Below, piece by piece: positions 1-64,000 of a DNA stretch of 64,000 nt. A program made the position numbers and the translations under genes. The DNA is from Hellea sp. (lineage in GTDB: Bacteria; Pseudomonadota; Alphaproteobacteria; Caulobacterales; Maricaulaceae). The stretch lies in NCBI GenBank assembly GCA_020629545.1, contig JAHDDC010000004.1:1-64000 (forward strand), in the 5' to 3' direction. Numbering within the stretch: position 1 is the first letter of the stretch; each line of letters opens with the position of its first letter. The notes under the pieces were generated by a model that was not told where the DNA came from, did no database searches, and saw only the letters and a program-made list of their open reading frames with translations.

Positions 1-1106
1 GGGACAATGATGGAACTTTTGGGGTCGGTGATCAAGTGTCAACCGACCTGCAAGACACAAATGGTGATGGACAGATCGAAATACCCTTAGATGTGCCTCC
101 AAATGCGGCATCTACCAGTTTTGCGCGATTTCGCTGGTCAACGACCTCGGGCCTGGATAACGTAACAGAAGCAAGTGATGGTGAGGTTGAAGACTACGCA
201 ATCGCCGTAAATCCTATTGATCTTTCATCTTTGACATGTCCAGTAGGCTACAATGCGGTTGCGCTAACTGGTTCAGCAGGAGCTGTTATTACGTCCGCCG
301 TTGACAGTGCAAATGCTTTGGGGGAACTTGAACCCGCAGGAACAGCGACGACGACATCTAACTCAGCCCGTACCTTTAATTCCTCTCCAATCCTTGGGTT
401 GAAGTTAGAACATATCGTGCCTGAAGGCGCGCCAATCACGGTGTCCATTGCAAAAAATAATGTTGCCTCAAACTACAATATTGAAACTTCGCTGACAAAC
501 AGCGGTTACGCCAATCAATTGACGTTTAGTTCTGAACCTCAGGATGTTTTGCATCGCAAAACAATTATCGCGCCCCCTGGCGGCGTAGAGTTTATCAGGT
601 TTGTGCGAAATGCGGGAAGCCTTTGGATTGATGGTGTGAACTATAGTCATGCTTGTATTCAAGCCTCTCTTGACGGTCAGAAGACCGTCGAAGTGTGGGA
701 TCCACTAGGCGAGGGTTTATTTGCTCTGCCTGGAAACGACGTAATCTACACAATTACGATTTCCAACACTGGGGAAGGTTCAGCGGACGCAGATTCAATC
801 GTATTGATTGACATTGTCCCTGACGAAATCGAATTTTATAATGGTGATATTGATGATGGAGGGCCTGAATCAAATCCAGTGTCTTTCACCCAAAGTCCAG
901 GTGCGGGGTTGACATTTAACTATGCAACGGATGTTGGTTTTTCGAGTAGCGCGACAAAGCCAGCTGATTTTAGTCAATGCAATTATACGCCTACGACTGG
1001 GTATGATCCAAACGTAAGTTATATTTGCTTTAATCCGAAAGGTTCTTTTGCGTCGGGCGACCCTGATCCGACCTTTTCTGTCTCTTTTCGCAACAGAATC
1101 GAATAG
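1..1106 (+). CDS. GEVED/DUF11-domain surface protein, 5'-truncated by the window edge
   Basis: The reading frame is already open at base 3, so the N-terminus, and any signal peptide, lies outside the window; 367 residues are visible. The visible start holds an Asp-rich, calcium-loop-like stretch (DTNGDGQIEI) followed by the GEVED signature DGEVEDYAI near visible residue 60. A DUF11-type beta-sandwich follows at about visible residues 225-320 (VIYTITISNTGEGSADAD). GEVED and DUF11 modules are known from secreted or surface adhesive proteins; a specific function cannot be given. The C-terminus (FRNRIE) carries no recognisable sorting motif or membrane anchor. It is the first of several DUF11 proteins in the next 9 kb, which suggests a shared surface structure. 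Confident about the domains, not about the role. Confidence 0.8.
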   Translation, partial: DNDGTFGVGDQVSTDLQDTNGDGQIEIPLDVPPNAASTSFARFRWSTTSGLDNVTEASDGEVEDYAIAVNPIDLSSLTCPVGYNAVALTGSAGAVITSAVDSANALGELEPAGTATTTSNSARTFNSSPILGLKLEHIVPEGAPITVSIAKNNVASNYNIETSLTNSGYANQLTFSSEPQDVLHRKTIIAPPGGVEFIRFVRNAGSLWIDGVNYSHACIQASLDGQKTVEVWDPLGEGLFALPGNDVIYTITISNTGEGSADADSIVLIDIVPDEIEFYNGDIDDGGPESNPVSFTQSPGAGLTFNYATDVGFSSSATKPADFSQCNYTPTTGYDPNVSYICFNPKGSFASGDPDPTFSVSFRNRIE

Positions 1107-1167
1107 GAATTTTACCTAAAAATAACGTTGAAAGTGTATCGTGTTAAACGCGAACAAAGAGGCGCTT

Positions 1168-1713
1168 ATGATGGTCGACAATGAACTTTTGCAGGATGAT
1201 TTTGCGGAACATGATGCGCGCAATCAGCAAGAAACGCTGCGAAAAAAATTGGTTCCAAGATCAAAGTTCAAGGATGGGAATCTGAGGCAGAGATTTGAAG
1301 ATTTATTTGCTCGGTATAAGGAGCAAACAAATCGTATGGCTGAAGAACGACGGGAATACCGTCAGTCAATCAAACTTCGCCAAGTTGAAAATAATTTATT
1401 AAAAGACGAGATTGCCGGTTTGGATGAAAGACTTAAAGAAACGGAAAGTGCTTTGATCGAATTGAGGGAAAAAAACTTTCATCTAAATGCAAAACTGTCT
1501 AACGAAAGAAATAAAAATACGGGACTTAAGCGACGACTTTCAGAAAAGTCGAAATATGCTTTATCACGTCAAAACGCTCTTGAGGCGATCAATGCGAGGA
1601 TTGAACAATTGCATGCTACAATAGAGCAGAAAAACGGTGAGTTGGACAATAGTTATGAGACGGTTCAGCAGCTGGAACGTCAAGTCCGTCAAAAGACGGC
1701 CCGACGCGAGTAA
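1168..1713 (+). CDS. Coiled-coil protein of unknown function
   Basis: A 181-residue, highly charged protein, almost entirely heptad-like from about residue 40 to the end (Glu, Lys, Arg, Leu and Gln rich), so a long coiled coil is predicted. No signal peptide or membrane segment is visible, so it is probably cytoplasmic. The frame is open from a GTG at 1141, but ATG at 1168 is preferred because a purine-rich AAAGAGG lies about six bases upstream. It follows the GEVED/DUF11 gene in the same direction after a short gap and may be co-transcribed. It ends convergently, a few bases from the small DUF11 gene on the other strand. No family recognised. It could be a scaffold or assembly factor for the surface proteins around it, but that is only a guess from position. 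Confidence 0.65.
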   Translation: MMVDNELLQDDFAEHDARNQQETLRKKLVPRSKFKDGNLRQRFEDLFARYKEQTNRMAEERREYRQSIKLRQVENNLLKDEIAGLDERLKETESALIELREKNFHLNAKLSNERNKNTGLKRRLSEKSKYALSRQNALEAINARIEQLHATIEQKNGELDNSYETVQQLERQVRQKTARRE

Positions 1714-1719
1714 TCTGTC

Positions 1720-2196
1720 TTACTTGAGAAGCCCTTTAAATGATAACGTGTCTGTTGTTCCAGCTTCTACGGGGCTGTCGATTTCCCATTTAACATGGGT
1801 TATGTCATCTGAATTCGCGGGTTTTTCCGATCCATCCATCGTTTTTAAGACCAGTTGGTCTCTTTCGTAAAAGGTTTCTCCGTCATCGACTGAGAAACTA
1901 ACCCTCGATCCTAGTTTGTTCGCGGAGCCTTCAATAAATTTGACTTCTTGCGGAACTGGCATGACGAGTACGAGATCGGTGGCTGGTTCAGTTCCGTCGT
2001 TGGCGATGTTCAAAGAGTACAGGACCTTTTCGCCAGGAGCGATTTTATTTGCTTCCACATATTTTACTTCTGTTGATCCATCCTCGTTTTGAATAACGAC
2101 CTCTTTCTGAACGTTTTGAGTAGCCGTCAAGCCGGAGGCATATGCCGGAGAAAACCCAGTTAAAAGACAAATAGTGGAGATAATGATTTTTCTCAT
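1720..2196 (-). CDS. Small secreted DUF11-like protein
   Basis: A 158-residue protein with a clear Sec signal peptide (MRKIIISTICLLTGFSPAYASG, cleavage expected after AYA-S). The mature part is a single beta-sandwich resembling DUF11: an early strand KVLYSLNIANDGTEPATD, then PVPQEVKFIEGS, and a final strand SPVEAGTTDTLSFKGLLK. It stands alone on the minus strand between two plus-strand DUF11 genes. The 330-base AT-rich region upstream separates it divergently from the 384-residue DUF11 gene, so the two may share regulation. It has no anchor or barrel and is probably periplasmic or extracellular; a subunit or chaperone-like partner of the larger DUF11 proteins is possible but unproven. Confidence 0.75.
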   Translation of the reverse strand: MRKIIISTICLLTGFSPAYASGLTATQNVQKEVVIQNEDGSTEVKYVEANKIAPGEKVLYSLNIANDGTEPATDLVLVMPVPQEVKFIEGSANKLGSRVSFSVDDGETFYERDQLVLKTMDGSEKPANSDDITHVKWEIDSPVEAGTTDTLSFKGLLK

Positions 2197-2522
2197 TTTT
2201 AGAACACCTTATAAACTATCAACGCTTTCTACTCTTATTGCGTTAAAAGAAACTAAAGGTGGGCAGGTTCGCGTCATCATCAGTTGCAGTTAGAAAGGCG
2301 GTCTTTTGATTTGTACTCCGAACGGTTTTCATTACAAGTCTTAAGAAAGCGTGAAACTAATATGGGTGTAAATTTCTGTAAGTCTATGAATTTAAAATAA
2401 AATATAAAAGAGTATATTATTCTTTAAAACAGGATTTTCTGAATTTTAACCATATCGCTAAGCGCTAAATTAATCCAATTTTTTTAGAATGTGTCCCATC
2501 TTATCAAAAAGGGAAGTTGGGA
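2197..2522. promoter_or_regulatory. AT-rich divergent intergenic region between two DUF11 genes
   Basis: About 325 bases without a credible gene. It must hold the promoters of the leftward small DUF11 gene and the rightward 384-residue DUF11 gene. The right half is very AT-rich. A TTAACCAT half-site, resembling a CtrA half-site, lies at 2446-2453, but the second TTAA expected after seven bases is absent, so it is only a weak candidate. No long inverted repeat is evident. Confidence 0.4.
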
Positions 2523-3677
2523 ATGACTAACATAAAAAAAATATCAAAACTGCTTCTGGGCGCAAGTACTCTGACAGTTTTCACAGCGGGGACAGCATTT
2601 GCCGACGGAACATCTGCGGGTACATCTGTGGCAAACACGTTCACACTTGACTACCAAGTGGGTGGAACCGTTCAAGAGACGATCGAAACTTGTGACGGTG
2701 ACCCTAGTTGTGGCGGAAATGATAATTCTACTCGGTTTACAGTTGACCGTAAAATTGACTTAACAGTGGAAGTCGAGACAAGCCCAGAAACGGTATTTCC
2801 GGGTGAAACAGACGCTCTTTTGGTTTTCACGGTCACAAATACAGGTAACGACACTCAGGCATACAGAATTAATCTGACAAATGATGGTGCTGATGACTTC
2901 GACCCTGATGCAGTGACTTACTATGTGTTCCCTGGAGAAGCCGACGGATCATGTGACACGGCGTCAAATCTCGTTCCCGCAAACGCTTACACAAGTGGAG
3001 ACTTAACGGCAGACGTTTTACCAGACGCAACAATTTGTCTTGTTGCCGAAAGTGATATACCACTGACATCCGATAATAATGGTGATGGTGTCGATGGCGA
3101 TGTTTCCAATCTTACATTGGTTGCAGAAACATGGTCGCCGGTAAACTATCTTATTGATACAGCACCAAGCACTTCAGTTGAAGAAACGGCTGATACGGGA
3201 ACAAACAGCATTCTCGGATCTGCTGAGAATGTGCTCGTAGATCCAGCTGGTCCAGATTCAGGTGACAATGCAGGAGACGGTGATCATTCTGTCATTGGTA
3301 CTTATCAGATGATCAGCCCTGACCTTAGTGCACTGAAATCTGTCGCTGTGATTTCCACAGACGGTTCTGGTTGTGGTACTTCGCCGACAACACCGACTGC
3401 CAATGATGATACACAATATTCTATCCCTGGCGCCTGTGTTGAATATGTTATCGCAGTGACAAATGCAGGAAGCACTGAAGCTACTGATATTAATATATCA
3501 GATACGTTGCCGGCTGACGTAACCTACGCTAGTTCCAATCTGTCAGGTTTTTCCGCTGGTTCTGTTGATGCTGGCGGTGTTCCGACCATCTCACTGGTAA
3601 ATGGTACTTTGGATGGGCCTACCGGCGGCGCAACGGATAACGTCGGATATCTGATTATCCGCGCGACTGTGAACTAA
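2523..3677 (+). CDS. Secreted DUF11-repeat protein
   Basis: A 384-residue protein starting at ATG 2523, with GGGAAG six bases upstream; a TTG two codons earlier is not needed. The signal peptide ends near TAGTAFA-DG. The mature protein contains at least two DUF11-type beta-sandwiches: one at about residues 80-200 (LLVFTVTNTGNDTQAYRINL) and a C-terminal one at about 265-384 (CVEYVIAVTNAGSTEATDIN). Cysteine pairs and an Asp-rich loop (DNNGDGVDGD) suggest disulfides and calcium binding. There is no transmembrane anchor. It lies 92 bases upstream of the giant barrel-containing gene, in the same direction, and is probably co-expressed with it. It may be a structural subunit or cargo of that protein; this is inferred from context. 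Confidence 0.8.
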   Translation: MTNIKKISKLLLGASTLTVFTAGTAFADGTSAGTSVANTFTLDYQVGGTVQETIETCDGDPSCGGNDNSTRFTVDRKIDLTVEVETSPETVFPGETDALLVFTVTNTGNDTQAYRINLTNDGADDFDPDAVTYYVFPGEADGSCDTASNLVPANAYTSGDLTADVLPDATICLVAESDIPLTSDNNGDGVDGDVSNLTLVAETWSPVNYLIDTAPSTSVEETADTGTNSILGSAENVLVDPAGPDSGDNAGDGDHSVIGTYQMISPDLSALKSVAVISTDGSGCGTSPTTPTANDDTQYSIPGACVEYVIAVTNAGSTEATDINISDTLPADVTYASSNLSGFSAGSVDAGGVPTISLVNGTLDGPTGGATDNVGYLIIRATVN

Positions 3678-3698
3678 GACAAACTAATCAATTTTTTC

Positions 3699-3719
3699 CC
3701 GCAGCCCATTGGGTTGCGG
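3699..3719 (+). other. Intercistronic hairpin between DUF11 genes
   Basis: An inverted repeat with 9-base arms (CCGCAGCCC and GGGTTGCGG, one G-U pair) and an ATT loop lies between the 384-residue DUF11 gene and the giant gene. No T-tract follows it on the plus strand, so it is more likely an mRNA-stability element or a partial attenuator than a strong terminator. It could make expression of the giant protein lower than that of the upstream DUF11 protein. Confidence 0.45.
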
Positions 3720-3769
3720 AACTAAACAAAGACCCTGCTCAAGTGGGCTGGTGTCTGGTGGCCAAATGA

Positions 3770-6700
3770 ATGAACAAACAGTTTCAACATAGGTTGAAGC
3801 TTCTGACCCTGACGGCATCGTTTCATGCCCTTTGTGCGGATTTTGCTTACGCTCAAACAATAGGTCGAGAAGTGACAAATATTGCCGATGTATCCTTTAG
3901 CATTGGCGAGTCGCGCGTATCATTGCCGACTAATGAAGCAGTTTTTATAATCGAGCCTCCTAGAGTTCTCCCTAAAATAGAATTTTTTAGATATTCACCG
4001 AATGCCACAAACCCGGAAATGGTGAATGTCAATGGCTCTGAATACAGCCCAAATGGGGATCTATATGGACCGTTCTCTTCAACGGGTGATCCAATAAACA
4101 CTGGGCGAATGTTAGATTTATCGGGGCCTGTTCCGCTGATTCCGGCAGAATCCTATCTCTCCGGCGAATTGATCTTTGTAAATGTAAGTTTCGTCACGGG
4201 AAACGTTGACTCATCTGTGATCGACACTTTGGTGATTACGGTTGAAGCAGAAAGCGGTGACTTTATTACGCTGAAACTTTTCGAAAGCGGACCAGATACA
4301 GGGGAGTTTTGGGCTTATCTGCCTTCGACACCTACTGTGACCACTCGCAATGATCCGTTCATGACGGTAGGTAGTAATGAACGCTTAATCGCGACTTTTA
4401 CAAGTCAAAACGGTTCGGGTTTTGCTGGCAATGCATCCATCAAATCCGTTGCAGACGCAGCAAGTGTAAATCCGTTTAATACGGTATTTAACGCGGTAAC
4501 AGGAGAACCTATCGATGGCACGACTCTTCGTTTAATTAATCTTGACACTGGGCAAGATGCATCTGTTGTAGGCGTAGATGGATTTTCAGATTTTCCGTCA
4601 TTAATTATCAGCGGGAATAGCCAAGAAGATGCGAGCGGTCTTGTTTACGAAATGCCACAAGGGATGTTTGCTTTCCCTAATCTTGAGCCCGGTCGATATG
4701 CAATTGAAGCCACGCCTCCTGAAGGTTATAGCTTTGCTTCATCACTGCAAGCAGATGAGATAAACGCTCTAACAGGAACAGCCTATTTCATCATCGATGC
4801 TTCCTATGGCGAAGCTTATGAAAATGTCGAATTTTCTCCACTAAGATTCGATATTCCTCTTGATCCAGCATCAGAAATCTCTGTTACAAAGATCGCAGAT
4901 CGTAGCTATGCCGATGTAGGCGATTTTATCAATTACACCGTTATCGTACAAAACCTTGGTACTTCATCTGTTCCCTTAAATCTTGATGACAGTCTTCCAA
5001 GAGGGTTCCGATATGTGGAAGATACTTCTCGTCGGGATGAGTTCTTTATCAATGATCCGGAAATATCTGATAGCGGTTCTGTTATTTCGTATGATCTCGG
5101 GATAATCGATCCCAATACGACAATTGAATTGAGTTACGCCCTAAGGGTGGGACCTGGCGGATTTGTTCTAGGTGAAGCCGTAAATGCCGCCGTCGCAGTA
5201 GACAGCGCCGGAAATCCCGTCTCAAACGTAAGTCGCGCTACGGTAAAATTACGTGAGGATCTTTTACGCTCACGGTCGACAATTGTCGGCCGGGTCACCC
5301 ATGGATCTTGTGACGATGGTGAGGACTGGGCCCGAAATATTGATATCGGCAAGCCGGTAGAGGGCGTTCGCCTTTATATGGAAACTGGCGCCTATGTCGT
5401 AAGTGATCCTGATGGCCTGTTTCATTTTGAAGGCGTGAGTGAAGGAACGCACGTTGTCCAGGTCGACGAAGAGACCTTGCCAGCAGGGTTTGAACTAATG
5501 TCTTGCGAGGAGAATACCCGGTACGCTGGTCGTTCCAACTCCAAATTTGTTGATATTCAAGGGGGCGGGATTTGGCGGGCGAATTTCTATTTGAGACAGA
5601 CTTCTGATGCCGTAACCGCGAACGAAGAATTTGAGGAATACACCGATCAAACGGAATACAAACAATATGACGATGCTTGGCTTGAGACTCAATCTGCTGA
5701 GGCGGAGTGGGTATATCCAGTAAAAGCCCCTTCAATTCCATCTGCAAACATTGGTATCAAACACGGGCCAAAACAAAAAGTCGAATTGAGACTCAACGGC
5801 GCAGATGTTCCGATCCTAAATTTCGAAGGAAAGGACAGTAACTCTGATAAATCCGTATACCTTTCCAGGTGGCGAGGGCTGGATCTCCAAAACGGAAAGA
5901 ACCGTTTCCAGATAACTGTGAAATCTGAATCAGGGAGCATCGTTCAGGCATTTGAGCATGATTTACACTATGTAACGAATGTCGAAAGAGTATCAGCGTT
6001 ACCTGGGCAATCTGTATTGGTCGCGGACGGCCGTACAGCACCTGAGATAGCAATTCGTCTGGAGGACGCGTCAGGCCACGGCGTGAATTCCGGACGAATT
6101 GTTCAGGTGGAAGTCGAGGATCCCTATCAGTTGGAAATCGACGACAGGATCGCCCGAAACGATGACCTACTTGCGCCATACTCAGCCCAAACTGATGTCA
6201 CCGTTGGCAATGACGGTATCGCAAAAATAAAATTAGAACCAACTCTGCAGACGGGTAAGGTCACAGTCAACGTCAAACTGGATAATGGACGGATTGTTCC
6301 AATTCAAATGTATTTGGAACCAGAGCAGCGTGATTGGATTGTTGTCGGTCTTGCTGAAGGGGCCATCGGTTACGAAACCGTCAAGGATAAAGCTATCGAT
6401 CTTTCGCTGAAATCAAGCGATACCATTCGTGATGGCCGTGTAGCATTTTTCGCCAAAGGTTTGATTAAAGGTAATTGGTTGATGAGCTTGGCCGTTGATA
6501 CAGATAAACGGCGCGGCACGCAGGACGGTGACTTCCTCGAAGAAATTGATCCAAATGCATATTATACTTTGTATGGAGATCGTTCCTATCAGGAACACGA
6601 AGCGTTGAGCCGTTATCCAATCTACGTCAAGTTAGAGAGGAAATCTGCTTACGCTCTTTTCGGAGATTTTGATACGAACATTACAGAGGGGCGTTTGACG

Positions 6701-9532
6701 TCTTACAGACGCCGGTTGTCAGGCCTCAAAGCTGAGTATGTCGGTGAGAAAATCCAGGTGCTCGGTTTCGCCGCAGAAACCAACCAAGGATTTGCTCAAG
6801 ACGAGATCGCTGCGGATGGAACGAGTGGTACTTACAGGTTAGAAAATAGACAAATCTTAGCGCAGTCCGAGACGATTATTGTTGAGACGAGAGATCGAAA
6901 TCGCCCTGATATTGTACTCGATCGGCGAAGTATGAAACGTCATTTGGATTACACCTTAGACTATTTCACTGGAAATCTCGTATTTCGATTGCCTGTTGAT
7001 GCGACTGACGAAAACTTTAATCCCAACGTTATTGTTGTGCAGTATGAAACATCAGAAGAGGCAGAACGTAACGTTACATTTGGTGGCCGCGCCCAAGCTC
7101 AATTGCTCGACGGAAAAGTCCAAATCGGAACAACCTTTGTTTCTGAAAATGGGAGCGCTTTGGAAAGCGGCTCCAAACAAATCATGGCTGGTGTGGATGC
7201 AGTGACTCATCTGTCAGAAAAAACAGAAATACGCCTCGAATATGCAGTCTCGGAAAACAAAACTAATCCTAACGAAAATAGAAAAGAAGCTCTGTTGGCC
7301 GAGGTTATCCATACAAGTGAAAACTTGTCTGCTCAAGCATATTTCCGCGAGGAAGAGGGCGGATTTGGACTTGGGCAAACGCAATCAAACACCAATGATA
7401 TCCGTCGGTATGGTGTCAACGCCAATGTAAAGATAAGAGAATTCGAAAATGAAAAATCGGGAACTCGTGGACGTCAAACTATTGAAGGTAACGCTTACCG
7501 AGAAGAAAACCTGAATACAGGCGATACGCGCGATAACGCAGAACTTACCGCTCAACATAGTGATGGCAGGATTACAGCGGGCGCAGGCCTCAGAGCCGTG
7601 CAGGACAATTTTTCAAATGGTGAGAGCAGAGATTCTTTCTTGGCGATTTCCCATGCAACTTTGTCAGTACCTAAGCATAATGCTAAAATTCGCGTTATCC
7701 ATGAACAGCCGCTGGGGGGTAAAAACGAAGTTTCATCTCACCCGCAGCGTACAACTTTTGGATTGGACAAGAATTTCGGAAACAAAATCAATGCCTCCAT
7801 TAGTCATGAGATCATGGATGGGGCGAATGCCAAAGGAAACAACACCGTCTTTGGTCTATCCGTTTCACCTTGGACGGGGTCAAATTTAACGGCTTCAACC
7901 GATATGCTGACCGATGATTCTGGCAGACGCCTGGGCGCTACTATTGGACTTGATCAACAAATTCGCCTGAATGAGAAATGGTCTGCCTCAGGCGGTTTCA
8001 GAAATCGAAAAATGTTAGAGTCGCAAGGTGAGTACCTAGAAGTTGCTCCAGATGCTGCTATTTCACCTTTTGAAACCAATACGGATTTCACTTCAGGCTA
8101 CATTGGTCTGGGTTACCGGACAGAAAATATGTCAGGTTCTGCCCGACTTGAAGGCAGAGAAAGCACTGATGGTCAAACCTGGATTGGGAGTGGCTCTGTT
8201 GCACATGAATTATCAGAGAATTTGTCCTTGGCCGGCGCGGTTCGCGGTACCGATTATAACTCTTCAACGCATGAAGGATCTACAGAGCAATTAGACGCTC
8301 GCCTCGGTCTGGCTTGGCGGCCACGCGATGAAGATACGATTTTTCTGAATCGTTTTGATTTTGGACATCAGAAAAACGCTCTCGGGGAAACGCGTACCAA
8401 GCTGGTGAACAATCTTGGCATAAATAAAATGGTTTCCGATAATTGGCAACTGAGTGCCAATCACGGTATCAAATATGTCGAGGAGACTATCGCTGGTCAA
8501 AAATACGATTCTTTGAATAATCTCATTGGTTTGGAAACACGTTTCGATGTGACTGAGAAAATTGATTTCGGATTGCGCGGACAGGCCATCATCGATGATG
8601 AGAAAAACCTATCTTACAGCTATGGCCCTTCCGTTGGTGTCTCACCAATGGACAATGTCTGGGTCAGCGCGGGATATAACGTCGCTGGTTTTATCGATAA
8701 TGATTTTGAAGCGGCTGAATATTCTAGAAAAGGCTTGTTTTTAAAGCTTCGCGTTAAATTTGATCAACATACGGCTCGAGGGTTACTGCGTCAAATTTCC
8801 CCAAATGTAAGTGATTTTTCCGCAACCACTGCGCCAGTTCAAAAGAAACCTTCGGTTGAATTAGAAGTATTGGAACCGATTGGAAGCCTGGAAGTAAATG
8901 TAAAGGCGGCAGAACCAATGCCAAGTTTCATTTGTCCTGACGGGGCCACATTTGTTTCTGAACTGGCAGCTTGTCCCATGTTGGAACCTACTCCGACAAT
9001 TACATTTGTTTGTGAGGATGGGAACGAAGTCCAGAACAAAGAAATTTGTCCGTCATATAATTCGATGGAACCGTCAAAAGAGGCTTTGATGTCTCAAACT
9101 CGTTTCAACGATTGCGGCCCAAACAATATCGAAATTTTCAATGTTCCTGAGAGAGCTACTCCTAAGATTGTGAACCGGTTAGGTACTATGCCCAAATTTG
9201 GAAACTCTCATGGTCTCACACCGGAGCAATTCCTCAGAAAACTAAAATCTAGATATGAAACTGATATTTCTGACCGAATTTATCTTGATTATCTATTCAA
9301 AGCTCTGGGCTATCAGAATGGGTTCTCCGACGCCGAGGCGACAATGATCACAGAAGAGGTTTTGCCAATTGGGACAAAAGGCGTTTTGGGACTTGGGGAG
9401 GCCCATCACTACGAATATTCAGTCCTAGCTGTTTCTGATCGTGATCGTCAGGCTTTCCGAATTCAGAGCATTAATGGTGTGGTCGTTCATTTTATGAAAA
9501 CATGCGGAAACTACATGTACGCCTGCAACTAG
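3770..9532 (+). CDS. Giant DUF11/SdrD-B-like protein with large outer-membrane beta-barrel
   Basis: A 1920-residue protein with a signal peptide (cleavage near AYA-QT, residue 29). Modules in order: a beta-rich N-terminal region to about 230; a carboxypeptidase-regulatory or prealbumin-like fold at 235-325; DUF11 at 370-495 (INYTVIVQNLGTSSVPLNLD); an SdrD-B/Cna-B-like module at 503-580 (VVSDPDGLFHFEGVSEG); further Ig-like strands to about 850. From about 855 to 1670 come alternating amphipathic strands with motifs seen in very large barrel proteins: YTLYGDRS, YALFGDF and DYTLDYFTGNLVFRLP. After the barrel there are two related cysteine motifs (FICPDG and FVCEDG, each ending in CP) and a 155-residue C-terminal domain of unknown fold. 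It is probably outer-membrane embedded with modules on one or both faces. Whether it displays its own N-terminus or exports the neighbouring DUF11 proteins cannot be decided from sequence. Confidence 0.8.
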   Translation: MNKQFQHRLKLLTLTASFHALCADFAYAQTIGREVTNIADVSFSIGESRVSLPTNEAVFIIEPPRVLPKIEFFRYSPNATNPEMVNVNGSEYSPNGDLYGPFSSTGDPINTGRMLDLSGPVPLIPAESYLSGELIFVNVSFVTGNVDSSVIDTLVITVEAESGDFITLKLFESGPDTGEFWAYLPSTPTVTTRNDPFMTVGSNERLIATFTSQNGSGFAGNASIKSVADAASVNPFNTVFNAVTGEPIDGTTLRLINLDTGQDASVVGVDGFSDFPSLIISGNSQEDASGLVYEMPQGMFAFPNLEPGRYAIEATPPEGYSFASSLQADEINALTGTAYFIIDASYGEAYENVEFSPLRFDIPLDPASEISVTKIADRSYADVGDFINYTVIVQNLGTSSVPLNLDDSLPRGFRYVEDTSRRDEFFINDPEISDSGSVISYDLGIIDPNTTIELSYALRVGPGGFVLGEAVNAAVAVDSAGNPVSNVSRATVKLREDLLRSRSTIVGRVTHGSCDDGEDWARNIDIGKPVEGVRLYMETGAYVVSDPDGLFHFEGVSEGTHVVQVDEETLPAGFELMSCEENTRYAGRSNSKFVDIQGGGIWRANFYLRQTSDAVTANEEFEEYTDQTEYKQYDDAWLETQSAEAEWVYPVKAPSIPSANIGIKHGPKQKVELRLNGADVPILNFEGKDSNSDKSVYLSRWRGLDLQNGKNRFQITVKSESGSIVQAFEHDLHYVTNVERVSALPGQSVLVADGRTAPEIAIRLEDASGHGVNSGRIVQVEVEDPYQLEIDDRIARNDDLLAPYSAQTDVTVGNDGIAKIKLEPTLQTGKVTVNVKLDNGRIVPIQMYLEPEQRDWIVVGLAEGAIGYETVKDKAIDLSLKSSDTIRDGRVAFFAKGLIKGNWLMSLAVDTDKRRGTQDGDFLEEIDPNAYYTLYGDRSYQEHEALSRYPIYVKLERKSAYALFGDFDTNITEGRLTSYRRRLSGLKAEYVGEKIQVLGFAAETNQGFAQDEIAADGTSGTYRLENRQILAQSETIIVETRDRNRPDIVLDRRSMKRHLDYTLDYFTGNLVFRLPVDATDENFNPNVIVVQYETSEEAERNVTFGGRAQAQLLDGKVQIGTTFVSENGSALESGSKQIMAGVDAVTHLSEKTEIRLEYAVSENKTNPNENRKEALLAEVIHTSENLSAQAYFREEEGGFGLGQTQSNTNDIRRYGVNANVKIREFENEKSGTRGRQTIEGNAYREENLNTGDTRDNAELTAQHSDGRITAGAGLRAVQDNFSNGESRDSFLAISHATLSVPKHNAKIRVIHEQPLGGKNEVSSHPQRTTFGLDKNFGNKINASISHEIMDGANAKGNNTVFGLSVSPWTGSNLTASTDMLTDDSGRRLGATIGLDQQIRLNEKWSASGGFRNRKMLESQGEYLEVAPDAAISPFETNTDFTSGYIGLGYRTENMSGSARLEGRESTDGQTWIGSGSVAHELSENLSLAGAVRGTDYNSSTHEGSTEQLDARLGLAWRPRDEDTIFLNRFDFGHQKNALGETRTKLVNNLGINKMVSDNWQLSANHGIKYVEETIAGQKYDSLNNLIGLETRFDVTEKIDFGLRGQAIIDDEKNLSYSYGPSVGVSPMDNVWVSAGYNVAGFIDNDFEAAEYSRKGLFLKLRVKFDQHTARGLLRQISPNVSDFSATTAPVQKKPSVELEVLEPIGSLEVNVKAAEPMPSFICPDGATFVSELAACPMLEPTPTITFVCEDGNEVQNKEICPSYNSMEPSKEALMSQTRFNDCGPNNIEIFNVPERATPKIVNRLGTMPKFGNSHGLTPEQFLRKLKSRYETDISDRIYLDYLFKALGYQNGFSDAEATMITEEVLPIGTKGVLGLGEAHHYEYSVLAVSDRDRQAFRIQSINGVVVHFMKTCGNYMYACN

Positions 9533-9779
9533 GTGTATTCAACGAATGTGATGCCGTTTATAATTGAAGAGCGGCTAAAAACTGACTCTTTATAGGGAGA
9601 TCAATTCAGAAACGCTGTGCGTCATCAAAGTTAAGGGGTATTGGAAAATTGAGCAAACCCTTGTTCTTTTGCTTCGGTTGCTATTTTCCTGCTCAGTCTT
9701 GATGTGCTCAAGAACAGCTCCAAGTCTTTTACTTCCCTTAATATCAGCCTGTTTGCTCCCATGACTTGCGTAAAAGTCG

Positions 9780-10242
9780 GGGACAATCCGATCTTCCTTT
9801 CAGCAAAAATAGTCCGCCAGATCCTCAATGTCATCAAGATCACGATGTAAGTTTTTTGGGTTCCTTGGGTTCGATAGCAAATTTTGCATTATGCTTTCTC
9901 AATATACGCATCAAGAAAAACGATTAGCGACGGGCAGGGTAGATTATACCTTCGAGCCGCAATTCTTTCACAAGACAGTCCAATAGTGTTCGGTTAACAC
10001 GCTCAACTCTGCCTTGGGCTTGAGTTGTTTTAGCGCAAATAATCTAGACCTGAAGCTAATGAAGCGCCGATCCAAATTGGGTCATGCCGTCGCCGCCAAC
10101 AGCACCTTTGGTAGTTCATGCGGAAAACAGAATGCTTATCGCTATAAAAGGCAAGGGGACGACCGTGTTTTTTGAAGTAGGATTCTGTCGCCAGGAATTT
10201 ATTTAAGAAAAATCTCAATGAGACTTCATATTGAAGTTGCAA
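9780..10242 (-). pseudogene. ISNCY-like transposase remnant (frameshifted)
   Basis: Reading the minus strand in successive frames reconstructs the catalytic part of a DDE transposase. HGRPLAFYSDKHSVFR (10120-10167) carries a catalytic Asp. After a frame change comes TQFGSALH, with stops nearby, then KTTQAQGRVERVNRTLLD and KELRLEGI (about 9924-10034), with the catalytic Glu in GRVER. Further shifted pieces read FLDAYIEK and KFAIEPKEP. From memory of the family, this order matches transposases of the ISNCY/ISDol1 type. At least three frame changes and several stops show that it is dead. The N-terminal HTH part is not recognisable beyond 10250. It marks an old insertion between the surface locus and the D-amino-acid operon. 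Confidence 0.75.
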
Positions 10243-10336
10243 GATGTAATTAAACTAAAATTTCCGACGAAAGACAGACAAGGAGCCTTCAAAAATATCT
10301 ATATCTCGCGCTTCTTTGAACAGAAAGGGGGAGGTG

Positions 10337-10352
10337 ACGCGAAATATCGCGT
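10337..10352. repeat. Short perfect inverted repeat in mobile-element debris
   Basis: ACGCGA-AATA-TCGCGT is a perfect 6-base stem with a 4-base loop. It lies just left of the first copy of the GTGGACACATTT direct repeat, in a region with no gene. It may be part of a former insertion-sequence end. Confidence 0.35.
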
Positions 10353-10373
10353 ATTAGTGAATTCTGACACTTA

Positions 10374-10409
10374 GGCCTGGTGGACACATTTTCGAAAAAA
10401 ACGGCCAAA
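10374..10409 (+). repeat. Direct repeat copy 1 (GTGGACACATTT element)
   Basis: About 36 bases beginning GGCCTGGTGGACACATTTTC, then an A-run and GGCCAAA. It recurs, slightly diverged, at 11070-11107 in the same orientation. The pair brackets the recombinase remnant and AT-rich debris. This is consistent with duplicated insertion-sequence ends or with the scars of two related insertions. Confidence 0.6.
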
Positions 10410-10522
10410 GTGGAAACGCCATAATCGTTTTCAGAAAGCCAGATTACGTACTTAGACACATGTTTTGGCTCAATATCGACAACGTCTGATATCGCTGATG
10501 TTGCTATAAATCCGAAAAATAA

Positions 10523-10885
10523 ATTGATGCCATTGCTGTAAGAAGTCTTCGTGTTCTCATTCGTAATAGCCGTGAGAAAATCGTCCTAACTTTCGCTAAG
10601 AGCGATGTGTCTTTGCCGAATGCTTTTATGTTTCCTTCATCGCATGGTAAATCTGGGACTTTAAAACCATACAAGCGGTACGCGAACAACGCGGTGTGAG
10701 AAACCGTCAGGAGACTTGGACAGGACGCAAGACTTTGCATTTCAATAAATCCTAGAAAACTTAGATCGAGCGGGATCAGTCACAAGATAAGTACACAATA
10801 CGATATCACAACTGTTCAGCAACTTGTTGGTCATACATGCTTGGGTACGACCGGATTCTATAGCCCCACAAGAAAAACCGTTTAA
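10523..10885 (+). pseudogene. Tyrosine recombinase (integrase) C-terminal remnant
   Basis: One continuous frame, broken by a single TGA at 10697-10699, encodes the end of an XerC/D-type recombinase. FMFPSSHGKSGTL resembles the segment before the catalytic box, INPRKLRSSG resembles a decayed H-x-L-R box, and TTVQQLVGHTCLGTTGFYS is a clear match to the LLGH...TT..Y signature carrying the catalytic His and Tyr. The N-terminal and core-binding domains are missing. The decayed arginine box and internal stop mean it is inactive. It points to a past integrative element in this interval. Confidence 0.7.
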
Positions 10886-11069
10886 ACCGGAGTGCTTTGT
10901 TTTCAATAATAACGCCAATTTCTCATAAATAACGCCGATAAATCATTGAATTCATGAGAATTCTCACCAATTAAACCTCCGACCAGTGTCTAGGGTATAA
11001 ATATCCATTATTTCTCATAATAAACATTATGCGAGTCGGACGCCGTTTCAAAAGTGTTGCGTTTTAAGT

Positions 11070-11107
11070 GGCCTAGTGGACACATTTCCGAAAAAAAAAT
11101 GGCCAAA
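11070..11107 (+). repeat. Direct repeat copy 2 (GTGGACACATTT element)
   Basis: GGCCTAGTGGACACATTTCC, then a run of nine A and TGGCCAAA. It is about 90% identical by eye to the copy at 10374-10409 and in the same orientation. It lies about 350 bases left of the IS transposase fragment and could be an end of that element. Confidence 0.6.
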
Positions 11108-11159
11108 ATAAAGAACAATTGCAGAACATATAGATAGTCCTCTTTCACCATTTATTATA

Positions 11160-11181
11160 CAACATAATGCATGTTATGTTG
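11160..11181. promoter_or_regulatory. 22-base near-perfect palindrome
   Basis: CAACATAA-TGCATG-TTATGTTG has perfect 8-base arms around a 6-base centre that is itself nearly symmetric. The arms and spacing look like a binding site for a dimeric regulator. No gene starts close downstream (the LysR start is over 500 bases away), so it may belong to a lost gene or a mobile-element end. Confidence 0.4.
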
Positions 11182-11422
11182 CATGACGACAAAAATGCCA
11201 TTCCAACTCAGTCTACTTCGCCAGACCTTATTACACCCTCTCGTAATCCGACGTTTTTCAGATAATTTAGAAGTTCAGCTGCAAATTAGCTTTCTATTTT
11301 CGGGCCGATGCCTGCCGCCAAAGCCGAACGGCCTCGGCCTCTCGCATTAAAGCGGCCTGTGCGGGGCTTGGAAGGTTTGGCATAGGTGCGCCGTCCGCTC
11401 GACCGCTTGGCAATCGCCTTGA

Positions 11423-11638
11423 TATCCAGCCTCCGAGAAGCTTGAGATCATCCGTTTGGAGGAGCGCTCATCGCGCCGTGCCAAGTGGACCCTGGATAAG
11501 CTGGGCGTCAATCGCCGCACTTTTTACCGTTGGTATGACCGTTATCTGCATTACGGCGAAGGCGGCCTTGTTGACCGTACCCCGCATACTTGCCGGGTAT
11601 GGAACAAGATACCGGATAAGGCCAGATTTATAGAGGTT
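11423..11638 (+). pseudogene. IS transposase N-terminal HTH fragment
   Basis: The frame reads SEKLEIIRLEERSSRRAKWT, then LDKLGVNRRTFYRWYDRYL and DRTPHTCRVWNKIPDKAR. This is the N-terminal helix-turn-helix and linker of an integrase-type transposase (IS3/IS481-like, from memory). It stops at about KAR, exactly where the rve catalytic core should begin; the following codons (FIEVYKKRISIF) are unrelated. It is preceded by a stop and is clearly more GC-rich than its left flank. The same frame runs without a stop into the LysR gene, so a long chimeric frame exists, but it is a fragment and not part of a real fusion protein. Confidence 0.75.
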
Positions 11639-11698
11639 TATAAAAAGCGGATAAGTATTTTCTGTCCGGTTCTGTTTCTTTGCTGTATACAACAACTC

Positions 11699-12589
11699 AT
11701 GCGACTTCGGCATATAGAAATATTCCATGCAGTATACATGACTGGCTCAGTGAGCGGAGCCGCAAAGTCCCTGAACGTGTCGCAACCGACCGTAAGCAAA
11801 ATTTTGCGCCACGCCGAAGACCAGTTGGGATTCGAATTGTTTTATCGTGAAAAAGGCCGCATTTTTCCAACTGAAAAAGCCAATCTGTTATTCACCCAGA
11901 TTATACCCGTCTATGAACAGCTCAATGAGCTAAAAAAATATACGGTTATGTTAAAATCAACGAATGTGGGTCGCCTAAGAATAGCGATGACGCCCGCGTT
12001 CAGTCTACAAGCTGTTCCCCGGGCCCTCGCCGCGTTCAATAAAAAACATCCAGACATCCCCATAGAGATCGAAACTCAACACGCCTCCGAGATCTCACGT
12101 TTGATACAAAACAGCACCATAGATCTTGGAATTGTCTTCGAGGCGGTTTCCCAGCCGGGTTTGGAAATTCAGCATTTGGGCCAAACAGAATTTGTTTGCG
12201 TAACGCCAAAGTCACATAAAAACTTTAATAGAAAAATCAGCTTGGAAGATTTGGCCACCCTCCCCCTTATCCGGCTCAATGCAAAAAGTCCGCTGGGTCA
12301 TATGCTCAACAAAAAACTCGAGGGGCTGGGCCTATATCCCGATGGGAGTAATATCGTTGCCGAAACTTATCATCTGGCCAAACGTCTCGTTGAACAAGGC
12401 ACGGGTGTGGCTGTTATCGATAAGATCACCGCTTATTCTGGCACCAAAACGCAATTGAGATTTCACGAATTACCGGATTTAGAACCCATAAAGATTGACG
12501 TAATTTCACGCTCTAATGATCCAATAATATCCTTTAAACAGGACTTTCTAGCAATACTCAAAGCAGAGTTAATAACATATGCGGGATAA
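11699..12589 (+). CDS. LysR-family transcriptional regulator
   Basis: A 296-residue protein of normal family length. An N-terminal winged helix-turn-helix (MRLRHIEIFHAVYMTGSVSG, then AAKSLNVSQPTVSKILRHAE) is followed by a periplasmic-binding-protein-like effector domain from about residue 90. The frame extends 81 codons upstream into transposase debris; ATG 11699 is chosen because it aligns with the usual LysR start. It sits immediately upstream of, and in the same direction as, the TonB receptor operon. Paired palindromes with LysR-type geometry occur in the 117-base gap. It therefore most likely controls D-amino-acid or peptide uptake genes in response to a substrate or its product. The palindrome TGTATACA at 11684-11691, just before its start, could serve in autoregulation. 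Confidence 0.85.
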   Translation: MRLRHIEIFHAVYMTGSVSGAAKSLNVSQPTVSKILRHAEDQLGFELFYREKGRIFPTEKANLLFTQIIPVYEQLNELKKYTVMLKSTNVGRLRIAMTPAFSLQAVPRALAAFNKKHPDIPIEIETQHASEISRLIQNSTIDLGIVFEAVSQPGLEIQHLGQTEFVCVTPKSHKNFNRKISLEDLATLPLIRLNAKSPLGHMLNKKLEGLGLYPDGSNIVAETYHLAKRLVEQGTGVAVIDKITAYSGTKTQLRFHELPDLEPIKIDVISRSNDPIISFKQDFLAILKAELITYAG

Positions 12590-12614
12590 AATATTTTAAT
12601 TCCTACCGCTATTG

Positions 12615-12642
12615 TATAGCTATTGGCTATACCCTCGGTATA
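12615..12642. promoter_or_regulatory. Twin overlapping palindromes upstream of the TonB receptor gene
   Basis: Two perfect inverted repeats with the same 5-base spacer overlap: TATAGC-TATTG-GCTATA (12615-12631) and TATAC-CCTCG-GTATA (12628-12642). Their centres are about 12 bases apart, roughly one helical turn, so two dimers could bind side by side. Both fit the T-N11-A style of LysR boxes. They lie 26 bases after the LysR stop and about 65 bases before the receptor start, where an activator site is expected. Candidate operator for the LysR protein encoded just upstream. Confidence 0.6.
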
Positions 12643-12706
12643 TAATTGAATTTGCTTTAATCGAGGACTCTCGGTCAATCTAAAACCAGTTTCAAAGGGG
12701 AGAAAT

Positions 12707-15640
12707 ATGAAACAGTCTACAATCATAAAATCACTTCTATTATCAACGGCACTGGCTGGAGCCACCATCACCGCGTCGGCGCAGACATCCGAAACAAGTG
12801 AAGACGACGAGATTATTGTTGTCGGGACGCAAATTAAGGGATCAGATATCGCCGGAATTTTACCGGTAACCTCCCTGGATGCAATAGACATAGAAACGAC
12901 AGGCGCAGTGTCCGGTGATGAACTGTTAGCGTCAATTCCTCAAATTGGAGATGTAACATTTCGCGAAGGTCGCTTCACAGGTGTCAATGGAGCTCGTGGA
13001 GACGTAGGCTCTGTTAATTTGCGCGGTGTAGGAGACGGCAACACATTAGTACTTTTGAATGGCCGCAGAATGGTCAATCACCCCGGCACTCAGGCGGTCA
13101 ACCAAACCCCAGTCGTTTCGGTGAATTCAAACGCTATGCCGGTTACGGGGATAAAGAGGATCGAAGTGCTCAGAGATGGCGCTTCCGCTGTCTATGGTTC
13201 TGACGCCGTCGCAGGTGTCATCAATACTGTCTTGGATGACAGCTATGAAGGCATGCAAGTACAGCTAAAATATGGTTCATCCGAAGGCACAAGCCTTGAT
13301 GAGTTATCGGGCACTGCCAAATGGGGCACCAATACGAATGACGGCAAAACTAACATATCCGTTTTTGGTAACTTCATGACTCGAAACGGTATGCCTGCGA
13401 CTGACCTTATTAACTCCTCAACAGAAGATCTAAGGCCCTTCTTCGAAGGGACCGTCTATGAAGGCGATTCACAGTTTTTCAATCGATCCGGTGATACTCA
13501 ATTTGCTGAGCTCGAGACCGTATCAGGTGCCGACGTGCCGGGAACCACAGATGATGATGTGTATGTACGTCCCGTATCTTTCGGAAGCTGTTTGGTACCT
13601 TTGACGCCAACTACATGTCTAGTGAACGGCACAAATGTTCCCACTAGCCTCCGATTAGACCGAGCGGGCTACAGAGATATAGTCGGAGATACAGACAGAT
13701 ATAATCTGATGGCATTCGTTAATCATGAAATGGATAACGGAATGGAGCTGTTTGGTGAAGCGTCATACTACCATGCCGATTACAACAGAGAGCGGGAGAT
13801 GGCTCAGATTTTGGGAAGTAATCCAATCGGCGTATCCGCCAATGCTTTCCACAATACAACGGGCGTTGATCTGCGCCTTAAAGATTACAGACCAATAGAT
13901 GCCGGCCCGAGAAAAATCGAAGTCAAAAATGATAGTTTCCGTATCCTTGGCGGCGTAAGAGGCCAGATGAGCGAATGGGACTGGGAGGCTGCATTCCTGC
14001 ATTCTGAAGCTAAAACTAAGGACCGCACAAATAGAGTTAGTAATACTCTATTCCAACAAGCAATAAACGGAACCAACGCGTCGGCTTACAACATTTTCGC
14101 AGGGGGAAATCAATCAGACCTAAACGCCCCCAATTTTGCCAATGATCAAAGTGTAATCGATAGCTTTATGGTCAACGTAAAAAGAGATGGTACAACAAAG
14201 TTGACTTTGGCAGATGCCAAGTTTTCAAATCCATCCATCTTTTCTTTGCCAGCTGGCGATGTCGGAGCTGCGGTGGGCGTAGAATGGCGACATGAATCCT
14301 ATCAAGATGATAGAGATGACAGGCTGGATGGGACGATTGTCTTTAACGATACAGTTATAGGAACGACCAATTTGTCTGATGTTATGGGCTCAAGCCCTAC
14401 CCCAGACACAAATGGTGATCGTGACGTATTAGGCGCTTTTGTTGAGCTTGCTGTTCCTCTCATTAGCCCAGAAATGGATATGCCGTTATTTCATTCTTTG
14501 GATGTGCAACTTGCTGCCCGCGCAGAAGATTATTCCGATGTCGGTAGTGTCGTTAAGCCAAAAATTGCGGCTTCTTGGTTTCCATTTGAAATGTTCCAAA
14601 TCCGCGGCGCTTATGCTGAAGGGTTCAGGGCGCCAAATCTAGAGCAAATCAATGCTACAGAGATACGACGGGTCAACAGTAGTAGAGAAGACTGGATTGT
14701 TTGCCACGCCCTACAAGGGGGCCCAGATTTTACGAATGATAATGACTGTGATAATTTGACCGTTGAGAGCATCCGCGGCGGAGGCCCAGATCTAAAGCCA
14801 GAAAGTAGCGTCAATTATTCGCTAGGTGCTACATTCGAACCAACATCAAATCTGACCTTCATGGTAGACTGGTGGAAGATAAAACAAGAGAACCTAGTCG
14901 GAATATTCGGCGATCAAAATCAAATCACTTTAGATTATCTTCTAAGATTACAAGGAAGCTCCAATCCAGGAGTGTTAAGAGGAACTCCGGATCCTACTCT
15001 TGCTGCGGCATTTACCGCTGCTGGTCTTGATCCATCCGGGGCCGGCGACATTATTGGCGTTCAAGATACATTCCTGAATTTGGACGATCGTACAAGTGAA
15101 GGAATCGATTTTGGAGCTGTTCTTGATTTTGAAGTCGATGGTATCGGCGATCTTCGCTTCAAAGCGAATGCTGCCCATATTATCGAGTTTTTCCAGGATC
15201 CAGGCATGGATGCACAATTGTTGTCCGACGCTAGAGATGCCGGAACATTGAGCAGTTTGATCGCAGTTACAGGGCAATCAGACTTAAGGCGTGAAAATGG
15301 TAATCCAGAATGGCGCTATTCTGGCTCGATACGTTGGGACAACGGCCCACTTGGCGCCAGCGCATCTTATCGGCGTGTCGGAGATGTATTTGACACCTCC
15401 GTAACTGGCGCTGATTTTGACGAATTTACAATCCCCGCTTGGGATCAAATTAATCTCGCCGCTGATTATACGTTCGAAAACGGGATGTTTGGAGGTAGCG
15501 AAACACGTATCCGTGTAGGCGTAAACAATGTAAGCGACAACAAACCACCTATCGCTGACGAGTTCGCTCGCGGCTACTTCGTTAGCTTGCACTCTAATCG
15601 TGGTCGTTATTGGCACGCCAGTATCCGTCACGACTTTTAA
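12707..15640 (+). CDS. TonB-dependent outer-membrane receptor
   Basis: A 977-residue receptor. The signal peptide ends at TASA-QT; the region around DDEIIVVGTQIKGSD looks like the TonB box and plug start. The plug domain spans to about 175, with the typical VNLRGVGDGNTLVLLNGRR and IEVLRDGASAVYGSDAVAGV motifs. A 22-strand barrel is expected through to the terminal Phe (ASIRHDF), the usual outer-membrane insertion signature. Its length and motifs resemble the large receptors that alphaproteobacteria use for peptides and other oligomers rather than short siderophore receptors. A strong ribosome site (AAAGGGGAG) precedes ATG 12707. It is the first gene after the LysR regulator and probably brings the substrate of the downstream peptidase and deacylase across the outer membrane. 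Confidence 0.92.
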   Translation: MKQSTIIKSLLLSTALAGATITASAQTSETSEDDEIIVVGTQIKGSDIAGILPVTSLDAIDIETTGAVSGDELLASIPQIGDVTFREGRFTGVNGARGDVGSVNLRGVGDGNTLVLLNGRRMVNHPGTQAVNQTPVVSVNSNAMPVTGIKRIEVLRDGASAVYGSDAVAGVINTVLDDSYEGMQVQLKYGSSEGTSLDELSGTAKWGTNTNDGKTNISVFGNFMTRNGMPATDLINSSTEDLRPFFEGTVYEGDSQFFNRSGDTQFAELETVSGADVPGTTDDDVYVRPVSFGSCLVPLTPTTCLVNGTNVPTSLRLDRAGYRDIVGDTDRYNLMAFVNHEMDNGMELFGEASYYHADYNREREMAQILGSNPIGVSANAFHNTTGVDLRLKDYRPIDAGPRKIEVKNDSFRILGGVRGQMSEWDWEAAFLHSEAKTKDRTNRVSNTLFQQAINGTNASAYNIFAGGNQSDLNAPNFANDQSVIDSFMVNVKRDGTTKLTLADAKFSNPSIFSLPAGDVGAAVGVEWRHESYQDDRDDRLDGTIVFNDTVIGTTNLSDVMGSSPTPDTNGDRDVLGAFVELAVPLISPEMDMPLFHSLDVQLAARAEDYSDVGSVVKPKIAASWFPFEMFQIRGAYAEGFRAPNLEQINATEIRRVNSSREDWIVCHALQGGPDFTNDNDCDNLTVESIRGGGPDLKPESSVNYSLGATFEPTSNLTFMVDWWKIKQENLVGIFGDQNQITLDYLLRLQGSSNPGVLRGTPDPTLAAAFTAAGLDPSGAGDIIGVQDTFLNLDDRTSEGIDFGAVLDFEVDGIGDLRFKANAAHIIEFFQDPGMDAQLLSDARDAGTLSSLIAVTGQSDLRRENGNPEWRYSGSIRWDNGPLGASASYRRVGDVFDTSVTGADFDEFTIPAWDQINLAADYTFENGMFGGSETRIRVGVNNVSDNKPPIADEFARGYFVSLHSNRGRYWHASIRHDF

Positions 15641-15651
15641 CCAGTAAAGGT

Positions 15652-15691
15652 TTTAGCGGGAGAAATCCCGCTAAACACTCCATTAGGAGTG
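15652..15691 (+). promoter_or_regulatory. Tandem hairpins after the TonB receptor gene
   Basis: A perfect 10-base stem with a GAAA tetraloop (TTTAGCGGGA-GAAA-TCCCGCTAAA, 15652-15675) is followed at once by a 6-base stem (CACTCC-ATTA-GGAGTG, 15676-15691). No T-tract follows, so this is better read as an mRNA-stabilising or processing element than a terminator. The second stem sequesters an AGGAG that could act as a ribosome site for the mini-ORF at 15704. Confidence 0.6.
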
Positions 15692-15703
15692 AACGGGATA
15701 GCT

Positions 15704-15730
15704 ATGCCTACACTTATGAAAATATCATGA
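15704..15730 (+). CDS. Possible 8-codon leader ORF coupled to the D-amino-acid dehydrogenase
   Basis: ATG CCT ACA CTT ATG AAA ATA TCA TGA encodes MPTLMKIS. Its stop overlaps the start of the next gene in an ATGA, the usual arrangement for translational coupling. GGGA lies five bases upstream and AGGAG about fourteen. The downstream gene has no good ribosome site of its own. This may be chance, but the overlap and position are suggestive. Confidence 0.3.
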   Translation: MPTLMKIS

Positions 15731-16932
15731 GAGTTTGCGTTTTGGGCGCGGGCGTTGTTGGTGTAACAACAGCCTATCTACTGACCAGAGCCGGTCATGA
15801 TGTAACCGTGATCGAGAAAGCGCCAGGTCCCGCTGAAGGAACGAGTAAGGCCAACGGAGCACAATTAGCCTATTCATATGTAGAACCATTTGCTTCGCCC
15901 AAAACCGTCAAAAACCTTCTGAACTATTTTTTAGGCTCTGACCCTGGTATAAAACTCGGTTTGACTTTGAAACCGAGCTATTGGGGTTGGGGACTAAAAT
16001 TTTTAAACAACTGTCAAAGTTCCAAATACCAAAAGAACTTTGACGAACACAAAAGTTTTGCGAAATTAAGCCGGAATACCCTCTCAGAAATTGAATCCGA
16101 AATGCCAAGTGGCGCTATTCCCCGCACAGGCAAGGGCAAGCTCGTCATAGTCGAAGATAAAAAGTCTTTTCATGGTCTCCTAGCGTCGAGTCGAAACTCA
16201 GCAGAAGAAGCTCATGTTAGACCGCTTAATAAAGCTGAATGTATTGAATTAGCACCCACCCTTGGACGAAATAATCGTCCAATTTACGGCGGCGTATATT
16301 GCGATACAGACGAAGCCTTGGATACTCAGACATATTGTTCGGTTTTGCTTTCAACAAATATAAGAAATCGGAAACCAAATCTTAGATTTAATGAGGAATT
16401 CCAGTCTCTAATTTTAGATCAAGGGCGCGTTTCGGGCATCAAAACTGATAACGGAACTTTTGAGTTCGACGCGGTTATCGCGTGTCTTGGCGGCGATCTA
16501 AATTCCGTTTTGAGAGATTATATTAAACCCCTGCCCATCTATCCAGTTCAAGGCTATAGCGTCACACTTCCTGCTACAGTAGACGCGCCAGTTTGTAGCA
16601 TTACGGATCTTAAGCACAAATTCGTCATCGCCAATCTGGGCGAAAAAATCCGTATCGCCGGCTTTATGGATACTAATCTTTCGCCTACCCGTTCCGAAGA
16701 GCGAGCCAAAGAGCTACTTGAGACTGCACGCCGCCTATGGCCTGGAATTGCCGATTATAACGCCGAGCCTAATTTTTGGATTGGACAGCGCCCCATGACG
16801 CCAGGCGGTTTACCGATCATTCAAGAAAGCAAAACCCCCGGGCTTTATATTAATGCAGGACACGGCTCTATGGGATATACTTTCGCAGCTGGCAGTGCAG
16901 CCCGGATCGTTGAATTGATTGGGTCTGTCTAG
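15727..16932 (+). CDS. FAD-dependent D-amino-acid dehydrogenase (DadA-like)
   Basis: A 401-residue FAD oxidoreductase of the DAO family. The N-terminal dinucleotide-binding motif is VLGAGVVGVTTAYLL. Other family features are the cofactor-loop segment around GTSKANGAQLAYSY and the C-terminal WIGQRPMTPGGLPIIQ ... YINAGHGSMGYTFA block. DadA-type enzymes oxidise D-amino acids to imino acids, which hydrolyse to 2-oxo acids and ammonia, passing electrons to the respiratory chain at the inner membrane. A frame exists from 15610, but that part overlaps the receptor gene; ATG 15727 begins exactly at the FAD motif. It lies between the TonB receptor and the carboxypeptidase gene and is probably the last catabolic step of the operon. 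A RidA gene at the operon end fits imine production. Confidence 0.88.
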   Translation: MRVCVLGAGVVGVTTAYLLTRAGHDVTVIEKAPGPAEGTSKANGAQLAYSYVEPFASPKTVKNLLNYFLGSDPGIKLGLTLKPSYWGWGLKFLNNCQSSKYQKNFDEHKSFAKLSRNTLSEIESEMPSGAIPRTGKGKLVIVEDKKSFHGLLASSRNSAEEAHVRPLNKAECIELAPTLGRNNRPIYGGVYCDTDEALDTQTYCSVLLSTNIRNRKPNLRFNEEFQSLILDQGRVSGIKTDNGTFEFDAVIACLGGDLNSVLRDYIKPLPIYPVQGYSVTLPATVDAPVCSITDLKHKFVIANLGEKIRIAGFMDTNLSPTRSEERAKELLETARRLWPGIADYNAEPNFWIGQRPMTPGGLPIIQESKTPGLYINAGHGSMGYTFAAGSAARIVELIGSV

Positions 16933-16946
16933 GATTGGAGAGGAAT

Positions 16947-18182
16947 ATGAAACGAGTCTATCTTACAAGCGCAGCGCTTTTTTTGTTAGGCGCCTGCCAG
17001 ACTGTGCCCTCCCCCCATTCTCCTACACAGGTTCTTGAAAAGGCGACAAGTCCGGCTCTATGCGCTAATGATATTGCGGAAATCCGAGATGATTTTCTTA
17101 CAGCGCGGGTCAGCGGATGTGATATAAATTCTACTACGGCCGTTCAAATTTCTATTAGACCTGAAAAAACAACAGACCCTCAAGGTAAGCCCATCAATAA
17201 CAGCGCCTGGTATGGCTTTCGGGTTGACCCAATTCAGTCAGGGACTTTGGATGTTACGCTCCAATATTTCAATGGCAAACACCGCTATCATCCTAAAATA
17301 AGCTATGATGGAACAAATTGGGAGTTTTTGGATGAGCGCAAAATAGACAAGATAGCCGAAGACAAAACCCAAATATCGCTGGACCTGGATGGTCGTCCTT
17401 TTTTCATCTCCGCCCAGGAAATTTTTACGCCCAAAGGCCATGATAATTGGACAGATAAACTGGCTCAAAAATCGTTTGTGACAAAGTCTGAAATTGGGCG
17501 TTCACGAGAAGATCGTCCGATATATATGCTGGAAATTGAAACAGAGCCGACCAAGAAAAAACCCTATGTCATGTGGGTCGGGCGTCAGCATCCGCCGGAA
17601 TTAACCGGTGCTCTTGCGCTAATCCCCTTCTCAGAGAAAGTTTTTGATGAAAGCAAATTGTCAAAAGAATTTCTGGATAATTTCAATATCTTGATTGTAC
17701 CAATGATCAATCCAGACGGCGTGGTTCACGGAAACTGGCGTTTTAATATGGGAGGTATGGATCTGAACAGGGATTGGGGACCTTTTACTCAACCGGAAAC
17801 GCGGGCTGTTCTTGGCGCTCTAGAAAGATTTAAATCAGGAGAAAAAAACATTGCTTTTTTCTTAGACTTCCATTCAACTTGGAGAAATCTTTTATACACC
17901 CAAGCCGATGATGAACCGACCACTCCGCCTATGTTCGCCAGAGACTGGCTAAAGGCTGTAGACGACCGTCTCGATGACGAGATCTATCCTTTTACGCGTG
18001 AAGCACGTCACAACTCGGGAAAACCTATTTCTAAAAACTATATGTATGACACCTTTGGTATTTCTGCGATCACATATGAAGTCGGTGACGCAACCCCGCG
18101 ATCAGCGATAAAGCTATCAGCCAAAGTCTTTGCCGAGGAAATGATGCGTCTATTGCTTGAGCATTATGAGGATAAACCATGA
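16947..18182 (+). CDS. M14-family zinc carboxypeptidase lipoprotein
   Basis: A 411-residue protein with a lipobox signal (LFLLGAC, Cys about residue 17), so probably membrane-anchored in the periplasm. An N-terminal beta domain (about 45-165) precedes an M14 catalytic domain of the cytosolic-carboxypeptidase-like type. Zinc ligands are visible as H and E in GRQHPPE and H in DFHSTW. Substrate-pocket motifs are NPDGVVHGNWRFNMGGMDLN and RDWGPF, and the probable catalytic Glu is in TYEVGD. It would remove C-terminal residues from peptides. ATG 16947 follows a GGAGAGG ribosome site; an upstream TTG at 16935 is rejected. The stop overlaps the start of the deacylase gene by four bases (ATGA), so the two are translationally coupled and likely act on the same material. 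Confidence 0.85.
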   Translation: MKRVYLTSAALFLLGACQTVPSPHSPTQVLEKATSPALCANDIAEIRDDFLTARVSGCDINSTTAVQISIRPEKTTDPQGKPINNSAWYGFRVDPIQSGTLDVTLQYFNGKHRYHPKISYDGTNWEFLDERKIDKIAEDKTQISLDLDGRPFFISAQEIFTPKGHDNWTDKLAQKSFVTKSEIGRSREDRPIYMLEIETEPTKKKPYVMWVGRQHPPELTGALALIPFSEKVFDESKLSKEFLDNFNILIVPMINPDGVVHGNWRFNMGGMDLNRDWGPFTQPETRAVLGALERFKSGEKNIAFFLDFHSTWRNLLYTQADDEPTTPPMFARDWLKAVDDRLDDEIYPFTREARHNSGKPISKNYMYDTFGISAITYEVGDATPRSAIKLSAKVFAEEMMRLLLEHYEDKP

Positions 18183-19756
18183 GACTGTTTGCCTGCTTGG
18201 TGATCATATTTTGTCTTACGGCCTGCCAAAAAACCCTAGAAGCTGACTACCTCATTAAAGGCGGCACTGTTTTCCGAGGAGACAATACCCCAGGTGAAAA
18301 CCTTGTTGTCGCGATAAAGGCGGACGAAATCATCTATATTGGCGCTTCCAGTGAAAATATCGAGGCGGGACACGTTATTGATGCGACCGGGCTTTATGTG
18401 CTCCCGGGCTTTATCGACCCACATACTCATTCCATGGGCGAGCTTTTCAACGAAGACCCGGACCTACGGCGCAATGTAAATTACCTCACACAAGGTGTGA
18501 CGACGGTCGTCAATGGCAATGACGGATTCGGCGACCCGGATATTCGTGCTCTCGTCGAGAAAGTCCGTGCCGATGGTATCGGTACAAATACGGCGTTCTT
18601 TTTGGGCCATGGTGCTTTGCGTGAACAAGTTATGGGACGTGAACAGCGCGCACCTAGTGAAAAAGAACTGGAAGAAATGAGACTTCAAGTCAGCGCGGCG
18701 ATGGAAGCTGGAGCTCTAGGTCTGTCTACAGGATTATTTTACGCGCCGGGAAGTTTCTCTGACACCGAAGAAATTATCTCTCTAGCGAAAGTCGCAGCGG
18801 AACATGGGGGCGTCTATGACAGCCATATCCGGGACGAAGCAACATATAGTATAGGCCTTGAGGCCGCTATTGCAGAGGTGATTGAAATCGCTGAGAAAGC
18901 AGATGTTCACGTCAATATTGCTCACATAAAAGCGCTAGGTGTTGATGTATGGGGGAAAAGCGTTCCGTTGGTTGCAACAATCGAAGCAGCCCAGGCGCGC
19001 GGCCTGTCAATTTCAGCTGATCAATATCCGTGGCAGGCCTCCGGTACTCGTATCTCTAATGCTTTGTTGCCTCGCTGGGTTAAAGCGGGCGGCCAAGAGC
19101 AATACATGGCTCGGCTAAATGATTCTGATTTATTAGTAAAAATCAAATCTGAAACAAAAGAGAACCTGCGTAAAAGGGGCGGCGGCGATGCCGTCCTAAT
19201 AACGCAAAATAAAAACAATTGGCAAAATAAAACCCTCACGCAAATCGCTGAGGAACAAAATCTTTCACCTGTTGAGATGGCGATTGAGATAGCGCGCCAA
19301 GGCGATGCACGTATTGCCTCTTTTAATATGAACTCGGATGATATCGAGAACTTTATGGCTCAGCCTTGGGTCATGACAAGCTCAGATGGCAGCACTGGCC
19401 ATCCCCGTAAATTTGCCAGTTATCCTGAAAAATACCAGAGCTATGTCATTGGAAAATCCATTATGCCTGTGGAGACCTTTTTTTACCGCAGCAGCGGTCT
19501 TGTCGCCGATAATTTCAATCTTTGCGGTCGCGGTTATTTAAAAGATGATTATGCAGCGGATATCCTCATTCTTGACCCTCAAAAGTTCGCACCTCGCGCA
19601 GACTTTCAAAGCCCGACGGAGCTTTCTGACGGCGTTGTTCACCTTTTTGTCAATGGCAAGCCTGCCATTTTAGAAGGCGCCGTGCAGGACACTCTTTCTG
19701 GACAATTTGTGCCGCGATGTTCTCAAAACAATAAGGAGCCCAGCCATGCTGAATAA
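18179..19756 (+). CDS. N-acyl-D-amino-acid deacylase (D-aminoacylase family) lipoprotein
   Basis: A 525-residue amidohydrolase with a lipoprotein signal (IIFCLTAC). Metal and catalytic motifs of the D-aminoacylase family are present: HTH in GFIDPHTHSMG, H in DSHIRDE, H in NIAHIKALG, and the catalytic Asp in MTSSDGSTGHPRK. The usual GNCG segment, whose Cys bridges the metals in the Alcaligenes enzyme (from memory), reads GNDG here, so the bridging Cys is replaced by Asp. The C-terminal beta-sandwich (YAADILILDPQKFAP ... HLFVNGKPAILEG) is complete. It would release D-amino acids from N-acyl-D-amino acids or D-amino-acid-containing peptides in the periplasm. It overlaps the genes on both sides (4 and 11 bases), showing tight coupling with the carboxypeptidase and the symporter. 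Confidence 0.85.
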   Translation: MRLFACLVIIFCLTACQKTLEADYLIKGGTVFRGDNTPGENLVVAIKADEIIYIGASSENIEAGHVIDATGLYVLPGFIDPHTHSMGELFNEDPDLRRNVNYLTQGVTTVVNGNDGFGDPDIRALVEKVRADGIGTNTAFFLGHGALREQVMGREQRAPSEKELEEMRLQVSAAMEAGALGLSTGLFYAPGSFSDTEEIISLAKVAAEHGGVYDSHIRDEATYSIGLEAAIAEVIEIAEKADVHVNIAHIKALGVDVWGKSVPLVATIEAAQARGLSISADQYPWQASGTRISNALLPRWVKAGGQEQYMARLNDSDLLVKIKSETKENLRKRGGGDAVLITQNKNNWQNKTLTQIAEEQNLSPVEMAIEIARQGDARIASFNMNSDDIENFMAQPWVMTSSDGSTGHPRKFASYPEKYQSYVIGKSIMPVETFFYRSSGLVADNFNLCGRGYLKDDYAADILILDPQKFAPRADFQSPTELSDGVVHLFVNGKPAILEGAVQDTLSGQFVPRCSQNNKEPSHAE

Positions 19757-20984
19757 ACTGATAGCCCTTGGCCTTGTTTTAGGCCTTCTGGTTGGGCTCG
19801 GCGCTTCAATGACTGGAAATGATGCATTGCACGCAATCGCCCGCGAATCCGCACCTCTGGGCAAGCTCTTCATCAATGCCATTAAAATGGTGGTTCTGCC
19901 GCTTGTGGTTACCGTTATCTTTGCCAGTATCGCTAAGCTCGGCGATCCTGCCACTCTCGGAAAGATTGGGGGTAAAACCCTGGCCTTTTACTGGGTCACG
20001 CTCATTCCCGCCATCATCATCGGCATGACCGTCATGACTATTGGTCTAAAATTCACGCCAGATATTATCGTGCCGGATGCCGATCCCGCACAAGTTCCGC
20101 AATTGCAATCCATAACGGATTTTCTGGTTGGGCTTGTTCCCCCTAATCCCTTTGAGGCCGCAGCCAAGGGCGCACTCCTGCCACTCATTGTATTTACAGC
20201 TATTCTTGCCGCTGCAACCGGCACGCTCGCGATTGAAAAACGAACACGCCTGATAACCGCAGCCGAAGACCTCTCCGAAGCTCTTATCAAAATGGTTTGG
20301 TGGATCTTATATCTGGCCCCCATCGGTATATTTGGACTTATCGCACCGGCCACAGCAAAGATGGGCTGGAGCCTATTGCAAAGTCTCGGAGTTTTTATTG
20401 CCTGCGTGTTCATCGGCTTGTTGATACTTTTGTTCGTTTTGTTTCTACCGCTCAACATGTTTATCGGCAAAATCAAACCATTAGATTTCATCAAAGGGAT
20501 CTGGGGCGCAATATCTGTTGCCTTCTCCACTACCAGCACCGCGGCAGCCATCCCGGTCTCTCTAAGGGAAACCACTGAAAATCTGAAAGTCTCAGAAACT
20601 GTTGCTGATATTTTAGTACCGCTAGGTGCATCATTATACAGGCCAGGCAGTGCCTTGTTTCAAGGCGCGGCGATTATTTTTCTCGCCCATATTTTCAATG
20701 TTCCTATCTCCATGGCCGAAGCCGGCGCCATCATTTTGGCGACCTTCCTGGTCTCGTTGACCGTCGCGCCGGTCCCGTCTTCTAGCATTGTTACCATGGC
20801 TCCGGCCTTAAGTTCCATCGGCGTTCCCGCAACAGGATTGGGAATATTATTTGGCATCGACCGTATCCCGGACATGATGCGGACTTGCGTCAATGTTATA
20901 GGGCAAATCTCAACGGCAGTATTGGTCGATCGAACACAAACAAATTCTCAAAAGGATCTATCCCATCATGACAAACCCGATTGA
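19746..20984 (+). CDS. DAACS-family amino acid/dicarboxylate symporter with atypical cation sites
   Basis: A 412-residue inner-membrane transporter of the glutamate/DAACS family, with about eight hydrophobic segments and two hairpin regions. The serine-rich HP1 loop region reads FSTTSTAAAIPVS. TM8 has IPDMMRTCVNVIGQ, keeping the Asp and Arg that bind the amino acid. The conserved NMDGT of TM7 is replaced by YRPGS (about residues 296-300), and the Asp of NVTGD is replaced by Gln. By analogy with GltPh (from memory) these are the sodium ligands N310, D312 and D405, so classical sodium coupling appears lost. ATG 19746 is preferred; it has AAGGAG just upstream and overlaps the deacylase end. It probably imports free D-amino acids released in the periplasm. 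Confidence 0.85.
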   Translation: MLNKLIALGLVLGLLVGLGASMTGNDALHAIARESAPLGKLFINAIKMVVLPLVVTVIFASIAKLGDPATLGKIGGKTLAFYWVTLIPAIIIGMTVMTIGLKFTPDIIVPDADPAQVPQLQSITDFLVGLVPPNPFEAAAKGALLPLIVFTAILAAATGTLAIEKRTRLITAAEDLSEALIKMVWWILYLAPIGIFGLIAPATAKMGWSLLQSLGVFIACVFIGLLILLFVLFLPLNMFIGKIKPLDFIKGIWGAISVAFSTTSTAAAIPVSLRETTENLKVSETVADILVPLGASLYRPGSALFQGAAIIFLAHIFNVPISMAEAGAIILATFLVSLTVAPVPSSSIVTMAPALSSIGVPATGLGILFGIDRIPDMMRTCVNVIGQISTAVLVDRTQTNSQKDLSHHDKPD

Positions 20985-21444
20985 ACAAAGACTTTCTGAC
21001 CTTGGTATAACTTTGGCTGAGCCCTCGGCACCCGTCGCGAACTATGTATCTTTTGTCAGGAGCGGTCAACACGTGTTCATCGCCGGGCAAACGTCTGTGG
21101 CGCCAGACAGCACAATGCTGACAGGAAGGGTCGGTGAAGACCTTGATCTGGAACGCGGACGCCTAGCGGCGCGCTATTGCGGCATTCGTCTGCTTGCCCA
21201 GATGAAAGCTGCGTGCGAGGGAGATTTAACCCGGATTAAACGGGTCGTGAAACTTGGAGGTTTTGTATGCGCTTTGCCGACCTCTAGCGGCCCTATCATT
21301 CCGCAAATCATAAATGGTTGTTCAGACCTAATGGTCGATGTGTTCGGAGATGCTGGTCGTCACGCCAGGTTTGCGGTAGGATCTCCAAGCCTACCGAGGG
21401 ACGCGGCGGTCGAAATCGACGCAATTGTGGAGTTGCACGAATGA
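20968..21444 (+). CDS. RidA/YjgF family reactive-imine deaminase
   Basis: A 158-residue member of the longer RidA-like branch. The typical core is visible: YVSFVRSGQHVFIAGQTS near the N-terminus, AACEGDLTRIKRVVKLGGFV in the middle, and GRHARFAVGSPSLPRDAAVE at the end. The Arg in HARFAVG aligns with the catalytic Arg105 of deaminating RidA proteins (family knowledge from memory). These proteins hydrolyse imine and enamine intermediates. The gene overlaps the symporter by 17 bases with AAGGAT as ribosome site and closes the operon. Next to a D-amino-acid dehydrogenase, a role in deaminating its imino-acid products is the natural reading. It is distinct from the second RidA in the suf operon. 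Confidence 0.88.
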   Translation: MTNPIEQRLSDLGITLAEPSAPVANYVSFVRSGQHVFIAGQTSVAPDSTMLTGRVGEDLDLERGRLAARYCGIRLLAQMKAACEGDLTRIKRVVKLGGFVCALPTSSGPIIPQIINGCSDLMVDVFGDAGRHARFAVGSPSLPRDAAVEIDAIVELHE

Positions 21445-21499
21445 TTAAACTATGTCGCTTCTAGCCATAAAAATAACAGGCAATTTTTTTACAATAAAT

Positions 21500-23452
21500 T
21501 CAAAGCTTTGCTTGAGTTAGTTGAAACAAATTATCTATATTGAATTTCGCTTCCGGATAGAGAAGTGCATAAAGTTCTTCTGGGTCAAGTGTTTTCGCTA
21601 ACGCAATTTTTAGGTCGGATGCTCGCCAACGTTTTATGAGCTCTTGGTTTTCGGCTCGGTCAAGTATTGTTACGGCTATTTGGTCTTGAGCGGTTCGCTC
21701 CCGCAACTTGTTCAGAAGCTCTTGCTCCTCAGAAACATCGAATTTTGCGTCATATAAAATATTATTGAATGCGATGCCGCGATCTTTCGCGATATCCAGG
21801 GCATGCAGGGCCTGATTAAAAATACTGATTGGAATAACCCGCCCGCCAAGTTTAGAATATTTTTCTGCTAATCGCCTACAACGTTCCTGATCCTCGACAA
21901 TGATTAGAATTTTTGAGTCTCTGAATAGGTCTCCAGCTGATCTTAATGGCAATCGAATATCAAATCGGGAGCCTTTGCCAAGCTCGCTATCGACCATAAT
22001 GTCTCCCCCCATCAGGTTTACCAAGCGTTTGGCAATAGAAAGTCCAAGCCCTGTCCCCTCATATTTTCGTGTCGTGCTGCTATCTGCCTGCTGAAACTTG
22101 TCAAAAATATAGTCTAGCTTATCTTCCGATATTCCAATCCCTGTATCTTTTATAGACATAAGTAGATTGTGAGTTCCGTTTGAAAATTGCCCGCTAATAT
22201 CTATTCGTACTGTACCAGAGCTAGTGAACTTTACCGCATTGCCCATTATGTTCGTAATTACTTGCCTTACACGTCCGACATCTCCAACAAACAATTTCGG
22301 TAACACAGGATCAATATTGACAGATAATTCCACATCCTTTTCAGCGGCTGCCAACATCAGCAAAGCGGCAACATCCGTTACGCAATCACGAAGACTAAAA
22401 GACTCGTTTTCGAGAACCACGCGACCGGCCTCAATCCGAGAAAAGTCCAAAATATCATTAATGACCGTCATCAATGCCTGCCCTGACCGACGGATAAGCT
22501 CGACGAGTTGTTTCTCATTTTCGCCCAAATCACATTTCGACAACAATTGCGCCATCCCCATGACACCATTCATCGGCGTTCGAATTTCATGACTCATGTT
22601 GGCCAAAAATTCCGACTTACTCCGTTCTGCCGCCTCTGCCTTGAGCTGCGCATTTTTTATCTCTGTGACATCTGTTATTGTAATAACGTTTCCGACACCT
22701 TTTAAGTAATGCTGATGGCGCAAAATGTGGCGGCCATCTGTCAGACTAAATTCTTCTTCCAAAACCTTATCATTGTTGAATCTGGAATTGAAAAATTTTT
22801 CAAACCACGAATCAAATTCTTCTCTTGGTACCGGATATCTCTCATTCACTATAAAATTCCAGGCCAGATCTTTTTCGGTCATCCCGATCTCTGGTTCGAA
22901 GCCAACCGATTGACAATATTCGAAATATGCAGTGTTAAACATCGTAACTAAACCGTCTTTGTCGACTACTAAAACAGCGCTTCCCAATACCTCAATCAAA
23001 TCACTTAGGGCCTTCTGAGCGTCCTGAAGCTCCTTCTCGTGAACCTTTAAATCGGTAATGTCGACGCCGACCCCAACCACTGCACGGTCATGAAGTTTTT
23101 TGTGGGTCACTTTTAACCAGGTTCCATCCGGCCCCATCATGTCATGGGGATCTTCTGTATCAAATTGATGAATAACGTATCGTGTGGCCTTATTTATAGT
23201 TTCTTCTGGCGCGTCGGAAAACAAAGCTTCTGCTGCAATACGTGCGGCACGTTGCAAACCTTCCCCTCTCGCAAAAGCTTCATGCAATTCGGGCCATATT
23301 TTGCGGGAAGTTTCGTTGGCGTAAATCAAGCGAAAATTCTGATCGTAAAGCGTAAATGGCGACGGAGACGCATCGATAGCCTCCCCCATCAATCGCAATT
23401 CTTCTACAGAAAGCTCTTGACTAGATTTTGCGTTAATTGGCTTTCTTCCCAC
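21500..23452 (-). CDS. PAS-PAS hybrid sensor histidine kinase with divergent receiver
   Basis: A 650-residue protein with no membrane segment, so a cytoplasmic sensor. Two PAS domains lie at about 20-135 (DQNFRLIYANETSRKIWPEL) and 150-265 (LGSAVLVVDKDGLVTMFNTA). HisKA follows with phosphoacceptor His in FLANMSHEIRTPMNG (near 290). The ATPase domain has N-box NIMGNAVKF, G1 DTGIGI and G2 GTGLGLSIAKRL. The final 125 residues fold like a receiver but are diverged: VEDQE replaces the acidic pair, YDAKFD holds a possible phosphoacceptor Asp, and AKTLDPEEL holds the Lys. It is transcribed towards the RidA operon end. No response regulator or DNA-binding partner is adjacent, so the output is unknown. 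The arrangement resembles Caulobacterales cell-cycle and stress kinases, but no specific homologue can be named. Confidence 0.85.
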   Translation of the reverse strand: MGRKPINAKSSQELSVEELRLMGEAIDASPSPFTLYDQNFRLIYANETSRKIWPELHEAFARGEGLQRAARIAAEALFSDAPEETINKATRYVIHQFDTEDPHDMMGPDGTWLKVTHKKLHDRAVVGVGVDITDLKVHEKELQDAQKALSDLIEVLGSAVLVVDKDGLVTMFNTAYFEYCQSVGFEPEIGMTEKDLAWNFIVNERYPVPREEFDSWFEKFFNSRFNNDKVLEEEFSLTDGRHILRHQHYLKGVGNVITITDVTEIKNAQLKAEAAERSKSEFLANMSHEIRTPMNGVMGMAQLLSKCDLGENEKQLVELIRRSGQALMTVINDILDFSRIEAGRVVLENESFSLRDCVTDVAALLMLAAAEKDVELSVNIDPVLPKLFVGDVGRVRQVITNIMGNAVKFTSSGTVRIDISGQFSNGTHNLLMSIKDTGIGISEDKLDYIFDKFQQADSSTTRKYEGTGLGLSIAKRLVNLMGGDIMVDSELGKGSRFDIRLPLRSAGDLFRDSKILIIVEDQERCRRLAEKYSKLGGRVIPISIFNQALHALDIAKDRGIAFNNILYDAKFDVSEEQELLNKLRERTAQDQIAVTILDRAENQELIKRWRASDLKIALAKTLDPEELYALLYPEAKFNIDNLFQLTQAKL

Positions 23453-23680
23453 AACACACCATTTTTCTACGGTTCCCCTTAAGACAAGGCATGGACCCCA
23501 CTCAAACAGCTTAGCAAGCCTGATTTAATCCAATGTTAAGTGGAGCGTTACCCAAATAAGAAACAGGCACTTAAGTTAACAAAGAGTAAGCCCTAAAAAA
23601 CATTCAACACTTTGAATACTTTTAAAAAAACAGCTTCTTTTCACCAAGCGTATCAACGCACTCGATAACATCTTGTAACC

Positions 23681-24514
23681 TCAGCGACCTCCTGAGCGAA
23701 TCTCCATTCCATCATAGGCGACCTTGTGACCGCCTGGAAGTTCAGATGCGAGGGTCTGATAATCCATATCGATGTGTAAATTTGTCAATACACCTTGTTT
23801 TACCCGCGACTTGGCGATCCACTGGAGGGCTCGGTCGGCATGGGCATGCGTTGGGTGTTCATTATATCTCAGCGTGTCAACTAACCAGGTATCGACTCCG
23901 TTTAGTTTATCTAGCACGTCATCCTCAATTTGCCAGACATCGGGCGTATAGGCCATTTTACCATTGAAAATAAACCCAAAGGCTGGGGTGGGGCCGTGGC
24001 TTACGCCCAAGACGTCTATCGAAATATCCCCGCCAGGTCCTGAGACGATGATCTTATCCTCGTCTTGAAACAAAGGTTGAAGGTCCAAGATCGGCGGATG
24101 AACGCGACCTTCCGGCATTTCAAACAGGTAGGAAAACCTCGCCGTGACATTATCACGGGTAAATTCATCCATATAGGTCGGAATACGTTTCCGCATACGA
24201 TAGGCAATAGCTCGGACATCGTCGATGCCATGGGTTTGGTCAGCATGATCATGTGTGAATAATAACGCATCAAGACGACGAGTTTTCGTCCGAAGAAGCT
24301 GCTCTCGCAAATCCGGCGACGTATCCACTAAAACGATGGTTCGTTGATCCTGGCCGGTTTCAGGCTCTCCGACCCATTGCTCCACAAGTATTGAGCATCG
24401 CGTCCGGCGGTTTTTGGGCTCTGATGGATCGCACACACCCCAATCGCCTCCCACACGCGGAACACCGCCGGATGAGCCGCATCCAAGAACCGTCATGCGC
24501 AAAGTGTGGCTCAT
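23681..24514 (-). CDS. MBL-fold metallohydrolase (PhnP/RNase Z-like)
   Basis: A 277-residue metallo-beta-lactamase-fold enzyme. The N-terminus VLGCGSSGGVPRVGGDWGVC and the metal motif FTHDHADQTHGIDD (HxHxDH) are diagnostic of the PhnP-like group, which includes cyclic phosphodiesterases. Further ligands are probably in GVSHGP and HPTHAHADRA. The exact substrate is unknown. It overlaps the upstream tatD gene by four bases (ATGA) and is the last gene of the dac-tmk-holB-tatD cluster; in my recollection this order is common in alphaproteobacteria. The 228 bases after it contain no obvious terminator or gene. Confidence 0.85.
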   Translation of the reverse strand: MSHTLRMTVLGCGSSGGVPRVGGDWGVCDPSEPKNRRTRCSILVEQWVGEPETGQDQRTIVLVDTSPDLREQLLRTKTRRLDALLFTHDHADQTHGIDDVRAIAYRMRKRIPTYMDEFTRDNVTARFSYLFEMPEGRVHPPILDLQPLFQDEDKIIVSGPGGDISIDVLGVSHGPTPAFGFIFNGKMAYTPDVWQIEDDVLDKLNGVDTWLVDTLRYNEHPTHAHADRALQWIAKSRVKQGVLTNLHIDMDYQTLASELPGGHKVAYDGMEIRSGGR

Positions 24515-25293
24515 GACGACCTCACCGCTTTATCAAAGAAATTATAAAACGCATTTGTCGTTTTTTGAGCCGCCTCTTCAATGGTCCAGCCTCTGATTTC
24601 CGCGAGCTTTTCAGCCACGAGCGGAACCATAGAAGGCTCACAGCGGCGCCCTCTGTGAGGCACAGGGGCAAGATAAGGACAATCCGTTTCAATCATTATT
24701 CGGTTTTCCGGTATCCAGCTGGCAATTTCACGCACATCATGAGCATTCTTAAACGTTATAATACCCGACATCGAAAAATAACATCCAAGTTCCGCAGCCA
24801 CGCGAGCAAGTCTTTCACCGGATGTATAGCAATGCAGCAGAGCTTTGAATGGGTCTTTTTTCATTTCACGCGTCAGAATTTCTTCCATATCTTCATCCGC
24901 ATTGCGGGTGTGAATAATAAGGGGTAACCCACTTTCGCGAACCGCATCGATATGGGCCATCAAGTTATGAAGCTGTGCCTTTCGATCTGAAAAATTGTAG
25001 TGAAAATCGAGCCCTGTCTCTCCAATACCAATAACCTTAGGGTGATCAGTATAGGCCAATATGTCTGCCGCGGTGATTTCAGGATTCTCTTTGGCGTCAT
25101 GAGGATGGGTGCCGACGCTAGCCCATATATTTTCACCTTGGCTCACAACATCAAGAACCGACGGCATATCTTTGATATTGCAGCAAATATTCAGCATCGC
25201 CGAAACTTTAGCCTCAGCAGCCCTTGACCTGACTGCTGACAAGTCATCTGAAAATTTTTCTCCGTGAAGATTTACATGAGAATCAACAAACAT
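24511..25293 (-). CDS. tatD: TatD-family metal-dependent hydrolase (DNase)
   Basis: A 260-residue TIM-barrel protein of usual length. Metal-binding motifs in order: DSHVNLHG at the N-terminus, GETGLDFHYN (Glu), IIHTRNADEDM (His), LLHCYTSG (His) and IETDCPYLAP (Asp). The family acts as 3'-5' exonucleases or DNases in quality control. Its start codon touches the stop of holB, and its stop overlaps the next gene by four bases, so it is fully embedded in the operon. Confidence 0.92.
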   Translation of the reverse strand: MFVDSHVNLHGEKFSDDLSAVRSRAAEAKVSAMLNICCNIKDMPSVLDVVSQGENIWASVGTHPHDAKENPEITAADILAYTDHPKVIGIGETGLDFHYNFSDRKAQLHNLMAHIDAVRESGLPLIIHTRNADEDMEEILTREMKKDPFKALLHCYTSGERLARVAAELGCYFSMSGIITFKNAHDVREIASWIPENRIMIETDCPYLAPVPHRGRRCEPSMVPLVAEKLAEIRGWTIEEAAQKTTNAFYNFFDKAVRSS

Positions 25294-26351
25294 TACGCAG
25301 CTCGGATAGATGTTAATATATCAATCATCACAGACTTTTTATCCATGTTTAACGCCTGCTCCCGGTTCTGAAGATGACAGGATTTTTGCCAAAGCTTTTC
25401 CCAGACCTCGGGAGATTTCTCAACTGGAAGAGGATTAAATGCACTCTGCCATTTTCCCGTAGCCGAGAAACAAGCTTGAGCCTGTAAGATATCCTGAAGG
25501 GCTTCCCAAAACATTTGGCGCTCCGCCCCGGCAGTATTGGGGGAAAATAGGCCGGCTATCTTTTGATCCGTCAACGCATCTGACTTGTTCAGGCTTGATA
25601 GAAAACGCGTTAGCGGCGCAAGCACGCCTTCCGCATTCGCAATCAAGGCAGTCGCCTTTCCTGGCCCTCCGCGAGAGAGCTTTACAGCAGCCTTAACAAC
25701 CTTATCAGACGCTTCAGGGTGCCGACGCGACAGCCAAGATTCCATTTCACCCTCAGGGACAGACCTTAACTGCAAGTTCAGACAACGTGAACGAATAGTC
25801 GGCAAGAGCTTACCGGGATTATGAGACACCAAAATAACAATTGCGCGCTCAGGCGGCTCTTCAAGGGTTTTGAGAATTGCATTCTCGGCATTTCGGTTCA
25901 TTTCATCCATTGAATCGACCAAGCAAACGCGCCAACCGCCCTCTGCTGCTTTCCTTCCGTAGAAGTCAGAAAGCTTTCGAGTTTCAGCAACTGGAATTTC
26001 ACTGCGAAGCTTCTTAGTTTTGAAATCGTAAGGGCGTCGAAGCAAAAACAAATCGCCATGTCCTAAACTTTCAATCCGCTGAGACACTGGATCATCGCGC
26101 GGAATGTCCAGACTGTTGGATAAAAGCGATTGCCCGCCAAGCAATTTCCGGATCATCCGGTAAGCTAGCGTAGCCTTCCCAATACCCGGAACACCCGAAA
26201 TGAGCCAAGCATGGTGGAGGCGTCCGGAGTCAACGGCTTTAATAAACTTTTGCTCTGCCTCATTGTGTCCAATCAGATCATAAGTCTCGCGCGGATGCTG
26301 GCATCCGGGCGCGCGGTCTGCTTCAGGATAAACCTCTGGATCACGCGCCAT
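25293..26351 (-). CDS. holB: DNA polymerase III delta' subunit
   Basis: A 352-residue clamp-loader subunit. The AAA+ domain begins with the pairing segment GRLHHAWLISGVPGIGKATL (P-loop form GVPGIGK) and includes EEPPERAIVILVSHNPGKLL and the SRC motif TIRSRCLNLQL. The C-terminal collar domain follows. It works in the replisome to load the sliding clamp. The start overlaps tmk by 11 bases, the standard tmk-holB arrangement of bacteria. The N-terminus (about 25 residues before the AAA+ fold) is slightly extended. Confidence 0.92.
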   Translation of the reverse strand: MARDPEVYPEADRAPGCQHPRETYDLIGHNEAEQKFIKAVDSGRLHHAWLISGVPGIGKATLAYRMIRKLLGGQSLLSNSLDIPRDDPVSQRIESLGHGDLFLLRRPYDFKTKKLRSEIPVAETRKLSDFYGRKAAEGGWRVCLVDSMDEMNRNAENAILKTLEEPPERAIVILVSHNPGKLLPTIRSRCLNLQLRSVPEGEMESWLSRRHPEASDKVVKAAVKLSRGGPGKATALIANAEGVLAPLTRFLSSLNKSDALTDQKIAGLFSPNTAGAERQMFWEALQDILQAQACFSATGKWQSAFNPLPVEKSPEVWEKLWQKSCHLQNREQALNMDKKSVMIDILTSIRAA

Positions 26352-26994
26352 CAGTCAGTTTACCCGCCAGATCTGGATACTTTTGCGCCATGGCGAACAA
26401 AATTTGGGTTTCTACTGAATCCCGACTAGCATCAGCATTTATAACTCTGAATCGGTCTTTATTGTCTTCGGCAATCTCCTGAAACGCCGCACGCAACGTT
26501 TTGTGAAATTCAATAGATTCCGCGTCAAATCGCGATATTTCTTCGCCACGCGTCTCGACCCGTTTCATCGCCATAACCGGATCCATATCAAACAGAATTG
26601 TTATATCAGGTGCAAAATCATCCAGGACGGCCGCATGAACGGCATTGACCCGATCTTTACCCAGACCGCGCGCATAGCCCTGATAGGCCATGGAGCTATC
26701 GGCAAAGCGATCACTAATCACCCAAACCCCGCGGGCCAAAGCCGGTTCGATCAGTTTTTCAATATGGTCGAGGCGCGCAGCATACATCAAAAGCAATTCT
26801 GTCAGTCCAGACCAGCGATCCGATGTTCCTTCCAGAACAAGATCACGTATAGCTTCAGCCCCGAATGTTCCGCCAGGTTCGCGTGTCATCAAGGTCTCGA
26901 TTCCGGCATTATTTAGCGACTTAGAAAGACGCTCCGCTTGTGTCGTCTTGCCGGCACCCTCACCGCCTTCAAATGAAATGAACTGTCCGCGCAT
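26341..26994 (-). CDS. tmk: Thymidylate kinase
   Basis: A 217-residue P-loop kinase: MRGQFISFEGGEGAGKTTQA (P-loop GGEGAGKTT), the dTMP-binding TREPGGT, and the DRFADSSMAYQGYARGL lid-region motif. It makes dTDP from dTMP for DNA synthesis. The gene is of normal size, starts two bases after the dac stop and overlaps holB at its end, so all are probably one transcript. Confidence 0.95.
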   Translation of the reverse strand: MRGQFISFEGGEGAGKTTQAERLSKSLNNAGIETLMTREPGGTFGAEAIRDLVLEGTSDRWSGLTELLLMYAARLDHIEKLIEPALARGVWVISDRFADSSMAYQGYARGLGKDRVNAVHAAVLDDFAPDITILFDMDPVMAMKRVETRGEEISRFDAESIEFHKTLRAAFQEIAEDNKDRFRVINADASRDSVETQILFAMAQKYPDLAGKLTDGA

Positions 26995-26996
26995 AA

Positions 26997-28154
26997 TTAT
27001 CCTCTTATGAGATTGGTTAGCGCTGTGATAGCGCGGCCAAATGCTGATTTTTCTTTAACATCACTGCCCGCATAAAGCGGAATAATAGTCTCTGAAAGAT
27101 TTGGAGCCGTTACTACGAGCTGGCCAAGCTCATCACCTTTGGAAATCGGAGCCGAATGTTCGGCTTTCATTCGGACTTTGACGTTCATATCTGATCTGGC
27201 GGCTCGAGCAAGCCCAACCTTTACCGGTAAATGGGTAACTAAATCGACTTCTGAAGATTTGCCCATATAGACTTTGGCTCTAGTTACGACTTCGTCCGGC
27301 TCATACAGTTTGTAAATTCGAAAAGAGTCAAAAGCGGCCTGCATCAAGCGTTTACTTTCATTTCTTCGAGAAGCCTTACTGTCCAATCCATTAACAACGA
27401 TGATACGGCGCGTGCCGGCGCGTTCTGCGGACGCAACCAATCCATATCCGGATGCTTCGGTACTGCCTGTTTTAAGGCCGTCCGCTCCCGGAAAACTTCC
27501 CAAAAGCGGATTCCGATTGTCTTGAGATATCCCATTCCATTCAAAGCTACGCTCGGAATATAGTGGATAAAATTCGGAATACTCAGAAATGGTCCGTTTC
27601 GCAAGCAAAGCCAAATCTAGCGTGCTGATATTATGTTCCGGATGCGGCCAGCCTGTTGCATTTCTAAAAGTTGCACTTGAAAGACCAATATTCCGCGCGT
27701 GATCTGTCATCATGTCGGCAAAGGCGCTTTCCGATCCAGCAATACCTTCAGCTAATGTGATACAGGCATCATTTCCGGATTGAATTATTACGCCGCGCAG
27801 AAGATCCTCAACGCGAACAGAAGAGCCCGGCTTCAAAAACATAGTCGATGATCCAGACTTCGTGCCACCGCGTCTCCAAGCATCTTCACTAACCGTGAAT
27901 TCTGTATCTTTGGTGATGGATCCGCTCCGAATGCGGTCAAAGACTATTTCTGCAGTCATGATCTTGGTCATTGATGCCGGCGCTGTCGGCTTGCGAGCAT
28001 CTTTCTCATACAGGATCAGCCCCGTTTCAAAATCCATAATTACCGCATGAGGAGCTGGCGTATCAAACACCGAGCTCTGGGCAAGTGCGGACATCGAGAC
28101 AAATGGCGCTACGAGAAAAAAACAAATGCTAAATAATCGGCGGAACACGGGCAC
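26997..28154 (-). CDS. dacC: D-alanyl-D-alanine carboxypeptidase (PBP5/6 type)
   Basis: A 385-residue periplasmic enzyme with a signal peptide (cleavage near ALA-QS). All active-site motifs are present: SxxK in APASMTKIMTAE, SxN in IQSGNDACI and KTG in DGLKTGSTEASG. A C-terminal beta domain (about 285-365) follows, then a short amphipathic tail, ALTNLIRG, that could bind the inner membrane. It removes the terminal D-Ala of peptidoglycan pentapeptides. The symbol is tentative, since DacA, C and F cannot be separated by eye. A factor-independent terminator just upstream (28175-28199) separates it from rlpA, so it probably has its own promoter or relies on readthrough. Confidence 0.9.
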   Translation of the reverse strand: MPVFRRLFSICFFLVAPFVSMSALAQSSVFDTPAPHAVIMDFETGLILYEKDARKPTAPASMTKIMTAEIVFDRIRSGSITKDTEFTVSEDAWRRGGTKSGSSTMFLKPGSSVRVEDLLRGVIIQSGNDACITLAEGIAGSESAFADMMTDHARNIGLSSATFRNATGWPHPEHNISTLDLALLAKRTISEYSEFYPLYSERSFEWNGISQDNRNPLLGSFPGADGLKTGSTEASGYGLVASAERAGTRRIIVVNGLDSKASRRNESKRLMQAAFDSFRIYKLYEPDEVVTRAKVYMGKSSEVDLVTHLPVKVGLARAARSDMNVKVRMKAEHSAPISKGDELGQLVVTAPNLSETIIPLYAGSDVKEKSAFGRAITALTNLIRG

Positions 28155-28174
28155 CCTTATGGCATGATAGAATC

Positions 28175-28199
28175 AAAAAAGCACGCCCTAAGGCGCGCT
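28175..28199 (-). terminator. Rho-independent terminator after rlpA
   Basis: On the minus strand AGCGCGCC-TTAG-GGCGTGCT forms an 8-base stem (one G-U pair) with a 4-base loop, followed directly by a run of T. It lies 42 bases beyond the rlpA stop and about 20 bases before the dac start. Confidence 0.8.
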
Positions 28200-28240
28200 A
28201 GTTAAATCCCACAGCTTTTTTATCAGGTAAAGAGCCTGTT

Positions 28241-29356
28241 CTATTTTTCCCCATTAAAGGAAGCCGGAATAAATTCTGGTCTTTGCTCGGGTTGGTCATC
28301 GGATCGGGCCATATGTATTGGACCTTTGATAGTAAGCGTTACGACACCATCGTCGTCTTGCGCTGTTTCCGGTGCTTTGGGGATTGGAGGCATATCAAAG
28401 GCATCAGCGCTTCTTTGTTGCGGCAATGCGATACTTAGATTTTCAGACATCCCCGTCATTGGATCAGGAATGACATAAGTCTGCTGATCAGGTGCGGCGA
28501 CATAGCTTGGCGTTTCGTCAAGATCACGTAAAGGTGTGTATCCCTGTTGTGCGACTTGCGGCACTGCTACTATCTCGGGTGCTGGTTCAGGCGTTTTGAC
28601 AGGTGCTGGAGCCGGTGACGGCGCGCGTTCCGTTAGTTGTGTTGCCTGCGGCGCAACATATGCCATTCCGCGATCTGTGATGGGCGCAGCGCCTGCATAT
28701 TGAACGCGAACTCTTCCGAGGCCTTCACCACGAATATCCAAAATAGTCGCGGCAGCTTCTGATAAATCGATAATTCGGCCATCAATAAAAGGACCACGAT
28801 CATTCAAACGCACCTTCAGCGACTTCCCAGTGTCTAGGTTTGTTACATAGACATAACTATTCAGCGGCAGAGTTTTATGGGCTGCCGTCATGGCATTCTT
28901 GTCATACACTTCGCCGTTAGCTGTTGGCTTGCCATGGAACTTGTCACCATACCACGATGCAACGCCAATCTTGTCATAATCGGGATTGTGACGTGGGTGA
29001 TAAGTCTGTCCTGCAACCTTATAGGTCTTTCCGACTTTCATATGGTCATACAGACCGCGATCGATATTTGATAGATCGATAGCTTGCGTCGGCTGCGGCG
29101 CCGCTCGAGGCGGAACAGCCAGCGGAGAAGTCGACGGCGCTGTAAAAGGCAAAGAGGTCGCCGGAGATGGCGCCCGTTCTGGCATCCGTACAGACGCATA
29201 TGGCGAAATGCTTTCGCCGACCTTGTAGGTTACAGGGGCGGCCTCTGTCATTTTCACGACTTTGGTTGTCGTACAAGCTGACAATCCGCCAGCCAGCCCC
29301 ACGCTGATTAGTAACAAAGATAGTTTATGTAAGGCTACGCCTTTACGCATTTTCAT
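28241..29356 (-). CDS. rlpA: RlpA-family septal ring lytic transglycosylase lipoprotein
   Basis: A 371-residue lipoprotein (lipobox GGLSACTTT, Cys near residue 28). A Pro/Ala-rich linker follows (about 50-115), then the double-psi beta-barrel domain at about 125-225: GVASWYGDKFHGKPTANGE, AAHKTLPLNSYVYVTNL and NDRGPFIDGRIIDLS. RlpA cleaves denuded glycan strands at the septum or poles. The C-terminal 140 residues are Pro/Ala/Gln-rich and low in complexity; I do not see a SPOR domain, which many RlpA proteins carry, so septal targeting may differ. It is a single-gene unit ending in a terminator. AGGGTGAG precedes the chosen ATG. Confidence 0.88.
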   Translation of the reverse strand: MKMRKGVALHKLSLLLISVGLAGGLSACTTTKVVKMTEAAPVTYKVGESISPYASVRMPERAPSPATSLPFTAPSTSPLAVPPRAAPQPTQAIDLSNIDRGLYDHMKVGKTYKVAGQTYHPRHNPDYDKIGVASWYGDKFHGKPTANGEVYDKNAMTAAHKTLPLNSYVYVTNLDTGKSLKVRLNDRGPFIDGRIIDLSEAAATILDIRGEGLGRVRVQYAGAAPITDRGMAYVAPQATQLTERAPSPAPAPVKTPEPAPEIVAVPQVAQQGYTPLRDLDETPSYVAAPDQQTYVIPDPMTGMSENLSIALPQQRSADAFDMPPIPKAPETAQDDDGVVTLTIKGPIHMARSDDQPEQRPEFIPASFNGEK

Positions 29357-29659
29357 AACTCACTCACCCTATTTATTGTGTGACCCCTTGTGAGAGGCCC
29401 AGAACCGTAGCGTCTTGATGCACTTTTAGTTCTTCATTGCCTGGTAACCTAAACGAGCAAGTTTAAATCGCCGTTAGATATCAGCCTTAACGTTCAATTT
29501 TTTTATAAGGTTTATGAAGTCTTAATATGGGTGAACGGTTACGGAACACCTCATTCATCTATATTACAATGATGTAAGTCGGATTAGAAAAAAACTGCGT
29601 AATTTCTAAAAAACAGTCTTGATAGCTAGGCAAAAACCGCCTATCCCCGCGCTTCGTCC
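29357..29659. promoter_or_regulatory. Intergenic region with rlpA and tRNA-Ser promoters
   Basis: About 300 bases with no gene. The left end must promote rlpA leftwards. A candidate promoter for the tRNA is TTGATA (29619-29624), 17 bases, then TATCCC (29642-29647), ending about 12 bases before the tRNA. A TTAA-N7-TTAG element near 29462-29476 resembles a CtrA site with one mismatch. An apparent minus-strand reading frame here is only the tRNA read backwards. Confidence 0.4.
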
Positions 29660-29749
29660 GGGTGGGTGGCTGAGTGGTTGAAAGCACCGGTCTTGAAAAC
29701 CGGCATAGGGGAAACTCTATCGGGGGTTCGAATCCCTCCCCACCCGCCA
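29660..29749 (+). tRNA. tRNA-Ser (anticodon UGA)
   Basis: Folds as a class II tRNA of 90 bases including an encoded CCA. The acceptor arm GGGTGGG pairs with CCCACCC, with G as discriminator. The D-arm is GCTGAGTGGTTGAAAGC. The anticodon stem CCGGT/ACCGG encloses loop CTTGAAA with anticodon TGA. A long variable arm (ATAGGGGAAACTCTAT) and the T-loop GGTTCGAATCC follow. The variable arm and anticodon both specify serine (UCA codons). Confidence 0.97.
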
Positions 29750-29757
29750 CGTTTTAA

Positions 29758-32262
29758 TCACCGTAACTTATTTGAAATCGCTTTAAGAACATCCGCGAGT
29801 CCAGCCTGTTGATGACGAGCTGCATCATTGCCGCCGTTTGTCGGTATATCGCCGGCAAAGGAATTTAGTTTATCCGCGGTTGCCGCATCTTTATTGCCAG
29901 AACCAATGCTGGAGGCTGCTTTATCAAGAGCAGCATCCAACTCGCTAGTCATTTGCTCGCTCAAGACCCCGGCGCGTTGAAGCTGATCCATATAGGCTCG
30001 GGCGATCACTGGGTTGGCGGGCCATGAAACAGGGTATTGCTGTTGAGGATTAAAGACATCGCCTTGATCTGCAAGACTAGCTGCGGCAATTTCATTGGCT
30101 GACAAATATTCGCTGGGCTCAAGCGATAACACATCGATTCCACGCGCAATTTCGGTCCCGTAAATTTTTCCGCCGTACCAATATGTCGACCAATAACCGG
30201 CCAAATGTAGTTTGGTTTCGTGGATCGGGCCGCGGTCGAAATAGGCGATTTCGAATGGATTGGACGAATCTGTAAAATCAATCACAGACACACCGCCTTG
30301 GTACCATGCTTGCACAAAAATATCGCGGCCAGGCACGGGAACGACAGACCCATTGTGGGCAACACAATTTTCGGTATCGCTCTGCGGAGCCGGTAATTTG
30401 TAATAGCTTTTAAACTCCAGCTGTCGGTCGACAATGTCATAAACCGCATTGGCGCCCCAATCTTTTGGATCATAGACACGGCACCTCGGACGACCACCGC
30501 CGCCCCACTCATCGGTAAAGATAACTTTTGTCCCGTCATTATTAAATGTCGCGGAATGCCAATAGGCGAACCCCTTATCGACAACATCATCAATGCGTTT
30601 CGGCTTAAGCGGATCGGAAATGTCTAGAATGATACCATTCCCAGAGCAGGCCCCGGCAGCAATTTTCGCGCTAGGAAAGACCGTGATGTCGTGGCATTGA
30701 TTGGTTTGCCGAGAATCCTGTGTTCCCTCCCCGTGGTCACCGCCTTGCCAAAGCCCAGCCATATTTCCGCTTTCATCAGCAAAGACAGTAGGGCTATCTA
30801 CGATACGGGCTTTTGATGGATCAGAAACTGGAATTTCGATCACATCAATTCGAAATAATGCCGTGCGGCTATCGCCCGGTATACGACCTATGCATCCGGC
30901 AAGTTCCTTTTCGTCTCGTACGGACGACGTTCCAGAGTTATAAACGACAATCTTATTTGCATCGCTTGAGACAATAGAATGGGTGTGAGAGCCGCGACAG
31001 GTTTGAACCTGTCCGACCTGCACCGGTGCCGCAAGATCACTGATGTCAAATATGCGAAGACCACGAAAGCGTTCTTGGCTAACATCATCGGCTATGCCTT
31101 GTAGGCCGCAATCCACCCGCCCTCGGGTTTGCTCAACCGACATGATTAAAAGATCGCCGACGATTGAAACATCACCCTGTCCGCCGGGGCATACTACCGA
31201 GCTAAATAGTTTTGGCAGTCCATCTTTTTGAAGCTTATAGACATTAAAGCCATGATAGCTGCCGGCGACCATGACATCACCCGAGAAGGCCATATCTGTA
31301 TTAGAGAAGCTGAGCAGTGGCGAACGTTCGCCCCATTCAGTTTCTGCCAAATCTTGTTCATCGCCTGAGCGTTCGTCATTATCGTCTCTTTCAATGATTG
31401 GCGGCATTCCAGATGGATTTTTAGGATCGAAAAAACCTGCTGGCTTTGACAGGGCTAAATCGAGCTTCATATGGCGGGCCGCCTGTCCAGCATTTTTAAA
31501 TCCAGCCGACAGGCCAACCCGATCATCAGAAGACAAGGATGATAAGAGTTTCCCCATACGCTCAATTTCGGCTTCCTGATCGTTCACAATGTCATTGGTA
31601 AAATCAAACAAAACCGGGTCATAGGCGGAGCCGGGTTGATCCGTCAGATTTTCAACCATAGTTACGGCGCCTTCGTGATGCGCGATCATGAGCGTAAGAA
31701 ACTTGCGATCAAAATCGGTCCCTTCCAGGCTTGCGAGTTCCTTCATATCTTCGGGACTGGCCATCCCTTCCATTTGATGAGCGCTTCCCTTTTTCATATT
31801 ATGGCTCATGTCATGGCCCTCATGACCGCTGCCATAGCTCGGCGACAAAGGCTCATTGCGTTCTTTCAGCCAATCCTGCATGAATTTGATCTCATCCGCC
31901 TGAGAGGCGTCTATCCGCCCGGCAATATCGACTAATTCCTGACGATTGGTCCGCGTCTCCACCAAGGCCGCCATCTCCACAGCCTGGGCATGGTGCGGTA
32001 TCATGTTTTGCATAAACACCACATCATCAGGTGAATAAGAGTTATTAGCAATGTCGATAGCTTCCGCTGCGCTTAAGGTGCGAGTCGATTGTCCGGGCGC
32101 GCCTGGCAAAACAATTGGGGTTGTGCTCACGATGTCCTCGGGGACAATGGCCTCGACTTTTGGTGAAGGGTCTTTTGTTTCAGCCTTTACGGGCGCTTGT
32201 TTGCACCCTGATAGAGCCAAAGCTCCGCAAACTGAACCTAATAAAAAATGCTTAAACCGCAT
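29758..32262 (-). CDS. DUF305 plus LVIVD-repeat fusion lipoprotein
   Basis: An 834-residue lipoprotein (lipobox ALALSGCKQ). The N-terminal 240 residues contain a tandem DUF305 unit, four-helix segments with paired His/Met: FMQNMIPHHAQAVEMAALVE and LMIAHHEGAVTMVENLTD. From about 290 to 730 the protein is beta-rich with LVIVD-type propeller repeats (GFNVYKLQKDGLPKLF, GLRIFDISDLAAPVQVGQ, GVSVIDFTDSSNPFEIAYFD). A helical tail of about 100 residues ends it. DUF305 proteins have been linked to periplasmic metal or stress handling, and LVIVD repeats occur on cell surfaces; the role of this fusion is unknown. It sits convergently against tRNA-Ser and divergently from a small membrane protein. Confidence 0.85.
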   Translation of the reverse strand: MRFKHFLLGSVCGALALSGCKQAPVKAETKDPSPKVEAIVPEDIVSTTPIVLPGAPGQSTRTLSAAEAIDIANNSYSPDDVVFMQNMIPHHAQAVEMAALVETRTNRQELVDIAGRIDASQADEIKFMQDWLKERNEPLSPSYGSGHEGHDMSHNMKKGSAHQMEGMASPEDMKELASLEGTDFDRKFLTLMIAHHEGAVTMVENLTDQPGSAYDPVLFDFTNDIVNDQEAEIERMGKLLSSLSSDDRVGLSAGFKNAGQAARHMKLDLALSKPAGFFDPKNPSGMPPIIERDDNDERSGDEQDLAETEWGERSPLLSFSNTDMAFSGDVMVAGSYHGFNVYKLQKDGLPKLFSSVVCPGGQGDVSIVGDLLIMSVEQTRGRVDCGLQGIADDVSQERFRGLRIFDISDLAAPVQVGQVQTCRGSHTHSIVSSDANKIVVYNSGTSSVRDEKELAGCIGRIPGDSRTALFRIDVIEIPVSDPSKARIVDSPTVFADESGNMAGLWQGGDHGEGTQDSRQTNQCHDITVFPSAKIAAGACSGNGIILDISDPLKPKRIDDVVDKGFAYWHSATFNNDGTKVIFTDEWGGGGRPRCRVYDPKDWGANAVYDIVDRQLEFKSYYKLPAPQSDTENCVAHNGSVVPVPGRDIFVQAWYQGGVSVIDFTDSSNPFEIAYFDRGPIHETKLHLAGYWSTYWYGGKIYGTEIARGIDVLSLEPSEYLSANEIAAASLADQGDVFNPQQQYPVSWPANPVIARAYMDQLQRAGVLSEQMTSELDAALDKAASSIGSGNKDAATADKLNSFAGDIPTNGGNDAARHQQAGLADVLKAISNKLR

Positions 32263-32385
32263 GATCCCCTCCCAAAGACTATTCTCGATGTTCTAACATG
32301 AGGAGACGGAAAGTCTATCTCTAACGAAAGATTGAAAGTTCCGTGCTTTTAAGCTAATATTTCAGAAGGCGTAGGGGAGATATCA

Positions 32386-32775
32386 ATGCAAGCATTCAGA
32401 CTAATAACAATAATCCTAGCTTCTACAAATATTTTAGGCGAGTTTTATCGATCTTGGGGAGATGGCAGACATATTATTTGGATTCTTGACGATGTTTTTT
32501 CTGGCTTATTCCTGATTTTTGCCGCCGCAACGTTTACGTCCGACACTCCTGCCCGTCGCGCTTTGTTTGCTGCGGCTTGGGGAGTCGGACTTGGGATGAT
32601 TTATCCGAGTTTTTTTGCAAGCCTGTTTGAAGGATCAGGATTTAATTCCGGCAATCTAAATTGGCAGTTTCTTTTGGCGGTGAAGGCCTTTATTTTTTTG
32701 TTATGCATCGTCGGCGTAATCGCTTCGATCCGCCTGCCATACAATACCACCAAGTTAAAACCTAATATGGATTAG
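32386..32775 (+). CDS. Small integral membrane protein, unknown function
   Basis: A 129-residue hydrophobic protein with about four predicted membrane segments (near 5-22, 30-50, 60-82 and 95-115). No family is recognised. ATG 32386 follows GTAGGGGAG, a strong ribosome site. It is transcribed divergently from the DUF305-LVIVD gene across 123 bases, and its last 14 bases overlap the end of the GST gene on the other strand. The strong ribosome site and normal codon use support a real gene. Confidence 0.7.
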   Translation: MQAFRLITIILASTNILGEFYRSWGDGRHIIWILDDVFSGLFLIFAAATFTSDTPARRALFAAAWGVGLGMIYPSFFASLFEGSGFNSGNLNWQFLLAVKAFIFLLCIVGVIASIRLPYNTTKLKPNMD

Positions 32776-33352
32776 TCGCTACCCATTCGGGCAACTCTTT
32801 TAATTCGGCATGCCAATTGGCAAGTTTAGGTGCGATCTTACGCCAATTAATATGATCTGCGCGGAAGTCCGCATAATCAAGCGCGCAAACAATTGCGATT
32901 GATCCAAAGCTCCATTTGGTTGGGAGATATCCCGAAATCGAGTCCAGATAATTTACAGTGTTCTCAATCGCTTTGTCATGACGGGTGATGATATCGGGCC
33001 AATGTAATTTCTCGTCTCGTACGACTTCATAACGGCGATTATAAACGGCCTCAGCCAGACCGTCACCAATTCGGTGAGCACGATAGGCTTTCCAGCGGCC
33101 CTCACCCGATGCTGGAAGCCAAGGATCTTTCAGGCCGTCGAGATATTCGCAAATCACCGGGCTATCAAATAGCGAGACCAGTGAGCCCTCGCGCTCGAGG
33201 CATGGTACTTTCCCAAGTGGGTTGTCTCCAGCAGCATAACCATTGTCACCGTCTTTCCCGACCTGCACGATTTTAACATCAAGGTCTTTGGCCTTAATCA
33301 TAATCCGGCATTTTCGGGAAAAAGGAGAGAGTGCTGAGTCGTGGAGTATCAT
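32762..33352 (-). CDS. Glutathione S-transferase family protein
   Basis: A 196-residue protein with an N-terminal thioredoxin-fold domain (MILHDSALSPFSRKCRIMIK, then NPLGKVPCLER with the cis-Pro, and LFDSPVICEYLDG with the glutathione-binding Asp-Ser) and an all-helical C-terminal domain. Typical of the small bacterial GST-N type. The substrate is unknown. It lies 59 bases after sufA in the same direction and might be transcribed with the suf operon; a role in redox stress would fit but is not shown. Confidence 0.85.
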   Translation of the reverse strand: MILHDSALSPFSRKCRIMIKAKDLDVKIVQVGKDGDNGYAAGDNPLGKVPCLEREGSLVSLFDSPVICEYLDGLKDPWLPASGEGRWKAYRAHRIGDGLAEAVYNRRYEVVRDEKLHWPDIITRHDKAIENTVNYLDSISGYLPTKWSFGSIAIVCALDYADFRADHINWRKIAPKLANWHAELKELPEWVATNPY

Positions 33353-33411
33353 AGCACTATCTACGCTGCCAATCGGATTTCAGGCAAGCGAAACCAACCT
33401 AATGACGGGAG

Positions 33412-33777
33412 TTAGTCGACCTTCGCAGGTTCGATCGTCACACTGACACCGCATCCGCAAGCGTCAGTCTGGTTCGGGTTTTTAAACTTGAAACTCGATT
33501 CCAGGATAGAAACTTCATAGTCGACAACTGAGCCTAGGATAAACAGGACTGCTTTAGCGTCGACGACGATTTGGACGTCTTTGTCTTCGACCACTTCGTC
33601 AAGAGGCGCGATTTCGGAAACATAGTCCATTTCATATTCCATGCCGGCGCAGCCGCCATTTTTGACTCCGACACGCAAATAGCCTTCCCCTCGCTCGTCG
33701 AGGATTTCTTTGACACGCGCCGCTGCGGCATCTGTCAGTGTCACTAACTTTGGTCTGGGTCTTCGGGCCATTTTCAA
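33412..33777 (-). CDS. sufA: A-type Fe-S carrier (SufA/ErpA/IscA family)
   Basis: A 121-residue HesB-like protein. The three ligand cysteines are visible, one in VGVKNGGCAGMEYEMDY and two in DACGCGVSV near the C-terminus. A-type carriers receive Fe-S clusters from the SufBCD scaffold and pass them to target proteins. It starts two bases after the sufT stop and is the last recognised suf gene of the operon. The symbol is by context; ErpA-like function is equally possible. Confidence 0.92.
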   Translation of the reverse strand: MKMARRPRPKLVTLTDAAAARVKEILDERGEGYLRVGVKNGGCAGMEYEMDYVSEIAPLDEVVEDKDVQIVVDAKAVLFILGSVVDYEVSILESSFKFKNPNQTDACGCGVSVTIEPAKVD

Positions 33778-33779
33778 TC

Positions 33780-34289
33780 CTATAACATATTAAGCTCGAG
33801 GCGGGCCTCTTCGCTCATCCGGTCCATTGTCCAAGGAGGATCAAAGGTCATTTCAACCTCGACTTTCCGAACTCCGGCAACAACTTCGCAGGCTTCTTGC
33901 ACCCACATAGGCATTTCGCCGGCTACCGGACATCCGGGTGCGGTCAGGGTCATATCAATTTTTAACGTGCGATCATCCTCAAGTTCGACTTTATAAATAA
34001 GGCCAAGCTCATAAATATCGACCGGAATTTCCGGGTCATAGACTGATTTAAGCTGCCCGATCACATCTTCGGTGATACGCGCAATTTCTTCATCATCTGG
34101 CGGCGCAATAGGCTTACCATTGGCGTCAACGGCTTTGCCTGATGACACATCTATGACATCGCGTGACTTATCCGCAATTTCTGAAGTTTTCATAGCGGCC
34201 TTTGCTTCCGCAGCCTGAAGGCCTGGAATTTGTGCATTGGCGAGCGCTTCAGCTTTTCGTTGTCTGTCAGTCATATCTGTCATGTGCAT
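33780..34289 (-). CDS. sufT: SufT, DUF59/MIP18-family Fe-S assembly factor
   Basis: A 169-residue protein with a polar N-terminal extension of about 65 residues and a C-terminal MIP18/DUF59 domain: VYDPEIPVDIYELGLIYKVE, TLTAPGCPVAGEMP (invariant Cys) and VEMTFDPPWTMDRMSEEAR. SufT proteins assist maturation of Fe-S enzymes. Its place between sufS and sufA is typical for alphaproteobacterial suf operons. Confidence 0.92.
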   Translation of the reverse strand: MHMTDMTDRQRKAEALANAQIPGLQAAEAKAAMKTSEIADKSRDVIDVSSGKAVDANGKPIAPPDDEEIARITEDVIGQLKSVYDPEIPVDIYELGLIYKVELEDDRTLKIDMTLTAPGCPVAGEMPMWVQEACEVVAGVRKVEVEMTFDPPWTMDRMSEEARLELNML

Positions 34290-34307
34290 ATCATATAATG
34301 TTGAATT

Positions 34308-35525
34308 CTAGGATAAAAAGTGCGCGGCCTTTTTTACAGCAGCGATAAGCCGATCCGCCTCGTCCAGCGTATTGTAAATACCAAAACTCGCTCGGGCCGT
34401 TGAATGAATGCCGAGACGGGTCATTAAGGGTTGTGTGCAGTGCTGTCCTGCCCGAACGGCGACCCCATATTTATCCAGGATCTGAGCGACATCATGAGCA
34501 TGCGCGCCTTCCAAATTAAAAGAAAGAACACTCCCTTTTTCAGGTGCATCACCAACTAAGCGAAATGAATTGATATCCCGAAGCCCATCAAGCGCGTGAT
34601 AATACACCGCCATTTCGTGCTGATGAATATCAGCCGGGTCATATTGACGATACCATTTGATTGCCGCGCCGAGACCGATCGCCTCTAATATCGGCGGAGT
34701 TCCGGCCTCAAACTTATGGGGCGCATCATTATAGGTCACGCGGTCTTCGAACACATCTTCGATCATTTCGCCGCCGCCATTAAACGGCTGTAGACGATTC
34801 AGCATCTCTAAAGAACCGTAAAGCGCGCCGATAGCTGTCGGGCCATAGAGCTTGTGGCCTGTCATACAAAAAAAGTCGACGCCGAGGTCCTGAACATTGA
34901 TGGGCATATGAACGGCCGCCTGCGTGCCGTCGACGACAAAAACGGCGCCCGTGCTTTTAACCCAAGGCGCGATGGTCTTGATCGGATTAATCGTTCCCAG
35001 CACATTTGACATGTGAACAAGCGAAACGACTTTAGTCTTGGCGCTTAACATGGATTTGAGCGCATCTGTGTCGAGCACGCCATTGTCGAGGACGGGCACA
35101 AATCTGATTACCGCCCCCTTACGTTCGCGCAGGAAATGCCAGGGAACAATATTGGAGTGATGCTCCATTTGCGAAATGATGATCTCATCGCCGGCCTCAA
35201 TCTCCTCCATCAGGCCATAAGCCACCAGATTAAGGGCTTCTGTTGCGCCGCGCGTGAAGACGATATTGTCTACTTTTGGCGCGCCGAGAAAATCAGCTAC
35301 CGTCTGGCGTGCCCCTTCATAGGCGGCTGTAGTTTCATTTGCCATCGTGTGAAGACCACGGTGAACATTCGCATAGGATGTTTCCATTTGCGATTTCATT
35401 GCGTCTATTACGGCGAGCGGTTTCTGGGCACTCGCAGCATTATCCAGATAGGCTAAAGGCTGCTCATTTATGTCCCGGTTCAATATCGGAAACTGGGCGC
35501 GTATGGCCTCAACATCAAACGTCAT
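34308..35525 (-). CDS. sufS: SufS-type (group II) cysteine desulfurase
   Basis: A 405-residue PLP enzyme. The PLP-binding Lys is in CMTGHKLYGPTAIGALYG, and the persulfide Cys is in RAGQHCTQPLMTRLG, the group II loop. Other marks are LDNAASAQKP and QMEHHSNIVPW. It mobilises sulfur from cysteine for SufBCD. It overlaps the end of sufD by 11 bases. No sufE is visible in this operon. It is the second desulfurase in the operon beside the NifS-like one at the start. Confidence 0.95.
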   Translation of the reverse strand: MTFDVEAIRAQFPILNRDINEQPLAYLDNAASAQKPLAVIDAMKSQMETSYANVHRGLHTMANETTAAYEGARQTVADFLGAPKVDNIVFTRGATEALNLVAYGLMEEIEAGDEIIISQMEHHSNIVPWHFLRERKGAVIRFVPVLDNGVLDTDALKSMLSAKTKVVSLVHMSNVLGTINPIKTIAPWVKSTGAVFVVDGTQAAVHMPINVQDLGVDFFCMTGHKLYGPTAIGALYGSLEMLNRLQPFNGGGEMIEDVFEDRVTYNDAPHKFEAGTPPILEAIGLGAAIKWYRQYDPADIHQHEMAVYYHALDGLRDINSFRLVGDAPEKGSVLSFNLEGAHAHDVAQILDKYGVAVRAGQHCTQPLMTRLGIHSTARASFGIYNTLDEADRLIAAVKKAAHFLS

Positions 35526-36567
35526 AAGATGTCTCCAGCCATTTAGTGATTTGTGTACGCAAAGAGGTTTTCAAATCCTCGTCGGCCAAATCATCAAATA
35601 CATCTGCTATAAAGGCTTCGGTCAACATAGCTTTAGCGCGAGATAGCGGGATACCGCGCTGGCGCATATAAAACAGAGCGCTTTCATCAAGCGCGCCAAT
35701 GGTATTGCCGTGGGCGCAAGCGACATCATCGGCGTAAATTTCAAGCTCCGGCTTGGCGCGAATTTCGGCGCGGTCCGATAGCATTAGCGCGTCGTGACGC
35801 ATCTCCGCGTCAGTATGCTGTGCATCTTTCGCGACAAGGAATTTGCCTTGAAAAACGCCTTTGGCTTTATCCGTGACAACGCCTTTGACGGCCTGCCGTA
35901 TGACGCAATTCGGATGTTTCAAATCTGTATGACTAGTCAAATCGGTGTGCCGTTTCCCCGATAAAAGATAGGCTCCGTTCATCTGGGCCTCAATCCCCTC
36001 GCCTTCGCCATAAAGCCGGGTTTCGAGCCGGGTCAGCGCGCCACCAAAACTCAGAATGTATTGCTCCAGCTTGGCATCAGCTTCGGCTGCGACACATGTC
36101 GTTGATATCCGTGTCATATCATCGGGGTCATTTTGAACGACTATACGGGTCAGTTTTGCGCCCTCGGCCAGATGGATATTCATATCGATATTTGCAAAAG
36201 CCGCAGCGCTGCCTTTATGGTGTTCAATCAAGGATATCTCGGCGCCCTTGTCGACCATTATAGCTATGCGGGCATGGCCTAATTGTAAGTCTTCGATCAC
36301 TAGGCTTTCTGTAGGTTTAGCGCCGGGCGGAGCGTAAATGTTCCAGCTCTCCCCCGCAAAGCTTCGAGCCAGACTCCCCATGACATGATCTGACGGATGT
36401 CCCTGTCCAGTTGTTATTTTTATACCCTCTGGCGGCGTAAACCGCGGGGTCATAACAGAGGTCATACCAATGGCGACATCAGAGACGGCGCGGCGGACAT
36501 CTGTCCATTTCCACGCCTCCATCCGCCGATGGGGGAGTTGTTCGGATATGGCCGAGTTAAGCGGCAT
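35515..36567 (-). CDS. sufD: SufD, Fe-S scaffold complex subunit
   Basis: A 350-residue SufB/SufD-family protein: beta-helix core, then the conserved C-terminal block (AEIRAKPELEIYADDVACAH, GNTIGALDESALFYMRQRGI). The frame is open from 36675, but the first 36 codons lie inside sufC; ATG 36567 (MPLNSAIS) gives a normal N-terminus with WKWTDVR near residue 20. It forms the SufBC2D scaffold with its neighbours. It overlaps sufC by 11 bases and sufS by 11 bases, pointing to translational coupling and defined stoichiometry. Confidence 0.92.
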   Translation of the reverse strand: MPLNSAISEQLPHRRMEAWKWTDVRRAVSDVAIGMTSVMTPRFTPPEGIKITTGQGHPSDHVMGSLARSFAGESWNIYAPPGAKPTESLVIEDLQLGHARIAIMVDKGAEISLIEHHKGSAAAFANIDMNIHLAEGAKLTRIVVQNDPDDMTRISTTCVAAEADAKLEQYILSFGGALTRLETRLYGEGEGIEAQMNGAYLLSGKRHTDLTSHTDLKHPNCVIRQAVKGVVTDKAKGVFQGKFLVAKDAQHTDAEMRHDALMLSDRAEIRAKPELEIYADDVACAHGNTIGALDESALFYMRQRGIPLSRAKAMLTEAFIADVFDDLADEDLKTSLRTQITKWLETSYDV

Positions 36568-37303
36568 ATTTATCGTAGCCTTCCTTCTCAAGACGTTTCG
36601 CAAAATCGGCGTCGCCGGAGGCCGCGATCTTTCCACCAGCCAGAACGTGCACTCTATCCGGTGTGATGTAATCAAGCAGGCGTTGATAATGGGTGATGAT
36701 CAACATGCCGCGTTCCGGCGAGCGCAGCGAATTAACGCCGTCAGCAACTATCCGCAGGGCGTCAACATCTAGTCCGCTATCAGTCTCGTCCATCACAATA
36801 AAAGACGGCTCGAGCATCATCATCTGGAATATCTCCATACGCTTCTTCTCACCGCCGGAAAATCCGACATTGAGCGGACGCCGTAGCATCTCTGGCTTGA
36901 TCTTTAGTTCCTTGGCAAGCGCTTTGGCTTTTTTAAGAAATTCCGGCGCGGTCATTTCGTCTTGGCCCCTTGCTTTGAGCTGCGCGTTAACCGCTGTTTT
37001 CAGGAATGTCATGGTTGGCACGCCCGGAATCTCCAGCGGATATTGGAAAGACAGGAAAAGGCCAGATGCCGCTCGCTCTTCTGGATCCATATCTAATAAG
37101 TTTTCGCCGCCCAGTTCCACAGTGCCATCTGTGACCTCATAGCCGTCACGGCCTGTAAGGACATAAGATAGGGTTGATTTTCCGGCCCCATTAGGTCCCA
37201 TAATCGCATGAACTTCGCCGGCCGGAATTTCCAGAGATAACCCCGTAATAATCGGGCTCTGCGCCTCACCAACAACGGCGTGTAAATTATTGATTTTTAA
37301 CAT
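36557..37303 (-). CDS. sufC: SufC, ATPase of the SufBCD scaffold
   Basis: A 248-residue ABC ATPase: Walker A MGPNGAGKSTL, signature VGFSGGEKKRMEIFQ, Walker B FIVMDETDSGLDVDAL and switch His in ITHYQRLL, all typical of SufC. It powers cluster assembly on SufB-SufD in the cytoplasm. It starts 97 bases downstream of the RidA gene that separates it from sufB. Confidence 0.95.
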   Translation of the reverse strand: MLKINNLHAVVGEAQSPIITGLSLEIPAGEVHAIMGPNGAGKSTLSYVLTGRDGYEVTDGTVELGGENLLDMDPEERAASGLFLSFQYPLEIPGVPTMTFLKTAVNAQLKARGQDEMTAPEFLKKAKALAKELKIKPEMLRRPLNVGFSGGEKKRMEIFQMMMLEPSFIVMDETDSGLDVDALRIVADGVNSLRSPERGMLIITHYQRLLDYITPDRVHVLAGGKIAASGDADFAKRLEKEGYDKYAA

Positions 37304-37400
37304 AAAGGTATCTCAAGGAAATGTTTTTGACTTGGGAGTTCATTCACCTCTTCGCGTGAAATTCGATACTGTGAATCGAATTTTGAATCACGCTTGATGC

Positions 37401-37823
37401 TCACCCCTTAAACGCCGTGACTTCGATTTCGATTTTCATTTTGGGATCGACCATGCCGGCTATGACCATAGTTGCCGCGGGCAGGATGTTCCCGAAATGG
37501 TTTTGAATAACCGGTAGAACTTTTTTGATATATTTCCGATCAGATACTGTATATTGAACACGGATCGTGTGACCGAGCTCGAACCCGCCCTCTTTCATGG
37601 CAGCCATGATATTCGAGAATGTGTTCTGCGCTTGCTGCGCCGCTGACTCTGGCAGTTCACCCTTGGTGTAATCATAGCCAACTGTGCCAGAGACAAAGCA
37701 CCAATCGCCTTGCACGACGGCGCGGGACATGGCGTAATTTTTTTCGCCTTCCGACAGGGATATCAGACGCCGTTTAGGGGCCTTACTTTTAGCTGTTGTT
37801 TTTGTTGTAGCTTTCTTAGCCAT
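37401..37823 (-). CDS. RidA-family protein inserted in the suf operon
   Basis: A 140-residue RidA-like protein with an unusual basic N-terminal tail (KKATTKTTAKSKAPKRR, first 20 residues). The core shows VVQGDWCFVSGTVGYDYTKG, AAQQAQNTFSNIMAAMKEGG and the C-terminal PAATMVIAGMVDPKMKIEIE. The catalytic Arg of deaminating RidA proteins is not evident: PAATMV stands where P-A-R-S/T is usual, so a different activity or a binding role is likely. It lies between sufB and sufC with gaps of about 90 bases on each side, and a REP-like palindrome precedes it. RidA protects PLP enzymes in general; any link to the two PLP desulfurases here is inference. Confidence 0.82.
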   Translation of the reverse strand: MAKKATTKTTAKSKAPKRRLISLSEGEKNYAMSRAVVQGDWCFVSGTVGYDYTKGELPESAAQQAQNTFSNIMAAMKEGGFELGHTIRVQYTVSDRKYIKKVLPVIQNHFGNILPAATMVIAGMVDPKMKIEIEVTAFKG

Positions 37824-37842
37824 TTTTCTTCCTTTTAATTTC

Positions 37843-37867
37843 GCTCATCCTCGCGAAAGCGGGGATC
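37843..37867. repeat. REP-like palindromic element
   Basis: CATCCTCGCGAAAGCGGGGATC: a 6-base stem (one G-T pair) around a GAAA loop, with GAT(C)/CATC flanks. This closely resembles the short dispersed palindrome common between genes in many proteobacterial genomes (from memory). It lies between sufB and the RidA gene and has no T-tract. Only this one copy was noticed in the window. Confidence 0.5.
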
Positions 37868-37913
37868 TGAACATTTATACCAATTATTTAAGATGGGCGG
37901 GATGTTAAAATAA

Positions 37914-39416
37914 TCACCCTACACTTCCCTCCAAACTAATCGCCACCAGCTTCTGAGCTTCAACCGCAAATTCCATAGGGAGTTCCTGGAGCACTTCGCG
38001 GCAGAACCCATTGACGAGGAGCGCAACGGCTTCCTCTTCATTGAGGCCCCGTTGACGGCAATAAAACAGCTGATCGTCCGAAAGCTTTGACGTTGTGGCC
38101 TCATGCTCAAACTGTGCTGTTGGAGTATCGCTTTCGACATAAGGCACCGTATGGGCGCCGCAATCATTGCCAATCAGCAGGCTATCGCACTGGGTAAAGT
38201 TTCTTGCGCCGACAGCTTTGCGGTGGGCACTGACCAGGCCGCGATAGGTGGAGTTGGATTTCCCCGCGCTAATCCCCTTAGAGATAACTCTGGATTTCGT
38301 GTTCTTACCAAGATGGATCATCTTTGTGCCCGTATCAGCCTGTTGATGTCCGTTTGTGATGGCAATCGAATAAAACTCGCCCTGGCTGTCATCTCCGCGC
38401 AAAATGCAAGACGGGTATTTCCAGGTCACAGCAGAGCCAGTTTCGACTTGTGTCCAGCTGACTTTGGAGTTTTTGCCCCGGCAATCAGCCCGCTTGGTCA
38501 CGAAATTATAGACCCCGCCCTTACCTTCGCTATCGCCGGGCCACCAGTTTTGCACGGTTGAGTATTTTACCTCTGCATCGTCATGGACGATAATTTCGAC
38601 AATGGCTGCATGGAGCTGATTTTCATCGCGCATAGGCGCAGTGCAGCCTTCCAGATAGGACACGTAAGAGCCTTTATCGGCAATGATCAGCGTCCGCTCG
38701 AACTGTCCCGTTCCCTGCGCGTTCATCCGGAAATAGGTGGACAACTCCATAGGGCAACGTACGCCCGGCGGAATGTAAACAAATGACCCGTCCGAAAAGA
38801 CAGCATTATTGAGAGTGGCGTAATAATTATCCGTAACTGGCACGACAGAGCCCATATATTTGCGGACCAGCTCGGGATGCTCTTTAACCGCTTCTGAGAA
38901 TGAGCAGAATATCACACCATGTTTGGCGAGTTCGTCTTTGAAGGTTGTGACAACCGACACGCTATCAAAAACGGCGTCAACAGCGACCTTAGGCGCACCT
39001 TCAACACCCGCCAGAACCTCTTGTTCTTTAAGGGAAATTCCAAGTTTGTTATAGACTTCAAGGATCTCCGGATCGACCTCATCGAGGGATTTCGGCCCCT
39101 CCTTTTTGATGGGCGAAGCATAGTAATACATGTCTTGAAAATCGATTTCCGGATAGTCAACCATGGCCCATTCCGGTTCTTTGAGCGTGAGCCAACGGCG
39201 ATAGGCTTCTAGACGCCATTCTAGCAGCCATTCCGGTTCGTCTTTTTTCTCGGAAATAAACCGGACGATATCTTCATTTAGGCCTTTGGGCGCAAACTCT
39301 TGCTCGATATCTGAATCAAAACCATATTTATATTTATCGGATTCTAACGCACGAACACCCTCTACGGTCTCGGAATCGATACTGTCTTTAACGCGAATGT
39401 CATTAGGTTCACTCAT
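37914..39416 (-). CDS. sufB: SufB, Fe-S scaffold complex subunit
   Basis: A 500-residue protein of full family length. Conserved segments include [16 protein letters not shown], the [20 protein letters not shown] region, [20 protein letters not shown], and the C-terminal [20 protein letters not shown]. It is the scaffold on which the cluster forms, with SufC and SufD. It overlaps the upstream desulfurase by four bases, so it is translated in coupling with it. Confidence 0.96.
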
Positions 39417-40540
39417 GAAGCAACTTTCAGATTAGAGCGATTGATTTTTCGGATTTTGGCCCAGGCTGTCAGGAAGGCTTCCGCCTCTTCCATCGTGCTG
39501 TTATATCCCAGAGAAATCCGTATTGCGCCCTGCGGCGCATCGTCCAAGCGGCCCATGGCTGAGAGGGCTTTTGACGCATCGGTTTTACCAGACGAACAGG
39601 CCATGCCGCGCGACACCGAAATCCCTTCAATATCGAGGGACATCATCAATGTCATAGAACTAGCATCCGGTACCGCAAAAAACGATGTATTGGGAAGACG
39701 TTCGGACTCTTTGCCAAAAATCGCTAGGGATGGTTCCATTTGTAAAAGGTTCTTTTCAATATAATCGCGTATCTCTTTGATATCACTCAAATTATCAGCC
39801 GATTTGACAGCAGCACCAAAGCCAGCAATTCCCGCGACATTCAATGTTCCTGCACGGCGACGTCTCTCTTGCCCGCCGCCGGTTAAGTGGGACGCATAAG
39901 GCGCATCTGCTGCAACATAAAGCGCGCCGACACCCATAGGGCCGCCAATCTTATGAGCCGATACGGCCATATAGTCTGGTACGCACATAAACTCGATCTT
40001 GCCAAGAGCTTGAACCGCATCGATCAAGATAAGCCCGTTTGCAGCGCGAACCATTTCTATGACTCGCGCACACTCCTGTATTACCCCAGTTTCGCTGTTT
40101 ACAGCAGGCATAGACACAAAAGGACGCCCATCAACCGGGTCCCAGGCCGCAAGTTTGGCTTCGAGCCATTCAATATTTAACAGGCCACTGGCTAAAGCAG
40201 GGATAAATTCTACATTTTCTCCGAAACGCTCTGCCGCGCTTTGAGTCGCAGGATGATCAAGTGATGAGATTAAAAGCCGCTTGCACCCCGCCGAAACAGC
40301 AGAATAAATCGCTGTGTTGTCGCTTTCTGTGCCGCCGCCAGTAAAGATGATATCTTGCGCGCACAGTCCAAGCTTTATGCCTAGCGCTTCACGGGCGTCC
40401 GATATCAGGTTGCGAGCCGCGCGGCCGTGACCATGCTGAGCCGACGCATTCCCGATCACTGACATAGCATGTGCGACAGCCTCAATCACTTCGGGACGAG
40501 CCGGAGATGTCGCGTTATGATCGAAATAGATCCGGCTCAT
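39413..40540 (-). CDS. NifS/IscS-like (group I) cysteine desulfurase
   Basis: A 375-residue PLP enzyme. [14 protein letters not shown] opens the fold, the PLP Lys is in [18 protein letters not shown], and the active Cys is in [12 protein letters not shown], the flexible-loop form of group I. It is separate from SufS in the same operon. Such an extra NifS-like gene between the Rrf2 regulator and sufB is common in alphaproteobacteria; it may supply sulfur for other pathways or act as the main donor. It overlaps both neighbours by four bases. Confidence 0.92.
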
Positions 40541-40971
40541 TCTACCGCCTCAGGCAGCGCAATATTTTGCTGAACCACATCATCGACAGATACTTTGGCT
40601 AAAAAGGTCTCAATATGGGCTTCAAGCGCGTCCCAAAGTGAGTGGGTCATGCATTGTGTCGTGTGGCCTGTGCAATGAATTTTTGTCTCAGGCGTACAGC
40701 CATGGAGTTTGATGTCTTCATCAACAGCCGAGATGATCGCACCGAGTTTCATAGCGCCAGGCTCCATCGATAAGCTGTAGCCGCCAGCAGTGCCTCGGTG
40801 ACTCTTCACCAAACCCGCCTTGCGCATTTTACCAAATAACTGCTCGAGATAAGATAGAGAGATGCTCTGCCGCTGGGATATTTCAGACAAAGCGACGACA
40901 GAATCTGGCCCTTGCGCGGCCAAATCCGTGATTGCCATAATGGCGTATCGTCCTTTTGCAGTCAGTTTCAC
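40537..40971 (-). CDS. iscR: Rrf2-family regulator, IscR-like
   Basis: A 144-residue Rrf2 protein. The N-terminal winged helix starts MKLTAKGRYAIMAITDLAAQ and contains the recognition segment QRQSISLSYLEQLFGKMRKA. Three cysteines (LHGCTPETKIHC ... TQCMTH) lie at the cluster site with spacings of 7 and 6, close to IscR. It would sense the cell's Fe-S status and repress the suf operon when it carries a cluster. A type-1 IscR-like palindrome overlaps the putative promoter upstream. First gene of the operon, overlapping the desulfurase by four bases. Confidence 0.9.
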   Translation of the reverse strand: MKLTAKGRYAIMAITDLAAQGPDSVVALSEISQRQSISLSYLEQLFGKMRKAGLVKSHRGTAGGYSLSMEPGAMKLGAIISAVDEDIKLHGCTPETKIHCTGHTTQCMTHSLWDALEAHIETFLAKVSVDDVVQQNIALPEAVE

Positions 40972-41063
40972 CTGATATCTTCCTGTTTACGCAGATTTTT
41001 CTCGCTTTTTACAAATCGCTTTGTTAAACGCCCTCAACGTCGACTTAAGGGGGGTTACCTAGT

Positions 41064-41088
41064 AATCCCGACTTTTTTAGTCAAGATT
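41064..41088 (-). promoter_or_regulatory. IscR type-1 operator overlapping the suf operon promoter
   Basis: The core GACTTTTTTAGTC is a perfect inverted repeat (GACT-N5-AGTC), extended by CCC on one side and AA on the other, matching the enterobacterial type-1 IscR consensus as I remember it. On the minus strand it overlaps TTGACT (41079-41084), which is followed after 17 bases by TAGGTA as a weak -10. This places it where a repressor would block the iscR-suf promoter, about 95 bases before the iscR start. Confidence 0.75.
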
Positions 41089-41112
41089 AAAATTAAGCAT
41101 AAAGAGAGCTAA

Positions 41113-41793
41113 ATGCCAGAAGTCATTTTCGCCGGACCGGAAGGTCGTCTCGAAGGACGTTATCATCCGTCCGATGACCCAGCGGCGCCGTGCGCCCTGA
41201 TCCTGTCACCCCACCCCAAAGCGGGCGGTCATATGGATCACCGAATTCCTGTTACGATGTATGAACAATACAAAGCGCGGGGCTTTTCAGTCTTGCGGTT
41301 TAATTTTCGGGGTATCGGACGTTCGGTTGGGACCTATGACAATGGTCAGGGCGAATTGCAAGACGCAGCCTATGCGTTGGATTGGATGCAAAGCTTTAAC
41401 CAGAATGCGCCGTTCTCCTGGGTCTCAGGCTACTCTTTTGGGGCCTGGATTGGGATGCAGCTACTGATGCGCCGGCCAGAGGTCGCCGGATTTATCTCCA
41501 TGTCATTGCCAACCAACACCTATGATTTTGCTTTCCTGGCCCCTTGCCCTGCCTCAGGGCTGGTTACATATGGCAGTGAAGACCCTATTGTTCCTGCAGA
41601 TGACGTTGACCGCGTGATTGAGCGTATCCGGGTACAGAAAGGTAAAATTATCAGCACCCACCGAATAGAAGGTGCAGATCATTTCTATACGGATCATCTG
41701 GATGAAGCCATGGATGTAATCGACGATTATCTTGATGAGCACCTAGACGATATGTACTGTCCGGCCCGAACACCGAGATTGTCTGCGGAGTAA
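41113..41793 (+). CDS. Alpha/beta-fold hydrolase
   Basis: A 226-residue hydrolase. Nucleophile elbow GYSFGAWIG, the early HPKAGGHMDHR, and NFRGIGRSVG are typical of a bacterial group of small alpha/beta hydrolases with a C-terminal His (GADHFYTDHL) and Asp (GSEDPIVPADD). Substrate unknown. ATG 41113 follows AAAGAGAG. It is divergent from the suf operon and ends directly against anmK on the other strand. Confidence 0.88.
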   Translation: MPEVIFAGPEGRLEGRYHPSDDPAAPCALILSPHPKAGGHMDHRIPVTMYEQYKARGFSVLRFNFRGIGRSVGTYDNGQGELQDAAYALDWMQSFNQNAPFSWVSGYSFGAWIGMQLLMRRPEVAGFISMSLPTNTYDFAFLAPCPASGLVTYGSEDPIVPADDVDRVIERIRVQKGKIISTHRIEGADHFYTDHLDEAMDVIDDYLDEHLDDMYCPARTPRLSAE

Positions 41794-42903
41794 TTATGGC
41801 GCTTTAGCGATCCGCCCGCCAACCATTGGCTTTGGAACGCCGGTCGTATCAGGAAATGAAATCGGCAGTCCTATCTTTGTTCTGACAGCAAAATAAGCTA
41901 TGGCCTGTGCCTCGATGTCGTCCCCCATCCAGCCCACATCCTCGGCTGATTTCACGGGGAAATTCATCATCCTGCTTAAAAGACTCATGACATGGTGGTT
42001 CTTTCGACCACCTCCGCAAACAATCATCTGATCCGGTTCTAAGCCGATTTTCAGTAATGTGTGCAGCACAGACGCCACACAAAACAAGGATAAAGTTGCC
42101 GCCCCATCTTCGATAGACTTACCTTTAATATCGTCCAAAACATCAAAATCATAACGATCTGCGGATTTGGGCCCAGATGACCTGAAAAACTCGATATCTT
42201 TGAGCCAAGTCTCAACTTGCTTGAGATCCACTTTGCCTTGACTTGAAAATGCCCCGTCTTTGTCGAATTCATGCCCGTGCTGATTCATCCAGCTATCCAG
42301 CGGTCCGTTTGCGGGGCCTGTATCAGAAGCCTTCATACCATTTTCTGATATTAAGGTGAAATTGCCGACGCCGCCCAAATTTAAAACGACGATATTGCCC
42401 GTAAGCTTAGAAAATTCGCACAAGGCCTTGTGGTATATTGGCGCGAGCGGAGCGCCCTCGCCCCCAGCCTCCACATCAGCTGTTCGAAAATCGTAAGCAC
42501 ACGGCAGTTTAAATCTGTCTGCCAGTTTTTGACCGCGCCCAAGCTGCAAAGTCTTACCGATAACACCTTTCTGCGGAGGACGATGCAGGACGGTCTGGCC
42601 ATGATATCCAATTATATCGCAGGTTTGCTTTTCAAGTACATGCTGTACTGCCAAAATGTGAAGCTTGTCGATGAGATCTTCAGCGATATCCAACCTGCCC
42701 GGCCTTGGACCTTCGAAACGCCACTTCAAGGCGGCCCTAATCGCCCGTTCCAGCTTTGTTTTATGTCTTTTGGCGTAGTTATAGGTTGATGCATGCCCGA
42801 ATTCGAAAATGCGATCACCATCGGTCCGGATGATAGCTACATCAATTCCATCAAGCGAAGTACCGCTCATAAGTCCGAGTGCCGTATATATTTTTTTACT
42901 CAA
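41794..42903 (-). CDS. anmK: Anhydro-N-acetylmuramic acid kinase
   Basis: A 369-residue kinase of the ASKHA fold. The N-terminal phosphate loop GLMSGTSLDGIDVAIIRTD is diagnostic. GYHGQTVLHRPPQ, DFRTADVEAGGEGAPLAPIY and the C-terminal CGGGRKNHHVMSLL complete the family pattern. It cleaves and phosphorylates 1,6-anhydroMurNAc to MurNAc-6-phosphate in peptidoglycan recycling. It is divergent from tyrS across about 65 bases, the anmK/tyrS pairing seen in many alphaproteobacteria. Confidence 0.95.
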   Translation of the reverse strand: MSKKIYTALGLMSGTSLDGIDVAIIRTDGDRIFEFGHASTYNYAKRHKTKLERAIRAALKWRFEGPRPGRLDIAEDLIDKLHILAVQHVLEKQTCDIIGYHGQTVLHRPPQKGVIGKTLQLGRGQKLADRFKLPCAYDFRTADVEAGGEGAPLAPIYHKALCEFSKLTGNIVVLNLGGVGNFTLISENGMKASDTGPANGPLDSWMNQHGHEFDKDGAFSSQGKVDLKQVETWLKDIEFFRSSGPKSADRYDFDVLDDIKGKSIEDGAATLSLFCVASVLHTLLKIGLEPDQMIVCGGGRKNHHVMSLLSRMMNFPVKSAEDVGWMGDDIEAQAIAYFAVRTKIGLPISFPDTTGVPKPMVGGRIAKAP

Positions 42904-42968
42904 GCTTAACCTTTGACTTACGGAATCATGTTGGTAGAACCCGTCTTCGTTTCTATAAGGCCCGATTA

Positions 42969-44228
42969 ATGACCATTTATCAATCAGAATTGATGCAACG
43001 CCTCACTGAACGCGGCTTTTTGTACCAATGCACCAATGAGGAAGCCTTAGACAAAGCCGCGCTAGAGGGCGGCCTTGTGGGTTACATTGGGTTTGATTGC
43101 ACAGCACCGAGCCTTCACGTTGGATCGCTCGTTCAAATCATGATGTTGCGACACCTGCAGAAGTCGGGGGGTAGACCGATCGTCCTCCTTGGCGGCGGGA
43201 CAACCAAAATTGGCGATCCAACTGATAAAGACAAATCACGTCCAATCCTAACCCAAGAGTTTATAGATAGGAACAAAGACGGCATTTCTCAGGTATTCTC
43301 CAAGTTTTTGAACTTTGACGGAGCTAATGGCGCGATCATGGTGGATAATGCCGAATGGCTCGATAAGCTTGGGTATATAGAATTTCTACGTGATATGGGT
43401 GTGCATTTTACGGTAAACAGGATGGTAGCTCTTGAATCCGTAAAGCGGCGCCTAGAGCGTGAACAGCCCATGACGTTTTTGGAGTTCAACTATACGCTCC
43501 TGCAGTCTTATGATTTTCTCGAGCTTAACCGACGCTACAAGTGTCGATTGCAATTAGGCGGATCTGATCAATGGGGAAATATAGTTGGAGGCGCTGATCT
43601 AACTCGTCGCGTCGAAGGCAATGAAGTGTTCGGATTTACAACACCGCTTATTACGACCGCCTCTGGTGGAAAGATGGGCAAAACCGCTGAAGGCGCTATG
43701 TGGCTAAACGCCAATCCAGTTTGGGGCGAAAACTTCGCTAAAAGCCCATATGATTATTGGCAGTTCTGGCGCAACACCGAAGATGCTGATGTTGGTAAAT
43801 TCTTGCGCCTTTTTACAGATTTGGACCTAAAGGAAATTGCAACTTTGGAAGCTCTGGAAGGGGCTGAGATTAATATTGCAAAGATCAGACTGGCCAATGA
43901 AGCAACAACGCTTTTGCACGGCGCCACAGCAGCGAAAAACGCTGAAGAAACAGCGATCAAAACATTTGTTCAAGGCGGAACAGCTGAGGGCCTACCGACT
44001 TTTGATATTGACGATATAACGGATTTGACGGCCATCGACGCAGCTGTCCTGACAGGACTAGCATCATCCAAAGGCGAAGCTCGGCGGCATGTCAAAGCGG
44101 GAGCTCTCAAAATCAATGATGATAAAGTCACTGACCCTTTTCAGCCCATAACGTCAGAAGATATGAATGACTCCGTTGTTAAAATATCGGTAGGCAAGAA
44201 AAAGCACGCGCTTATTCGGCTATCTTAG
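42969..44228 (+). CDS. tyrS: Tyrosyl-tRNA synthetase
   Basis: A 419-residue class I synthetase of the TyrRS type. The HIGH-like motif is in APSLHVGSLVQIMMLRHLQ, tyrosine recognition in LQLGGSDQWGNI, and the KMSKS-like loop is GGKMGKTAEG. The C-terminal S4-like RNA-binding domain has SSKGEARRHVKAGALKIND. The frame is open from 42879, but ATG 42969 gives the normal N-terminus and avoids overlap with anmK. It ends one base before the convergent AsmA-like gene. Confidence 0.95.
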   Translation: MTIYQSELMQRLTERGFLYQCTNEEALDKAALEGGLVGYIGFDCTAPSLHVGSLVQIMMLRHLQKSGGRPIVLLGGGTTKIGDPTDKDKSRPILTQEFIDRNKDGISQVFSKFLNFDGANGAIMVDNAEWLDKLGYIEFLRDMGVHFTVNRMVALESVKRRLEREQPMTFLEFNYTLLQSYDFLELNRRYKCRLQLGGSDQWGNIVGGADLTRRVEGNEVFGFTTPLITTASGGKMGKTAEGAMWLNANPVWGENFAKSPYDYWQFWRNTEDADVGKFLRLFTDLDLKEIATLEALEGAEINIAKIRLANEATTLLHGATAAKNAEETAIKTFVQGGTAEGLPTFDIDDITDLTAIDAAVLTGLASSKGEARRHVKAGALKINDDKVTDPFQPITSEDMNDSVVKISVGKKKHALIRLS

Positions 44229-47200
44229 TCAAGGTACGTCAGCCTCAATTAAAGCTTTTTCAGCGGAGTTTTTCTCGGCAATTTCTTGCGCCGCCTCATC
44301 CATTATCTCTTGGTCCTTTTTGCGATTGGGCTCAAAAATTCCACGCAAAAAGCCAGGTGTAAGCGCCGACAAGGGATTAACGATAACCTCGGTCTGTGCA
44401 AATGGCCCCTTGATCGTGTAGTTTAGGCCAACAATCCCCTCACCTTTCTTCCCGACAATGATATCTCCGATCAGAGGAATATCGCCCAAAAAGGAATTCG
44501 CAGTATAGGCAGGCACCAAAACGCCATCGATATCAAGGCTGCGTTCTGGCATATTGATAATACCGTCAGCTGTTAGGCCTAATGCAGATCCCGAAGTTCT
44601 AGCCTTTGATAATTTAACAATCCCCTTGCGATACTCTAGGGGCATATTCAGTGAATTGAAATGAACCCCGGAACCACTCAATGTATCGAATAGCCCTCTT
44701 AGAGATGCAAAAGACAATAGCTGCGCAAACACAGGAGCCTCAGCAAGGACAAAGTCTTCCATCTTGACTTCCCCGGCAAATCCTCCGCCAAGAGCCTCAG
44801 AGCGCAATACTCCTTCGATGATAAGTTCGCCACCTTGCAACCGGGTGGACTCTGAAAGAGCGTAAATGGCTTTGCCCGCGTCGGGAATGCTCAAGAAAAA
44901 GTCGCTATATCCTTCTACGGTCGGAGATATTTGAAATTTAAAATCACCGCCATGGAGCTTGCCTTGAACTAGGCTATTGGTTGTTTCAACACCGTTATTT
45001 TCGATACGCATGTCGCTGTCAATTAGAACAATATCATCTTTGATGATTACATTTGCCAGCTTGGCATCAAAAACATATGGAATGCCGAGCGCCTCATTTT
45101 CGGCGCCAAGATACTGGGCAACCCAGTTAGATATGTCCAGATATTTCCCATTAATACTAACTTCGAAACGAGAATTGTCTGAACTTGGCTCTAGATTTAA
45201 ATTAAATGATCCCAAATTTTCTATGTCAACATTAGCGAAATTTAAAAATTTGAGTTTACCGTTATTTAGAAATTCGGCCTGGCCAGTTAAGTTAAGGCCG
45301 CTCCCAGAGAGCGCCATATCGTCGATTATGAACCTTGCATTGTCGCGTTTTAGATCCGCGGTGATACTCGCTGGCATATTTTTCGGCTTACTGTAATTTC
45401 CAAAGCTTAACTCTGTGCCATCCAGATTCGCTTTTAGACGAGCCGAGTCTACGTTTACGCCCGCACCTAGTGCGTCTATTTCTAAAAGGATCTCACCGTC
45501 CAGATATTGGCGCAATCCAACCCCAAACTTATCCAAGGTCTCTCGATCAACTACGCCAGAGATTTTTTGTCGGGTTGGGGGTCTCGGGCTTTCAAAGCTC
45601 TCTTGAACATTCAGATTAGCGCGCCAAGGCCCGATATTGACAGGGCCTGTTATCGACATTCCATCTTTATTAGCCGTGAGCTCAACTGATCCCTTTTCGA
45701 GTTTGTGATTCCGAAATTGGAAAGGCGCAGACGCATTCTCAAACCGACCATTGACGTCATATTTTATTCGATCCAGTTCGAAAAATTCTAAAAGGGGCCG
45801 CGTAACCTTAAGCGCAATATTCCCTTCACCTGAAAAGTTCTCCGCTTTAACTCCATAACGCGTTGTATATTCAAATGGCTTATTATCGATTATGCGTAGC
45901 ATTTCAGGTATTTCGCCGTACCCGTTAACATCAATTGTGAAATCTCCGCCCTTTGGTCGTAAAACCGGAATATTGACCTTACCGTCATATACAGTCATTG
46001 CGCCAACAGTCCCGCCGGATGCAAACACATTAAGGTGATTACCCTGCAATTGACCAGTCGCTGATACGCCAAGATATGGCGGCATGTGATCCATGTATTT
46101 TACGTCAGCATTGGCGACCTCAAATGAGATAAGCAATTGATCGTCGGTAAATGGGACCCCAGACAAGGCATTACTATCTAAATCAAAATTTGCGTCTAAC
46201 GCATTGAAATTCCCTCTATTTATGGCTTTGAATATCCAACGTCGAGCGCCCGGAACAAACTCGGTGGGCCAATATGTCTTGAACTCATCTGTGTTGAAAT
46301 CGCCAGAAACATTCAAGGCGCCCTTCAATCGATCCAGTGCCCCCTCTGGCGAAAAACCAAGCTGTAAGGACCCTGCCAATGCGTGATTGCCGTCGATCAT
46401 TCTGTATTCAGAAAATCGAAATGCTTTTAAATCAGGCTCCCAGCTACCTCGTACTGTTATCGCGTCGTAATCAAACGGAAGGTCAAAGATTGAACTTACA
46501 TCAATAAAAGTTCGCGAAAGATCGGCAGATATTCCCAAGCTCTGAGTTCGAAAGAAATTCTCAGGTGTTCCGACGTTGGAAAGCGCCAGCTCTCCTGCGG
46601 TTCGAAAACGATTACTTTGAACATTGAAGGTATCGAATCGCACGGTGTCGGATACCGCATCATAATTAGCTTTCAGCACGGCTTCATTCAGCCAGTCATC
46701 AAGTCCTAAAACCGATATAGCGCCGGACCCAGCCTTGATATCAATACTAACTGTCTCAAGACCAGCCTCGGAGCTTGAACGAAACCCAGCTTCACCGGTC
46801 AATGGAATTGACAAATCGGAAAGCTCATGAAACCTACCTTGACGCGGAGCAAGTTCGGAAAGGTACAGATCTTTTACTTTAAGATTAAACTCGACATCTT
46901 CAAAACCAGATTTATAAGTCGCGACGGCTTTGATCTCCCCTGCTTCTTTTTCGCCTGTTACCACCCCTGAAATCGTGAACCTATTTTCGCTGTCGCCTTG
47001 CTGAAGGTTCATTGTAGCTTCTTCAAGTGTGAATGCTACTTCCCGCTGGAAATCCCGAACATAAATTGCAGCATTTACAATTTCTACTTTCCTCAAATCA
47101 GAAACTGGATTGGCGTTTTCAACGTCAGCACGGGCGTCAAAAGAGTTATAAAAGGTCGCAAAACCACCTACCGTCTCCGGAGAGCCAAGCCCGGCAATAG

Positions 47201-47726
47201 CGTTACCATTTTCGTCTCGCTTCCAAGTAACGCTGCCCCCATTGATGTACAGGGATTCCGGCTTGAATTGCCCCCTAACAGCACTTTGAAAATCAAAGGA
47301 CATTTCCATTGTTTCAAGGCTTTGAATGACATTATGCTCCTTGTCCTTGACAGCGACATTACGAGCGACAAAAATGAGGGTATTATCCTTAGGATCAAAC
47401 TCAATATTTAGATCCTCTATTACGCTCTCATGCCCTTCAAAAGCTTGAGCGAACCAAATCGAAAAGTTCTCAGTTAAAAAAGAAATATTTGCGGTTTTGT
47501 TAACGGTCAAATAGTTGGCGCCCAACCCCCAGATAAAACATAATCCCAATATGAGAGAGACTGCCTCACCGGCTAACCCCCAAATCCCGACCAGTACATA
47601 GCGAAGAACTTTGGCGCCCGACTTATCTGAATTCCAAGCTAGAACAACTCGATCGAAAAGATTGGGTGAACCTGGACCTTGAATTGGTCCATCATTGTCC
47701 TTGTTATGATTCACATTTGAGTCCAT
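44229..47726 (-). CDS. AsmA-like/YhdP-type envelope protein (DUF3971)
   Basis: A 1165-residue protein with one N-terminal membrane anchor (about 52-78, GIWGLAGEAVSLILGLCFIW) and a very long beta-rich periplasmic part. The C-terminal 250 residues are AsmA-like (VEGYSDFFLSIPDAGKAIYAL, GFAGEVKMEDFVLAEAPVFA, YTIKGPFAQTEVIVNPLSAL). This architecture matches the YhdP/TamB/AsmA superfamily of bridge-like lipid-transport proteins between the two membranes; the YhdP-like group is the best fit. It probably contributes to phospholipid transport to the outer membrane. It is a single gene, divergent from the peroxiredoxin across 44 bases. Confidence 0.82.
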   Translation of the reverse strand: MDSNVNHNKDNDGPIQGPGSPNLFDRVVLAWNSDKSGAKVLRYVLVGIWGLAGEAVSLILGLCFIWGLGANYLTVNKTANISFLTENFSIWFAQAFEGHESVIEDLNIEFDPKDNTLIFVARNVAVKDKEHNVIQSLETMEMSFDFQSAVRGQFKPESLYINGGSVTWKRDENGNAIAGLGSPETVGGFATFYNSFDARADVENANPVSDLRKVEIVNAAIYVRDFQREVAFTLEEATMNLQQGDSENRFTISGVVTGEKEAGEIKAVATYKSGFEDVEFNLKVKDLYLSELAPRQGRFHELSDLSIPLTGEAGFRSSSEAGLETVSIDIKAGSGAISVLGLDDWLNEAVLKANYDAVSDTVRFDTFNVQSNRFRTAGELALSNVGTPENFFRTQSLGISADLSRTFIDVSSIFDLPFDYDAITVRGSWEPDLKAFRFSEYRMIDGNHALAGSLQLGFSPEGALDRLKGALNVSGDFNTDEFKTYWPTEFVPGARRWIFKAINRGNFNALDANFDLDSNALSGVPFTDDQLLISFEVANADVKYMDHMPPYLGVSATGQLQGNHLNVFASGGTVGAMTVYDGKVNIPVLRPKGGDFTIDVNGYGEIPEMLRIIDNKPFEYTTRYGVKAENFSGEGNIALKVTRPLLEFFELDRIKYDVNGRFENASAPFQFRNHKLEKGSVELTANKDGMSITGPVNIGPWRANLNVQESFESPRPPTRQKISGVVDRETLDKFGVGLRQYLDGEILLEIDALGAGVNVDSARLKANLDGTELSFGNYSKPKNMPASITADLKRDNARFIIDDMALSGSGLNLTGQAEFLNNGKLKFLNFANVDIENLGSFNLNLEPSSDNSRFEVSINGKYLDISNWVAQYLGAENEALGIPYVFDAKLANVIIKDDIVLIDSDMRIENNGVETTNSLVQGKLHGGDFKFQISPTVEGYSDFFLSIPDAGKAIYALSESTRLQGGELIIEGVLRSEALGGGFAGEVKMEDFVLAEAPVFAQLLSFASLRGLFDTLSGSGVHFNSLNMPLEYRKGIVKLSKARTSGSALGLTADGIINMPERSLDIDGVLVPAYTANSFLGDIPLIGDIIVGKKGEGIVGLNYTIKGPFAQTEVIVNPLSALTPGFLRGIFEPNRKKDQEIMDEAAQEIAEKNSAEKALIEADVP

Positions 47727-47770
47727 ATGGAGATCTAAAAATGCCCTAACATGATTTTGGAAAGGTTGTC

Positions 47771-48238
47771 ATGATTTCTCTTCAGATTGGCGATAAAGCA
47801 CCGGATTTTTCGATGCCGGGGAATGACGGTAAATCTTTTTCTCTGTCAGACAATAAAGGTCGTTATTTGGTCCTTTATTTTTATCCCAAGGACAATACAC
47901 CTGGATGTACAGTCGAGGCCAAAGACTTTTCAGCATTAAAGGATGAGTTTTCCGATCTGAATTGTAGCATTCTCGGTGTTTCGCGAGACAGTGTGAAAAA
48001 ACACGATAATTTCATTGCCAAGCAAAACCTTACAATTGATCTCGGGGCAGATCTTGAAGGAAAAGTTACCGAGGATTACGGGGTTTGGACCGAAAAGAAG
48101 ATGTATGGGAAAACCTATATGGGAATACAGCGTGCTACATTCTTGATCGGACCAGACGGGACGATCATTGAAATCTGGCCAAAAGTTAAAGTCAAGGAGC
48201 ACGCGCAACAAGTTCTTGATACTCTTAAATCGCTTTAA
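47771..48238 (+). CDS. bcp: Peroxiredoxin, Bcp/PrxQ family
   Basis: A 155-residue thiol peroxidase. The peroxidatic Cys lies in [16 protein letters not shown]. The resolving Cys that many Bcp proteins have five residues later is absent (Lys there); another Cys occurs in LNCSILGVS. So it is either a 1-Cys type or uses a different resolving site. It reduces peroxides in the cytoplasm. The stop lies two bases before the next gene, forming a two-gene unit with the DUF455 protein. Confidence 0.92.
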
Positions 48239-48240
48239 GC

Positions 48241-49047
48241 ATGGCGGAAGTTTTTCAGGCAGTTTTCCAGGCCCTGAGCGCTTGCACGCCTGAAGACAAA
48301 GTCCGGAAAACTCAGGCCATCTTCAAATCCTGGAAAAACGATAGCTTAGACGTCGGGCCTCCTGTTACGCCTCCAGCGCATCCAGGTAAGCCCGATCTGC
48401 CAGAACTCGTTCCGCCCAATAGTGTGCCCCGCCGCCGTATTGGAAGCACCGATGGCCGAGCGGCCCTGATGCATGCCGTGGCTCATATCGAGTTCAATGC
48501 GATTAATCTGGCTCTTGATATGACGCTCCGATTTGGTCCGAGCGACGAGTTCATAACCGAATTTGATCAAATATCTTTTATCGGCGATTGGTTGAGCGTT
48601 GCCAACGATGAGGCTCGGCACTTCAGCCTCTTATCATCATACTTGGCGCAACACGGATTCAAATATGGAGACTTTAAAGCTCATAACGGACTTTGGGAGG
48701 CCGCCGAACAAACAGAGTCCGATATCGCTGCTCGTCTCGCAATTGCGCCTATGGTCTTGGAAGCACGGGGGCTCGATGTTACGCCTCAGATGATAAGCCG
48801 ATTTGAAAAAATCGGAGATAAAAACGCAGTCAACATCCTATCAACTATACTCGAGGAAGAGATCCCTCATGTTGCCTTCGGCACAAAATGGTTTGGATAT
48901 TTTTCGTCTCAACGGGGTAAGGATTCGGAAAAATACTTTCATGAACAGGTCCGATCCTATTTTAAAGGCAAATTAAAGCCCCCTTTTAATGATTTGGCCC
49001 GCGCAAAAGCTGGATTATTTGAGGAATATTACCTCCCGTTGATTTAA
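48241..49047 (+). CDS. DUF455 ferritin-like protein
   Basis: A 268-residue helical protein of the DUF455 family, ferritin-like in fold. Probable di-metal ligands appear as E and H in AVAHIEFNAINLALDM, NDEARHFSLLSSYL and LEEEIPHVAFGTKWF. The family is distantly related to MiaE-type hydroxylases, but the reaction is unknown. It starts two bases after the peroxiredoxin gene, and a role in oxidative metabolism fits that pairing. Confidence 0.88.
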   Translation: MAEVFQAVFQALSACTPEDKVRKTQAIFKSWKNDSLDVGPPVTPPAHPGKPDLPELVPPNSVPRRRIGSTDGRAALMHAVAHIEFNAINLALDMTLRFGPSDEFITEFDQISFIGDWLSVANDEARHFSLLSSYLAQHGFKYGDFKAHNGLWEAAEQTESDIAARLAIAPMVLEARGLDVTPQMISRFEKIGDKNAVNILSTILEEEIPHVAFGTKWFGYFSSQRGKDSEKYFHEQVRSYFKGKLKPPFNDLARAKAGLFEEYYLPLI

Positions 49048-49152
49048 TTGCATTACATTGTAGAAATATTAGTAATTAACCATAATTTTAGCTTGAATTC
49101 TTCTTTAGAATTTCGTGGTATGCAGAAAAATTAAGATTGCCCTGGGGAACAC

Positions 49153-50349
49153 ATGATTGGGAATATCTTTGAGGAAAGTAAATCGTTGATTTTACGATAC
49201 TTTCCAGAGAGACAAATTTATTTAAGGTCGGGCGGCGAAGTCAGTTACTTCGTGCTTAAAACTCGCACGCAGTTGATCGTATCAACTATCTTCGGAATGG
49301 TGGCGATGTGGTGCCTGATTACCATTTTCAATCTAGTCTGGGGTCATAACCCTCTGCGCGGACCCAGCAAACACAATAAACTGATTAAGGCCGAGTATGA
49401 GCGTTTGCTAGATGATGCTGAGGCGCGTTATTCCAATGCGCAGTTACAGTTAACCCAACAACAGGAAACTTTTGAAATGGCAGCTCGGAGCTTTCAAGAA
49501 AAGCACGCTGCGATCGCGCAACTTGTTAACCAGCCGGTCATCGACGCAAATATCCCGAGTATGGATCTGGCAGGGTACGCTAAGCCTAAAATCCTACGAT
49601 CTCCAACTGTTCGAGACGCCTTGCCCAGAGTCTCGCGTGTTGCCGAAATTAATACGACCGGAGTCGACATCGGGGTCGGCCTTGATAAACCCCTAACAAA
49701 CCTTGATGAAACTCAGAATGACATTCTTCTTGCCGCGGAAAACGAAACTCTCAACCGGATCGAAAGTGCACGAGCTATTATCGAAGCTACTAATTTGAAT
49801 GTAGAAGACGTTTTGTCGGCCGGAACCTTTGGTTCAGGCGGGCCACTGATGTCTGTGGCCAGTGAAGGTGTCGATGCTCGAGTCGGCACAATCAAAGCCC
49901 GAGCATTCGAAGCCAAACTTTTGGACGACGCCCTAACATCAATACCGCTTGGTCAACCTGTTGAAGTTGATCACTATCGCACCAGCTCTTTCGGTGTCCG
50001 AAAGGACCCATTCACTCGACGCCCTGCTATGCATTCAGCTGTGGATATCGCTTCATATCGTATGGCGCCTGTTCTTGCGACCGCACCTGGAATCGTGATT
50101 TACTCTGGCAGTAAAGGAGCTTATGGTAAGGTCGTCATTATCGATCATGGTCATGGCTTTACGACGAAATACGCGCATTTGGCGAAGACCTATGTTAAAC
50201 GTGGGCAAAAAGTTGAAAAAGGAAGTAAGCTTGGTGGCATGGGTTCAACCGGACGCAGTACAGCCACTCACCTGCACTATGAAGTTCGCTTTCAAGGCAG
50301 AGTTTACGACCCGGATAAATTCTTAAAGGCAGGACTTTATGTTCAGTAA
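49153..50349 (+). CDS. M23-family peptidoglycan endopeptidase with membrane anchor
   Basis: A 398-residue protein. One membrane segment lies at about 36-62 (IVSTIFGMVAMWCLITIFNLVW), then a coiled coil at about 75-125, a linker, and a C-terminal LytM/M23 domain at about 275-395. Zinc ligands fit H and D in MHSAVDIAS, plus H in KYAHL and HLHYEV. It would cleave peptidoglycan cross-bridges in the periplasm. It overlaps the bactofilin gene by 11 bases; M23-bactofilin pairs are known in cell-shape control. The 105-base gap upstream has a TTAACCATAATTTTA element (49076-49090) resembling a CtrA site. Confidence 0.9.
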   Translation: MIGNIFEESKSLILRYFPERQIYLRSGGEVSYFVLKTRTQLIVSTIFGMVAMWCLITIFNLVWGHNPLRGPSKHNKLIKAEYERLLDDAEARYSNAQLQLTQQQETFEMAARSFQEKHAAIAQLVNQPVIDANIPSMDLAGYAKPKILRSPTVRDALPRVSRVAEINTTGVDIGVGLDKPLTNLDETQNDILLAAENETLNRIESARAIIEATNLNVEDVLSAGTFGSGGPLMSVASEGVDARVGTIKARAFEAKLLDDALTSIPLGQPVEVDHYRTSSFGVRKDPFTRRPAMHSAVDIASYRMAPVLATAPGIVIYSGSKGAYGKVVIIDHGHGFTTKYAHLAKTYVKRGQKVEKGSKLGGMGSTGRSTATHLHYEVRFQGRVYDPDKFLKAGLYVQ

Positions 50350-50788
50350 AACAAATTCCCAGAAACCTTCGCAGCCAGCCCCTGAGGCCAACCTCAAAAA
50401 ATCTGCACCAAGACCCGTAGCAAACGCACCGTCTATTCTGGGACGTGACCTGACCATAATTGGGGAAATTCGAACAGATGGCGATGTCCAAATAGATGGT
50501 CGCCACGAAGGTAATGTCACGGCTTCAACAATCACCATCGGTGAGCAAGGTGCTATTAGCGGCGACGTGAAAGCCAAGGCGGTTTATGTCCGAGGTAAAG
50601 TTACGGGTAAGATCAATGCTAGCTTAGTTGAGCTCGCTGAAACAGCAAATGTTCAGGCTGATATTATTCAAGACAAGCTTACTATTGCGAATGGCGCATT
50701 TTTTGACGGTAAGTGCTCACGTCGCAAACAAGCCGCCGCCCCCGTGATGAAAAAAGCGGCGCCTAAGCCCAAGCCAGCGGCATCATAA
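50339..50788 (+). CDS. Bactofilin (polymer-forming cytoskeletal protein)
   Basis: A 149-residue protein with a disordered N-terminal tail (about 35 residues, Pro/Lys rich), a right-handed beta-helix core (LTIIGEIRTDGDVQIDGRHE, ASTITIGEQGAISGDVKAKA, YVRGKVTGKINASLVELAET) and a basic Ala/Pro/Lys tail. Bactofilins self-assemble into filaments without nucleotide and place cell-wall enzymes. Translationally coupled to the M23 endopeptidase it presumably positions. Confidence 0.93.
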   Translation: MFSKTNSQKPSQPAPEANLKKSAPRPVANAPSILGRDLTIIGEIRTDGDVQIDGRHEGNVTASTITIGEQGAISGDVKAKAVYVRGKVTGKINASLVELAETANVQADIIQDKLTIANGAFFDGKCSRRKQAAAPVMKKAAPKPKPAAS

Positions 50789-50818
50789 AAAAGATTTTGT
50801 TTGGGATTAACATTTGAA

Positions 50819-50841
50819 AAACACTCTGTTCTGGAGTGTTT
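50819..50841. terminator. Bidirectional hairpin between the bactofilin gene and prfB
   Basis: AAACACTC-TGTTCTG-GAGTGTTT: 8-base perfect arms with a 7-base loop, ending in TTT on the plus strand and on the minus strand. It lies 30 bases after the bactofilin stop in the convergent gap before the prfB end. Weak but plausible as a terminator for both. The remaining 120 bases up to prfB show nothing else clear. Confidence 0.5.
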
Positions 50842-50962
50842 GATAATCAGCATTGCTTTCCGCTAGCCCTATTAGTGGAAGTTCCTCCGCTAATGGCTCA
50901 TATGGCTCGGGATCGTCAGACTTTTTTAGCGTGGAAAATCCAAATACCGTCTTATTGCCCAA

Positions 50963-52067
50963 TCACGTTGACTCTATTTGCTGACTAAGAGACGCTGATA
51001 AAAATAAATCTATTTTACCATCCAATACACCGCTTGTGTCAGATGTTTCGGCACCGGTACGGAGATCTTTTACCAATTGATAAGGCTGAAGGACATAAGA
51101 TCGAATTTGATGACCCCAACCGATTTCCGATTTTGAATCTGCTTCGCTTTGCGCTTCTTCTTCACGTCGCTTAAGCTCAAGCTCATATAGACGGGCGCGC
51201 AGCATATCCCAGGCTTGGGCTCGGTTTTTATGCTGGGATCTATCATTCTGACACTGCACAACTATACCCGTTGGATTATGCGTTATCCTAATCGCACTAT
51301 CGGTTTTATTGACGTGCTGCCCGCCCGCTCCAGAGGCCCTATAAGTGTCGACCCTACAATCGCTTTCATTAATATCGATTTCAATCGTGTCATCGACTTC
51401 GGGGTAAATCCAAACACTTGCAAAGCTCGTATGACGCTTAGCGTTAGAATCAAACGGCGAAATACGAACTAATCTGTGAACACCAGATTCAGTCTTAAGC
51501 CAGCCATAAGCGTTCTCTCCTTTAACCTTGATGGTTGCAGATTTAATCCCTGCCTCATCTCCGGATTGTTCCTCAAGAAATTCAGTTTTCATCCCTCGCG
51601 ATGATGCCCATTTCGTATACATGCGCAGGAGCATTTCTGCCCAATCCTGCGCTTCAGTCCCTCCGGCACCTGGATGAATTTCGAGAAAACAATCATTACT
51701 ATCGGCTTCCCCTGACAAAAGAGCCTGAAGTTCAGCATCGGCGCTTCGCTCGAGCAGAGCCTTGAGATCGTCCTCGGCTTCTCTCAATAAGTCAGCGTCA
51801 CCCTCAAGCTCGGAGAGCTCGATTAACTCTAGGGTATCAGACAGATCAGATTCAATCGAAGTAATGTTTTCAAAGGCAGACTCAAGCTTTCCACGTTCAC
51901 GCATGAGCTTCTGGGCCTTCTGAGGATCGTCCCAAAAGCTAGGATTTTCTGAAAGAGCGTTAAGTTCTGCTAGGCGGCGTTCAGCTGTCTCCCAGTCAAA
52001 GACGCCTCCTTAGCAGGTCCAAAGATTTTTCAATGGCCTGCTTACTTTGTTCGGTTTCAGCTTTCAC
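50963..52067 (-). CDS. prfB: Peptide chain release factor 2, with programmed +1 frameshift
   Basis: The gene starts at GTG 52067, nine bases after the mrcA stop. The first frame encodes 23 residues ([20 protein letters not shown]...) and ends at an in-frame TGA (51996-51998). The context AGGAGG-CGT-CTT-TGA-C is the classical prfB shift site with its internal Shine-Dalgarno sequence. A +1 shift continues in the downstream frame as [13 protein letters not shown] and gives about 367 residues. The GGQ motif is [17 protein letters not shown]2 reads UGA and UAA; low RF2 raises frameshifting, so it controls its own level. Starting at the internal ATG 51904 would lose about 54 residues and is rejected. 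Confidence 0.95.
51994..52010 (-). promoter_or_regulatory. prfB programmed +1 frameshift site
   Basis: Minus-strand AGGAGGCGTCTTTGACT: the internal ribosome site AGGAGG (52005-52010), slippery CTT and stop TGA followed by C match the universal RF2 autoregulation signal almost base for base. Confidence 0.95.
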
Positions 52068-52075
52068 AATTTGTC

Positions 52076-54862
52076 CTAATAAAGTCCGTCATCGAGGTCT
52101 TCCTCGTCATCATTAGTGTCTGGCACTGGCGGGGTCGGAAGTGGTGGTTTGATAGTTCCCTCAGGGGTATTGTTGACGGTTTCTGGCGCATTTACATCGC
52201 CCAACTGACTCTCCTCGCCGTCTGACGTCGAGGTCTCAATAATCTCGCCCCGAGGCAGATCAAGTGTATCTAAATCAAAGCTCTTATCGCCATCATCTTC
52301 AACTGGAGCAGCAGGTGTAATTCCAAATACAGAGTCTGTCCCACTTCCAAAGCGGATGGTATTACTAACCTCATCAATTTTTGGCTCAGTGCCTGGTTTA
52401 AATGCTTCTAGAATGTAATCGGGAGCCCCAATATAGGATGGCTCTCCGCTGACCCGGTTAACGGGCGAAAATGACACCCCTTCGGGAATGCGAAATGGGA
52501 TTTTGGATTTGTCTTTTAAAGCATCTCTCATAAACTCTTTGAATATCGGAGCCGCCGCTTTGGACCCCGCTTCATTGTTCAGAGATCGAGGCGTATCATA
52601 TCCAACATAGACACCCGCTACAAGATTTGGGGAAAAGCCCATAAACCAAGCGTCATTATAGTCATTGGTTGTGCCCGTTTTACCGCCCAATGGACGACCT
52701 AATGACCGAATGCTTACGCCAGTTCCGTTTTGGACAACCCCCTGCAACATAAACGTAACTTGATAGGCCGTAACGGGATCGATCACTTCTTCACGTAAAT
52801 CAGGAAGATCTGGGGGAGCTTGGCCGTTCCAGACATCTTGTTTGCACACATTGCAGATCTCATCATTTTCAACGAAAACTGATTTTCCCTGCCCATCCTG
52901 AACACGGTCAAGTATATGTGGATCAATCCGCTTTCCACCATTCACCAACATAGAATAAGCTGTAGCCAAGCGCATCATTGTTGTTTCGCCGGCGCCTAAA
53001 ACCCAGGCAAGCTCTGGTTTAGGATCATCATAAATATCGAATTTACGGCCATATTCCATGATTTCGGCCATGCCTATATCATTTGCAAGGCGAACCGTCA
53101 TAAGGTTTCGGGATTTTTCCAGCCCAAGTCGTAATGTACTGAGGCCATAAAACTTACCTTCGGCATAGTTTCCAGGCTTGTAAAAACGCTCGCATTCATC
53201 TTCGGTAGCAGCTTCCCGCTTTTCGTCTTCGGTCGGATCGGGTTCAACAATCTGTCCGTCTTCGTCCGTATCTCGTAGTTCTAAAACACCATCTTCGTTT
53301 TCCACACAATCGGTATCTTGACGCTTAATCACAAAGGGAGCGTCTAGAACTTTCGACGCTGGTGTGAAATCATGGTTCATAGCCGCAGCATAAACGAAAG
53401 GTTTGAAGGATGATCCGGGCTGTCGATAGGCTTGCGTGGCTCTGTTAAACTGGCTTTGGTTGAAACTGTAACCGCCGACAAGTGACAGTATACGACCTGT
53501 ATGCGGGTCCATGGCTATCAAACCGCCGTTCACTTCAGGGACCTGTTGCAACATGTATTCATTTTCGGTTTTCGGTTTTTTCGATACAAGAATAAGATCA
53601 CCGGTTTGAATGACTTTATTGACGGCTACTGGATCCTTTCCGCGTTTCCCATCAACATTTGGAGCAGCCCACTTCATATCGGCAAGCGAAAGTGTTCCTT
53701 GATTTGGACGGGTCTCCTCGTCGCGTTTCTTCGAAAATCCGAGTTTGGCCGTTTTGGAGTTCGCATCTAGTACCAAAGCAACTCGCCAATCCCCAATATC
53801 TCTCGGAACCGTGAATTTATCTAATCGGGGCTTCCAGTCATCAAAGCTTGAAAATCTATCCAGCGGCCCGCGATAACCATATCGTTTATCATAAGCCTCC
53901 AGACCGTTGCGAAGGGCCCGACGCCCGATGAGCTGAAGATTGGTATCAAGTGTCGTCCGTATTGACAGCCCGCCCTTGTACAACTCTTCTTCTCCGTACA
54001 TGGAGAAGATTTTCTTTCGAGCTTCCTCAACAAAATAATCGGCCGCAAGATATTGTTCGCCGGTCAAGCGTTCAACACCAACGAGATCATCTTGCTTAGC
54101 CGCTTCTGCCTCTGCTTCAGGCACATAACCATCTGTGACTAACCGGTTCAGCACATAGTTCCGTCGATTAATAGCTCGCTCTTTATCATCTTCTAAATCA
54201 TAATTGTTGGGTGCTTTGGGAAGAGCTGCCAGATAAGCCATTTCAGATAAAGTTAACTTTTCCAAAGACTTACCAAAGTAATTTAAAGACGCTGCGGCAA
54301 TACCATATGAGCGTTCACCGAGGTAAATCTCATTCAAATAAAGCTCAAGTACATGGTCTTTATCGAGCGCTTTTTCAATCCGGGTTGCAATTACAATTTC
54401 CCTTATTTTCCGTGCAATTGTCCTATCGTTTCCAACGAGGAAGTTCTTAGCAACTTGCTGCGTGATAGTCGAACCGCCCTCAAGTCTTTCCCCTTTAAGC
54501 TTATGACGAATATTGGCGAGCATTGCTCGTGCGAAGCCCTTTTCATCGAATCCGTCATGTTGGTAGAAACGTTGGTCCTCAGCCGCGACAAATGCATGCT
54601 GAATTTCTTCTGGAATAGATTCTATGGGAACAAAAACACGGTGCTGTTCCGCATATTCGGCGATAAGTTTTCCGTCACCAGCATGAACTCTAGTCATAAT
54701 CGGCGGTCGATATTCTGATAATGCCTCTACCGACGGTAAATCCTTGGTTACACGAATAGAGTAAATTGCGGCGAAGATGAACAAGCAAAGCGCAACAAAG
54801 AACCCAATAATCAGGATCCACTTTATAAATGCCCACGAAAATATTTTACGTATTACAGCCAT
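52076..54862 (-). CDS. mrcA: Penicillin-binding protein 1A (bifunctional)
   Basis: A 928-residue class A PBP. A membrane anchor at about 10-35 is followed by the GT51 glycosyltransferase with catalytic Glu in AFVAAEDQRFYQHDGFD and GGSTITQQVAKNFLVGNDRT. A transpeptidase domain has the serine in QPGSSFKPFVYAAAM (SxxK), SxN in EKSRNLMTVRL and KTGT in LGGKTGTTNDYNDAWFMG. An OB-like insertion sits between them, and the C-terminal tail is acidic and Pro-rich. It polymerises and cross-links peptidoglycan in the periplasm. Gene order amiC-mrcA-prfB in one direction is typical of Caulobacterales; mrcA and prfB are probably one transcript. Confidence 0.95.
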   Translation of the reverse strand: MAVIRKIFSWAFIKWILIIGFFVALCLFIFAAIYSIRVTKDLPSVEALSEYRPPIMTRVHAGDGKLIAEYAEQHRVFVPIESIPEEIQHAFVAAEDQRFYQHDGFDEKGFARAMLANIRHKLKGERLEGGSTITQQVAKNFLVGNDRTIARKIREIVIATRIEKALDKDHVLELYLNEIYLGERSYGIAAASLNYFGKSLEKLTLSEMAYLAALPKAPNNYDLEDDKERAINRRNYVLNRLVTDGYVPEAEAEAAKQDDLVGVERLTGEQYLAADYFVEEARKKIFSMYGEEELYKGGLSIRTTLDTNLQLIGRRALRNGLEAYDKRYGYRGPLDRFSSFDDWKPRLDKFTVPRDIGDWRVALVLDANSKTAKLGFSKKRDEETRPNQGTLSLADMKWAAPNVDGKRGKDPVAVNKVIQTGDLILVSKKPKTENEYMLQQVPEVNGGLIAMDPHTGRILSLVGGYSFNQSQFNRATQAYRQPGSSFKPFVYAAAMNHDFTPASKVLDAPFVIKRQDTDCVENEDGVLELRDTDEDGQIVEPDPTEDEKREAATEDECERFYKPGNYAEGKFYGLSTLRLGLEKSRNLMTVRLANDIGMAEIMEYGRKFDIYDDPKPELAWVLGAGETTMMRLATAYSMLVNGGKRIDPHILDRVQDGQGKSVFVENDEICNVCKQDVWNGQAPPDLPDLREEVIDPVTAYQVTFMLQGVVQNGTGVSIRSLGRPLGGKTGTTNDYNDAWFMGFSPNLVAGVYVGYDTPRSLNNEAGSKAAAPIFKEFMRDALKDKSKIPFRIPEGVSFSPVNRVSGEPSYIGAPDYILEAFKPGTEPKIDEVSNTIRFGSGTDSVFGITPAAPVEDDGDKSFDLDTLDLPRGEIIETSTSDGEESQLGDVNAPETVNNTPEGTIKPPLPTPPVPDTNDDEEDLDDGLY

Positions 54863-54961
54863 CGTCTCTTTGGTTTCCAGTCCCGTCTTCGCGCATGATT
54901 TTGTTGCGATTAAGGCTAAAAGTGATTCAATTTGTGTAAATTACCGATATTCGCTATGAAG

Positions 54962-56104
54962 TCACGGGTTTTGACGGTCAAAATACTGATTAATCGCAGA
55001 CGCAACTGAGCGCATAAGTTTTTGTCTATGCCGCTCCGACTTTAGCAGGCGTTCATCCTCCGCATTAGACAAGAAGCCAAGCTCCAAGAGAACAGCCGGA
55101 ACATCAGGAGCCAATAAGACGTAATACCCCGCTCGTCTGTGAGTATTTCTAAGCAAATGACTCGATCGTCCCATATGCGAAATGAGGACATCAGCAAATT
55201 CAGTGGACCTAGAAAAGGTATTACGCTGAGCTAGATCCACGAGAATATTTCCAACGCTGTCGCTTTGTTCAGAAAGGTTTACATCCATGATCCAGTTTTG
55301 CGAATTTACAATGTTTTTCGATCGTTTCTTGGCGCGGTCCGCGAGAGTGTAAACGGATACTCCTCGTGCCGTATTGCCTTCGGTCGAATCTGCGTGAATG
55401 GAGATAAACAAATCAGCACTATTAGCTCGAGCGACCCGTAACCTATCATCATGTTCAACATAGCGATCATGCCCTCGCGAAAGGACAACCTTATAACGCC
55501 CAGTTGCCAACAATAATCGTCTGAGCTCAAGCGCAGCACTCAGTGTAACCTTTTTTTCCTGCAGCCCGGATTTGCCAATCGCACCGGGATCGTGCCCGCC
55601 ATGACCAGCATCAATCACAACCACGCGCTTGGTATATGGCGCTGGTTTTAGGCGAGGAACCGGAACATTTTTATCAATCGTAGCGATTGCCATTGTCGCT
55701 TGAAATTTTCGGCCAAATTGTCCGTAGATACGGATCGCCACTTTGTCTTCCGAAATTTTATGGCTCGAAAGTTTTGTGTTCGGGCTTAGGTCAAGTACAA
55801 AACGAATTTTGCCTCCGTCCGATAGCGCTCCCCGAACTGACTTGATGCCGAAAATGTCGTCTTTGCGAAAGACGCCTTTGGATAACAACGGCGATGTTCC
55901 GGACTTGATATCAATAACAACCCTCGGATCCCCCTTTGATATTTGAAAGACTTTGACCCTATCTTCACTCAGGTCTGAACCAGAAAGATTGACCACGGCT
56001 ATATTCGGCCCTTCAAGCTTTGTGCTGATACCATCAATAGCCGCAGCATAGACGTTCGAAACGCCTAGAAAGAGACAAATCCATATAAATACACAAACCC
56101 GCAC
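54962..56104 (-). CDS. amiC: N-acetylmuramoyl-L-alanine amidase with AMIN domain
   Basis: A 380-residue secreted enzyme with a signal peptide (cleavage near VYAAA). An AMIN domain at about 25-130 targets it to the envelope. The Amidase_3 catalytic domain at about 160-375 has zinc motifs in VVIDAGHGGHDPGAIG, Glu in GLQEKKVTLSAALEL, LFISIHADS (His) and the C-terminal Glu in LLELGFLSNAEDERLL. It splits septal peptidoglycan during cell separation. It lies about 100 bases upstream of mrcA in the same direction. Confidence 0.94.
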   Translation of the reverse strand: MRVCVFIWICLFLGVSNVYAAAIDGISTKLEGPNIAVVNLSGSDLSEDRVKVFQISKGDPRVVIDIKSGTSPLLSKGVFRKDDIFGIKSVRGALSDGGKIRFVLDLSPNTKLSSHKISEDKVAIRIYGQFGRKFQATMAIATIDKNVPVPRLKPAPYTKRVVVIDAGHGGHDPGAIGKSGLQEKKVTLSAALELRRLLLATGRYKVVLSRGHDRYVEHDDRLRVARANSADLFISIHADSTEGNTARGVSVYTLADRAKKRSKNIVNSQNWIMDVNLSEQSDSVGNILVDLAQRNTFSRSTEFADVLISHMGRSSHLLRNTHRRAGYYVLLAPDVPAVLLELGFLSNAEDERLLKSERHRQKLMRSVASAINQYFDRQNP

Positions 56105-56483
56105 AGAAATCCGTTAGCTAAACAAAGCCTTAATAAACTTGAGAGTCTTATGAATATGTTACCATGTGCTGAGTTTATTCAGTCCTGGCCACCTCTTATA
56201 ACAGCGAATTAATTTGGTTTCCGATTGCAACTGTTAATCTCTTGATGTTATCAACTCTTACGGGCAGATTCTTATGAGAAGAGCTGGCCACGTCCATTCA
56301 TTGTGACGAAATACAGGATTACCATGCTGGCACGGACACAGATTCGATATGACGAATACGGCTTTGAGCCGATGTTCTATGCTGCAACATTGATCAGAAA
56401 TTTTAATTTTAAGCCCCTTTTGACAACCGGCGCTGCCATTTTGGCGCGATTCAGGAATGGTTCGGGGCATATCGGAGAATTTA
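56105..56483 (+). promoter_or_regulatory. Divergent amiC/rne region with probable long rne 5' leader
   Basis: About 380 bases without a convincing gene. Open frames here overlap the rne start and lack ribosome sites. A long leader before rne is expected, since RNase E is autoregulated through its 5' untranslated region in enterobacteria; here that is inference only. ATCGGAGAA is the ribosome site for ATG 56484. Confidence 0.4.
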
Positions 56484-59282
56484 ATGCCAAAAAGAATGCT
56501 TATCGACGCGTTCCACCCGGAAGAGACACGGGTTGTCGTAGTCGACGGAACGAAGGTCGAAGAACTTGATTTTGAAAGTGCTTCCAAAAAACAATTAAGA
56601 GGAAATCTTTACCTCGCACGAGTAACGCGGGTTGAACCCTCTTTGCAGGCCGCATTTGTCGAGTATGGCGGAAATCGCCACGGTTTCCTCGCCTTTAGTG
56701 AAATCCACCCGGACTACTACCAGATTCCTTATGAGGATAGAATCGCCTTGCTGGAAGCTGAAGAAGCAGAGACTTTGGAAGAACAGGCCGAAGAAGAGGA
56801 AGAGGCTGAAAAGCCAAAATCAAAAAAATCATCGAAAAAGAAATCTAAGTCAAAGAAAACCTCGGAAGACGAAGAAGACATTGATGAAGAGACCGCTGAT
56901 GATGAAGATGAACTATCTGATTCAGATGATAACGAGGATATCGACGACGATTCAGATGAAGAAAAGACTGAAGGTGATAGCGATAGCGAAACAGATGCGG
57001 ATGCCGAAGTTGCAGATGAGCAGGAGAAAACAGCTAAGAAACGCAGATCACGCTCTTATCGTCAGAGATATAAGATACAAGAAGTTATCAAACGTGGTCA
57101 AATCCTTCTAATCCAAGTCGTTAAAGAGGAGCGCGGTAATAAAGGCGCTGCTATGACTACATATCTGTCTCTTGCTGGTCGCTATTGTGTTTTAATGCCC
57201 AACACACCCAAAGGCGGCGGGATTTCTCGCAAAATAGCCAATGGTTCAGATCGGAAACGTCTTAAATCCGTAGTTTCGGAGTTTAAAGTTCCTCAAGGCA
57301 TGGGCGTTATTGTGCGGACCGCTGGTGCCAAGCGTACTAAATCAGAGATCAAACGCGACTATGATTACTTATCCCGTCTTTGGGAGACTATTCGTGAGAC
57401 GACCTTAAAGTCTATCGCCCCGGCCCTTATCCACGAGGAAGGCAATCTGGTTAAACGGTCCATTCGAGATCTCTACAACAAAGATATCCATGAAATTTTG
57501 GTTCAGGGCGATGACGCCTATAAGTCAGCCAAAGACTTTATAAAAATGCTGATGCCTAGCCACGCCAAGAACGTAAAAGCGTATAAAGATCCGATCCCAC
57601 TATTTTTGCGTTATCAAGTTGAAAGCCAAATTGAAGATAGTTTGGAGTCCTTAGTGCAGCTTAAATCCGGTGGCTATCTTGTTATTCACCCTACCGAAGC
57701 CCTGGTTTCTGTTGACGTTAACTCTGGACGTTCGACAAAAGAGCGCAATGTGGAACGTACTGCTTTGAAAACTAATCTGGAGGCGGCGGACGAAGTAGCG
57801 CGTCAGATGCGTTTGAGAGATCTTGCAGGGCTCGTCGTAATTGACTTTATCGACATGGACGAGAACCGAAATAATCGCGCTGTTGAGAAACGAATGAAAG
57901 AAGCTCTTAGTCGTGATCGCGCACGCGTTCAGGCTAGCCGTATTTCACAGTTTGGTTTGATGGAAATTTCTCGGCAGCGTCGCCGTAGGAGCCTTCTTGA
58001 AGGATCAACGGTTCATTGCCCGCATTGTCAAGGTGTAGGTCGAAAACGGACAGTAGACTCCGCAGCGCTAAAAGCGCTTCGCGCCTTGGAAGAAAAAGCA
58101 GCTCGCGGTCAAACAGCGAAAGCCCGACTGACTGTAGCGCCCGAAGTTGCAGCCTTTATTCTCAATCATAAACGTGACGAGCTCAACGCTATTAAAAACG
58201 ATTTTGGCATGTATGCCGTTGTAGAGTCAGATCCTGACCTGTTTTTGCCTGAATATGCATTGACTGAAATTGAGAAAGCCCCCGGAAAGAATGTGGATGC
58301 CATTGCGGAAATTGAAAAGGAAATCCGCAAAACCGCAAAGGAGGCGGAAAAGTCCAATTCGCGAAATAGAAAATCTAAATCCAAGACCGACGAATCTCAA
58401 GACGAGGACGCTGAAGAGGTCGATGAGGAACGTGACGAAACAGAAGGCAAAAAACGTCGCAGAAGAGGTCGTCGCGGAGGCCGTCGCCGGCGCGGAGATA
58501 AGTCAAAGGATCAGATCGAAGGCGCCGAAAATACCGATGAAAATGACAATGCCGAAACAGCTGAGACTGGTGAAGACGCTGACAATCAGGCCGAAGACGC
58601 GCCCAAGCAGAAACGATCTCGTAGACGCAAGTCATCTAAATCAGCAAAGGATGAGTCTGGAACTGATGATAATACCGAAACGCTTAAAACGGAATCGGAG
58701 GATATCAAAGCTGAAAAGCCTAGGTCAAAAACACGTCGGAAAGCCCCGGCGCGAAAATCGGAAGAAAACGAGAAGGCACCAACCCAAAGATCTCGTAGCC
58801 GGAAGAAGAGTTCAGAATCAAAAACTGACTCAAATTCACCAACGGAAAAAACGGCTGACAACGTAAAGGCTATTTCCGAAGAAAAAGCTCAGGCCAAGTC
58901 AACTACACGCCGAAAAGCACCTACCCGTAAAACAAACTCGGAAGATGAAGACGGGTCTGAGGCAAAGACCGAAACAAAGGCAAAAGCCAAGTCCGCGACT
59001 AAAAAAGCAGCTCCTAAAAAGACAGCCGCTAAAAAACCCGCGACAAAGAAAGCTACTGTCAAAAAATCTACGACCAAAAAGCCGGCTCCTAAGAAAGTCG
59101 TTGCCAAAGATGAAGCGGGCAACACCCAAAAAGCGGAAGCAAAAAAAGCTCCAACCAAAAAGGCAGCACCGAAAACTAAACCAAAGCCAATAGAAGATGA
59201 AAAAGGCGATTCAAAGGCGGACAAGAAGTCTGATACGCCCAAGAAAAGTGGATGGTGGTCGCTCAGACGTAAAAAAGATTAA
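56484..59282 (+). CDS. rne: Ribonuclease E
   Basis: A 932-residue endoribonuclease. The N-terminus MPKRMLIDAFHPEETRVVVV leads into an S1 domain interrupted at about residues 93-180 by an acidic, Ser/Glu/Asp-rich insertion. The catalytic core has magnesium-binding Asp in ALVSVDVNSGRS and LVVIDFIDMDENRNNRAVEK. The Zn-link is VHCPHCQGVG. From about 600 onward it is disordered and basic, with Arg-rich RNA-binding segments (KKRRRRGRRGGRRRRGDK) and histone-like Lys/Ala/Pro repeats at about 830-905. It ends SGWWSLRRKKD, a GWW motif like the one that binds PNPase in Caulobacter RNase E (from memory). An upstream ATG at 56457 is rejected in favour of 56484. It organises the RNA degradosome. Confidence 0.95.
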   Translation: MPKRMLIDAFHPEETRVVVVDGTKVEELDFESASKKQLRGNLYLARVTRVEPSLQAAFVEYGGNRHGFLAFSEIHPDYYQIPYEDRIALLEAEEAETLEEQAEEEEEAEKPKSKKSSKKKSKSKKTSEDEEDIDEETADDEDELSDSDDNEDIDDDSDEEKTEGDSDSETDADAEVADEQEKTAKKRRSRSYRQRYKIQEVIKRGQILLIQVVKEERGNKGAAMTTYLSLAGRYCVLMPNTPKGGGISRKIANGSDRKRLKSVVSEFKVPQGMGVIVRTAGAKRTKSEIKRDYDYLSRLWETIRETTLKSIAPALIHEEGNLVKRSIRDLYNKDIHEILVQGDDAYKSAKDFIKMLMPSHAKNVKAYKDPIPLFLRYQVESQIEDSLESLVQLKSGGYLVIHPTEALVSVDVNSGRSTKERNVERTALKTNLEAADEVARQMRLRDLAGLVVIDFIDMDENRNNRAVEKRMKEALSRDRARVQASRISQFGLMEISRQRRRRSLLEGSTVHCPHCQGVGRKRTVDSAALKALRALEEKAARGQTAKARLTVAPEVAAFILNHKRDELNAIKNDFGMYAVVESDPDLFLPEYALTEIEKAPGKNVDAIAEIEKEIRKTAKEAEKSNSRNRKSKSKTDESQDEDAEEVDEERDETEGKKRRRRGRRGGRRRRGDKSKDQIEGAENTDENDNAETAETGEDADNQAEDAPKQKRSRRRKSSKSAKDESGTDDNTETLKTESEDIKAEKPRSKTRRKAPARKSEENEKAPTQRSRSRKKSSESKTDSNSPTEKTADNVKAISEEKAQAKSTTRRKAPTRKTNSEDEDGSEAKTETKAKAKSATKKAAPKKTAAKKPATKKATVKKSTTKKPAPKKVVAKDEAGNTQKAEAKKAPTKKAAPKTKPKPIEDEKGDSKADKKSDTPKKSGWWSLRRKKD

Positions 59283-59382
59283 ATATCAGTCATATACAGG
59301 TATTTTCACCGAATTGTTACGGCTCATTCACTTGACGGTCAGCATTAATGGGCCATGTTTGAACGGAAACTAGGACTGTTCT

Positions 59383-60765
59383 ATGGCGCGTGGTAAAACT
59401 TTGAGATTGCTTTTAGCAAAACTATTAGTTTGTTTTGCTGTGGTTAGCATGCAAGTGGCGACCGCCAATGCCCAATCCTTGCTACGGGATACCGAGATTG
59501 AAGAAACTCTTCGGGATTTCTCTACACCTCTATTGAGGGCTGGCGGATTGGACCCGGATAGCGTTGATCTTTATATCGTCAACGACGACGCACTAAATGC
59601 TTTCGTTACTCGTGGTCAGAATATTTTTCTGCATTCTGGCCTAATTCTTCGATCTCAGACTCCTAACCAGCTGAAGGGCGTTATAGCCCATGAAGCGGGA
59701 CACATTGCCGGAGGTCATTTGGTTCGGAGTGACTATGGACAGCGCAGCGCGTATGGATCCATGCTGATTGCAGCAGGCATTGGCTTGGCGGCTATTCTTG
59801 CAGGCGAAGGCGAAGCCGGCGCTCTTGTCCTGGGCGGATCCCAGCAATTTGGAATTCTCGATATTTTGGCTTACACGCGGGTCAATGAGGCAGCTGCTGA
59901 TCAATATGCGGCCCAATACTTGGAAAGAACAGGGCAATCCGGCAAAGGACTTATCCAGTTTTTTGAAAAGTTTCGCTATCAAGAAGTCCTTTCAAATGCG
60001 AAACGTTATCCCTATTTCCGATCACACCCTTTATCCAGCCAGCGGATCGACTCGCTTCGTGAAGTTGTCGATGAAAGTCCATACACGGATACGCCGGACA
60101 GCGCCGAGGACACGAAAAAGCTGGTTATGACGCAAGCCAAGCTTCGCGGCTTTTTGGAAGCGCCTCAACTAGTATTTTCTCGATATCCGACCACAGATTT
60201 ATCCGACGAAGCCCGATATGCTCGAGCCGTCGCATATTTCAGGAGTGCCAGCCTACCGAGCGCTTTACGCGAAATAGATGCACTCATCGAAACTGATACT
60301 CAAAACCCATACTATCACGAACTTAAGGGGCAAATCCTCTATGAGAGCGGAAAAGGAAAAGAATCGCTGGAACCTATTCGCCGCGCTATGGAACTGAAAC
60401 CCGATGCGCCGCTATTTCAGATGATGCTCGCACAGGCCTATCTCGAAACAGATGAGCGTGAAGACGCTATGGAAGCTATCAAATTATTGAAAAGCGCAAT
60501 TCAAAAAGAACCGAAAAACAGTGCGGCTTGGTACTACTTGTCTCAAGGATACGGTTCAATCGGTGAAGAAGCTCTTGCAAAATATGCCGTTGCGGAGCAG
60601 TCCTTTGCAATGGGTGATTATCAACGCGCCAGGTCCTTTGCCGCACGCGCTCAGAAAGATATGGCACGGTCTATTCCCCAGTGGCGCAGGGCCAGTGACA
60701 TTGTGGTGATTGCGGATACGCAACTCGCGCGAAAGAAAAAAGATCGTTATAAACCTAAACCGTGA
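59383..60765 (+). CDS. M48-family metalloprotease with TPR domain (BepA-like)
   Basis: A 460-residue periplasmic protease. The signal peptide ends at ANA-QS. An M48 catalytic domain at about 30-220 has the HExxH motif in GVIAHEAGHIAGGHL and the third ligand Glu in TRVNEAAADQYAAQYLE. The C-terminal half is TPR repeats (about 275-430, for example YHELKGQILYESGKGKESLE). BepA-type proteins degrade or assist stalled outer-membrane proteins such as LptD. It follows rne after 100 bases in the same direction. Confidence 0.92.
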   Translation: MARGKTLRLLLAKLLVCFAVVSMQVATANAQSLLRDTEIEETLRDFSTPLLRAGGLDPDSVDLYIVNDDALNAFVTRGQNIFLHSGLILRSQTPNQLKGVIAHEAGHIAGGHLVRSDYGQRSAYGSMLIAAGIGLAAILAGEGEAGALVLGGSQQFGILDILAYTRVNEAAADQYAAQYLERTGQSGKGLIQFFEKFRYQEVLSNAKRYPYFRSHPLSSQRIDSLREVVDESPYTDTPDSAEDTKKLVMTQAKLRGFLEAPQLVFSRYPTTDLSDEARYARAVAYFRSASLPSALREIDALIETDTQNPYYHELKGQILYESGKGKESLEPIRRAMELKPDAPLFQMMLAQAYLETDEREDAMEAIKLLKSAIQKEPKNSAAWYYLSQGYGSIGEEALAKYAVAEQSFAMGDYQRARSFAARAQKDMARSIPQWRRASDIVVIADTQLARKKKDRYKPKP

Positions 60766-60829
60766 CAATACTCACAGATTGCTAACCATTTTCCGCTAGC
60801 GATTATGAAACTCATCAGGGAGATGCCAC

Positions 60830-61549
60830 ATGAAGGCGCTTAAAACACTCATGTTAGCCGCAAGCGTTCTCGCTTTTCCAGCCTGTTCACAAGCCGGACA
60901 AGTGGGCGTTCAGGACAAAGAAGCCATCGAAAAGATTGTCTATGAATATTTGATGGAGAATCCTGAGGTAGTGCGGGATGCTCTAATTGAGCTAGAATCC
61001 AAGCAAGACTGGGAATCTATCGAAGCTGTAAAGTCCGGCATTTATAACGACAAGCGCGATGTTGTGATTGGACCAGATAACGCCAAAGTGACGATCGTTG
61101 AGTTTTTCGATTACAATTGCTCTTACTGCAAACGGACTACAGATTGGTTGGTCGAGAAAATTGAAAAACATCCAAATGACATTCGAGTTATTTTCAAGGA
61201 AATGCCAATTCTAGACGGCCGTACCAAGACCTCTAGAAAAGCATCAAAAGCGGCTATGGCTGCAGCACGCCAAGGAAAGTATCTTGAAATGCATGCCGCC
61301 CTAATGGAGGCACGCGGCCTATCCGACGAGCGGATCAACGAAGTCGCAAAAGAGGTTGGTGTTGACGTCGCTCAAATGCGGGCTGATATGGATGATCCCG
61401 AAATCGCAAAACACATCGAAGAAACGATGGTCATGGGCCAAAAGCTACGCCCCTTAACCGGAACGCCATTCTTTTTGATCGGCGACGAATATCTAGCCGG
61501 CGCTAGTATTCCCCGCCTTAATGAAATGTTGGATAAGGCTTTGAACTAA
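60830..61549 (+). CDS. DsbA-family thiol-disulfide protein
   Basis: A 239-residue thioredoxin-fold protein with a signal sequence (LAASVLAFPACSQAG; the Cys may be a lipobox residue). The redox motif is FFDYNCSYCKRT (CxxC as CSYC), with a helical insertion and the cis-Pro in LTGTPFFLIGDEYL. The N-terminal helical segment (EKIVYEYLMENPEVV) resembles the ScsC/DsbA-like BdbD group. It probably catalyses disulfide formation or isomerisation in the periplasm. It lies downstream of the M48 gene and is convergent with ssb across three bases. Confidence 0.9.
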   Translation: MKALKTLMLAASVLAFPACSQAGQVGVQDKEAIEKIVYEYLMENPEVVRDALIELESKQDWESIEAVKSGIYNDKRDVVIGPDNAKVTIVEFFDYNCSYCKRTTDWLVEKIEKHPNDIRVIFKEMPILDGRTKTSRKASKAAMAAARQGKYLEMHAALMEARGLSDERINEVAKEVGVDVAQMRADMDDPEIAKHIEETMVMGQKLRPLTGTPFFLIGDEYLAGASIPRLNEMLDKALN

Positions 61550-61552
61550 ACC

Positions 61553-62044
61553 CTAAAACGGGATTTCGTCATCAAGCTCAAAACTCTCCATCGGCCCTTC
61601 TTGGGCCGAGGCAGATTTAGAACTACCGCTGCTATAATCATCAACGTTACGGGATTGATTATACCCGCCGCGATCACCATTACCGCCGTTTCCACGACTA
61701 TCTAATAGAACTAATTCACCCCTGAAACGCTGTAAGACAACTTCAGTTGTCCAGCGATCATTTCCGTCGCGATCTTGCCATTTCCGGGTCTGGAGCTGAC
61801 CTTCGATATAAAGTTTACTACCCTTCTGGACATAGTTCTCGACGACCTTAACCAGGTTTTCGTTGAAAATGGCGATGTTGTGCCACTGCGTGCTTTCACG
61901 TCGTTCACCCGATTGTTTGTCTCGCCAGGTTTCAGAAGTCGCGAGTGAAAAGTTGCAGACTTTCCCGCCATTGCTAAAGGAACGCGTCTCAGGATCTTTC
62001 CCGACATTTCCTACCAAAATCACCTTGTTTACAGAACCGGCCAT
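61553..62044 (-). CDS. ssb: Single-stranded DNA-binding protein
   Basis: A 163-residue SSB. The OB fold opens MAGSVNKVILVGNVGKDPET and contains QWHNIAIFNENLVKVVENYV and GSKLYIEGQLQTRKWQDRDG. A Gly/Asn/Ser-rich linker leads to the acidic protein-interaction tail ELDDEIPF. It binds single-stranded DNA in replication and repair. It is divergent from uvrA across a LexA box, so both are expected to be SOS-induced. Confidence 0.96.
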   Translation of the reverse strand: MAGSVNKVILVGNVGKDPETRSFSNGGKVCNFSLATSETWRDKQSGERRESTQWHNIAIFNENLVKVVENYVQKGSKLYIEGQLQTRKWQDRDGNDRWTTEVVLQRFRGELVLLDSRGNGGNGDRGGYNQSRNVDDYSSGSSKSASAQEGPMESFELDDEIPF

Positions 62045-62076
62045 ATCATCACCCTTAACTTGACTTACGTCATTAT

Positions 62077-62091
62077 GTTCACATTATGTTC
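62077..62091. promoter_or_regulatory. LexA (SOS) box between ssb and uvrA
   Basis: GTTC-ACATTAT-GTTC is an exact GTTC-N7-GTTC direct repeat, the alphaproteobacterial LexA operator. It lies 33 bases upstream of ssb and 130 bases upstream of uvrA in their shared control region. Confidence 0.9.
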
Positions 62092-62220
62092 TTGTTGGCA
62101 AGTCCTGATTCTGTCTTGCACATTCACTTCCGATATTGTTTTGTCCAAAGCAGAAATTCAAGTCTACCCATGAAGCTATTTAGTCAAAAACTATCCACAA
62201 TTCTCCAAAGGGTCGCCAAA

Positions 62221-64000
62221 TGAGCTCGTTAAAATCAATTCAGGTCCGTGGTGCCCGAGAGCACAACCTCAAAAATGTCAACGTCGACATTCCCCGGGAC
62301 AAACTGATTGTGATCACTGGCCTGTCTGGTTCTGGCAAGTCTTCTTTAGCCTTCGATACGATCTATGCAGAAGGACAAAGGCGCTATGTAGAGAGTTTGT
62401 CGGCTTACGCCAGGCAGTTTCTTGAGCTTCAAGGCAAACCAGATGTAGACTCGATAGAAGGTCTATCACCGGCTATCTCCATTGAGCAGAAAACGACATC
62501 GCGGAATCCGCGTTCAACCGTTGGAACAGTTACAGAAATATATGATTATATGCGCCTACTTTGGGCTCGCATAGGTGTCCCCTACTCGCCAGCAACGGGT
62601 CTCCCAATTAAAAGCCAAACCGTAAGTCAAATGGTCGACCGGGTTATGGCGCTTCCTGAAGGCACTAAACTCTATGTCCTTGCGCCGATCGTGAGAGGCC
62701 GAAAAGGAGAGTATCGCAAGGAATTTGCTGACCTCATGAAACAAGGGTTTCAGCGCGCGAAAATAGATGGAGAGTTTTATCGCATCGAAGAAGCGCCTTC
62801 ACTTGATAAGAAATTTAAACATGACATTGACATTGTAGTTGATCGGGTTGTCATCCGGGCTGGCCTCGAAACCCGCCTCGCTGATAGTATTGAAACCGCA
62901 CTACGGCTTGCGGACGGACTAGCCGTAGCCGAAATCGCAGAGGATGACGGAGAACGCATCCTATTCAGTGAAAAGTTCGCTTGCCCCGTTTCGGGTTTCA
63001 CAATCCCTGAAATTGAACCCCGGCTATTTTCATTTAATAGTCCGCACGGAGCGTGTCCGATCTGTGATGGATTAGGAAAAGAACTTAAATTTGACGCAGG
63101 GCTGGTCGTGCCTGCTGATCATAAATCCCTTGGCGGCGGCGCAATCGCGCCTTGGTCAAAAACACCCAGCAGTCTTTACATGCAGACTTTAAAGGCACTT
63201 TCAGAGCATTATGGCTTTTCCACTGAGACGCCCTGGGATGACCTTTCGGACGGAGCCAAGGACGTCGTTCTTTATGGAACAAAAGGACAGTCTATCAAGT
63301 TCGTGTATAAGGACGAAGGACGCCGATACGAAACGACAAAACCATTTGAAGGCGTGATACCCAATCTTGAGCGACGCTACCGAGAGACCGAAAGTACATG
63401 GATGCGGGAGGAGCTTAGCAAATATATGTCATCGGCAGATTGTACAGCCTGCGAAGGACGCCGTCTGAAACCTGAAGCGCTTTGCGTAAAAGTCGCCGGC
63501 ATGCCGATTTCGGAAACCGGAGAAATGTCTATTCGCGACGCCAAGGATAGATTTATTTCCCTGAAGACAGAGCTCTCACCCAAGGAACTTGAAATTGGCG
63601 AACGTATATTGAAAGAAATTTCAGACCGTTTGGATTTCCTCAACGCAGTCGGACTTGATTATCTAACCATTGGCCGTGGGTCCGGCTCTTTATCAGGCGG
63701 CGAAAGTCAGCGCATTCGCCTTGCCTCTCAAATTGGGTCGGGTCTGACGGGTGTTCTTTATGTTCTTGATGAGCCCAGCATTGGCTTGCATCAACGTGAT
63801 AACGCTCGGTTGTTGGAGACGCTGCAAAATTTGAGGGACCTAGGCAATACCGTCCTTGTCGTCGAACATGATGAAGACGCCATTCTAACAGCCGATCATG
63901 TGATAGATATGGGCCCTCTTGCTGGCATCCACGGCGGCGAAATTATAGCTCAGGGAACGCCTAATCAAATCAAAAAAAGTAAGACGTCGGTCACGGGACA
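62221..64000 (+). CDS. uvrA: Excinuclease ABC subunit A, 3' end cut by the window
   Basis: 593 residues are visible and no stop is reached. The first ABC half is complete: Walker [21 protein letters not shown], the UvrB-binding and insertion domains, signature [19 protein letters not shown] and Walker [18 protein letters not shown], with switch His in VVEHDEDAI. The first zinc module reads CPVSGFTI ... [10 protein letters not shown], so the second Cys of the first pair is Ser, as I recall for alphaproteobacterial UvrA. It recognises bulky DNA damage in nucleotide excision repair. ATG 62221 is the start of the family N-terminus ([20 protein letters not shown]). Confidence 0.95.

Follow-up and report, generated by a model that had tools for sequence, protein, structure and literature searches.

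The 64-kb window (the whole stretch of DNA analysed) carries a cassette of seven co-directional genes (11699–21444, +) that probably constitutes a D-glutamate-peptide scavenging system, in a host that is probably a marine bacterium. The sequence-only reading of this DNA had proposed a cassette for the uptake and breakdown of D-amino-acid peptides in general; conserved linkage bears out such a cassette, but D-glutamate is more probable as its substrate, on account of the DgcN, DgcA, GltS and glutamate dehydrogenase (GDH) genes that lie beside its core in relatives and of some active-site features of its proteins.

Layout of the cassette and its copies

Gene content, order and overlaps were read from the sequence, as were the fold families, catalytic residues, linkage and alternative modules described below. 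The ORFs are, in order:

11699..12589, +, LysR-family regulator, predicted for the cassette (HTH_1, LysR_substrate; ATG 11699)
12707..15640, +, TonB-dependent outer-membrane receptor (Plug 58.6 bits, barrel 112.7 bits)
15727..16932, +, FAD-dependent oxidoreductase, DadA-like (DAO 184 bits)
16947..18182, +, M14 carboxypeptidase lipoprotein, CCP fold (M14 85 bits; lipobox LGAC)
18179..19756, +, D-aminoacylase-fold lipoprotein (Amidohydro_3 58 bits; lipobox LTAC)
19746..20984, +, DAACS symporter of the GltP/GltPh family (SDF 327 bits)
20968..21444, +, Rid-family protein (YjgF_endoribonc 68.5 bits; PDB 3d01, E 1e-39)

The six genes from the receptor onwards had been named in the sequence-only reading, and ORF reading and domain matches confirm their place, strand (+) and order, together with the coupling of the last four by overlaps of 4 nt (M14/deacylase), 11 nt (deacylase/symporter) and 17 nt (symporter/Rid). 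Gaps of 86 and 14 nt separate the receptor from the oxidoreductase and the oxidoreductase from the M14 gene, respectively, ATG 15727 being a more probable start for the oxidoreductase than TTG 15610. Both lipoprotein calls (M14, deacylase) are lipoboxes read by eye. Neither the promoter scan (15 vs 15.0) nor the terminator scan (9 vs 11.3) did better than shuffles. The LysR gene (11699–12589), co-directional and directly upstream of the receptor, had been omitted from the earlier reading; it is the probable regulator of the cassette.

Because three further contigs of the window's assembly, and also other genera, show this gene order, the arrangement is not due to chance. One of the own-assembly copies (L041) has a PGA_cap gene inserted between the symporter and Rid genes, and the Rid gene is mostly absent from the copies in other genera. 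The assembly is a MAG (completeness 91.6 %, estimated contamination 7.46 %). Of ten genomes searched within the genus, the window's own among them, five have the deacylase; four of these hold a single copy, whereas the window's assembly has four cassettes, a possible expansion. Among the best 80 of 375 relatives the nearest named ones by deacylase are Hellea MAGs.

Conserved core and exchangeable modules

We found 375 relatives and analysed the best 80 by script. Among the loci of these best 80 of 375, in which Colwellia-like genomes are over-represented and which are not independent, an M14 gene is present in 63, a TonB receptor in 57 and a LysR-family gene in 48 (not all orthologous, one being OxyR). 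A DadA-like gene occurs in 17, DAACS in 13, DgcA in 23, DgcN in 22, GltS in 14, an NhaC-family gene in 9 and a Rid gene in just 2, the transporter type varying between loci (DAACS, GltS or NhaC family). Lack of conserved linkage had been named in the sequence-only reading as telling against it; linkage among relatives is strong. The conserved heart is the receptor, M14 and deacylase genes, a core that recurs in Alpha- and Gammaproteobacteria, whereas the FAD oxidoreductase, symporter and Rid genes (Rid in 2/80 loci) are the exchangeable part.

Four non-homologous modules, all related to glutamate and picked after the neighbourhoods had been viewed, adjoin the core in the 54 long loci: a DadA-like enzyme (12 loci), DgcN/DgcA (20), a LysA-like protein (5) and NAD-glutamate dehydrogenase (7), with none in the other 10. 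No long locus (0/54) holds two modules, and 43 of the 45 with the full core carry one. The Dgc version is seen in Pseudoalteromonas phenolica (L120) and the oxidoreductase version in Kordiimonas aquimaris (L146), both cultured, and the LysA-like protein in Aliiglaciecola lipolytica (L153). Four of the module-less loci belong to Bacteroidota; eight are without the full core, and L108 and L144 have it. That unrelated end steps replace one another next to a single conserved uptake core points strongly to the substrate. GDH acts on L-Glu, and its presence could simply reflect synteny among the Colwellia relatives.

Scored as one representative each, DgcA (438 bits, cut-off 400), DgcN (505, cut-off 480) and GltS (438, cut-off 311) all pass their profile thresholds. 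Two gammaproteobacterial neighbours of ~340 aa, for which a proline-racemase/hydroxyproline reading was considered and rejected, are DgcA and DgcN. In 46 of the 80 relatives, hand-picked and mostly with long loci, DgcN was detected in 21 genomes; clustering places it within the cassette locus in 15 of them and coordinates add a 16th (L156), where chance would predict ~0.4 % (about 21.5 kb per 5 Mb); 9 of the 22 GltS copies in 26 genomes likewise sit inside the locus. DgcN/DgcA never share a locus with the DadA-like enzyme, and DgcN is absent from 9/10 tested genomes with DadA-like loci. The window's own genome also returned 0 DgcN matches (MAG, 91.6 % complete). Since DgcN lies elsewhere in the genome in 2/6 LysA-like genomes (L137, L141), one GDH genome (L134) and one DadA-like genome (L146), the adjoining module need not be the sole D-Glu route.

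The LysA-like copies in the cassettes, which may be ordinary DAP decarboxylases, score 223–238 bits against a LysA cut-off of 298, and 5/6 of their genomes carry a canonical LysA as well (475–539 bits), the best match in the sixth (G275) reaching 299 bits with one internal stop. An invariant CFAGD in the cassette copies replaces the canonical LysA motif (CESGD-type), which is no more than a lead. A class-III aminotransferase occurs in 2/6 LysA-like loci (L119, L153), and no succinate-semialdehyde dehydrogenase was found among the further neighbours scanned (two of L153, of glycosyltransferase and mannosyltransferase types, and one of L119, PhoH-like); a GABA route behind this module is a weakly supported possibility. 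Marine bacteria consume DAP through LysA, according to the available part of one report (PMC9602339), and a LysA with that role would itself support a peptidoglycan source.

Active sites and the choice of substrate

The M14 model has an N-domain plus CCP fold, its best matches being CCPs (4b6z: Z 36.8, rmsd 2.8, 347 aligned, model 42–407). With the bacterial CCPs 4a37, 4b6z, 3l2n and 3k2k and with CCP5 it shares the two-domain M14 fold and the zinc and carboxylate-binding residues; unlike cytosolic carboxypeptidases, it is a predicted exported lipoprotein, and its position 363 is basic, whereas the aligned residue is Cys in 3l2n and 4a37 and Ser in 4b6z and 3k2k. H215, E218, H309, E378, R265, N274 and R275, which by CPA numbering we take to be the zinc ligands, the catalytic Glu and the Arg/Asn for the C-terminal carboxylate, are invariant in 63/63 M14 relatives. 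Lys363 (Lys in 62/63, Arg in 1/63) lies 15 residues N-terminal to the catalytic Glu378, at the inferred CPA-255 position, where acid-specific carboxypeptidases carry Arg255, a residue that confers acidic specificity on carboxypeptidase O (PMC9925722, available part). The fold alone gives no preference for acidic ends, since the scores against carboxypeptidase O (Z 27.0) and carboxypeptidase A4 (26.2) are tied.

The symporter aligns to Asp/Glu transporters and has Arg378 (TM8) in 14/14 sequences, presumably the counterpart of GltPh Arg397, the Arg for the side-chain carboxylate. In place of the GltPh sodium motif NMDGT, the window symporter reads YRPGS (YRPG-type in 9/14, NMDG-type in 5/14). 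Together, M14 Lys363 and symporter Arg378 appear to favour acidic residues.

Both residues also bear on the reading that the cassette serves D-amino-acid peptides or N-acyl-D-amino acids at large, with no preference for D-Glu. Family-level annotations are broad enough to suit it, DadA and D-aminoacylases accepting many D-amino acids. We nevertheless consider it improbable, given the apparent acidic preference, the glutamate-specific nature of the recurring neighbours (DgcN, DgcA, GltS, GDH) and the finding of no other D-amino-acid-specific enzyme in the 20 named of the 25 listed neighbour clusters.

CCP5 (Z 33.8, rmsd 3.5, 362 aligned), the nearest human relative by fold and a deglutamylase, raises the alternative of poly-gamma-glutamate use, in which the M14 enzyme would trim gamma-linked Glu and other enzymes would free D-Glu. 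A PGA_cap (poly-gamma-glutamate-type) gene adjoins 24 of the best 80 of 375 loci and is present in one own-assembly copy, and gamma-glutamyltranspeptidase adjoins 5 loci; these neighbours count equally for the D-glutamate-peptide reading. We judge the poly-gamma-glutamate route unlikely all the same: no dedicated poly-gamma-glutamate hydrolase family turned up in the named neighbour clusters, PGA_cap proteins are widespread and vary in function, and M14 enzymes normally require an L-residue at P1', whereas gamma-PGA ends are often D-Glu.

The deacylase has D-aminoacylase 1m7j as its PDB match by sequence (E 2e-57); by fold, D-acylases and OngB make up the nine best PDB hits (E from 1.7e-43 to 1.4e-41), and the next family follows a long way behind at 4.7e-18. 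It shares the fold and H82, H84, H216, H249, K251, D403 and R410 with the N-acyl-D-glutamate deacylase BbDam (3gip) and the D-aminoacylase AfDam (1m7j), at 29–30 % identity by structure alignment, and differs from them in being a predicted lipoprotein with Asp115 for the metal-ligand Cys. This Asp is found in 80/80 of the best 80 of 375 relatives, as are D403 (catalytic Asp), K251 and R410 (carboxylate-binding); both metal His are kept. Subtype V D-aminoacylases are defined by a Cys/His/His metal site (PMC12017989); the window protein has the fold and lacks that site, and its deacylase activity is itself a prediction because the subtype-defining Cys is absent. The gamma-carboxylate Arg295 of BbDam falls near P298/R299 in a by-eye alignment, with no sure counterpart as the insertion domain aligns poorly; position 299 is basic in 65/80 (Lys 36, Arg 29; best 80 of 375). 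The protein is a predicted N-acyl-D-glutamate/Xaa-D-Glu hydrolase.

The ong cluster, which serves Pseudoalteromonas in the use of oxidised chitin, is reminiscent of the cassette in having a TonB receptor, an inner-membrane symporter, a D-aminoacylase-fold deacetylase (OngB), RidA, a deamination step and its own regulator (PMC9537276, available part), and use of an oxidised amino sugar (GlcNAc1A) would draw on these same kinds of parts. As that part of the paper describes it, ong differs in its sugar-acid substrate, PLP deaminase, kinase, SSS symporter and MurR/RpiR regulator, and its deacetylase is cytoplasmic with a Cys/His/His site, whereas the cassette deacylase is a predicted lipoprotein with Asp115. 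Among the cassette proteins scanned there was neither an OngC-type deaminase nor a sugar kinase nor a hexosaminidase, and the deacylase has Thr290 (79/80, best 80 of 375), as in D-aminoacylases, against Ser292 in OngB; on the absent deaminase and kinase and on Thr290 we rejected this reading. The M14 peptidase and the DgcN/DgcA/GltS genes of relatives do not fit it either, and it is extremely unlikely.

The best NCBIfam model for the oxidoreductase is DadA (PRK00711; 298.9 bits, below the cut-off of 383), and the solved structures closest to it in sequence belong to the glycine-oxidase and sarcosine-oxidase types and not to D-Glu enzymes. It is probably a D-amino acid dehydrogenase with D-glutamate as substrate, and the Rid protein (Arg134 in 3/3) is a predicted 2-imino acid deaminase. 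Those solved relatives, the action of CCP and CPO relatives on L-Glu and that of the GDH neighbours on L-Glu would be in keeping with use of acidic L-peptides (L-Glu/L-Asp), the D-type annotations then being misleading. DgcN and DgcA, however, serve D-Glu according to the available parts of two papers (PMC10845958, PMC12363236), with which the NCBIfam names agree, and among solved structures D-acylases and OngB are much closer to the deacylase than any other amidohydrolases; we regard L-peptide use as very unlikely.

Proposed route and its place among D-glutamate systems

In the D-glutamate-peptide scavenging system that we favour, the TonB receptor would import short D-Glu peptides, most likely peptidoglycan stem peptides (L-Ala-gamma-D-Glu-mDAP). 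The periplasmic M14 lipoprotein would cut off the C-terminal residue adjoining D-Glu, and the D-aminoacylase-fold lipoprotein would hydrolyse the amide at the D-Glu nitrogen, freeing D-Glu; L-Ala-D-Glu is a candidate substrate since it is chemically an N-acyl-D-Glu. The DAACS symporter would carry D-Glu across the inner membrane, the DadA-like flavoenzyme would convert it to 2-iminoglutarate and the Rid protein would help to yield 2-oxoglutarate, with LysR inducing the cassette in response to D-Glu. We infer every substrate here, both periplasmic cuts, induction by D-Glu and the peptidoglycan source, the last from chemistry and weak neighbours. Nothing in the analysis favours the lipopeptides or racemised organic matter earlier suggested as substrates.

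The remark in the sequence-only reading that no system with the full set was described needs qualifying, as related sets are known: ong (as far as the available part of its report goes), and dgu and dgc, both for free D-Glu. The dguRABC locus of Pseudomonas aeruginosa, reportedly described by He et al. in 2014, is said to combine a LysR regulator, an FAD D-Glu dehydrogenase and a Rid-family protein; by gene kind alone, LysR, FAD oxidoreductase and Rid are common to it and the cassette. It serves free D-Glu/D-Gln and uses a periplasmic binding protein, DguC, of which no counterpart was found among the cassette proteins scanned, and dgu is not known to us to include a receptor, an M14 peptidase, a deacylase or a DAACS symporter. 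The dgc pathway of marine bacteria has the same predicted substrate, its DgcN/DgcA lying within the deacylase locus in the 20/54 long loci given above; in the window, the flavoenzyme and Rid stand where that pathway has DgcN. The main text of PMC12363236 mentions neither TonB nor M14 nor a deacylase.

A wider proposal, tentative and on balance doubtful, is that an envelope module of receptor, CCP-fold carboxypeptidase and Asp-ligand D-acylase strips stem peptides to D-Glu in marine bacteria and plugs into interchangeable and unrelated D-Glu routes, including an undescribed LysA-fold PLP D-glutamate decarboxylase, the deacylase being a new metal-site subtype and an Xaa-D-Glu dipeptidase. Two biochemical oddities would be involved: a D-acylase with Asp for the metal Cys and a LysA-like enzyme in the place of D-Glu catabolism.

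D-glutamate is locked in peptidoglycan and forms part of the ocean's slow-turnover organic nitrogen, and the known D-Glu loci, to our knowledge, handle the free amino acid. The module adjoins DgcN/DgcA in cultured strains and is thus directly testable; if the scavenging reading is true, it would add the outer-membrane and periplasmic half to D-Glu use.

The cassette and its copies in the Hellea sp. assembly

The sequence-only reading had proposed an uptake and catabolic operon for D-amino-acid peptides, and the genes that it named are all coded in the region, in the order given and on a single strand; they are listed here together with a LysR gene that it did not name:

11699 (likely start ATG), + strand: LysR gene, upstream of the receptor
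+ strand: TonB receptor
15727 (ATG; probable start, rather than TTG 15610 of the mechanical ORF), + strand: DadA-like FAD oxidoreductase
+ strand: M14 carboxypeptidase, overlapping the deacylase by 4 nt
+ strand: deacylase, overlapping the symporter by 11 nt
19746-20984, + strand: DAACS symporter, overlapping the Rid gene by 17 nt
ending at 21444, + strand: Rid gene

A histidine kinase lies downstream on the opposite strand. The long LysR ORF continues in frame with a transposase-type helix-turn-helix ORF (11456), and positions 9600-11690, which lack clear genes, look like degraded mobile DNA, with the motif GTGGACACATTT repeated at 10380 and 11076. Besides a DUF11 domain, a 1920-aa protein (3770-9532) shows a carboxypeptidase-regulatory-like match slightly below the cut-off; smaller ORFs nearby also match DUF11 (2517-3677; below the cut-off at 36-1106).

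The M14-deacylase pair is present four times in the assembly, each time within a LysR-receptor-oxidoreductase-M14-deacylase-symporter-Rid set. The further copies are:

L039: contig C32
L040: contig C9
L041: contig C17, with a PGA_cap gene (L041:1182-3086) between symporter and Rid

The window, L039 and L040 copies are mutually 72-79 % identical in DNA across nearly 10 kb, and L041 aligns with them in pieces only. The deacylase was found in five of the ten genus genomes searched, including this one; as the other four carry one copy each (the remaining five, none), the four copies here represent either an expansion or mixed binning.

Relatives and the exchangeable modules beside the core

The M14 protein occurs in 38 of 249 genomes of the order (E value 1e-30 or better). 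The 40 neighbourhoods fetched from M14-bearing genomes (37 other genomes and three contigs of the same assembly) comprised 11 with the deacylase and 3 with M14 alone; in the other 26 (among L047-L078) M14 is accompanied by a TonB receptor and the deacylase is missing, a broader partnership of receptor and peptidase.

Scanning named genomes with a deacylase alignment found 375 relatives; the analysis covers the best 80. These span Hellea, Robiginitomaculum, Emcibacter, Kordiimonas, Marinicaulis, Colwellia, Thalassotalea, Pseudoalteromonas, Aliikangiella, Kangiella, Roseivirga and others, and five of the loci share contigs with loci fetched earlier (e.g. L081 and L042). Of the 25 largest ORF clusters in the 80 loci, 20 were named, either through blastp matches to proteins of the window or from Pfam/NCBIfam hits of a single representative; for the remaining members the name rests on clustering at ≥25 % identity.

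Loci carrying each gene among the best 80 of 375
Core: M14 63, receptor 57
LysR family: 48 (any member; some are other LysR proteins, e.g. OxyR in L158)
Putative D-Glu routes: DgcA 23, DgcN 22, oxidoreductase 17, LysA-like 6, Rid 2
Transporters: GltS 14, DAACS 13, NhaC-family 9
Others: PGA_cap 24 (the family of the L041 gene), binding protein 14, glutamate dehydrogenase 9, gamma-glutamyltranspeptidase 5, class-III aminotransferase 5

M14 and deacylase share a strand in all 63 loci with both, with a gap or overlap of ≤60 nt in 58. In two Dgc loci of Alphaproteobacteria (L088:6660-9251; L093:11600-14188) the deacylase is immediately followed by a second, large M14-domain protein (~864 aa), whose cluster is represented in four loci.

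Among the 54 loci of at least 19 kb, 12 encode the oxidoreductase, 20 DgcN/DgcA, 5 a LysA-like decarboxylase, 7 glutamate dehydrogenase and 10 none of these; no locus combines two. Receptor, M14 and deacylase occur together in 45 long loci, 43 of which carry one of the four modules, these having been picked post hoc after inspection of the neighbourhoods. Many of the loci come from Colwellia and so are not independent of each other, but the Dgc version is found both in Alphaproteobacteria (e.g. Emcibacter L088, Hyphomonadaceae L093, Phenylobacterium L156) and in Gammaproteobacteria (e.g. Aliikangiella L100, Kangiella L115, Pseudoalteromonas L120), and a single gammaproteobacterium (Thiotrichales, L111) has the oxidoreductase version. 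Glutamate dehydrogenase, which is not a D-Glu enzyme, is confined here to Colwellia, Thalassotalea and Alteromonadaceae records.

As a control for chance proximity, we searched for DgcN in the genomes of 46 of the 80 loci, hand-picked with preference for long loci. It is present in 21, as a single copy in 16; clustering places it within the cassette locus in 15, and coordinates add a 16th (L156), where a single locus makes up ~0.4 % of such a genome. Ten of the genomes searched carry the oxidoreductase version: nine lack DgcN, and in the tenth (L146) it lies elsewhere. The window's own genome likewise has no DgcN. Of 22 GltS copies, in 17 of 26 genomes searched, 9 are inside the locus.

The LysA-like PLP decarboxylase loci, all scoring under the LysA cut-off, are:

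L103
L119
L126
L137
L141
L153

The motif CFAGD is invariant in all six, the gene adjoins GltS or LysR in five, and none contains the oxidoreductase, DgcN/DgcA or glutamate dehydrogenase; four of the genomes lack DgcN, and in two (L137, L141) it is encoded outside the locus. The protein is a candidate D-glutamate decarboxylase or DAP-consuming enzyme. No paper was found for the phrase D-glutamate decarboxylase or two variants in the literature covered.

Structure and residues of the enzymes and symporter

The M14 model (pLDDT 91) best matches bacterial cytosolic carboxypeptidases (CCPs), then CCP5; A/B-group carboxypeptidases come third, with O (Z 27.0) and A4 (26.2) tied. The residues that we take, by carboxypeptidase A (CPA) numbering, for the zinc ligands, the carboxylate-binding residues and the catalytic Glu do not vary among 63 sequences. 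Position 363 is Lys in 62 and Arg in one, whereas four bacterial CCPs align Cys or Ser there. Lys363 precedes the catalytic Glu by 15 residues, the spacing of CPA 255 to 270, suggesting that it occupies the CPA-255 position, assuming no indel in between. The preference of carboxypeptidase O for acidic ends is due to Arg255 (PMC9925722). The M14 pocket would accommodate Glu as well as the outer carboxylate of DAP.

The deacylase model (pLDDT 92) has a D-aminoacylase fold. The best 80 of 375 relatives all keep both HxH histidines, the two His ligands, Lys251, Asp403 and Arg410, although Asp115 (80/80) stands where D-aminoacylases have a ligand Cys; Thr290 (79/80) is a residue that distinguishes D-aminoacylases from OngB, the D-aminoacylase-like enzyme of the ong cluster. 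M14 and deacylase both carry N-terminal lipoprotein signals, read by eye.

All 14 aligned symporters keep the Arg that reads acidic side chains. The window symporter has YRPGS in place of the sodium motif NMDGT, as do 9 of the 14 in type; five retain the usual motif, as does the L041 symporter, which lies outside this alignment. DadA is the best NCBIfam model for the oxidoreductase, with a score below the model's cut-off; by sequence, the oxidoreductase has glycine-oxidase and sarcosine-oxidase types as its solved relatives.

Probable substrate of the cassette

The common denominator of the cassette versions is glutamate, and its D-form is indicated by the DgcN/DgcA neighbours together with the D-acylase fold. 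We infer that the peptidoglycan stem best fits the M14/deacylase pair: the carboxypeptidase would cut gamma-D-Glu-|-mDAP and the deacylase L-Ala-|-D-Glu. The main alternative is that poly-gamma-glutamate, instead of the stem, is the source.

The ong cluster, which handles oxidised chitin, was the nearest described set found in the literature. None of the top-ranked matches listed was a paper that connects a receptor, an M14 peptidase and a deacylase with D-Glu; as the literature covered took in few subscription journals, this is no proof of novelty. The cassette itself is real and conserved; the route first proposed for it was right in outline, and its substrate, then D-amino-acid peptides at large, is narrowed to what is probably D-Glu.
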